Made by a program: the position numbers and the translations under genes
The notes under the pieces: model-generated
Seen by the model: only the letters and a program-made list of their open reading frames with translations
Database searches by the model: none
Told to the model about the DNA's origin: nothing
Shown: in pieces, positions 1 through 25,630 of the stretch
Layout: each line of letters begins with the position of its first letter
How positions within the stretch are numbered: the first letter of the stretch is position 1
Virus record (IMG/VR): IMGVR_UViG_3300015195_000063
Span: 1-25,630 of that record
DNA length: 25,630 nt
Direction: 5' to 3' (one strand)
Source of the DNA: a virus

Positions 1-120
1 GCGGTCGGGGGCGCGGTCGGGGTCGCGGTCGGGGGCGCGGTCAGGGTCGCGGTCAGGGGCGCGGTCAGGGGCGCGGTCGGGGTCGCGGTCAGGGGCGCGG
101 TCAGGGGCGCGGTCGAGGAC
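1..120 (+). repeat. Ten tandem 12-bp units coding for Ala-Val-x-x
   Basis: Ten exact-length units of consensus GCGGTCRGGKKC run from the first base. An eleventh copy keeps only GCGGTC. The varied positions are mainly the first base of codon 3 (G or A) and the middle base of codon 4 (G or T), giving Gly/Arg and Gly/Val. A period of 12 keeps the downstream reading frame open, so the copy number can change without a frameshift. The array probably continues left of the window. Confidence 0.92.
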
Positions 121-834
121 GCGGTCGTGAAAACAATCCAGTCCGCGTGGGCCTATTATTTGGGTGGACAGTTCTGGGTCGGTGGCTGGTGGTATGGCAG
201 CCCCGCATTTGTGTCATTCTTCACGGAGGTATGTGGTCTTGGTCTATCTGCCGAGATGGATGCGCGCGCCAAGTCCTATGCTGGAACGGTGGAGTCGGCT
301 TGTTGGTGGTGGCCTCACAAGGATTTCGTGATGGTTTCCGAGCGTCCGTCCTGGATCGACCGCGACGAACGTGGACGGCTGCACTCTACTACGCGCCAGG
401 CAATCGAATGGCCAGACGGATGGGGTGTTGCTCGACTGCACGGCGTGACCGTGCGCAAAGAGGACGTTACGCAACCGCTCGTGGCCACGAGGATACGCGA
501 CGAAAAAAACGCAGAGGTTCGGCGTGTCCTCGTGGATCTGTATGGCCCTGCGCGGTACGTGCAGGACATCGGCGCCGAGTTGGTCCACTCCGACTCTGCT
601 CCGGATGGCTCGCCGCGTGAGCTCTATCGTGTCGAGATGCCTGAGGACGAGCCGCTAGAGTATGTGAAGGTAATCAACTCCACGCCGGAGCCGGATGGAT
701 CGCGCAAGCCCTACTGGTTACGCGTGGCGCCTGGCGCGAAAACGGCGCGAGCTGCGATTGCCTCCACGTTCCTAAATCCGGACACCGGTAAGCGCATGAC
801 TGAGCGCGAATACGTTCTCGCCGTGGAGACGTGA
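1..834 (+). CDS. DUF6745-type protein, 5' end outside window
   Basis: The frame is open from base 1 to the TGA at 832-834, 277 visible residues. The first 40 residues are a tetrapeptide repeat of Ala-Val-x-x encoded by the 12-bp repeat at 1-120. The globular part then starts with a Trp/Gly-rich block (YLGGQFWVGGWW, SPAFVSFF) and a WWWPH...VSERP segment. It ends with a VxNSTPEPDGSRKPYWLRV block. This is how I recall DUF6745 proteins of actinobacteria, planctomycetes and myxobacteria, which also carry Ala-Val repeats in front. A GTG at 127 could start a shorter 235-aa protein, but the repeat is in frame and fits the family, so I treat the gene as 5'-truncated by the window edge. No biochemical function is known to me. 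Its stop overlaps the start of the lipoprotein gene. Confidence 0.8.
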   Translation, partial: AVGGAVGVAVGGAVRVAVRGAVRGAVGVAVRGAVRGAVEDAVVKTIQSAWAYYLGGQFWVGGWWYGSPAFVSFFTEVCGLGLSAEMDARAKSYAGTVESACWWWPHKDFVMVSERPSWIDRDERGRLHSTTRQAIEWPDGWGVARLHGVTVRKEDVTQPLVATRIRDEKNAEVRRVLVDLYGPARYVQDIGAELVHSDSAPDGSPRELYRVEMPEDEPLEYVKVINSTPEPDGSRKPYWLRVAPGAKTARAAIASTFLNPDTGKRMTEREYVLAVET

Positions 835-1172
835 TGCGCCCGCTCGTCCTGCTGTTCCTACTCGGCTGCGGTGGTGGCGCGGATTTCGTGCTGTCGCCAC
901 CGGCCGCGACCGATGCGGGCGGCGATGATGGCTACCACGCGGCCTCCGCTGTACCCGTGATGCCGACGACGTCCGACGGCGCCACCATCTACCATGGCCT
1001 GCCGGTGGACAACTGCCACGCTGGCATATGCCTCGCGGTCGTGAAGGCGCCAAACGTGGCCGTAGTCTCCTGCCCAGATGGCAACTGCGTGGTCCAGTGC
1101 GCCGTGGACTTCCTCGACTGCGATCACAATCCGTATACCGGCTGCGAGTATTTCGGGACAACGTGTCCATAA
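834..1172 (+). CDS. Small Cys-rich lipoprotein
   Basis: The protein is 112 aa from ATG 834, which overlaps the previous stop (TGATG); a GTG at 831 would add one residue. It begins MRPLVLLFLLGCGGG, a short hydrophobic signal with a lipobox-like Leu-Leu-Gly-Cys, so it should be lipidated and membrane-anchored. The rest is a low-complexity Ala/Asp/Gly linker followed by a Cys-rich end (NCHAGIC, CPDGNC, VQCAVDFLDCD, NPYTGCEY). The DCDxNPxTGCE pattern is common in large myxobacterial surface proteins, which suggests capture from a host gene. In a phage it could serve superinfection exclusion or lysogenic conversion; that is inference only. Confidence 0.75.
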   Translation: MRPLVLLFLLGCGGGADFVLSPPAATDAGGDDGYHAASAVPVMPTTSDGATIYHGLPVDNCHAGICLAVVKAPNVAVVSCPDGNCVVQCAVDFLDCDHNPYTGCEYFGTTCP

Positions 1173-2545
1173 CCGCCCGCGCATTCCAGACCGCTGCGCT
1201 CGACCGGGTGCGCGCGGAGCTTGTGTCCGGGAGGCGCGCCGTGCTGCTCGTGTCTCCCGTTGGCAGCGGCAAAACGTTTATGGGCTCCCAGGTCGCAGCG
1301 GGGCATCTGGCTCGTGCGACGACGGAGAAACCGAGGCGTGTCGTATGGCTGGCGCACCGCACGGAGCTCCGGCAGCAGGCGGCGGATGCGCTCACATCGA
1401 TCGGTTTAGACGTGGGTCACTCTGGGCGCAACGTAAACGCGCGTGTGCAGGTCTGCTCAGTGCAGCAGCTCACGATTCGGCGAGAAGCCCCGGACGCGAC
1501 GCTCGTGATTCCGGACGAGGCTCATCATCTAGCCGAGGGCAACGGGTGGACCGATCTGCTGCGCGCGTACCTCGATGCCGGCGCCAGGATCGTGGGGCTG
1601 ACCGCTACGCCGTCGAGAGCGGATGGGCAATCGCTGCACGGCTTCGACGCGATCGTGGTGGCCGCTCAGATTCGTGAGCTGCAGGAGCTCGGCCATCTGG
1701 TGCCGCTCACGATCAAGCGTCCACGTGCAGCGGTGCGCAAGGACCGGATCGCGCAGCTCCCGGTTGATTTCTATCTACAGTATGCGCGTGGGCGGCATGC
1801 CGTTGTGTTCGCGCCGCACGTGGTCGCCGCAGAGGCGTACGCGGCCGGGTTTCGTGGGCTCGGGATCGCTGCCGAGGTCGTAACGGGTAAGACGCCGGCA
1901 GATGAGCGCGCGTCGATTCTCGAGCGGTTCGCGTTGGGACGGCTGGCTGTGCTCGTAAACGTGGGCGTGCTCACCGAGGGATGGGATGCGACGATCTGCG
2001 ACTGCGTGATCCTGGCGCGCGGGTGCGGCTCGCCGTCGCTGCTCATCCAGATGGTAGGGCGCGGGCTTCGTCCACACGCGGGGAAAACGTCGTGTCTTCT
2101 CGGGGATCTCCGGGGCGTGACGTATGCGCTCGGTCGCCCAGACGCCGATGCGGACTACTCGCTGACCGGCGAAGGGATCGTGCTGCATGGGGCGAAGTCC
2201 GGCGAGCGGCTGTGCCCAGTGTGCGGCGAATTGCTCGGCGAGCTCGTCAGGTGTCCCAATCCGGCGTGTGGGCGTGACGTGTCGATGGTCGTGCCGATCG
2301 CTACGGGCGAGCCGCTGTTTGACTGGCACGAGGTGCTTGCGGCCGATTCACCGGATAAGCGCGTGGATAGACTCGCGCGGTGGATTCGTGTATCGAGAGA
2401 AAAAGGGCACAATCCGAATGCCGTGCGGTACAAATTCCGCGCGGTGTACGGCCATTACCCAGACGGGTCGACCCTCGCAAAGGCTGCACGGATGGCGGAC
2501 GAAACGCACGTAACAGGTGGTGACACCGATGGAGAGCGAACATGA
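1163..2545 (+). CDS. Superfamily 2 DEAD/DEAH-type helicase with C-terminal zinc ribbon
   Basis: This is a 460-aa ATP-dependent nucleic-acid translocase, probably used in phage replication or recombination. Walker A SPVGSGKT is at 31-38, the DEAH box (IPDEAHH) at 118-121, motif III-like GLTATP at 145-150 and motif VI QMVGRGLRP at 296-304. A CPVCG...CPNPAC zinc ribbon follows at about 351-369. The order matches the ResIII/UvsW-like SF2 group. The frame is open back to 1028, but that part lies on top of the lipoprotein gene and has no family character. GTG 1163 leaves only a 10-bp overlap and starts shortly before the FQTAAL Q-motif-like segment. It ends in an ATGA overlap with the next gene. 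Confidence 0.88.
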   Translation: MSITARAFQTAALDRVRAELVSGRRAVLLVSPVGSGKTFMGSQVAAGHLARATTEKPRRVVWLAHRTELRQQAADALTSIGLDVGHSGRNVNARVQVCSVQQLTIRREAPDATLVIPDEAHHLAEGNGWTDLLRAYLDAGARIVGLTATPSRADGQSLHGFDAIVVAAQIRELQELGHLVPLTIKRPRAAVRKDRIAQLPVDFYLQYARGRHAVVFAPHVVAAEAYAAGFRGLGIAAEVVTGKTPADERASILERFALGRLAVLVNVGVLTEGWDATICDCVILARGCGSPSLLIQMVGRGLRPHAGKTSCLLGDLRGVTYALGRPDADADYSLTGEGIVLHGAKSGERLCPVCGELLGELVRCPNPACGRDVSMVVPIATGEPLFDWHEVLAADSPDKRVDRLARWIRVSREKGHNPNAVRYKFRAVYGHYPDGSTLAKAARMADETHVTGGDTDGERT

Positions 2546-2961
2546 CGACAGCACAGGCAGTATCGGATTTGACGGACGAGGACACGAGCAGCTCGGACTC
2601 ACCACGCGACACGATCCGGCCGAAGGCACCGAAGCCCAGCAAGAAGCCCGTCAAGCGGCCGAAGTCGAGCAAGAGCAAGTCCACGAAGTCGATGAACGTA
2701 ACGAAGCGACCGACGAAGAAATCAGCGTTGGCATCGAAGCCGAAGGCCAAGCCGAAGGCCAAGCCGTCGACGCTCAGCAAGCCACGCGGCGGCTCCTCGA
2801 CGAAATCCCTCAAGAGCGGGAAGGTGCACGTCATGAGCGTCCACATCCCGGTCACGATGCTGATCAAGCTCGACAAGCGATGCGCAGCGAACGCAAAGAG
2901 CGGAAAGGGCGCGAGCAATCGGAGCTCATTCGCCGTGCAGGCGATCAGCTCCAGGCTCTGA
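2542..2961 (+). CDS. Lys-rich protein with C-terminal ribbon-helix-helix-like segment
   Basis: The protein is 139 aa and its ATG overlaps the helicase stop (ATGA); GGAGAG just upstream can act as ribosome-binding site. Residues about 25-95 are a Lys/Pro/Ser/Ala tail resembling histone H1 or bacterial Lys-rich nucleoid proteins. The last 40 residues (VHVMSVHIPVTMLIKLDKR ... FAVQAISSRL) read like an RHH fold: one beta strand, then two helices. It is therefore probably a DNA-binding protein, either a regulator or a DNA-compacting factor. Third codon positions in this frame are almost all G/C, supporting real coding. Its 3' end overlaps the methyltransferase gene in another frame. Confidence 0.72.
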   Translation: MTTAQAVSDLTDEDTSSSDSPRDTIRPKAPKPSKKPVKRPKSSKSKSTKSMNVTKRPTKKSALASKPKAKPKAKPSTLSKPRGGSSTKSLKSGKVHVMSVHIPVTMLIKLDKRCAANAKSGKGASNRSSFAVQAISSRL

Positions 2962-3776
2962 TAGCGGCACTCACCGATATCGCCAGCGTTTGCGACGGGA
3001 GCAAGCGCTGGTGTGTCGTACAGGCCGATTGTCTGGAGATCATGCGGTGTCTGCCCGAGCGGCTGGTGGCGCATGTGATTACGGATCCGCCGTACTCGGC
3101 GGCCGTGCACTCTCGGTCGATTCGGCGCACGTATCTGCCGGACGTGGCGGATCAGCCGTGTCGTAAAACGCGCGCGTTCGCGTTTGGATTCGACCATCTC
3201 ACGCGCGAACTATGTGCGCAGTATGCGGGCGAATTTCTACGCGTGGCGTCTCGCTGGGTGGCCACGTTCGCCGACGTCGAGATCGACTCGTGGTGGCGTG
3301 AATCGTTTGGCGATACGTATGTGCGTACAGGCGTGTGGGTCAAAGACCGGGCGATGCCGCAGATCAGTGGCGACCGGCCATCGTCACGCGTCGAGCACAT
3401 CGTGATCGCCCACCGTAAGGGACAGAAACGATGGAACGCGCGACCTGATGGCGGCGATTCCAACGTGTGGCAGTGCCCAGTCGTGGCCAACTGCAACGGA
3501 CATCGCACCGATCGGATTCACACCGCCCAGAAACCCGTAGAGATCATGCTGGATCTCGTCGAATCCTTCACCGATCGGAATGATCTAATCCTAGACCCGT
3601 TCGCCGGCAGTGGCACCACTGGCGTAGCCGCGCTACGACTCGGCCGGCGCGTGATCGTCATCGAGCGCGACGAAACATACGCCAAGCTCTGCGTCGAGCG
3701 CATGACTGCCGAGGAGGCCGGCAGTACGCTACTCGCGGCACGGGCGAAGCAAGTGCCGCTATACGGTGCGACGTGA
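2880..3776 (+). CDS. Beta-class DNA methyltransferase (N6-adenine or N4-cytosine)
   Basis: With ATG 2880 the protein has 298 aa. Catalytic motif IV DPPY is at 69-72 and comes before the SAM-binding motif I DPFAGSGTTG at 239-248. A motif X-like HTAQKPVE lies just before motif I. This circular order defines the beta class. Asp-Pro-Pro-Tyr favours adenine-N6 but does not exclude cytosine-N4. No cognate restriction enzyme is adjacent, so it probably protects phage DNA. The frame stays open upstream to GTG 2517 and ATG 2529 (with AGGTGG before it). That would give a Glu/Gln-rich N-terminus overlapping the Lys-rich gene for its whole length, but its codons often end in A there, unlike the neighbours. 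The start is therefore uncertain; the catalytic core is not. Confidence 0.85.
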   Translation: MRSERKERKGREQSELIRRAGDQLQALIAALTDIASVCDGSKRWCVVQADCLEIMRCLPERLVAHVITDPPYSAAVHSRSIRRTYLPDVADQPCRKTRAFAFGFDHLTRELCAQYAGEFLRVASRWVATFADVEIDSWWRESFGDTYVRTGVWVKDRAMPQISGDRPSSRVEHIVIAHRKGQKRWNARPDGGDSNVWQCPVVANCNGHRTDRIHTAQKPVEIMLDLVESFTDRNDLILDPFAGSGTTGVAALRLGRRVIVIERDETYAKLCVERMTAEEAGSTLLAARAKQVPLYGAT

Positions 3777-4180
3777 AGCTACCGCCCAAGCCTCACCGCG
3801 AATCGGAGACGGCCGATCTCGTTCGGCCGATCCGTGTCGCACTCAATCGACTCCCTGGCGTACGCGTCTGGCGCAATAATTCCGGCGTCTATCGGCGAAT
3901 CACCGACGATACGAAGATCCGGGCGGGACTCGGCGTCGGCAGTGCCGATCTCGTAGGCGTTGTCAAGTGCGAATTTATGCTCGTCGCGCTGGAGCCGTTT
4001 CACTCGCCCACGGGCCGTTTCTTCGCGCTCGAGGTCAAGCGGCGGGGACAGAAACCGACCGACGAACAGCTCGCGTGGCTTGCGGTCGTGCGCGGCGAGG
4101 GCGGATTCGCGTGCGTGGTGCACGATATCGCGCAGGCACTGGGCGCGGTGCAGCGGTGCCGGATGGGGCAGGACATATGA
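3773..4180 (+). CDS. VRR-NUC domain nuclease
   Basis: This 135-aa protein starts at GTG 3773 in a GTGA overlap with the methyltransferase stop. It has the small phage VRR-NUC layout: VWRNNSGVYR near 33, GLGVGSADLVGV at about 53-64, then FFALEVKRRGQKPTDEQ with the catalytic Glu-x-Lys at about 87-89. A VVRGEGGFACVV segment follows. These are PD-(D/E)XK-type metal-dependent nucleases related to Holliday-junction and flap nucleases. In phage replication modules they are thought to process branched DNA. The neighbouring helicase and methyltransferase fit that role. Confidence 0.85.
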   Translation: MKLPPKPHRESETADLVRPIRVALNRLPGVRVWRNNSGVYRRITDDTKIRAGLGVGSADLVGVVKCEFMLVALEPFHSPTGRFFALEVKRRGQKPTDEQLAWLAVVRGEGGFACVVHDIAQALGAVQRCRMGQDI

Positions 4181-4283
4181 CGGCGACAGAACGTTACGCG
4201 ATTCACGGTTGCAATCGATCTCATCATCCTGCGAATACGACCACACGCATCGGGCGACTTATTTCGACGGGAGCACTACGCGC

Positions 4284-4604
4284 ATGCCGACCGATCGTTC
4301 AGCCCTGGAGACCTTGCTGGATCAGACGCTCGATCTCATGCAGACGAGCTGGCTCCTCGGTGACCTCCGACGTCACCGGGCGCGCAAGCTCATTGCGTGT
4401 GGACAGCGTCGCCGCCTTGCGTTCCAGCGCGATTACGTGCTCGCGATCGACGCGCTCGAGCTGGCGCACCGCGCGTTCGACCAGTGCGAGGCAGCCGCGC
4501 TCCGTGCGGCGCGGATCATCTCGGCCATGCGGCGGGACGAGCACGTGCTGACGCGGGAGATACTGCGGGAGCTAGGGACCGATGAGGATCGACTGACGTC
4601 GTGA
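4284..4604 (+). CDS. Small helical protein, unknown function
   Basis: The protein is 106 aa from ATG 4284, with GGGAGC about 9 bases upstream. It is rich in Leu, Ala, Arg and Glu (LLDQTLDLMQTSWLLGDL, ALELAHRAFDQCEAAALRAA) and probably all alpha-helical, perhaps a coiled-coil adaptor. I do not recognise a family. Codons end mostly in G/C in this frame, in contrast to the competing frame that starts with ATGA at 4177. The 103 bp before it (4181-4283) hold no convincing gene. Its stop overlaps the next start in GTGA. Confidence 0.65.
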   Translation: MPTDRSALETLLDQTLDLMQTSWLLGDLRRHRARKLIACGQRRRLAFQRDYVLAIDALELAHRAFDQCEAAALRAARIISAMRRDEHVLTREILRELGTDEDRLTS

Positions 4605-5599
4605 TCGCCCCATTCCCGTACTTTGGCGGCAAACGCACGATCGCGGAGACCGTGTGGCGAGCCTTCGGGAGCCCCAAGCAGTACATCGAGCCTTTCTGCG
4701 GCTCCGCGGCCGTGCTCCTGTCCGCTCACGAGCCGGCGTCGCTCGAGGTCATCGGCGACGCGAACGGATTCATTGCGAACTTCTGGCGAGCCGTCGTAGC
4801 GCAGTCCGAGCAGGTCGCGCGATGGGCCGACTATCCCGTCTCGCACGTCGACCTCGGCGCACGACACGTCTGGATGATGGGCGAGCGCGATCGTCTCGCG
4901 GCAGACCTGCAGGATCCAAACTGGCCGGGGAACGCGAAGCTCGCCGGCTGGTGGCTATGGGGTCAGTGCTCGTGGATTGGATCCGGGTGGTGCGAGTGGT
5001 CCGGCCAGGTCCCCCACGTCGGCAACGCGGGCATGGGCATCCAGGCCACCGGCCAGGTCCCCCACGTCGGCAACGCGGGCAGGGGCATCCAGGCCACCGG
5101 CCAGGTCCCCCACGTCAGCAGCGCGGGCATGGGCATCCAGGCCACCGGCAAGGTCCCCCACGTCAGCGACGCGGGCAGGGGCGCCTATGATCCGTGGACA
5201 TCGAGCGGACGCGTGGCGATGCGCTGGCTGCGTGAGCTCGCCGATCGCATGGAGCGCGTTCGCGTGGTGCACGGCGCGTGGGATCGCTGCCTCAACTCGC
5301 ACTACGGCGCAGAGCTGACGGCGATCTTCCTCGACCCGCCATACAAGGCATACGAAAAGCTGTACGGCGTGAGCGAGCCGGTAGCGGCCGACTGCGAGGC
5401 GTGGGCACGGGAAAACGCTGCACTCCGCGTCGCACTCTGCGGGCACCGGGGCGACTACGACCTGCCCGGCTGGGCGGTGCACGAGTGGGATCGCGGGCGT
5501 CTCACCTATGGCGGAGCCACTACGACGGCGCAGGAGTGTATCTGGCTTTCGCCGGCATGCCTGCCGCTCATGGCCAAGCAAACAGCGCTCTTTGGGTGA
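4601..5599 (+). CDS. Dam/D12-class adenine-N6 DNA methyltransferase with internal repeats
   Basis: This 332-aa protein starts at GTG 4601, overlapping the previous stop. The alpha-class order is visible: FPYFGGKR at 5-12, SAM motif I IEPFCGSAAVLL at 29-40, and catalytic DPPY at 245-248. Between them, where D12 enzymes hold the target-recognition region, lie almost four copies of a 16-residue repeat (residues 135-195, GQVPHVGNAGMGIQAT-like). I recall similar PHxGxAGxG repeats in other phage D12 enzymes, so the repeat is probably functional. The enzyme likely methylates adenine in phage DNA to evade restriction or mark replication. It is the second DNA methyltransferase in the cluster. Confidence 0.87.
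   Translation: MIAPFPYFGGKRTIAETVWRAFGSPKQYIEPFCGSAAVLLSAHEPASLEVIGDANGFIANFWRAVVAQSEQVARWADYPVSHVDLGARHVWMMGERDRLAADLQDPNWPGNAKLAGWWLWGQCSWIGSGWCEWSGQVPHVGNAGMGIQATGQVPHVGNAGRGIQATGQVPHVSSAGMGIQATGKVPHVSDAGRGAYDPWTSSGRVAMRWLRELADRMERVRVVHGAWDRCLNSHYGAELTAIFLDPPYKAYEKLYGVSEPVAADCEAWARENAALRVALCGHRGDYDLPGWAVHEWDRGRLTYGGATTTAQECIWLSPACLPLMAKQTALFG
5003..5191 (+). repeat. 48-bp in-frame tandem repeat, about 3.9 copies
   Basis: Units start at 5003, 5051, 5099 and 5147. Each codes for 16 residues of the type G-(Q/K)-VPHV-(G/S)-(N/S/D)-(N/A)-AG-(M/R)-G-IQAT; the last copy breaks off after AGRGA. Copies 1 and 2 are almost identical at DNA level, suggesting recent duplication or recombination. Unit length is divisible by 3, so copy-number change keeps the methyltransferase frame. 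Confidence 0.93.
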
Positions 5600-5643
5600 C
5601 CGTACGATCCCATGACCATGCGTCCCCGTGACCATACACAACC
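5596..5643 (+). repeat. Three 16-bp direct repeats (GTGACCATACG-like)
   Basis: Units begin at 5596, 5612 and 5628, exactly 16 bp apart, with cores GTGACCGTACG, ATGACCATGCG and GTGACCATACA. The first overlaps the methyltransferase stop. A near-identical core, GTGACCATATG, occurs at 7690-7700 in the other large non-coding region. They could be binding sites for a phage regulator or replication initiator. Confidence 0.6.
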
Positions 5644-5695
5644 TTTCTTGCTCATCTTCTCACCAGAGGCATACCCTGCACGATCCAAGCGTGCA

Positions 5696-5780
5696 CTGAC
5701 GTAGCCGGCCCCTCGGGAGTGTGTCCAGCGCAGGCCATGCGCTTCCTCCTTCGGGTCTCTCGGGAGGCCGGCTACGTCAG
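5696..5780. repeat. Perfect 15-bp inverted repeat with 55-bp loop
   Basis: CTGACGTAGCCGGCC at 5696-5710 is the exact reverse complement of 5766-5780. Inside the loop, CTCGGGAG occurs twice as a direct repeat (5712-5719 and 5759-5766). The structure lies between the D12 methyltransferase and the gene ahead of the VirE-like protein. No T-tract follows, so it is not a simple intrinsic terminator. It may be an operator pair, a cruciform or a structured leader RNA. Confidence 0.7.
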
Positions 5781-5808
5781 CGAACGCACGCACCCGGAGG
5801 ACGAACGT

Positions 5809-6018
5809 ATGGCCACATCACGCGCGGACATTGACGGCAGCGACTCGCACGAGGCCGTGCGCCAAGCCCACGAGGGCACCAAGCCGGTGCTGCCCGATGG
5901 GTGGTGGGACGGTAGTGCTTCGTCTCCGATCGACTACTGGCGCAGGCGTGCCGAGGCGGCCGAAGCCCGGTGCAGGGCAATCGCGGCGGAACTAGCAGAG
6001 TTCAGGCGCGCACCGTGA
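5809..6018 (+). CDS. Small protein, unknown function
   Basis: The protein is 69 aa. ATG 5809 has a good GGAGG seven or so bases upstream, the first clear ribosome-binding site after the inverted repeat, so it probably opens the replication operon. The N-terminal half is polar (Asp, Ser, His, Glu). A PDGWWDGS segment follows, and a C-terminal helix (DYWRRRAEAAEARCRAIAAELAEF) looks like a short coiled coil. No family is recognised. Its stop overlaps the start of the VirE-like gene, so the two are probably coupled and may interact. Confidence 0.65.
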   Translation: MATSRADIDGSDSHEAVRQAHEGTKPVLPDGWWDGSASSPIDYWRRRAEAAEARCRAIAAELAEFRRAP

Positions 6019-7466
6019 GTGCGGGCCCCATCGACACACCGATCGCCATCGGTGGCTGGCAGAGCGGGCTACTCCACAAGATCGGCAAAGGCGGTAAGCC
6101 CTCTGATCAACTGCGCGCGATTATCGCGAACGCAGTCACGATCCTCGCCAATGATCAGCGCTGGACAGGCTCGCTGGCTTACGACGAGTTCGCCGAATCC
6201 TTCGTGACTCTCAAGGTCCCGCCTTGGCGCGAGGTCGACCGGCAATCGGACCCCACGCCGGGCGACTGGACCGACGAGGACACCACTCGCACGCAGGCAT
6301 GGCTATCCGATGCGTACGCGCTCGATCTCGGACGTGAGGCCACGTTATCGGCAGTAAATCTGGTGGCGCACCGAAAACGTGTCCATCCCGTGCGCGACTG
6401 GCTCGAATCTCTCACGTGGGACGGTAAGCAGCGCCTGCCCACGTGGCTGATCGAGATCATGGGGGCCGATGACACTCCGTATATTCGCGCAATCGGCACT
6501 GCATGGGCGATATCGGCCGTTGCTCGCGTGTACCGGCCCGGATGCAAAGTCGATACGGTGCTGGTGTTCGAGGGGCCTACGGGGATCTTCAAATCAAGTG
6601 TGCTGCGTGCGCTCGTGGGCGACTCCTGGTTCGTCGAGATGTCGCTCACCGACGTGAACAACAAAGACGCAATGCAGGTCCTTCGTCGGAAATGGATCGC
6701 AGAGTTCCCTGAAATAGACTCCCTCTCACGGGCAGAGCAGGGCCACGTAAAAGCCTACTTCTCCCGGCAGGTCGATACGTACCGGCCGAGCTATGCCCGT
6801 ATGACCCGTGATTTCCCGCGTCAGATCGCGTTCGCTGCCACGACGAATCAGGTGCAGTACCTCACCGACGAGACTGGGGGGAGCGGTCGTCGAAACTGGC
6901 CGGTTCGGTGCGTGCGTGGGGACGTGGCCTTGGCGACCTCGATGCGTGATCAGTTCTGGGCCGAGGCGCGTGCGCGCTACCAGTCTGCCGAGGCGTGGCA
7001 CATGCTCGACCCGGAGCTACGGGATGCCGAGCGCGAGGAGCAGGAGGCGCGTTACCGCCCTGACCCCTGGGAGCAGTCGATCGCCTCATGGCTGTCCCGC
7101 CCGAGCGATGTAGGCGTTAGTAAGTCATCGATCGGGGTCACGGCCGCGGATATCCTCGAAGGCGCGCTACGGATCGATGTGGCCAAGCGCACCCACTCAG
7201 ACGCCATCAGGGTGGGCTCCGTCATGCGCCGGCTAGGGTGGGTGCCATCCCAGCACCCGCAACGACGCGACGGGGCCAGGGTCCGAGTCTACAGGCCGCT
7301 CGAGGGGAGCGCCACCAATGGGTCCTCCCACGACGACGACGACGATCTCAAGCACGAGCCTACGGTGGCGCACACCAATGGGGTCCGTGCCGATCGGCTG
7401 GCCTCAGAGGACGACTGTGCCGAGCCGACTGAGGATCTGTTCCCTCCGAGGCACAGACAAGGCTGA
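6015..7466 (+). CDS. VirE-like (virulence-associated E) P-loop ATPase, putative replication protein
   Basis: The protein is 483 aa from GTG 6015 (GTGA overlap). The central part matches the VirE family found in phages and plasmids: RDWLESLTWDGKQRLPTWL at about 125-145, the P-loop GPTGIFKSS at 187-195, RRKWIAEFPEIDSL (Walker B-like region), KAYFSRQVDTYRPSY and FAATTNQVQYLTDETGG. The last 60 residues are a polar tail with an Asp run. These proteins act as primase-helicase-like ATPases in replication of phages that lack DnaB-type helicases. The P-loop has Phe where Gly usually precedes Lys. AT-richer repeat DNA follows directly. Confidence 0.87.
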   Translation: MSAGPIDTPIAIGGWQSGLLHKIGKGGKPSDQLRAIIANAVTILANDQRWTGSLAYDEFAESFVTLKVPPWREVDRQSDPTPGDWTDEDTTRTQAWLSDAYALDLGREATLSAVNLVAHRKRVHPVRDWLESLTWDGKQRLPTWLIEIMGADDTPYIRAIGTAWAISAVARVYRPGCKVDTVLVFEGPTGIFKSSVLRALVGDSWFVEMSLTDVNNKDAMQVLRRKWIAEFPEIDSLSRAEQGHVKAYFSRQVDTYRPSYARMTRDFPRQIAFAATTNQVQYLTDETGGSGRRNWPVRCVRGDVALATSMRDQFWAEARARYQSAEAWHMLDPELRDAEREEQEARYRPDPWEQSIASWLSRPSDVGVSKSSIGVTAADILEGALRIDVAKRTHSDAIRVGSVMRRLGWVPSQHPQRRDGARVRVYRPLEGSATNGSSHDDDDDLKHEPTVAHTNGVRADRLASEDDCAEPTEDLFPPRHRQG

Positions 7467-7689
7467 CAAGACGACGATGAGTGCCGCTTATGTGCCGGGT
7501 ACTGTGCCGAGATAACTACGTAGAAGTACTATAAGAATATACACAGGCACAGTAGGCACATATGAATCTCATGTGTATATGTGAGGACATTAGTGGTAGT
7601 GACATGTAGTATAACGCACCGTGTTGGAGAATCCCACGGTCCTATAGGAAAGCGCCTGTGCCGACCGTGTCACTGTGCCGGGCAACTTC

Positions 7690-7720
7690 GTGACCATATG
7701 TGACCCCCGGTGACAACAGT
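7690..7720 (+). promoter_or_regulatory. Three GTGAC sites spaced exactly 10 bp
   Basis: GTGAC starts at 7690, 7700 and 7710, so successive copies lie about one helical turn apart on the same DNA face. The first copy continues as GTGACCATATG, close to the three repeats at 5596-5638. This suggests side-by-side binding of one protein. Confidence 0.5.
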
Positions 7721-7726
7721 GTGGGC

Positions 7727-7755
7727 GCTTGTCGGTCCTTCGGGACCTGATAAGC
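7727..7755. promoter_or_regulatory. Strong hairpin with TTCG tetraloop
   Basis: GCTTGTC-GGTCC (7727-7738) pairs with GGACC (7743-7747) and GATAAGC (7749-7755) around the loop TTCG. One T (7748) is bulged and one G-T pair is needed. In RNA this would be a very stable 12-pair UUCG stem. No T-run follows on either side, so a standard intrinsic terminator is doubtful. An origin hairpin or a structured leader is as likely. Confidence 0.6.
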
Positions 7756-7791
7756 ACGTGATACTTGGCACGGTTCTTGAATTGACGCTTC

Positions 7792-7804
7792 TGTCACGGT
7801 GACA
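7792..7804. promoter_or_regulatory. Operator-like palindrome TGTCAC-G-GTGACA
   Basis: A perfect 6+1+6 palindrome lies about 30 bp before the HTH gene. A weak sigma70-like pair would straddle it: TTGACG at 7782-7787 and CATAGT or TAGTTG around 7803-7810. Position and symmetry fit an autoregulatory operator for the HTH protein. Half-sites GTGACA/TGTCAC recur at 7599, 7668 and 7710. Confidence 0.55.
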
Positions 7805-7834
7805 TAGTTGACAGCGGTGGCGACGGCTGCCACG

Positions 7835-8086
7835 ATGGCGTTGATGGCGAGGAAAACGGCAGCGAATGAGCCGGCGCCGGTCACGTCACCGAAGCGCTCC
7901 GAGCGTTTGCGGATCGGCCTGTCCGTGGCTGGAGTCACGCGGATCACCGGGATCCTCGAGAGCACCGTGGTGGCCTTCGAACGCGGGGAGCCGGCCGGGT
8001 GCACGTCGGAGCAGCTAGATCTTCTCGAGCGAGCGTACGGTCTGATGGGCGCCCTCTACGCGGCGCGGGACACGGTGAAGTCGTGA
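7835..8086 (+). CDS. Small HTH (XRE-like) DNA-binding protein
   Basis: The protein is 83 aa from ATG 7835. ATG 7844 and TTG 7808 are alternatives, and none has a strong ribosome-binding site. After a basic leader comes RLRIGLSVAGVTRITGI-LESTVVAFERGE, which resembles the helix-turn-helix of Cro/CI-type regulators, with STVVAFERG as recognition helix and following turn. It is then followed by one more helical segment. It stands directly behind the palindrome at 7792-7804 and could repress its own operon or the region leftward. The family match is loose. Its stop overlaps the next start. Confidence 0.6.
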   Translation: MALMARKTAANEPAPVTSPKRSERLRIGLSVAGVTRITGILESTVVAFERGEPAGCTSEQLDLLERAYGLMGALYAARDTVKS

Positions 8087-8283
8087 GGTGGATTGCTGCG
8101 GTGTGGCCCGGATGGTGGCTGGTTGCGATCTGGGCGGTTCTGTTCGCCGCTACGCGACCTGCGTTCGCCGTCGAGGGTTTCGCCTGCCAGCACACGAGCC
8201 AGTGCAGCAACCGGGAGCTGTGCGTGGCGGAGTCGCCCACGTCGACGTGGGGCATTTGTCGGCGGATTACGGTGTTGCCGTGA
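8083..8283 (+). CDS. Small exported Cys-rich protein
   Basis: The protein is 66 aa from GTG 8083 (GTGA overlap). It has a Trp-rich hydrophobic N-terminus (WWLVAIWAVLFAA) ending in PAFA-VEG, a plausible signal peptidase I site. The mature part is about 37 residues with four cysteines (CQHTSQC-SNRELC-...-GIC). The spacing resembles the CxxDxDCxxGxxC modules of myxobacterial surface proteins, so it may be a mini-version taken from the host. If the signal is not cleaved it would be a one-pass membrane protein. No function is assigned. Confidence 0.6.
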   Translation: MRWIAAVWPGWWLVAIWAVLFAATRPAFAVEGFACQHTSQCSNRELCVAESPTSTWGICRRITVLP

Positions 8284-8717
8284 AGGCATTGAGTGGCCGT
8301 CAGCCGTGGTGGTGGGCGATCCTGCACGCTGGGAAGCGGATCGAGAATCGTACGTGGGGGACGTCGTATCGAGGGCCGATCCTGCTGCACGCAGCGAAGG
8401 GCTGCACGGCGAGTGAGTATATCAGCGCAGTGGATTGGATGTTGGATGCGGGCGTCGTCGAGCACGAGACTAATGTGCCGTCGCTCGCCGACATGCAGCG
8501 AGGTGGCATCATAGGATGCGCGCGCATTGTCGCCGTGCTTCCACCGGGTGGACAAATCCGCCCAAGGAACGGGCGCTACAGGATGCCAGAGTGGTGGGGC
8601 GACATTGATATTAGGTGGCGAATGGCAGATCAATACGGATGGATCCTGGCCGACGTCGAGCCTCTTCCGTTCGTTTCGTGCAGGGGCCATCTCGGTCTGT
8701 TCGAGGTTGCGCCGTGA
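8280..8717 (+). CDS. ASCH domain protein
   Basis: The protein is 145 aa from GTG 8280, overlapping the previous stop. It opens with ALSGRQPWWWAILHAGKRIE and NRTWGTSYRGPILLHAAKG, the hallmark of ASCH (PUA-like) domains. It later shows GGIIGCARIVAV and ends with a YGWILADVEPLPFV...GHLGLFEV block, also usual. ASCH domains bind RNA or modified nucleosides, and some family members are nucleases or amidohydrolases of N4-acetylcytidine. Phage versions are common, and their role is unknown. The full domain is present with nothing else attached. Confidence 0.85.
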   Translation: MKALSGRQPWWWAILHAGKRIENRTWGTSYRGPILLHAAKGCTASEYISAVDWMLDAGVVEHETNVPSLADMQRGGIIGCARIVAVLPPGGQIRPRNGRYRMPEWWGDIDIRWRMADQYGWILADVEPLPFVSCRGHLGLFEVAP

Positions 8718-9070
8718 CGACGAAGCCGAATCGCCACGACGCGAAACAGCTGCAGCAGCGTCAGGAACCGTCACCGGATGCGAAGAGCTACGAGGATCAG
8801 ATCCGCGCGCTCATCGAGGCGGAGACGGCGCGGCTGCACGAGAAGGATCCGGTCATGCAGCTGACGGAGGCTGGCCGGTCGAAGGCGATCGCGAATCTCG
8901 TCAAGCTACGCGCCGAGCTCGGGAGTGGTCTTAGCGATGCGCAGATCATCCAGATACCAGGGTTTCAACGGCTGATGAACACGATTTACAAAGCGCTCGA
9001 GCCGTGGCCGGACGCGTATCAGGCGGTGCTGGCGGCGCTAAAACAGGTGACGGATGGAGGCGGACGATGA
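8714..9070 (+). CDS. Conserved-looking phage protein, unknown function
   Basis: The protein is 118 aa from GTG 8714 (GTGA overlap). The N-terminal 20 residues are polar and Gln-rich. A helical region follows (YEDQIRALIEAETARLHEK, RSKAIANLVKLRAELGSG, FQRLMNTIYKALEPWPDA). The all-helical make-up and size would fit a small terminase or DNA-packaging adaptor, but it sits 4 kb from the large subunit and lacks a clear HTH, so I leave it unnamed. ATGA overlap with the next gene. Confidence 0.6.
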   Translation: MTTKPNRHDAKQLQQRQEPSPDAKSYEDQIRALIEAETARLHEKDPVMQLTEAGRSKAIANLVKLRAELGSGLSDAQIIQIPGFQRLMNTIYKALEPWPDAYQAVLAALKQVTDGGGR

Positions 9071-9456
9071 ACGGCGCGAACGGCGCGAACGGTGAGGAGT
9101 GGGTCATTCTGCTCGCGGGTGGTCGCATGATGATCGGGCGGGACGTCGATCCGGCGATATCGGTGCGCATGCGGATCGCGCCCGTGTTTGATCTCAATGT
9201 GCAGGTGCAGCCTGTCGCGGGCGGTCAGGTGAACGTGAGTTACCAGGCGGTCCCGATCATGCTGCTCCCGACCCTCGATGCTCTCGAGTTCGACCGGGCA
9301 ACGACGGTCACGAAACGACTTTCGGACCTCGGACCGGAGGATCGTAGACGGCTGATGGGTGCGGTGCGATCCGGTCAGGAGATCCAGACCAGCATGCGCG
9401 CGCAGACGGCAGGCGTGGCGCTGCCGAGGATCGTTATGCCTGGAGGCCGACAGTGA
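9067..9456 (+). CDS. Unknown protein, probably beta-rich
   Basis: The protein is 129 aa from ATG 9067 (ATGA overlap). It begins with an Asn-Gly-Ala low-complexity repeat (NGANGANGEE). A strand-rich middle follows (WVILLAGGRMMIGRDV, VRMRIAPVFDLNVQVQPV), then a short helical part. No catalytic motif or family is recognised. It is embedded in the same overlapping gene string as its neighbours, which supports expression. Confidence 0.58.
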   Translation: MNGANGANGEEWVILLAGGRMMIGRDVDPAISVRMRIAPVFDLNVQVQPVAGGQVNVSYQAVPIMLLPTLDALEFDRATTVTKRLSDLGPEDRRRLMGAVRSGQEIQTSMRAQTAGVALPRIVMPGGRQ

Positions 9457-10049
9457 CCTGGCAGGAGATCCCCGGATGGTTTGGATTCCAGGACACCTAC
9501 GATCTTGCCGTGCGCGAGGCCAAGGATGGGGCCGTGTTCGTCGAGGTCGGTGTGGCCTTCGGGCGCTCGCTCGCGTACCTATCGCGCGCTGTCATCGACT
9601 CCGGCAAGCGCGTGAAGATCTGGGCCATCGATCCGTTTTGGGACGATTGGTGGCATGTGCCGGAGCAGTATCCGACGCACCTCGAGCGGCCAACGTGGGG
9701 CGGCGAGCACTCGCAGTTCGGCCGCGACCTCGGCGGACCGTTTAGCGCGTTCGTGCACTGCATGCGGACTCACGCGCCGGAGGAGCTCGAGCGCGTCAAC
9801 GTGCTTCGGTGCCGCTCGGCCGAGGCTGCGCAGATAATCGGATCGTGTGACTTGGTGATGATCGACGCGGATCACAATTACGCCGCAGTGGCTCAGGACA
9901 TCGCGCTTTGGCGACCGCACATCAAGACGGGCGGTCTGCTCGCGGGTGACGACTACTCGACGGACTTCCCTGGGGTGATTCGAGCCGTGGGCGAGGCTTT
10001 CGGGCCGATGGCGGAGAACGTGGGGACGACCTGGCGGGTGCGGTTGTGA
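9453..10049 (+). CDS. Class I SAM-dependent methyltransferase (Methyltransf_24-like)
   Basis: The protein is 198 aa from GTG 9453 (GTGA overlap). SAM motif I is FVEVGVAFGRS near 29-39. The second strand carries the acidic IDPFWDDW, and strand 4 gives VMIDADHNYAAVAQDI with D138, D140 and H141. It ends with GGLLAGDDY. This is the pattern of small O-methyltransferases of the Methyltransf_24 type, often beside glycosyltransferases. The substrate is probably a sugar or small molecule rather than DNA (no DPPY or PC motif). It is a tandem paralogue of the next gene. Confidence 0.82.
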   Translation: MTWQEIPGWFGFQDTYDLAVREAKDGAVFVEVGVAFGRSLAYLSRAVIDSGKRVKIWAIDPFWDDWWHVPEQYPTHLERPTWGGEHSQFGRDLGGPFSAFVHCMRTHAPEELERVNVLRCRSAEAAQIIGSCDLVMIDADHNYAAVAQDIALWRPHIKTGGLLAGDDYSTDFPGVIRAVGEAFGPMAENVGTTWRVRL

Positions 10050-10609
10050 GCTGGACCGACATCCCGGGGTACTCGGGTTTCGAGTGGCTGTACGCGGAGT
10101 TTGCTGCGACGGCGCCGAAGAACGCGATCGCTGTGGAGGTGGGCGTAGCGCTCGGTCACTCGGTCGCATACCTTGCGCGACTGCTGATCGACGCGGGACG
10201 CACGGACGTGCAGGTATGGGCGGTCGACCCGTGGGCAGGCGTCGCGCGCAACGGCGAGCAGCAAGAGGCGCTCGGTACTGCGCCGCGCGGGGACTTTCGG
10301 CTGTTTCTCGATCAGATGATCGCGCACGCGCCGGAGGAGCTCGAGTTCATCAGGATCGTGCGTGCGCCTTCCGAGGTGGCAGCGGAAATGTTTTTCTCGC
10401 TGTTCCCGACTCTCGTGCTCATCGACGCAGCGCACGATTACGATAGCGTGGCGCTGGACATCTCGGTCTGGTCGCGATGCGTGCGGTCTGGAGGGATTCT
10501 GGCTGGCGACGATCACGAGCCGAACTATCCGGGCGTGGAGAGGGCGTGTCGAGAGGCGTTCGGAACGGACTACAAAGTCGCGGGGAGCACATGGCATCGA
10601 CGGATGTGA
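10046..10609 (+). CDS. Class I SAM-dependent methyltransferase, tandem paralogue
   Basis: The protein is 187 aa from GTG 10046, overlapping the preceding paralogue. The two align along their length: W-x-(E/D)-IPG-(W/Y)-x-GF at the start, VEVGVALGHSVAYLARLLID for VEVGVAFGRSLAYLSRAVID, then VLIDAAHDYDSVALDISVW and GGILAGDDHEPNYPGV. The acidic residue D140 of the first copy is replaced by Ala here (IDAAHDY), so substrate or metal use may differ. The middle is about 10 residues shorter. Duplication followed by divergence is the simplest explanation. Confidence 0.82.
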   Translation: MSWTDIPGYSGFEWLYAEFAATAPKNAIAVEVGVALGHSVAYLARLLIDAGRTDVQVWAVDPWAGVARNGEQQEALGTAPRGDFRLFLDQMIAHAPEELEFIRIVRAPSEVAAEMFFSLFPTLVLIDAAHDYDSVALDISVWSRCVRSGGILAGDDHEPNYPGVERACREAFGTDYKVAGSTWHRRM

Positions 10610-10785
10610 AGTCGAGTGAGGTATCGAGCACGGAGTGCGGCTGCGTGTTGCTTGAGAGCACGGACGGAACAACTCTGATAAATCTCTGCGCGTGGCACAC
10701 GAGAGCGATCCAGCACTGCGATCGCGTCGTGTTGGCCGGAGCGATTCGCGAAATGGTGATCACAACGACGGTGGCGGCAGGATGA
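10591..10785 (+). CDS. Mini-protein with Cys-x-Cys and Cys-x-x-His
   Basis: The protein is 64 aa from ATG 10591, starting inside the 3' end of the methyltransferase, with CGGGGAG close upstream. After a Ser/Thr-rich leader it has ECGCVLLES, a DG turn and LCAWHTRAI. The C-x-C plus C-x-x-H arrangement looks like a single small zinc-binding knuckle. Many phages carry short proteins of this kind. Its function is unknown. It ends in an ATGA overlap with the glycosyltransferase. Confidence 0.62.
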   Translation: MASTDVKSSEVSSTECGCVLLESTDGTTLINLCAWHTRAIQHCDRVVLAGAIREMVITTTVAAG

Positions 10786-12401
10786 GCGAGATAACGATCA
10801 GCCTAGCGATTCCGCACACGCCTTGGATTCCGGCGCGCGTGGAGAGCTTAGGCAGACTGCACCACGCGCTAGGACTGAATCTCACGACACACCCGCCTCT
10901 ATGGGTCCGCCGCACGAAGCTATTCACCGAGCGCGCGCCGAACTGGAAATGGTCCGCCGACCTCTGGGGCTGGCTCGTCGAGTCCGGAACGTCGCACGGG
11001 CTCACGCTGCAGGACGATTGCATCGTGTCGCCGAACTTCTGGCCATCGCTACGCGCGATGCTCGAAGCGGTCCCCGACCAGGTGATCTGCCTCGAAACCG
11101 TCCATCCAGCCGCGCAAGCCCTGGCGCGCGAGGGACACCGATGGTTCACGACGTCGGACGCACTCGTCGGCGTGGGTTACGTGCTGCCCATTGCGCTGCT
11201 GCGTGAGTTCCTCGCGTGGCGATCGTCCGCGCTGAAACTGGGCGCGGTCGAACGGATCAACGAGGACACGCTCCTTGGACTTTGGTGCATGGTGACGGGC
11301 CGTAAGATCTGGCACCCGCTGCCGACGATCATCGATCACGACGTCGAGCAACCGAGCACGTATGGCAACGATGGGCATACGGCGAGACGGCCGCTCGTTC
11401 GGTGGGATACAGCGAGCGCCCCCGACGTGATTTACGACGGCATGGAGGAGGGCTGGTCGACTGCCGGTAAAATAGTCCCGCACCTCGGCCGGTTCCCCGG
11501 CTGGACCGTTCCACAGCTCGCTCTAGCGGAGGTCGAAGGGGTCACGCCGGCCGACGTCGCACGGTGGATGTCTGACGACGGGCGCAAGGTGCTGCGGCAG
11601 CTGGAATACGCACGCCGCGCGCGGGAGCCTGCAGCGGAGCCGAAACGCCGGATCTACATCGCGGTCCCTCACCGGGGCTCGACGCATCCGGAGCACACGC
11701 GATCGATCGTGACGCTCTGCGCGACGACGAGCGGCGTGGAGTTCGTGCTACCGACAGCGATCGAGACGTACGCGCAGACGGGCACAGATCTCGTGCGCGC
11801 AAGATCCAGAATGGTGCGGCAGTTTCTCGACACAGACTGTACCGATCTGCTGTTTCTCGACGCGGACATCAGTTTCGACGTCGCCGCGATCGCCGGCATG
11901 CTGGCGACGGAGCGGGACGTCGTGCTGTGTCCGTACCCGAAACGCCAGGGCGGTGCCGGTGGCGCGATTCACTGGGAGAACGTGGCGAAGGCAGCACCGG
12001 AGGACAAGAGCCATCCGGAGTCAAGGGCGTACGCGTACGCGCTTCGGGTGGTCGACGGCGGGGATCAGTCGGTGCAGTCGGATGGCACCGTGGAGATCGC
12101 CGGCTTCGGACTCGGGTGCTGTCTGATAAGCCGATCGTGTCTCGAGAAAATGGCCGCGTACTACGAGGCGGCGGACGGGTTCGACGATCGCTTTCTCGGC
12201 CAGCCAGTGCCGACCGTGGGGCTGTTCAAGCAGATCCACGAGGGGCGGGAGCTGCACTCGGAGGACTACTCGTTCTGCTACCGATGGCGCGCGATGGGCG
12301 GGAAAGTGTGGATGTACCTCGGCCCAGGGTCTCCAGTGACCCACCATGGGGATCACGCGTTTCGTGGGCACCTGGAGGCGTTCGGGCTACGGCGCGGGTG
12401 A
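10782..12401 (+). CDS. Two-domain glycosyltransferase
   Basis: The protein is 539 aa from ATG 10782. The N-terminal part (to about 230) holds LTLQDDCIVSPNFW with D78-D79, similar to GT25-like or other GT-A donors sites. The C-terminal part (about 285-539) starts RRIYIAVPHRGSTHPEH and has TDLLFLDADISFD with the metal-binding D360-A-D362. It goes on with VVLCPYPKR, GFGLGCCLISRSC and EDYSFCYRWRAMGGKVWM, as in GT-A enzymes of phages and of the Anp1-like group. Two GT-A folds in one chain suggest transfer of two sugars or one active and one degenerate domain. The target could be the virion, phage DNA or the host envelope. The tandem methyltransferases upstream may decorate the same glycan. Confidence 0.8.
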   Translation: MSEITISLAIPHTPWIPARVESLGRLHHALGLNLTTHPPLWVRRTKLFTERAPNWKWSADLWGWLVESGTSHGLTLQDDCIVSPNFWPSLRAMLEAVPDQVICLETVHPAAQALAREGHRWFTTSDALVGVGYVLPIALLREFLAWRSSALKLGAVERINEDTLLGLWCMVTGRKIWHPLPTIIDHDVEQPSTYGNDGHTARRPLVRWDTASAPDVIYDGMEEGWSTAGKIVPHLGRFPGWTVPQLALAEVEGVTPADVARWMSDDGRKVLRQLEYARRAREPAAEPKRRIYIAVPHRGSTHPEHTRSIVTLCATTSGVEFVLPTAIETYAQTGTDLVRARSRMVRQFLDTDCTDLLFLDADISFDVAAIAGMLATERDVVLCPYPKRQGGAGGAIHWENVAKAAPEDKSHPESRAYAYALRVVDGGDQSVQSDGTVEIAGFGLGCCLISRSCLEKMAAYYEAADGFDDRFLGQPVPTVGLFKQIHEGRELHSEDYSFCYRWRAMGGKVWMYLGPGSPVTHHGDHAFRGHLEAFGLRRG

Positions 12402-12417
12402 GTGGTAAGGTACCGTC

Positions 12418-12555
12418 ATGCCTGCGTCGCCCTTTGTTCTCTCCGCGACCGACGAACCGCAGCTCTATCTGCACGCGACGGACTCGGAGCTGCTGACTCT
12501 CGATGCTGCTGACGTGGACCTCCTGCAGCTGCACGCAACTGACGAGGACGCATGA
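12418..12555 (+). CDS. 45-aa repeat-containing protein
   Basis: A short ORF fills the gap between the glycosyltransferase and the next gene. ATG 12418 has TAAGG about 7 bases upstream, and its TGA overlaps the following ATG (ATGA). The product contains three spaced copies of L-(H/D)-A-(T/A)-D (YLHATD, TLDAAD, QLHATD). It is very acidic and Leu-rich, reading like stacked short beta strands. I recall similar ATD-rich mini-proteins next to structural genes in other phages. Its role is unknown. Confidence 0.6.
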   Translation: MPASPFVLSATDEPQLYLHATDSELLTLDAADVDLLQLHATDEDA

Positions 12556-12851
12556 GCGATCCTCTCCAGACCGTGCTGCCCGGCAAGAGCCGGCACTCGG
12601 CAGTAACCGCGAAGCTACTCGGGCTGCTCGTCGACCCAACGACGATGGTCCTATCGATCATCGACCCGACCGGCGCCGTTACACTGCCGGCAGTCGTGCG
12701 TGATTCGGTCGGAACGTATCACTCGGATTACGTGATTCCAATAACGGCGCGTCCAGGTGTTTGGGTGCGTCGCTGGGTCGCATCCGGCACGCCGCCAGCG
12801 CAGACGAGCCTGGACGAGGTGCGATTCATTGTGCCGAAGCTGGCCGCGTGA
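12552..12851 (+). CDS. Small phage protein with Ig-like beta fold (predicted)
   Basis: The protein is 99 aa from ATG 12552 (ATGA overlap). The sequence alternates short strands and turns: LLVDPTTMVLSIIDPTGAVT, VVRDSVGTYHSDYVI, GVWVRRWVASG. The DPTGAVT ... GTYHxDY ... GxWxxRW pattern is common in small phage structural proteins of immunoglobulin-like fold encoded near terminase or neck genes. A virion or head-tail accessory role is likely, unproven. It is followed by 13 bp and then the terminase. Confidence 0.6.
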   Translation: MSDPLQTVLPGKSRHSAVTAKLLGLLVDPTTMVLSIIDPTGAVTLPAVVRDSVGTYHSDYVIPITARPGVWVRRWVASGTPPAQTSLDEVRFIVPKLAA

Positions 12852-12864
12852 CGGGTCGGGGCGC

Positions 12865-14502
12865 GTGACCGAGCAAGCGTACAAGCCGCGCGGTCCACGA
12901 AAGCAGCGATCGCTCGAGGAGTACGCCTACGCGCACGGCGTAAAATACGCGGCGCTGCACGGCATAGGAGAACTTCCGTGGGAACGCTGGAAACGGGATC
13001 CGGTCGCGTACGTCAAAGAGCGGCTGCTCGAGCCGATCGTGATGCCGCATCAGGTGGACATCCTGAGAGCGCTCGCGAGCGGGGCAGCCGGCACGGCCAT
13101 GTCCCGCGTGTCGGTGCGGTCTGGGCACAAGCCTGGCAAGACGCGCCTAGCGATCTGGGCGGTGTGCTGGTTCTTCGAGTGCTTCGACGGCGCCCTCGTG
13201 TACCTATGCGCCGCGATTGAGAAGCAAACGAAAAACGTGCTGTGGGCCGAGCTGGAACGCGTCGTGCGTGAGGCGCGAGCGCGCGGCGTCGAGATCGCCT
13301 GGCAGCTACCTCGCTCTCCCTCCGGTGGCGTGATGAGCGTCGACGGGTCGCGACGGATCATCGGGATCGCGGGGCGCGAGGTCGAATCACTCGCGGGCCT
13401 TTCCGGGCGCTTGTTTTTCGTGATCGATGAGGCCAGCAGCTTACCGGCGAACAAGGCCGAGGCGTTTCACGGCAACATGCTTGGCGGTGGCCTCATGCTG
13501 TGGATCTCGAATCCCACACGCACGGTCGGCCCCTTCTTCGAAACGTTTTTCTCGCAGAAAGAGTACTGGCAGAATTTCTGGATCGACTGCGAGAAGGTCG
13601 CCGCGTGGGTCGACGATAACAACCTGCGCAAGCTCCTGCCGTACGTGACCAATCGCTCGAGCGTGCTCGAGGCGCGCGGCATTTATGGAGGCGTCGACAA
13701 TCCGATCTACAAGATTCGCGTTCGTGGTGAGTTCGTGTTGAACGAGCAGGGGCGCGCGATTTCGCTGGCGGAGATCATCGACGCGCACGAGCGGTGGGAG
13801 TTTGCGCCGGAGGACGGGGTGCTGACAGTGGGGCTCGATCCGGCTGGACCGGGGAAGGGCGGCGACGATACGGCGTTTGCTCTGCGCCGCGGCAACAAGG
13901 TGCTGTGCATCTTCCGGTTCTCAGGGATCACCGAGGACGACATCATTCAGCACTTGCTCGCGTTCCTGCGACAGTACAAGCACCCGGATGAGGAGCCGAT
14001 CGTCAACGTCGATGCGGAGGGACCGATCGGCGGATCGCTGTACGGTCGCCTCCGCGCGATTTCGAACGGCACGACGCCGGGGCATCGGTTTACGGTGTTC
14101 TCCGTACGCGCCTCACTGCCGGCCCGTCGAGAGCCGCAGCTATACGAGCGCACCCGCGAGGAGCTGTTCGCGAATCTGGCGAAGTGGCTGCGAGAGGGCG
14201 GGGCGATCCCTCCGGATCCGAAGCTCGACGCAGAGCTACACGATCCCGTATGGATCGGACAGGTGGGGCCAAAACTGAAATTGAGCTCGAAGGAGCAGAG
14301 TCGCGAACGGCTCGGGCGCTCGACAGACGGGGCCGATGCGGTCGCGCTGTCCGTGTGGACTGCGGTGCGCACGCAACCGGCAGCGCAGGAGTCGCCGGCG
14401 CACCCTACCGACGTCTATTTTCAGCAACCGTTTCAGGCGCAGGCGAGCGCCGACGATTTCTATCAGGTTCCGGACGGAATGGGCGGATCGGACGGATTCT
14501 GA
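12865..14502 (+). CDS. Terminase large subunit (ATPase and nuclease)
   Basis: The protein is 545 aa from GTG 12865; the open frame reaches back to 12757 but overlaps the previous gene. The packaging ATPase has Walker A GHKPGKT at 87-93 and Walker B FFVIDEAS with D188-E189, followed by a coupling-type WISNPTR. The RNase H-like nuclease shows VGLDPAGPGKGGDD (D325), VNVDAEG (D383) and DGADAVAL (D491), the usual acidic triad. Size and layout fit Mu gp28-like and related TerL proteins. Its 3' end overlaps the convergent portal gene by 40 bp. No small terminase is identified with confidence. Confidence 0.92.
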   Translation: MTEQAYKPRGPRKQRSLEEYAYAHGVKYAALHGIGELPWERWKRDPVAYVKERLLEPIVMPHQVDILRALASGAAGTAMSRVSVRSGHKPGKTRLAIWAVCWFFECFDGALVYLCAAIEKQTKNVLWAELERVVREARARGVEIAWQLPRSPSGGVMSVDGSRRIIGIAGREVESLAGLSGRLFFVIDEASSLPANKAEAFHGNMLGGGLMLWISNPTRTVGPFFETFFSQKEYWQNFWIDCEKVAAWVDDNNLRKLLPYVTNRSSVLEARGIYGGVDNPIYKIRVRGEFVLNEQGRAISLAEIIDAHERWEFAPEDGVLTVGLDPAGPGKGGDDTAFALRRGNKVLCIFRFSGITEDDIIQHLLAFLRQYKHPDEEPIVNVDAEGPIGGSLYGRLRAISNGTTPGHRFTVFSVRASLPARREPQLYERTREELFANLAKWLREGGAIPPDPKLDAELHDPVWIGQVGPKLKLSSKEQSRERLGRSTDGADAVALSVWTAVRTQPAAQESPAHPTDVYFQQPFQAQASADDFYQVPDGMGGSDGF

Positions 14503-15860
14503 GACGCTGCGGCGTCCGGCTCGGTGGAAACCTCCGGCGTCGGTCCCTTCTCGGTCGGCACGCCGAATCGCGCGAGCAATTCGATCAGGTTCAGGCGCAC
14601 GTGATCGGCATCGTCTGGCGATTGTGCCGCAGCCATCGCCTCGACGAGCCCCTTGACGGCATTCGCGACGGTGACGAGCGTATTCGCCTCGACCGTGCGA
14701 TCTTTCGGTGCGGACACATCCGTTTCGACGCGCGTCGAGTTTTTCAGCGCATCGGTGCCCCATTTCCGACCGATGAAACCGGGCAGGATCTGCGTATTGA
14801 CCGTGTGATCCCACGATCCGCTCGTCGTTCCGATCAAATCGGTCTGAACGACGCGAAACACGTCCATATTGCTGAATCCAGCGGTTCCCTGGAGCATGAC
14901 GGCCGATCCGCAGAGCGCGGTAGCGATCTCCTCATTGTGATTCTTGATCGCCTGGTCGTATATGTTGATCCCCTCGCCTTTCGACTCGATCAGCTTGAGA
15001 TCCCATCCGACAGGCAGAGAAAACGCCGCATTGAACGACCATTTGATGATCTGCGAGAGAAAGCCGGCTCGCTCCTCTTCGCTCGCGCCGAGTGGTGCCG
15101 TGGCAACGCGTGCAGGATGCGCGTGCTTCGTGACGTACGCCTGACGGGCGAAAATAACTTGGGTCTTATTGATGTACGAGCGGCCGAGCGTGTTCCATAG
15201 ACCGTTGTTCCACGGCGCCAGGCGCCCACCGCCCATGTGCAGGACCCAAGAGTTCCCGTTCGCGTCCGGAAGTCCCGGAGTGATCGGGATCAGGCCGACG
15301 AGCGATCGGTAGTACCACTGATTCTTGCTCCACATGTAATAGAGATTCTGTGGAAACCGTCGCACGAGCACCGGGAAGTCCCTGCCCACGACGGGGACCA
15401 TCTCACCGACAGACACGCCGCAACAGATCTCGTCGCTCACCATGAGCTTAGATTCGCTGGTCGGGATCATCTCCGTGTAGACGTCGCGATCGCTGGCGTT
15501 ACGCGACTGCAGCACATCGATCACGTCCTTGGATCCGTAAAATCGCCTCGGGAAATTCACGACGGACGTGCGCGCGTCGAGCAAGCCGCGGATCACGCCG
15601 TCTAGTTTCATCGATTCGTTCAGCTGCCCGACGAGCAAGAGATCCCCGTTGCTGGCAAGCCGCTGCGCCCGCTCGACGTCGGGCGGATACCAGCGGAGCC
15701 GAACCTGCGGGATCGTCTCGAGCGAGCCACCCATCGCCTCGCGGACTCGGTGCGTGACCTCGTCGCCGAGTTCTGGCCCTGGCTGCGTGGGCGGCTGAAA
15801 CGTGGAGATCCCGAGTAGAGCGGCGATCAGGTCCTTGAACGACTCACCAACGGAGGGCAT
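14463..15860 (-). CDS. Portal protein, DUF935 (Mu gp29-like), on the minus strand
   Basis: The protein is 465 aa from ATG at 15860 on the minus strand, with AGGGG just upstream. It resembles DUF935 portals: GVIRGLLDARTSVV, CCGVSVGEMVPV, RRFPQNLYYMWSKNQW and IKWSFNAAF. The strongest block is IESKGEGINIYDQAIKNHNEEIATAL near residues 300-325. The portal is the dodecameric ring at the head vertex through which DNA is packaged. In Mu-like phages it follows terL on the same strand; here it runs opposite. It is convergent with terL (40-bp overlap) and 5 bp after the LacI-like gene. The C-terminus is a Pro/Ser/Glu-rich tail. Codon use looks like its neighbours, so it is not an obvious foreign insert. 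Confidence 0.88.
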   Translation of the reverse strand: MPSVGESFKDLIAALLGISTFQPPTQPGPELGDEVTHRVREAMGGSLETIPQVRLRWYPPDVERAQRLASNGDLLLVGQLNESMKLDGVIRGLLDARTSVVNFPRRFYGSKDVIDVLQSRNASDRDVYTEMIPTSESKLMVSDEICCGVSVGEMVPVVGRDFPVLVRRFPQNLYYMWSKNQWYYRSLVGLIPITPGLPDANGNSWVLHMGGGRLAPWNNGLWNTLGRSYINKTQVIFARQAYVTKHAHPARVATAPLGASEEERAGFLSQIIKWSFNAAFSLPVGWDLKLIESKGEGINIYDQAIKNHNEEIATALCGSAVMLQGTAGFSNMDVFRVVQTDLIGTTSGSWDHTVNTQILPGFIGRKWGTDALKNSTRVETDVSAPKDRTVEANTLVTVANAVKGLVEAMAAAQSPDDADHVRLNLIELLARFGVPTEKGPTPEVSTEPDAAASQNPSDPPIPSGT

Positions 15861-15865
15861 GGCCC

Positions 15866-16054
15866 CTAGACTACGTCAAGCGCCGCCACCACACCGGCAT
15901 AACCGAGCCGAGTCGCCGCAGCACGCACCGCGGCGCGTGACTGATCGGTCCCGTCGCCGCGGAGAACAGCCCTCACCGTTCGCGTGTCGCGGCATGCCTC
16001 GGCAGCGAGCCGGTAGAGGTCATCTGGGCGCAGTCTGATACAAGCCGGCTGCAT
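15866..16054 (-). CDS. Stand-alone LacI-type HTH headpiece
   Basis: The protein is 62 aa from ATG at 16054 (minus strand); the frame could extend to 16129. Residues DLYRLAAEACRDTRTVRAVLRG ... SRAAVRAAATRLGYAG follow the LacI-family pattern (VARLAGVSxxTVSRVLNG...TRxRVxxAAxxLGY). No sugar-binding domain follows, so this is a DNA-binding unit only. It sits 5 bp before the portal start and shares its strand, so the two are very likely co-transcribed. Palindromes at 16059-16074 and 16085-16098 lie just upstream and may be its operators. No good ribosome-binding site is seen. Confidence 0.6.
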   Translation of the reverse strand: MQPACIRLRPDDLYRLAAEACRDTRTVRAVLRGDGTDQSRAAVRAAATRLGYAGVVAALDVV

Positions 16055-16058
16055 ACTT

Positions 16059-16074
16059 GCTACAAGCTTGCAGC
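16059..16074. promoter_or_regulatory. 16-bp operator-like palindrome
   Basis: GCTACAAGCTTGCAGC reads as a palindrome with seven of eight pairs matched (mismatch at 16062/16071). It ends five bases before the LacI-like start codon, in the divergent region. LacI-family sites are symmetric and of this length, though they often have a central CG rather than GC. Confidence 0.5.
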
Positions 16075-16084
16075 ACATAGGAGA

Positions 16085-16098
16085 AAACGTCAACGTTT
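16085..16098. promoter_or_regulatory. AAACGT-CA-ACGTTT inverted repeat
   Basis: A perfect 6+2+6 inverted repeat lies in the middle of the 120-bp divergent region between the minus-strand regulator/portal pair and the plus-strand protease gene. It is a candidate operator or promoter element for either direction. On the minus strand it contains TTGACG, but no convincing -10 follows at the right distance. Confidence 0.5.
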
Positions 16099-16173
16099 CG
16101 CGACGAGGAGCGCACGCTGTGCCACGCAATGTGGTTCACATGAGGCGTGCCCCATCGCTTCATCGTGGCAGCC

Positions 16174-17433
16174 ATGGCGATCGCCCTGACGCAAGACGGC
16201 GTCGAGCGGCCAGGCCCGAATGCAGCGCCCACGGCGTTCCGGATCTGGAGCGCCGGGGCGAACGCGACGGACATGGGCCGGCACGTTTTTAGCGAGACAT
16301 CGGCCGCGCTGCTGATGTCCACGCAGGCCAAGCGCGGGAACAAATTCTCGATCGACGTCGACCATTTGAGCCTGAATGACACGGCGCCGCCAGAGTCTCG
16401 CAAGGCTGTCGGGTGGCACCGGCTTGCTGTCCGGCAGAGCGTCAACGGGCCGGAATTGTGGGCCGTCGACGTCGAATGGACCGACGCGGTGAAGGCGGGA
16501 CTTGAGAAGAATCCGCCAGAGTGGCGCTACTTCTCGCCCGCGTATCACATCGCGAAAGACGGCGAGATCGATCAGTACATCAACACTGCGCTCACGAACA
16601 ACCCGGCCACGCACGACGTGACCGCGCTCGCATCAATGGTGAGGACATCAATGGATTACAAAGAGATGGCGTCGGCCTTGTTTGGCGAGGACGACGACAA
16701 AAAAAAGGCCGCGAAAGAGTCCTACACCAAGATGAGCGAGCTCGAAAAAAAGGCGTTCAAGGCGGCGTGGAAAGCGGCATCAGACTTCGGCGACAGTGAC
16801 GGCGACGTCGACAAGAAAGACGAACCGAAAAAGGAGGAAGCCACGAAAGCGGCCGCCTCCGAAGACGACAAGAAAAAGGAAGAGGCCGCGATCGCCGCGA
16901 CGAAAGCCTCCGAAGACGCGAAGAAAGAGGAGGCCAAGGTCGCCGCTGCCGCTTCCGCCCGCGAGCTCACCCTAGCCGCTCGAGTGCAGTCACTAGAGTC
17001 AGCCGCTGCCGCTCGAGCAGCCGCGGACGCAGCCGCTGCCGACGTGCGCGAGCGCGAAGCAATCTTCGCCAAGCGACCGGACATCAGCCAAGCGATCCGC
17101 GCAACGCTCGCAACGCTGCCGCTCGATGGCCTGCGCAAGTTCGTCGAGGCTATGCCTCGCGTACAAGCGGCCGGAGGCTCATCGGTGCAAGCCTCACTCG
17201 CAGGCGGAGCCGTGACCGGAGGGGAGCGCCGAGCGGCGTTCGTTCCGCAGCTCGACGATGACGAGCGCAAGATCTTCGCCAACATTCGCCCAGCCTCGCG
17301 CGGTGCAGTTCGCGCAACGAGCCGTGGCACATCGCTGGTGATGCCGTCCACGACTCCGACTCGCGCGGAAGCTCTCGCGCGCGTTGCTGAACTCGACAAA
17401 GAGCTCGAAGCAATCCAAGCGGAGCGAGTCTAA
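16174..17433 (+). CDS. Mu gpI-like prohead protease with scaffold domain
   Basis: The protein is 419 aa from ATG 16174; GTG 16147 or 16165 are alternatives and none has a clear ribosome-binding site. Residues 1-150 match the Mu I protease region: FRIWSAG, then FSIDVDHLSLN, KAVGWHRLAVR, PELWAVDVEWT and EWRYFSPAYHI. From about 165 on the protein is Lys/Glu/Ala/Asp-rich (KKEEATKAAASEDDKKKEEAA) with an Ala-rich coiled coil, then a conserved-looking tail. This is the protease-plus-scaffold organisation of Mu-like heads: the scaffold shapes the prohead and the protease then removes it. It starts the plus-strand head module after the inverted portal segment. Confidence 0.85.
   Translation: MAIALTQDGVERPGPNAAPTAFRIWSAGANATDMGRHVFSETSAALLMSTQAKRGNKFSIDVDHLSLNDTAPPESRKAVGWHRLAVRQSVNGPELWAVDVEWTDAVKAGLEKNPPEWRYFSPAYHIAKDGEIDQYINTALTNNPATHDVTALASMVRTSMDYKEMASALFGEDDDKKKAAKESYTKMSELEKKAFKAAWKAASDFGDSDGDVDKKDEPKKEEATKAAASEDDKKKEEAAIAATKASEDAKKEEAKVAAAASARELTLAARVQSLESAAAARAAADAAAADVREREAIFAKRPDISQAIRATLATLPLDGLRKFVEAMPRVQAAGGSSVQASLAGGAVTGGERRAAFVPQLDDDERKIFANIRPASRGAVRATSRGTSLVMPSTTPTRAEALARVAELDKELEAIQAERV
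16651..17433 (+). CDS. Nested in-frame scaffold (Mu gpZ-like), internal start
   Basis: Inside the protease gene, ATG 16651 (MDYKEMASALFG) has TGAGG at 16640-16644, six bases upstream, a better ribosome-binding site than the full-length start has. It lies at the junction between protease domain and charged scaffold region and would give a 260-aa scaffold. In phage Mu the scaffold gpZ is made in the same way from within gene I. Expression here is inferred. Confidence 0.55.
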   Translation: MDYKEMASALFGEDDDKKKAAKESYTKMSELEKKAFKAAWKAASDFGDSDGDVDKKDEPKKEEATKAAASEDDKKKEEAAIAATKASEDAKKEEAKVAAAASARELTLAARVQSLESAAAARAAADAAAADVREREAIFAKRPDISQAIRATLATLPLDGLRKFVEAMPRVQAAGGSSVQASLAGGAVTGGERRAAFVPQLDDDERKIFANIRPASRGAVRATSRGTSLVMPSTTPTRAEALARVAELDKELEAIQAERV

Positions 17434-17879
17434 TGGCTGATCTCATCGCGACACGTGTTGTGCTGGTACCGCGCGGCACGATCAAGAAAACAACGTATCC
17501 GCTCATCGCTGGAGGCAAGGCCACCGAAGGTTGCATCGTCGGCTACGACACGGGGGCCTACGGCTCGATCAAAGGCACCGGGCTCACCGCCTCTACGTTC
17601 GTGCCGATCGGATGGGCGCTTGACACGAAAGACAACTCAGCGGGCGGCACCAACGTGCCGTGCGGTGTGGAGCTTTCGGAGGAGATCGAGCTATCGTACT
17701 GGGATTCGGTGACAGGAGCGGGCGCGATCACGGTCGCGAACCTGTTCCAGAACGTGTACGTAGCCGACAATCACACACTCACGACGTCTGCCGGTGGTTC
17801 CATCGCCGGACGCGTATTCGCGATCAGCCCGGGCGGTTACCCTGGTGCGGTCGGCATCAGGATGACGCGCCCCGTCTAA
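17433..17879 (+). CDS. Putative head decoration protein
   Basis: The protein is 148 aa; ATG 17433 overlaps the previous stop (TAATG). The sequence is rich in Gly, Thr, Ala and Val with repeated strand-turn character (TTYPLIAGGKATEGCIVGYD, SAGGSIAGRVFAISPGGYPGAVGI), as in small trimeric capsid-stabilising proteins. It sits between the protease/scaffold and the major capsid gene, where decoration proteins are commonly encoded. I see no exact family signature, so the role rests on size, composition and position. Confidence 0.6.
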   Translation: MADLIATRVVLVPRGTIKKTTYPLIAGGKATEGCIVGYDTGAYGSIKGTGLTASTFVPIGWALDTKDNSAGGTNVPCGVELSEEIELSYWDSVTGAGAITVANLFQNVYVADNHTLTTSAGGSIAGRVFAISPGGYPGAVGIRMTRPV

Positions 17880-17922
17880 CGGCCAGCGTAAACGGGACTC
17901 CACACACCAAAGGAATCTGACC

Positions 17923-19050
17923 ATGGCTCAGGGCGCGTACACAGCAGACTTCAACTTCTCTATCGAGAAGGAGATGAAGGTTATCAACGAGCGCGGATAC
18001 ATGAACATGCTCTCTTCGGAGAACATCTGGTATCCGAAGATCCTTCGTCAGCGCCCGATGGAGGGCAAGAGCGAGCGGTTGACGTGGCTCCTGTCCACCG
18101 CATCGATCGAGCAGATCACGCCGAACGACGGCGGAGAGAACGGCGGATCGATCAACTTCGATGCGCTCGCAACAATCACGCAGGAGTTCTTCCCGGCCGA
18201 GCATCGCAAGGGCTACAAGATCGGCAAGCTCAAGTTTCTGAACTTCCTGAACGGCGGGATCAACCCGGCCGCTCGCTGGGCCGAGGACATCGGCACGTAC
18301 GGCGCGTACTACCCGCAGCGACTGCTTGCTCAGGTGATCCTCTACGGGGGCACGCTGATCGGATACGACGGCGTCTCGTTTTTCAACACGGCGCACCCGG
18401 TCCACCCGCTCATCCCGGCGCTCGGTACGTACGCGAACGATTTCACGGGCGCAGCATCGGGAGGGTACCCAGGCGCGCTGCCGATCGACGACTCGGTCAC
18501 GATCGACGTAGCGGCAACGAACCTGTCGAAAGCCCTCTCGTACATCATGGGTCGCGTACGCCAGCCGAACGGGGCCGGCGATCCACGCCTGCTCGAGCCG
18601 GCGTATCTCATGTACCCGCCTCGCATGGCCGCACGCGTCGAGATGCTACTCGACTCGGATTTCATCCCGCAGCAGTCCACTGGTGGAGCTGGGAGCGCCG
18701 ATATCAAGGCGTTTTTCAAGAAGTTCCGCCTGTCGGAACCTGTCCTCGCAAAGGAGCTTGACGCGGGCACCACGTACACGTTTCCCGGTCCGACCGGCGC
18801 AACTGTGTCCGTGTCTGGCAGCGACACGACGTACTACATCGCGACCAAAGAGGCATCGAGCACGGAGCTGGGCGCGTTCATCGAGAACCGCAGGCTACCG
18901 TTCACTCTGCACACGTACTCGGGTGAGAGCGGGAGCGAGGGCGTCGACGCCGTCCTTGGTCGCTCGCACGATCTCGAGTGGCACTATGACGGGTGGACCG
19001 CGGTAAACCCTGGCCATCCGTACGGATTCTTCCGGTTCCAGGGGGCCTAA
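17923..19050 (+). CDS. Major capsid protein (Mu gpT-like)
   Basis: The protein is 375 aa from ATG 17923 with AAAGGA about 9 bases upstream. Features of the Mu gpT group: an N-terminal helix ending in NERGYMNMLSSENIWYPKI, SERLTWLLST, FFPAEHRKGYKIGKLKF, and the motif YDGVSFFNTAHPV near 147-159. A SYIMGRVRQPNG helix follows, then a long region ending in WHYDGWTAVNPGHPYGFFRF. It forms the HK97-fold shell of the head. The good ribosome-binding site after a 43-bp gap fits high expression. Confidence 0.87.
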   Translation: MAQGAYTADFNFSIEKEMKVINERGYMNMLSSENIWYPKILRQRPMEGKSERLTWLLSTASIEQITPNDGGENGGSINFDALATITQEFFPAEHRKGYKIGKLKFLNFLNGGINPAARWAEDIGTYGAYYPQRLLAQVILYGGTLIGYDGVSFFNTAHPVHPLIPALGTYANDFTGAASGGYPGALPIDDSVTIDVAATNLSKALSYIMGRVRQPNGAGDPRLLEPAYLMYPPRMAARVEMLLDSDFIPQQSTGGAGSADIKAFFKKFRLSEPVLAKELDAGTTYTFPGPTGATVSVSGSDTTYYIATKEASSTELGAFIENRRLPFTLHTYSGESGSEGVDAVLGRSHDLEWHYDGWTAVNPGHPYGFFRFQGA

Positions 19051-19052
19051 TC

Positions 19053-19679
19053 GTGGATCCGAGGAACAGAGACGCGATCAAGCCACCGCCGCGGGTGGAC
19101 GGCCCGTCACACGCGACGGAGCCACCGCCTACGGCCAAGTTACCGGCGCGCACCGTAAGCACAGCCGCGCAGTACCTCGTGGCGGCCGTGCTCAACATGC
19201 GCGACGCGATGGCCGATATCCGGGCGAACGCCGCGGACCCCGAATCAGTCTCAGCGGCGGGGCAGCTCGCGCAGGCACTGATGGATGCCGGTGGGCGGCT
19301 AGGTCACGACATGAGCGGCCATACGCTGCGGCAAGCACTCGAGCGACCAAGCACGAACGTGGTGCCAGATCCTGCACTGAACATCGCTACCGGGAAGGTC
19401 GCGGCACTCATCGTGGCATGCCTCGAAGAGGGACGCCTGCGTCCGCATCGAATCGAGACGATCGCGCGCGTCGCTGAAATCTGGCCAAAGCACACGACCA
19501 AAGCGGCGTGTGACAAGGCGCACCTCGAAGCGGATCAAGCCGAAGGGAGAGCGCGAGTGCATGCCGAGATGGCAGCGCACCAGAGGCGCCTGGACAACCC
19601 GGTCAAGCCAGGTCCTACGCAGCCACACTCTCGTATGCCACCGGCACCCCAAGAGCCTCCCGATCTCACAGTGGGCTAG
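19053..19679 (+). CDS. Head-module protein, unknown function
   Basis: The protein is 208 aa from GTG 19053 with AGGGGG about 8 bases upstream. The N-terminal 35 residues and C-terminal 30 are Pro-rich and look disordered. The middle is helical (VSTAAQYLVAAVLNMRDAMADI, VSAAGQLAQALMDAGGRL, RIETIARVAEIW). No family is recognised. Between capsid and neck genes it could be a head-tail joining or internal head protein; that is position-based only. Confidence 0.6.
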   Translation: MDPRNRDAIKPPPRVDGPSHATEPPPTAKLPARTVSTAAQYLVAAVLNMRDAMADIRANAADPESVSAAGQLAQALMDAGGRLGHDMSGHTLRQALERPSTNVVPDPALNIATGKVAALIVACLEEGRLRPHRIETIARVAEIWPKHTTKAACDKAHLEADQAEGRARVHAEMAAHQRRLDNPVKPGPTQPHSRMPPAPQEPPDLTVG

Positions 19680-19682
19680 CCG

Positions 19683-20453
19683 ATGCTGGCGCCGATCCCA
19701 TACCTGGACATCACGGGCTACAAGCTCCGATCCGAGGTCGTGCCAACCGACCTCGATATGGTCGAAAGCCTGTACCCAGGTTTCATCGCGCACGGGATCG
19801 CGCGTGTCACGTCGAGGATCAACGCGCAGCTCACCAAGCGGTACCTCGTGCCGCTCGGGCAGACCGCGCCGCTGCTCGTCGCTTCCGGCACGCTTCCGCC
19901 GAAAGTGACGCTCTCAGGCCGGCCCACGCTGGGCTCGCTCGAGATGGCGATCGAGATCACCACACCAGGAGCGCTCGGCACCGCAGCGTTCCAGTGGTCG
20001 CAGGATGGCGGCGGGACCTTCACGACGGGCGTGCTGACGTCGTCCTCGGTTGCGCTCGGAACGACGGGCCTCGTCGCCTCTTTTCTGGCCGGACCGTACG
20101 CGGCGGACAATGTCTATTTCGCATCTACGCCGGTACCCGAGATCGCACTCGGCTGGCTCGTCGCGATCCTCGATCTGGCCGTCATGCGCCGACGCGGATA
20201 CAACGCGCAGGATCCGGCCGGGGTGCTGTACAGCGAAGCGGCTGCCACCGCGTATGCCGAGATCGCGCAAGCGGCCAACTCAAACGATGGTCTCTTCGAG
20301 CTGCCCACGAACGATGCCGTTGGGGACTCCGCGATCAATCACGGCGGGCCGATGGCATATTCCGAGTGTTCGCCGTTCGTATCGGCGGACCAGCAAGAAT
20401 TTTACGGACGGCAGGAGGACGCAGCCGGTAGCGGCTTCGTGTGGGGCACGTGA
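19683..20453 (+). CDS. Neck/head-completion protein (Mu gp36/DUF1320-like) with inserted beta domain
   Basis: The protein is 256 aa from ATG 19683. The outer parts are helical as in gp36-like adaptors (LRSEVVPTDLDMVESLYPG, ARVTSRINAQLTKRY; then ALGWLVAILDLAVMRRRGYNAQDP and a C-terminal EFYGRQEDAAGSGF). Between them, about residues 71-150, sits a Gly/Thr/Ser-rich beta domain (ITTPGALGTAAFQWSQDGG...AGPYAADNVYF). A similar domain is found in the tail sheath of the same phage. The role would be closing the packaged head before tail joining. The DUF1320 match is by layout rather than strong motif. Confidence 0.68.
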   Translation: MLAPIPYLDITGYKLRSEVVPTDLDMVESLYPGFIAHGIARVTSRINAQLTKRYLVPLGQTAPLLVASGTLPPKVTLSGRPTLGSLEMAIEITTPGALGTAAFQWSQDGGGTFTTGVLTSSSVALGTTGLVASFLAGPYAADNVYFASTPVPEIALGWLVAILDLAVMRRRGYNAQDPAGVLYSEAAATAYAEIAQAANSNDGLFELPTNDAVGDSAINHGGPMAYSECSPFVSADQQEFYGRQEDAAGSGFVWGT

Positions 20454-20824
20454 GCGGCCTCGACGACATGATCGAGGCAGTGCGCAAGCTCGCAACGATC
20501 GGCGACGATGCTGCACGGATCGCCGCGCCACTCGTCGACGAGGCGATCAAGAGCACAGTGCGCGCAGGGACCGATCCAGATGGCCATGCGTGGAAGCCAA
20601 AGAAGGACGGCAGCGCGCCTCTTGTGCACGCGGCCGATCACATTGCCACGACGGCCGTGGGTCGAATCGTGCGCGTGACACTCACTGGGCCGGATGTTTT
20701 TCACAACTACGGGGCAGGCGTTCCGCGTCGGCAGATCCTGCCCGATCCTGGGACCATACCGCCCGCAGTCGGCAAGGCACTGCAGGTCGCAGCGGAGCGC
20801 GCGTTCTACCGGGCGGTGGCGTGA
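20450..20824 (+). CDS. Virion morphogenesis protein (Mu gpG-like)
   Basis: The protein is 124 aa from GTG 20450 (GTGA overlap). It has the pattern of gpG/phage virion morphogenesis proteins: GTDPDGHAWKPKKDGSAPL near 40-58, then DVFHNYGAGVPRRQILPDPG, in which the His-x-Tyr-Gly and the P-x-R-x-(F/I)-L block are typical. Members help late head or tail completion, and tail-completion proteins of this group are virion parts at the head-tail junction. TGATG overlap with the next gene suggests coupling. Confidence 0.75.
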   Translation: MSGLDDMIEAVRKLATIGDDAARIAAPLVDEAIKSTVRAGTDPDGHAWKPKKDGSAPLVHAADHIATTAVGRIVRVTLTGPDVFHNYGAGVPRRQILPDPGTIPPAVGKALQVAAERAFYRAVA

Positions 20825-21411
20825 TGTCCGGCTCCGCTCTCCTCGCACTCCGCCGCGCCGTAGCGGACTACTTCACGACGAACAACGTCTCTGCGAGCGT
20901 GTACCTCGGTTGGAAGCCCCGATCTCGGCAGGACAACCAGGGGCCAGGCGGATCAAATCGCGTGGTCTTTATTCCGGGCGACTTCGATCCGAGCTCCGGT
21001 GAGCCGAAGGCGCTGAAAGCCGGCGCGCTCGATCGCGACGCTCCGCAGAATCACGTGGATCTCGACCCTCGGCAGCGCGCCGTTGCCTGGTGGCACCCGA
21101 TCGTTACGTGCTCCGTATGGGCGTGCGATCCGTCAGCGCCGCAGGACGAAGCCGGGCAGATCGCCGCGACCGATGACCTGTTCAACGCGACGTGTGCGGC
21201 ACTGCACAACGCGGTGGATCCGGTGACTGGCACGGCGATCGGATTCGGCAACATCGAGGAGTTCGGCGATACGATGTGGACGCTGCCACCCGTCGAGTCC
21301 GCGTTCGGCCGTGAGCTCACCTTTCGCTTCGTGCTCCTGAGTCCTCGTTTCGATGCGCCAACCGGGCTCGCGTATCCGTCGCCGGCAGTCAATCGCAATC
21401 CAGTCGCCTGA
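20824..21411 (+). CDS. Putative tail terminator / tail completion protein
   Basis: The protein is 195 aa from ATG 20824 (TGATG; GTG 20821 also possible). It begins with a helix (ALLALRRAVADYFTTN) and then has an RVVFIPGDFDP strand, WWHPIVTCSVWACDP, and a helix DDLFNATCAALHNAVDPV. Helix, strand, strand, helix of this type is seen in tail terminator proteins (Mu gp37, lambda U-like). Its place directly before the sheath gene agrees. The match is structural impression plus synteny, not motif. Confidence 0.6.
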   Translation: MSGSALLALRRAVADYFTTNNVSASVYLGWKPRSRQDNQGPGGSNRVVFIPGDFDPSSGEPKALKAGALDRDAPQNHVDLDPRQRAVAWWHPIVTCSVWACDPSAPQDEAGQIAATDDLFNATCAALHNAVDPVTGTAIGFGNIEEFGDTMWTLPPVESAFGRELTFRFVLLSPRFDAPTGLAYPSPAVNRNPVA

Positions 21412-21419
21412 GGTTATCA

Positions 21420-22931
21420 ATGCTGCCCTCCGTCTCGATCACAAAAGTAGATTTCGCCACCGGCAGCGTTGCTCCGTCGCCGGTGGGCGTGCTGGCGATC
21501 ATCGCGCCGGCCAGCTCCGGACCGCAGAACGTGGCGACGAGCTACACGCAGGACACGCAGGCGTGGAACGATTTCGGCCCCTCTTCGCTGGTCGGTCTCG
21601 CATCCTATGTGATGCAAGAGTCTGGAAATCCGGTGGTCGTGATCCGACCGCTCACGAGCACGGCAGCGACGTACGGCACGATCGACGTAACCGGCATGAC
21701 CGGCACGAGCGTACCGACCGCTGGTGCAGCGGTGCCGGCCGATAACTACGACGTGATCGTCACGGTCGTCGCGGGCGGAACGATCGGCGCTGCTGGCCTC
21801 ACGTACACGTACAGCCTCGATGGTGGCAACTCGACGAGCGGCGTGCAGGCGCTGCCGACCGGTGGCGCACCGATCACGCTCACACTCCCAAACTTTACGC
21901 GCGGCGGTTCGCCGGGCGTGTCGTTCAGCCTTGCGGCGGGGACGTGGATAGCGGGCGACTTCTTCCGCGTGCTCACGCTGCACGCTCAGCAGACCTCGGC
22001 CGATCTAACGACGGCGCTCGAAGCACTCCGGGTCACTACGATCCCGTGGGAAGCCGTTCTCATTGATCAGGACGCCGCCACTGGCGCGGCTGCGCTGCTC
22101 GACACGTGGCTTGCTGGCCTCGAGAAGGTCGGCAAGTTCAAGATGGCGTTCCTCAATACGCGCCTCAAGAATCAGCCGCACGTGCCTGGTACGTCGGGTG
22201 CGGTCGAGACAGAGACGGCGTACGCCACTGCGATGGGCACGCTCGCGGCCGGATCCGCCCCGTCGATTCGAGTGGCGTTCAGCACGGACGGCGGCGAGAT
22301 CCAATCAACGCTGACGGGCCTCAGCATGACGCGTCCGTCATCGCTCTTCGTGGCGGCGCGCTCGATGGGGATCGCCATCGGCATCGAGCCGGCGTACGTC
22401 GCGCTTGGCCCACTCGGCGGAGTCACGATTACCGACGACATCGGAAACCCCGCGTACCACAACGAGGAGATTTACCAGAACCTCGATCAGCTGCAACTCA
22501 CCACGCTGCGGAGCGTGAACGGGCAGAGCGGCGCGTACGTCACCAACGGCCGGATCTTCTCCACGGTCGGCAGCGATTACGTGCTGATCCCGCACGTGCG
22601 CACGATGAACCGCTCGTGTGAGATCGCCTATCAGATCCTCACCAAGTCGCTATCGAAGGGGATCGGCAAGAAGCAAAAGGACCCGGTGACGGGACTCGTC
22701 TACATACTCGAGGCCGATGCGCTCGCCATCGAGGGGCAGGTCAACGCAGCGGTACGGCCGCAGCTCCAGAATCAGGTGCAGCAATACGCGTTCACGCTGT
22801 CTCGTACCGATGACCTGAGCGCGAACAGCGGCGCGATTCTGAACGGCTCGAGCGCGATCGTGGCGCTCGCATACATCAAGGGCTTCAAGGTGTTGGCCTC
22901 GTTCGCCAAATCGATCGCAGTCGGCGCGTAG
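21420..22931 (+). CDS. Contractile tail sheath protein (Mu gpL-like)
   Basis: The protein is 503 aa from ATG 21420 with TGAGG upstream. The sheath signature is clear: a short N-terminal strand, GVLAIIAPASSGP, later AYVALGPLGGVTITDD, then NGRIFSTVGSDYVLIPHVRTMN and a C-terminal domain with QVNAAVRPQLQNQVQQYAFTLSRTDD and GFKVLASFAKSIAVGA. Residues about 85-188 form an extra Gly/Thr-rich beta domain (VTVVAGGTIGAAGLTYTYSLDGG...) like the one in the neck protein. The protein shows that the virion is a myovirus with a contractile tail. Confidence 0.9.
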   Translation: MLPSVSITKVDFATGSVAPSPVGVLAIIAPASSGPQNVATSYTQDTQAWNDFGPSSLVGLASYVMQESGNPVVVIRPLTSTAATYGTIDVTGMTGTSVPTAGAAVPADNYDVIVTVVAGGTIGAAGLTYTYSLDGGNSTSGVQALPTGGAPITLTLPNFTRGGSPGVSFSLAAGTWIAGDFFRVLTLHAQQTSADLTTALEALRVTTIPWEAVLIDQDAATGAAALLDTWLAGLEKVGKFKMAFLNTRLKNQPHVPGTSGAVETETAYATAMGTLAAGSAPSIRVAFSTDGGEIQSTLTGLSMTRPSSLFVAARSMGIAIGIEPAYVALGPLGGVTITDDIGNPAYHNEEIYQNLDQLQLTTLRSVNGQSGAYVTNGRIFSTVGSDYVLIPHVRTMNRSCEIAYQILTKSLSKGIGKKQKDPVTGLVYILEADALAIEGQVNAAVRPQLQNQVQQYAFTLSRTDDLSANSGAILNGSSAIVALAYIKGFKVLASFAKSIAVGA

Positions 22932-22948
22932 CCAAGGGAGATTGCACC

Positions 22949-23461
22949 GTGTCAGACTTCATTCGAATCGGAGGTATCCAGTACAACTGGAACAGCACGA
23001 TGACCCGAATCGACGGGCAACCGTGGCGCGGATTCACGTCGATCGACTGGTCGCAAAAGCTCGACGTCGAAACGGTGTACGCGCAGACGCAGGACGGTGC
23101 GCCGATCGGTGGCACGAGCGGTCAGTACGCGGTGGATTCGTTCACCGTCAAAATGCTCTGGGAGTACTGGGAGCAGCTCAAGATCTATCTGGCGGCTGCA
23201 GCGCCTGGTGTTCCTCCAGGCAATCGTGGTCTGCCCGGATCGTACGGACTCACGACGGTGACGTTTCAGCTCAGCGCGACAGAGCCGCTGCAGCTCGGGG
23301 CACTGCCGATCATGCTCACGGCTTCGCCGATGCGCTTCGTCGCAGAGAAGGGCAACCCGGCCAAGGGCAACGCGGGACTCGAGATCGAGATCGGATGCTG
23401 GGCGCAGCAGCTGGAGATCAACGGACTCACGCTGTACTCACCAGCACTGCCGACGCTGTAG
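22949..23461 (+). CDS. Tail tube protein (Mu gpM-like)
   Basis: The protein is 170 aa from GTG 22949 with AAGGGAG upstream. It follows the sheath gene directly, as in all Mu-type tails. It begins RIGGIQYNWNSTMTRIDGQPWRGFTSIDWSQKLD, close to the start of gpM-like tubes, and ends with a strand-rich GLEIEIGCWAQQLEINGL. The mid-part FTVKMLWEYWEQLKIYL is the helix expected in the tube fold. Stacked hexamers form the inner tube driven through the membrane on contraction. Confidence 0.85.
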   Translation: MSDFIRIGGIQYNWNSTMTRIDGQPWRGFTSIDWSQKLDVETVYAQTQDGAPIGGTSGQYAVDSFTVKMLWEYWEQLKIYLAAAAPGVPPGNRGLPGSYGLTTVTFQLSATEPLQLGALPIMLTASPMRFVAEKGNPAKGNAGLEIEIGCWAQQLEINGLTLYSPALPTL

Positions 23462-23479
23462 AGCAGAAATGGACGGACG

Positions 23480-23893
23480 ATGGACGACATACGCAGAGCA
23501 GAACTGCTGGCCGCGCGAGCGGACCGGGAAGCAAAATCGCAGGAACTGAAACAGGCGCACGCAGACCTATGCCTGGAGCTCGACGCGAAATACTCGAGCG
23601 AGCTGGGCAAACGCGGGCGCGACTGGGAGATGGTCAACGAGGTAGAGAACTCGTGCGACGAGGGCCCGATCGTCGTCAAGATGGGCGATCCGGTGCACCA
23701 CAAGCTCTGGCAGAGTAAGCCGGGCGCCTCACCGGAGGACTCGTTCGCTTACGTCAAATTCATGGTGGTCCACCCGGAGCCGGCAGCATTCGCAGTGATC
23801 GCCGTGCGTCGTCCGGAGCTGCTCTTGCGCGTCGTCATCGCGTGCAATCAGCTGTTCGGACAGAATAGGGCGATCACCCTGGGAAAAGTGTGA
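23480..23893 (+). CDS. Tail assembly chaperone (zero-frame product)
   Basis: The protein is 137 aa from ATG 23480. The N-terminal 45 residues are helical and charged (ADREAKSQELKQAHADLCLEL). The second half has VVKMGDPVHHKLWQS and a FMVVHPEPAAFAVIAVRRPELLLRVVIACNQLFGQ stretch. Similarity is weak, but the place between tube and tape measure, and the slippery site at its last codons, define it as the lambda G/Mu gp41-type chaperone. It coats the tape measure during tail assembly. A -1 shift would extend it to 189 aa. Confidence 0.75.
   Translation: MDDIRRAELLAARADREAKSQELKQAHADLCLELDAKYSSELGKRGRDWEMVNEVENSCDEGPIVVKMGDPVHHKLWQSKPGASPEDSFAYVKFMVVHPEPAAFAVIAVRRPELLLRVVIACNQLFGQNRAITLGKV
23881..23887 (+). 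promoter_or_regulatory. Programmed -1 frameshift site G GGA AAA
   Basis: The heptamer lies in the correct phase for simultaneous slippage (zero-frame codons GGA AAA preceded by the G of CTG), six bases before the stop codon. A possible stem GTGAG (23890-23894) with CTCAC (23911-23915) follows. The lambda G-GT site is GGGAAAG. Confidence 0.85.
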
Positions 23894-24048
23894 GCCGCGG
23901 CAATGACGCTCTCACCGACGTCGTCGCGGCCACCGAATGCCTCGAAGCGCTGTTCCGTCCAGCAAACGAGCCACCGAACGTCGACGTCACTGCCGGGGCA
24001 TTCATCATCGCGGTAACACTGCATCGCCTTCGGGCACTGACCGAGTAA
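23890..24048 (+). CDS. Chaperone C-terminal extension (GT-type), reached by -1 frameshift
   Basis: There are 52 codons in the -1 frame, ending one base before the tape measure start. The product VSRGNDALTDVVAATECLEAL ... GAFIIAVTLHRLRALTE is helical. Reading through the slippery site gives a 189-aa fusion: 136 zero-frame residues, one Ser, then these 52. GTG 23890 could also start it alone in a GTGA overlap, but no ribosome-binding site is seen and in this gene position the fusion is the rule. The extension is expected to recruit tail proteins while the main domain holds the tape measure. Confidence 0.75.
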   Translation: MSRGNDALTDVVAATECLEALFRPANEPPNVDVTAGAFIIAVTLHRLRALTE

Positions 24049-24049
24049 C

Positions 24050-25630
24050 ATGGCCGGAGACACCAAGACCGCAACGTTTTCGATCAACCTCGGCGGCGAT
24101 GCCAAACAGGTAGCTCCCGAGATCGCGGCCGAACTCGAGGCGGTCCGTTCGAAGATCGAGCAGTCACAGGTAGCGCTGAAAGGCATGTCCGGCGCGCTTC
24201 GAAGTTTGAAGGGCGCGAGCGAGGAAGTCACCGCAGCGAAAGCCAGCCTGAAAGCGCAGATCGACTCGGAGCGCGGCGCCGTATCGCAAGCGAATCTGGC
24301 GCTATTGAAACAGGGCACGACGTACGAGCAACTGACCGCGCAGGTTCGGAAGAACACCGCTGAAACGAAAAAGGCCGACGCGAAGCGCCAGGCGGACGAT
24401 CTTCGCCGGATCGCCGAAGGCACGCACAAGATGGCCGACGGATTCAAATACGCCGGGGGACCGCTCGCTGAGCTGAATACGAAGCTGAGCGCGTTCAAGG
24501 AGCTTGCGAGTGGTGCGGGCGGCGGCATGGCGCTTCTCGCCGCGGGCGTGGGGATCGTCGTGCTGGGCGTCGCGGCGCTGACGGCCGCCACGCTCACCGC
24601 GGCGGAGAAGCTCGGCAAGTTCATCGTTACCGGCGCGAACGCGCTCCGAAGCATGAACCTAATGCGCGAAGCGGCTGCCGGTTCGGCGGAGAACGCGGCG
24701 GCGCTTGGCACGCAGGTGGACCGGTTGAGCCGAATCGTTCCGACCGCGAAGGATAAGATCAACGATCTGGCGGCGTCGATGACCAGGGACCTGTCCGGGG
24801 GCCTGTCGCGCTTCACCGGCCCGGAGATCGTCGCGGGGATCGAGGCCGTCACTGTAGCTACAGCAGCGATGGGCGATCAGGTCGGCGGCACGCTTCGAGG
24901 ACTCGTCGAGCGCGGAAAGAATTTCGGGCGCTTCTGGCTCAGTCCGCAGGACATGCAGGGTACGGGTCTCATGTTCACGGAGGTAGCAGAATCGCTCGCC
25001 AAGCGGCTGCACGTGAGTCTCGACAAGGCGAAGCAAGCGTTGTTCACCGGGTCGGCTGGGATGGCTGCGGGGATCGGGGCGTTGAAGGACGCGGCGCACG
25101 TTCGATTCGACAAGGTCAATACGGAGAAGCTTCTCGATTTCGATGTGCAAGTGGACAAGCTGCACGAGCATCTCGTCGGGCTCACGAAGGGTGTGGTGCT
25201 CGAGCCGCTCCTCAAGTCTGTCGATCATCTGCTGCAAAAGTTCGACGAAACGACCGTTACAGGGCAGTCGCTGAAACTGACATTCACCAAGATCGGCGAG
25301 GCCATCGTCAACTTCTCTACAGACCACATCGAAAACCTCGTGAAGGGCGTCGAGACCGTCGTGCTGTGGGGGCTGAAGGCCGTGGAGATGTTCGGTTACG
25401 TAAAGACCGCGCTCGATAATCCAGTCTTCGACTACGCATTCAAGGGACTCGCAGTCACGTTGGGCGCAGTCGGCGCGCTCGTCGCGGCCGTTGGCGTCAC
25501 GGTGCTGGGCTTCGGTATCGCCGTTGGACTCGTGTGGAAAGGCTTCGAGAAGATCGGCGAGTACGCATACCAGGCTTTCGACTTCGTCTCGAACATCAAG
25601 TGGGGTGAACTCGGTAAGAGCATCATCGAC
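24050..25630 (+). CDS. Tape measure protein, 3' end outside window
   Basis: There are 527 codons visible from ATG 24050, open to the last base. The N-terminal 130 residues are a charged coiled coil (EIAAELEAVRSKIEQSQVALK, TKKADAKRQADDLRRIAE). Two hydrophobic, Ala/Gly/Val-rich stretches follow, near 160-188 (MALLAAGVGIVVLGVAALT) and 470-500 (VTLGAVGALVAAVGVTVLGF), as usual for tape measures that insert in the cell membrane. In between are helical regions such as VAESLAKRLHVSLDKAKQAL. It sets tail length and aids DNA entry. Its place after the frameshifting chaperone is standard. Confidence 0.88.
   Translation, partial: MAGDTKTATFSINLGGDAKQVAPEIAAELEAVRSKIEQSQVALKGMSGALRSLKGASEEVTAAKASLKAQIDSERGAVSQANLALLKQGTTYEQLTAQVRKNTAETKKADAKRQADDLRRIAEGTHKMADGFKYAGGPLAELNTKLSAFKELASGAGGGMALLAAGVGIVVLGVAALTAATLTAAEKLGKFIVTGANALRSMNLMREAAAGSAENAAALGTQVDRLSRIVPTAKDKINDLAASMTRDLSGGLSRFTGPEIVAGIEAVTVATAAMGDQVGGTLRGLVERGKNFGRFWLSPQDMQGTGLMFTEVAESLAKRLHVSLDKAKQALFTGSAGMAAGIGALKDAAHVRFDKVNTEKLLDFDVQVDKLHEHLVGLTKGVVLEPLLKSVDHLLQKFDETTVTGQSLKLTFTKIGEAIVNFSTDHIENLVKGVETVVLWGLKAVEMFGYVKTALDNPVFDYAFKGLAVTLGAVGALVAAVGVTVLGFGIAVGLVWKGFEKIGEYAYQAFDFVSNIKWGELGKSIID

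Follow-up and report, generated by a model that had tools for sequence, protein, structure and literature searches.

A candidate virion-glycosylation cassette of two methyltransferases, a mini-protein and a two-domain glycosyltransferase upstream of the terminase gene of an environmental phage

The window analysed in this study comprises 25,630 nucleotides of viral DNA (IMG/VR record IMGVR_UViG_3300015195_000063, positions 1 to 25,630) and encodes a tail sheath. Within positions 9453-12401, a first-pass annotation had described four genes joined by stop-start overlaps, namely two methyltransferases (MT1 and MT2), a zinc-knuckle-like mini-protein and a two-domain glycosyltransferase (GT), and had proposed that their products build and O-methylate a sugar. 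The open reading frames (ORFs) were found where they had been placed, and 4-bp GTGA/ATGA overlaps join the upstream ORF at 9067 to MT1, MT1 to MT2, MT2 to the mini-protein and the mini-protein to the GT. The chain continues upstream through two further overlaps (8714-8717 and 9067-9070) and includes two small ORFs that gave no match in a Pfam scan of these frames. The GC3 of the cassette lies within the range of the neighbouring genes. Only two short ORFs lie between the cassette and the gene for the terminase large subunit (TerL), which follows directly after them.

Table 1 Positions in the window of the cassette genes, their domains and motifs, and adjacent genes
Feature	Position (strand)	Description	Basis
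Two small upstream ORFs	8714..9456 (+): 8714-9070 and 9067-9456		Same overlap chain
MT1	9453..10049 (+)	198 aa, Methyltransf_24 class I SAM methyltransferase, probable sugar O-methyltransferase	Sequence
MT2	10046..10609 (+)	187 aa, diverged paralogue of MT1	Pfam match; longer branch
Mini-protein	10606..10785 (+)	59 aa, Cys/His, possible zinc binder	Sequence; exact 4-bp overlaps on both sides
Two-domain glycosyltransferase (GT)	10782..12401 (+)	539 aa	PHROG matches, predicted folds
N-terminal GT-A domain, phrog_854 type	10782..11369 (+)	Residues 1-196	
N-domain DD motif	11013..11018 (+)	D78, D79	Conservation in 37 sequences
N-domain D162; H186	11265-11267; 11337-11339		Conservation in 37 sequences
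C-terminal GT-A domain, phrog_1574 type	11643..12374 (+)	Residues 288-531	
C-domain DxD motif	11859..11867 (+)	D360, D362	Invariant in 8 and in 65 sequences
C-domain ED motif; H521	12261..12266 (+); 12342-12344	E494, D495; H521	Invariant in same alignments
Terminase large subunit (TerL)	12865..14502 (+)	Start inferred	phrog_2, 1.2e-24 for ORF 12757-14502

Both methyltransferases exceed the curated cut-off of the Pfam family Methyltransf_24 (PF13578; 26.3 bits), with 63 bits for MT1 (5.7e-17) and 49.5 bits for MT2 (8.5e-13), and they share 41-45% identity depending on the alignment, which bears out the description of two diverged copies. Their PHROG, phrog_2675, is named DNA methyltransferase. 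The best solved match of the methyltransferase profile is PDB 6g7d (1.3e-4), which is probably the mycobacterial sugar 1-O-methyltransferase MeT1, and at the level of sequence both the Methyltransf_24 domain and the closest solved chains indicate O-methyltransferases. The annotation had also noted the loss of an acidic residue (D to A) in one copy and had suggested split roles from it. The difference itself is present, with IDADH in MT1 and IDAAH in MT2, but column statistics over 95 relatives do not support a functional split on this basis. The differing column is occupied by S (31), D (25), G (13), C (8), A (8) and others, whereas the preceding D, the following H and a later D are nearly invariant and are kept by both copies. 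The substitution lies in a variable column and gives no sign of lost catalysis.

In a tree constructed without the methyltransferase of L348 (L numbers denote viral loci examined), MT1 and MT2 are sisters (100/94, with the bootstrap not settled) on branches of 0.72 and 1.47, respectively. The L348 enzyme is far closer to MT1 (60% identity) than to MT2 (43%). A recent duplication is accordingly not favoured, and the duplication is probably older than the split between MT1 and the L348 methyltransferase. The first profile detected tandem methyltransferases in 1 of the 80 methyltransferase loci listed, and retraining the profile on the loci raised this to 8 of 80. An independent tandem pair in L133 likewise combines DADH with DAAH.

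Analysis of the GT demonstrated two non-overlapping PHROG matches, to phrog_854 over about residues 60-208 (5.5e-12) and to phrog_1574 over about residues 288-528 (1.3e-16), as numbered on a construct with an additional residue at its N-terminal end, with neither domain reaching any family in a Pfam scan. Both domains fold GT-A-like in predicted models, the C-domain model having a pLDDT of 86.4 and a best Z of 16.4 and the N-domain model being good for about residues 1-195 with a best Z of 14.2 and fold matches tied among many GT-A proteins. The separate matches and the predicted folds agree with the earlier assignment of two GT-A domains. Across 37 N-domain sequences D78, D79 and H186 are invariant and D162 is present in 90% or more, while D360, D362, E494, D495 and H521 of the C domain are invariant in alignments of 8 and of 65 sequences. 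These residues presumably constitute an acidic metal site and a base, and as judged from the alignments both domains retain conserved catalytic-type residues.

Since the phrog_1574 relatives in Cr30, vB_OspM_OC and DLP6 adjoin replication genes (clamp and clamp-loader), another use of this family is possible. Such neighbours, along with the DNA methyltransferase label of phrog_2675, would suit a DNA hypermodification system that protects the phage genome against restriction, with a modified base glycosylated by the GT domains and methyl groups added by the methyltransferases to either the base or its sugar. We consider this unlikely given the O-methyltransferase affinities of MT1 and MT2 and the presence in the window of distinct DNA methyltransferase genes (2517-3776 and 4601-5599). 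Furthermore, Pfam detected no base-hydroxylating or hydroxymethylating enzyme, a component of T4-type DNA glucosylation, among the 29 window ORFs scanned, some of which are spurious and which come from a record that may be a fragment.

No relatives were recovered from IMG/VR with the GT, MT1 or TerL as single-sequence queries, and only alignment queries were successful. Among the 421 loci examined, L356 is the sole locus to match the TerL and portal of the window. Its gene order is methyltransferase, ORF, two-domain GT, TerL and portal, and that of L144 is N-type GT, methyltransferase, C-type GT, TerL and portal. Both loci therefore share with the window a methyltransferase and two GT domains ahead of TerL and portal. 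They differ from it in that both domains of the single L356 GT protein are of phrog_854 type and an extra ORF (240 aa, 6130-6852; GT-like by eye, with no match in a PHROG search) accompanies it, while in L144 each domain type has a gene of its own; no second methyltransferase or mini-protein was identified in either. As far as literature and database searches show, both cassettes are new. A third locus, L348, has the order C-type GT, methyltransferase, TerL (phrog_38, 1.6e-48). The co-occurrence of the four genes in other phages, which had been proposed as a check, was thus obtained in part: L144/L420, L348, L356 and L119/L390 all combine a methyltransferase with at least one of the two GT types, but the exact set of two methyltransferases, mini-protein and this GT fusion was found in no other locus among those examined.

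The absence of the exact set elsewhere, and the finding that most listed loci carry just one of the components (75/80, 75/80 and 36/39), would be expected if unrelated moron genes had been packed together by chance, with the methyltransferases acting on small molecules. This explanation seems quite improbable in view of the overlap chain, the unexceptional GC3 and the finding that a methyltransferase and a GT precede TerL even in phages whose terminases have diverged. Co-occurrence is also in excess over control loci (5/79, 5/67 and 3/35 redundancy-reduced loci against 0/118), a contrast that is qualitative only because the locus sets are limited in size, partly redundant and were used in training the profiles. 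Among 15 genome loci holding N-domain relatives (14 from actinomycetes or actinomycete MAGs and one from an archaeal MAG), a methyltransferase was present in 1/15 and a C-type GT in 0/15.

The neighbours of the components were also compared. Around the N-type GT (130 proteins, 34 loci) the leading families are those of the terminase small subunit, portal, protease and major head protein, and around the methyltransferases (132 proteins, 67 loci) they are GT2, FkbM methyltransferase, GT25, Methyltransf_24 and GT9. The LPS-type GT families and nucleotide-sugar enzymes near methyltransferases in other viral contigs are what would be expected of a system that alters a cell-surface glycan of the host, for example to exclude superinfecting phages, and envelope precursors can be substrates of cytosolic GTs. 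Modification of the host envelope is nevertheless an unlikely function for the window cassette, given that the genes precede TerL in the window as well as in L356, L144 and L348, and given a crude hydropathy scan that gave no clear membrane segment (19-residue maxima of 1.23, 1.67, 1.46 and 1.72 for the cassette proteins, with 0, 1, 0 and 2 windows above 1.6). The Gtr proteins of O-antigen seroconversion (gtr) clusters, by comparison, are embedded in the membrane.

Phage-encoded virion glycosylation is, in the portions of the literature consulted, reported in mycobacteriophages and suspected in some Rhodococcus phages. A locus of the Corndog cluster (cluster O; Dylan gp32-35, Corndog gp35-38) is proposed in PMC4351075 to modify the capsid, and is said in PMC11600133, citing Freeman 2023, to modify the capsid and tail tube. 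In this cluster Dylan gp35 sits in a run of portal, O-methyltransferase, three GTs, protease and capsid. Like the window, the locus lies in a head/packaging module of overlapping genes, with a Methyltransf_24 methyltransferase adjoining GT genes and a phrog_854 GT. Members of phrog_854 include Dylan gp35 (1.9e-74), the Bxz1-type gp238 (2e-88) and Gordonia Fryberger gp137 (8.2e-59), and direct blastp of the window GT against Dylan gp35 gave 26% identity over 148 aa (2e-6, small database). The Corndog-cluster locus differs in having a single, TylF-like methyltransferase (7.6e-13) in place of two and three separate GTs in place of one two-domain GT, and the window phage, with its tail sheath, is of a different type. 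Dylan gp32 shares the Pfam domain with MT1 and MT2 without a significant blastp or profile match (best E 0.11), the C-domain profile shows no likeness to gp34 (E 0.49) or gp33 (E 1.6), and the PHROG search with the window GT gave no phrog match to gp33 or gp34.

STIV A197 (PDB 2c0n) is the best solved relative of the C domain, both by sequence profile (3.8e-7) and by VIA-align, which against the predicted model gave Z 16.4, rmsd 2.4, 163 aligned residues and 23% identity; with Foldseek alone, LH3 and ColGalT1 rank above A197, which is absent from the best 50 matches listed. A197 is a single-domain protein of an archaeal virus with no second GT fused to it, and its acceptor is only presumed. 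PMC10551542 describes A197 as essential and the coat protein of STIV as glycosylated. ColGalT1, LH3 and mimivirus R699/R655 have GT-A folds, as do both window domains, and two GT-like regions of ColGalT1 (42-315 and 339-573) match them. These likenesses do not go beyond the fold (identity of about 8-16%), and many other GT-A proteins reach equal Z values.

Considering virion proteins, phage DNA and the host envelope, the three targets originally suggested, the evidence favours virion proteins, with the other two less likely. We regard it as reasonably probable that the genes are a cassette for virion glycosylation, located next to the packaging genes, and that their product is a short glycan, probably O-methylated. 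In the cytoplasm, the single soluble GT would draw on host nucleotide-sugars and use its two GT-A domains in succession to attach two sugars to a protein of the virion (head, tail tube or sheath), and MT1, and probably MT2, would then O-methylate glycan hydroxyls, leaving the glycan capped or masked. This reading derives from the phrog_854 and phrog_1574 matches, the former shared with Dylan gp35, from the head/packaging surroundings of N-domain relatives, from the methyltransferase and GT standing before TerL in L356, L144 and L348, from the families that lead the methyltransferase neighbours and the co-occurrence in excess of control loci, and from A197 of the glycosylated-coat virus STIV as best solved match of the C domain. 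It is weakened by the many one-component loci and the replication-gene neighbours of phrog_1574, by the lack of likeness to Dylan gp32 beyond the Pfam domain and to gp33/gp34, and by the PHROG name of the methyltransferases and the tied N-domain fold matches. The proposed glycan-building and methylating cassette is thus well supported by the families, predicted folds, active-site-type residues and recurrence of methyltransferase with GT, whereas the split roles are not supported.

The window cassette would be a new version of a known type of phage virion-glycosylation system. A recurring methyltransferase and GT cassette before the terminase would extend virion glycosylation to further phage groups, environmental phages of which at least one has a tail sheath, would hint at what part of phrog_1574, a large unnamed family, does and tie it to the archaeal-virus A197, and would make glycan sequence and methyl capping testable in small sets of genes. 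More tentatively, and with considerable doubt, one bifunctional GT might build a disaccharide on a virion protein, with each of the two diverged methyltransferases capping a hydroxyl of its own, so that tail-sheath phages beyond the known glycosylated mycobacteriophages would bear a methyl-capped glycan on their virions. If so, phages could change the glycan fast by exchanging the second GT domain, which is of phrog_854 type in L356 and of phrog_1574 type in the window, the domains being encoded separately in L144, and such change could help escape binding by hosts, predators or antibodies.

The mini-protein carries the CxC...CxxH...HC pattern on which its zinc-knuckle-like description had been based, and it may serve as a small zinc-binding accessory. 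It matched no PHROG family, gave no Pfam match when scanned inside a longer ORF, and has no convincing phage relatives (best E 3). Small-ORF hits to CxC...CxxH were rarer in component loci (7.7 per Mb in C-type GT loci, 1.3 in methyltransferase loci and 6.9 in N-type GT loci) than in control loci (17.7 per Mb), which gives no support for the mini-protein as a recurring part of the cassette. Separately, the N-type GTs encoded in L144 and L390 were observed to have Cys-rich tails.

The first-pass annotation had linked two methyltransferases (MT1 and MT2), a mini-protein and a glycosyltransferase (GT) with two GT-A domains in this virus record of 25,630 bases. This linkage was confirmed, as the four ORFs form one chain of stop-start overlaps and the first (N) and second (C) domains of the GT match phrog_854 and phrog_1574, respectively, and give GT-A-like models. 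The GC3 of the cassette genes (0.72-0.82) falls inside the range of the other window genes (0.66-0.82), and the setting is that of a tailed phage, with helicase, DNA methyltransferases, VapE-type ATPase, terminase, Mu-type portal, protease, sheath, tape measure and a weakly matched major head protein. Two short ORFs separate the GT from the terminase large subunit (TerL; inferred start, 12865). A 45-aa ORF in this interval (12418-12555) is rich in a repeated L.ATD-like motif.

Open reading frames of the overlap chain in the window
Feature	Position	Strand	Remark
MT1, 198 aa	9453-12401, first of the four	+	ORF with 4-bp overlap
MT2, 187 aa	9453-12401, second of the four	+	ORF with 4-bp overlap
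Mini-protein, 59 aa	9453-12401, third of the four	+	ORF with 4-bp overlap
GT protein, 539 aa	9453-12401, last of the four	+	ORF with 4-bp overlap
Two small ORFs 5' of MT1	8714-9070, 9067-9456		Part of same overlap chain

The C-domain model reached a mean pLDDT of 86.4 (input alignment with 64 relatives), and the sequence profile gave the archaeal virus glycosyltransferase STIV A197 as the top solved relative (3.8e-7). VIA-align placed A197 first (Z 16.4, rmsd 2.4, 163 aligned, 23% identity) and LH3 slightly below (Z 15.3); Foldseek ranked LH3 and ColGalT1 first. The N-domain model (mean pLDDT 77.8) was good for residues 1-195 only, with GnT-I, POMGnT1, ColGalT1, mimivirus R655 and LH3 tied as fold neighbours (Z about 13-14). 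Both domains conserve residues characteristic of GT-A active sites. Relatives of the C domain are very common (at least 561 among 600 pattern matches listed); at least 304 MT relatives were found among 600 listed, and 39 of 516 pattern matches were N-domain relatives. All 195 named-phage records matching the N domain at E up to 0.1 belong to Mycobacterium, Mycolicibacterium or Gordonia phages. Dylan gp35, ErnieJ gp238 and Fryberger gp137 share phrog_854, and pairwise comparison with the N domain gave E values of 2e-6, 7e-10 and 6e-8, respectively (small database); by tblastn Dylan gp35 reached E 1 only. Counting against a purely virion-related role, the phrog_1574 relatives in Cr30, OC and DLP6 adjoin replication genes, so this family may have other uses as well.

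MT1 and MT2 both pass the Pfam Methyltransf_24 cut-off. Their PHROG family is named DNA methyltransferase, although only columns ~307-464 of its 599-column profile are matched. Small-molecule or sugar O-methylation is suggested by the Pfam family, as it is by the closest chains of solved structure (a methyltransferase domain protein and O-methyltransferases). The replacement of D140 of MT1 by A in MT2, previously taken as a sign of split roles, does not support such a split when set against 95 aligned relatives. The column varies (S 31, D 25, G 13, C 8, A 8, other residues in lower numbers); the neighbouring D and H and a later D, kept in both copies, are almost invariant. MT2 is therefore probably not dead, despite a longer tree branch than that of MT1.

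Co-occurrence of the four genes in other phages had been proposed earlier as a check; MT together with GT recurred in several loci. L356, the sole locus of 421 tested with a TerL or portal match to the window at 1e-5 (36% and 38% identity), has the order MT, unassigned 240-aa ORF, 536-aa two-domain GT, TerL and portal, each of the two middle ORFs beginning within the preceding stop. Its 536-aa protein (6849-8459) carries two consecutive phrog_854-type domains, ~33% and 36% identical to the window N domain. L144, extended as L420, reads N-type GT, MT, C-type GT, TerL and portal, with an ATGA overlap between MT and C-type GT; besides the window, it alone among fetched loci holds both GT types, as separate genes. 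L348 starts at a C-type GT (38%), and 9 bp separate the end of this GT from an MT that shares 60% identity with MT1; TerL (phrog_38) comes next, together with a weakly matched portal. L119/L390 combine two Methyltransf_24 genes and an N-type GT with genes for GDP-mannose dehydratase, an epimerase and an aminotransferase; a Mu-F-like head gene lies at the opposite end. Of 80 MT loci, 8 carry MTs in tandem, although several of these 8 are near-identical contigs; the tandem in L127 precedes a Glycos_transf_2 protein. The N-type GTs of L144 (1905-2723) and L390 (12798-13694) end in Cys-rich CxxC-type tails. In the Phage_Mu_F-like protein of L119 (100-2325), the C-terminal part shows an intein-splicing match at 4e-5, short of the curated cut-off. 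In huge-phage record LR756501 (L006, 385-8508), a run of ORFs surrounding an MT1 relative resembles GTs and more MTs by eye.

The families co-occurred in 5/80 GT-C, 5/80 MT and 3/39 GT-N loci, and none was present in 120 control loci fetched with an arbitrary 14-mer. Removal of redundant loci left 5/79, 5/67 and 3/35 versus 0/118 (Fisher p = 0.010, 0.006 and 0.011, respectively); since the profiles were trained on the loci counted and the loci are not independent, this excess is supportive only. In a further set, 10 of 76 new loci paired an MT with a GT of either type, several extending loci already counted. Among 130 neighbours of N-type GTs (34 loci; PHROG on crude gene calls, one protein possibly matching several families), the 25 families listed, of 179, were led by terminase small subunit (6), head protease (5, 5 and 4), portal (5 and 3), major head protein (4, 3 and 3) and glycosyltransferases (4 and 4). 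The commonest Pfams among 132 immediate MT neighbours (67 loci) were GT2 (15), FkbM methyltransferase (11), Methyltransf_24 (5), GT25 (5) and GT9 (4).

The proposed glycan-building and O-methylating cassette, lying beside packaging genes, is best supported as a virion-protein glycosylation system. The two-domain GT would glycosylate a virion protein in the cytoplasm and O-methylation would follow, each chemical step being one that we infer. We consider this reading reasonably probable, but hold it with slightly reduced confidence because the majority of loci elsewhere carry one component without the others. A comparable run in Dylan (portal, O-MT, GT, GT, GT, protease, capsid) corresponds to Corndog gp35-38, the reported virion-glycosylation genes of cluster O mycobacteriophages; PMC4351075 suggests that these could modify the capsid, and PMC11600133, citing Freeman 2023, states that they modify capsid and tail tube. 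The cassette resembles this locus in its GT of the Dylan gp35 type, in having an MT that falls in the same broad Pfam, and in its location in the head module, whereas the Dylan gp33 and gp34 families were looked for and not found. It is therefore not classed as a member, although it would work like the Corndog locus.

The window portal (14463-15860, minus strand; Portal_Mu 1.2e-23) runs opposite to its neighbours and overlaps the TerL end by 40 bp, which may reflect an inversion or an assembly error; the L356 portal (465 aa, the same length) follows TerL in the same direction. ORFs 2517-3776 and 4601-5599 are both of DNA methyltransferase type, the former matching N6_N4_Mtase (4.3e-27) and the latter MethyltransfD12 (2.7e-9) in its first part only. 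A DUF6745 protein (1-834; 9.4e-47) occupies the open end of the record.

Follow-up and report, generated by a model that had tools for sequence, protein, structure and literature searches.

An inverted portal gene, accompanied by a gene for a miniature DNA-binding protein, lies within the head module of the 25,630-nucleotide stretch of viral DNA analysed here (hereafter the window). The portal gene is of the Mu type (DUF935) and is located on the minus strand, directly downstream of a gene for a 62-amino-acid helix-turn-helix (HTH) protein that resembles the headpiece of LacI. The arrangement is real and conserved; compared with known phages, it looks less like a novel type of switch than like a variant of the split head operons of P2. 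We consider it probable, though well short of certain, that the locus is organized as a divergent regulator and promoter hub before the head operon, wherein the portal gene has moved to the regulator's side. The relevant features of the window are as follows.

8615 to 9070, plus strand: candidate small terminase subunit (TerS), C-terminal part only (TerS-like family profile, E=2.8e-19)
12865 to 14502, plus strand: terL, large terminase (start taken as the GTG at 12865; PHROG 2, E=6.5e-24)
14463 to 14502, both strands: 40-bp stretch in which the 3′ coding ends of terL and portal converge and overlap
14463 to 15860, minus strand: inverted Mu-type (DUF935) portal gene, 465 aa (PF06074, E=1.2e-23; seven inverted homologues)
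15866 to 16054, minus strand: 62-aa LacI-headpiece-like HTH gene, directly upstream of portal (from homologues, a PDB profile comparison and an AlphaFold2 model)
16055 to 16146, between genes: divergent intergenic region separating HTH (minus) from gpI (plus), with presumed promoters and operator (read from sequence)
16147 to 17433, plus strand: gpI protease/scaffold, with which the plus-strand head operon begins (PF10123, Mu-like_Pro, E=1.5e-19; start approximate)
17433 to 17879, plus strand: small virion structural protein (PHROG 1731, E=3.6e-9)
17923 to 19050, plus strand: major capsid protein, gpT-like (PF10124, E=3.6e-4; 48 related contigs)

An earlier note on this DNA had reported that the portal and HTH genes are the only ones on the minus strand and that the former overlaps terL by 40 bp. 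The coordinates, strands and overlap proved exact on recheck, and the remaining identifiable genes of the window are all on the plus strand. The Portal_Mu profile (PF06074) scores 84.4 bits on the window portal against a curated cut-off of 23.9. The HTH ORF begins with an ATG at 16054 and ends with a TAG located 5 bp from the portal ATG, and about 90 bp separate its start from that of gpI at 16147. Tail genes, including one for a DUF2586 sheath, are located downstream of the gpT-like capsid gene. There is no room for a shared terminator within the 40-bp overlap of terL and portal, and the overlapping of these 3′ ends is also evident in three related loci (L019, L020 and L027), where the stop codons of the two genes share bases in the sequence CTAA or CTAG. 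Elsewhere in the window, tandem repeats at 4980–5200 fall inside a gene (4601–5599) whose translation carries recurring GQVPHVGNAGMGIQAT-like peptides.

The inverted portal was recovered in seven related contigs (six plus a seventh), each from other metagenomes, and the six that were compared share 58–72% portal identity with the window. All eight members of this clade have portal and gpI on opposite strands, and the same holds for portal and terL in those contigs that include terL. Capsid-based and portal-based searches yielded 111 contigs whose gene orientation could be scored, of which 98 are colinear, 10 have an inverted portal and three an inverted terL; these counts are not frequencies, given that some contigs are near-duplicates and that sampling was centred on the window. 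The 10 inverted contigs comprise the window's clade and the L040/L043 group, which has no small HTH gene. Nine of the 10 include terL, and in each of these it converges with the portal. The inversion pointed out earlier is conserved and not a matter of chance, with the order terL(+), portal(−), gpI(+) kept in relatives from other metagenomes. In L148, L149 and L154, the three contigs with an inverted terL, the minus-strand terL and the plus-strand portal point away from each other, which is a further flip in the same packaging module.

The window's clade is strongly supported in both portal and gpT trees, and the L039 group adjoins it in the latter. Two changes of orientation are reconstructed on each tree. 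The inversion may nevertheless have arisen either once or twice, as approximately unbiased (AU) tests disagree, giving p=0.0009 for terL, p=0.034 for gpT and p=0.09 for portal with a sparse set of sequences, and p=0.56 for portal and p=0.089 for gpT with a dense one. A portal pattern search of genome_contigs uncovered no relative, and a capsid pattern search of the same collection found distant relatives only (mainly Armatimonadetes, one Myxococcota and one labelled Klebsiella); therefore no host was assigned.

The small protein is, on the combined weight of profile matches and its predicted fold, a genuine LacI-headpiece-like domain, as the earlier note had supposed. A five-member profile compared with PDB chains matched CcpA (E=2.7e-6), a LacI-type protein (E=4.6e-6) and the lac headpiece (E about 0.2), and a wider nine-member profile again recovered the LacI family (E=3.7e-5). 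The AlphaFold2 model (pLDDT 88) has four helices at residues 10–20, 24–31, 37–50 and 53–61, and its best Foldseek matches are CcpA, the lac headpiece, CelR and PurR, with probabilities of 0.95–0.98 and weak E-values (best 0.69) that can be expected for 62 residues. It shares the DNA-binding headpiece with LacI/GalR repressors in sequence and predicted fold, and differs from them in lacking the C-terminal ligand-binding core of approximately 270 aa, since the ORF stops at 62 aa. Homologues are likewise about 60–75 aa long and match with E-values of 1e-30 to 1e-12 in related loci. A single-sequence search of viral_contigs with the window HTH gave no match, the HTH alignment proved too variable to yield a search pattern, no Pfam model scored above its cut-off for standalone LacI headpieces, and PHROGs yielded only weak matches to single members of the mini-LacI-HTH family. 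A Pfam match of the 62-aa protein to GTA-gp10 (E=0.009) was dismissed as under the family cut-off. Standalone LacI headpieces within head modules look like an undescribed family of small regulators.

Lack of conservation of the 62-aa ORF had been named in advance as a refutation, but homologues are found directly before the inverted portal in four relatives (L002, L014, L016 and L017, also represented by the cuts L022, L019, L024 and L023 of the same contigs). Including the window, five of the eight clade members carry the HTH gene on the portal's strand and no more than about 45 bp upstream. It was not found in the other three (L003, L005 and L015, with L027, L025 and L020 as further cuts), and it is missing beside five of the 10 inverted portals overall. 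The HTH is not needed for the layout, because these three phages and the L040/L043 group maintain the inversion without it. Homologues are also associated with colinear portals: the order is portal(+), HTH(−), gpI(+) in L039, and terL(+), HTH(−), portal(+) in L081/L082, L110 and L088. A clear match was obtained at nine distinct loci, and at every one of them the gene is a minus-strand member of the head module and diverges from the plus-strand head gene next to it. The HTH is not tied to the portal and, in our best reading, was already beside the head operon before the portal was inverted. ARAGORN did not confirm a tRNA-like stretch that had been spotted visually in L039.

A plus-strand late transcript cannot read the inverted portal, and so the gene needs a minus-strand promoter of its own, as had been argued from the window. 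Most simply, this promoter would sit in 16055–16146, the interval shared with gpI. Scans for promoters and terminators produced no reliable candidates, and no sigma-70 consensus was found in 16055–16146. The near-palindrome TGCTACAAGCTTGCAGCA is located just upstream of the HTH ATG, and relatives have near-palindromes as well. Palindrome content shows no overall excess relative to matched controls (p=0.12 for the window, with mixed results in relatives). Given that a DNA-binding protein is encoded first in the minus-strand unit, the layout suggests autoregulation, possibly of both arms.

In the divergent hub that we favour, a rightward arm would drive the plus-strand operon from gpI through capsid and tail genes, and a leftward arm would drive the minus-strand unit consisting of the mini LacI-like HTH and then the portal, running into the 3′ end of terL. 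An ancestral inversion would have placed the portal behind the HTH or, where the HTH is absent, immediately after the divergent promoter. If only the portal were inverted in a gene order like that of L039, the exact order of the window would result, and we infer an ancestor of this kind. The HTH is predicted to bind an operator in 16055–16146 and to autoregulate the HTH–portal unit, and probably the gpI promoter too. Portal level would thereby be uncoupled from capsid level, and terL and portal transcripts may interfere with each other where they overlap. A point against the hub is that a headpiece lacking the core has no evident means of dimerizing.

A portal that diverges from the scaffold and capsid operon is already known in P2. 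There, as in the window, the portal is on the strand opposite the scaffold/protease and capsid genes with a short shared control region in between, and the P2 sequence (NC_001895) has an activator site at 3057–3087 between its divergent units (Q, P versus O, N, M and onward). The two systems differ in that P2 terL (P) is co-directional with the portal and is the gene nearest the promoter, whereas terL is convergent with the portal here, and in the presence here of a LacI-like mini-protein. The late units of P2 use the Ogr activator; the window, a fragment of a phage genome, gave no match to Ogr_Delta (PF04606). Among cultured relatives, MMP7 (Meiothermus), Riverbug (Thermus) and RS1 (Rhodovulum) share the portal family and the portal–protease–capsid order, but their portal is colinear with terL and capsid, and the terL–portal gap contains a short plus-strand gene (annotated as TerS in Riverbug). 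The mini-HTH also recalls regulators of the Cro/CI type, which are likewise small, free-standing HTH proteins encoded divergently from a phage operon, although it is LacI-like rather than Cro/XRE-like and is found in the head module rather than a lysis–lysogeny region. The divergence of portal from capsid is known, and no description of the exact arrangement was found in the openly available literature, the coverage of which is incomplete.

Each capsid has a single portal ring, and the low portal-to-capsid ratio is usually ascribed to operon position and translation. A conserved lineage with the portal in its own transcription unit, beside close relatives without this feature, constitutes a natural experiment on that ratio. 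A bolder proposal, which we regard as doubtful, has two forms. In one, a LacI headpiece lacking the core, translated from the transcript that also encodes the portal, would feed back on both arms and set the portal-to-capsid ratio. In the other, mini-HTHs of this kind next to the portal would be DNA-recognition subunits that have become detached from the packaging motor. If true, either would be a new way to coordinate the portal with head assembly.

Several other explanations were weighed against the divergent hub. It is possible, if unlikely, that the portal flipped by chance and stayed functional because a minus-strand promoter was already present, with the HTH as unrelated cargo. In favour of this, the presence of the HTH changes five to six times on the trees, and the inverted terL of L148, L149 and L154 indicates that flips of the module are tolerated in this group. 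However, the strand and junction type of the HTH are constant in nine loci, and the inverted layout has been kept across approximately 40% protein divergence. The earlier note had instead proposed a dedicated switch for portal dosage or timing, in which the HTH exists to control the portal alone. The two genes are probably co-transcribed and coupled, given the 5-bp gap in the window and the TAATG stop/start overlap that joins them in L006/L016. All the same, the idea is not supported and seems rather unlikely, because of the absences of the HTH described above and its association with colinear portals in four other lineages.

Another view, which we hold to be quite improbable, is that the small HTH is a packaging protein, specifically a detached DNA-binding domain of the small terminase subunit, and not a transcription factor. 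Many colinear relatives (L101, L117, L123, L133, L141 and others) carry in the gap between terL and portal, directly before the latter, a different, plus-strand HTH of the Cro/XRE type and about 60–90 aa. This widespread protein matches the HTH domain found in a family of TerS-like proteins whose genes precede terL. The name TerS is based on position and domain layout, and none of the Pfam terminase models matched this family. The window's own TerS candidate, located 3.8 kb before terL, lacks the HTH part present in its relatives. A packaging role for mini-HTHs is possible because of this match and this missing domain. Against it, the LacI-like HTH of the window barely aligns with the TerS-like family (hhalign probability 8.7%, E=0.0038), and L019, L081 and L110 encode the mini-HTH in addition to a full TerS-like protein with its HTH. 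As far as their sequences indicate, the LacI-like HTH and the Cro/XRE-type gap HTH are not clearly related. Between the TerS candidate and terL (9453–12401) are two Methyltransf_24 genes and a glycosyltransferase-like gene, which are apparently cargo.

An invertible segment flipped in a phase-variable manner by a site-specific recombinase would account for an HTH–portal unit that alone is reversed and nested among plus-strand genes. This seems very improbable, given that no convincing flanking inverted repeats are present (the best long-range pairs, 76–81% over 21–25 nt, are chance-like), that no serine recombinase (PF00239) was found in the window, itself a genome fragment, and that the orientation is identical in all clade members. 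An assembly chimera, a concern with any single metagenomic contig and raised as such in the earlier note, is excluded, since seven further contigs from different metagenomes have the same order.

Some additional variation was observed within the clade. The terL gene of L024, which is on the same contig as L016, groups outside the rest of the inverted clade, and this suggests that terL was exchanged beside a conserved inverted portal. L016 also has an 890-aa portal ORF (7974–10646) that comprises the portal and about 430 additional in-frame residues of no clear family, followed on the same strand by a metallophosphoesterase-like gene. The N-terminal protease domain of gpI has been swapped among clade members whose C-terminal parts are homologous: it is of the Mu gpI type in the window, L002 and L014, and S49/SppA-like in L003, L004, L005, L006 and L007, with the L004 domain matching PF01343 at E=2.1e-20.
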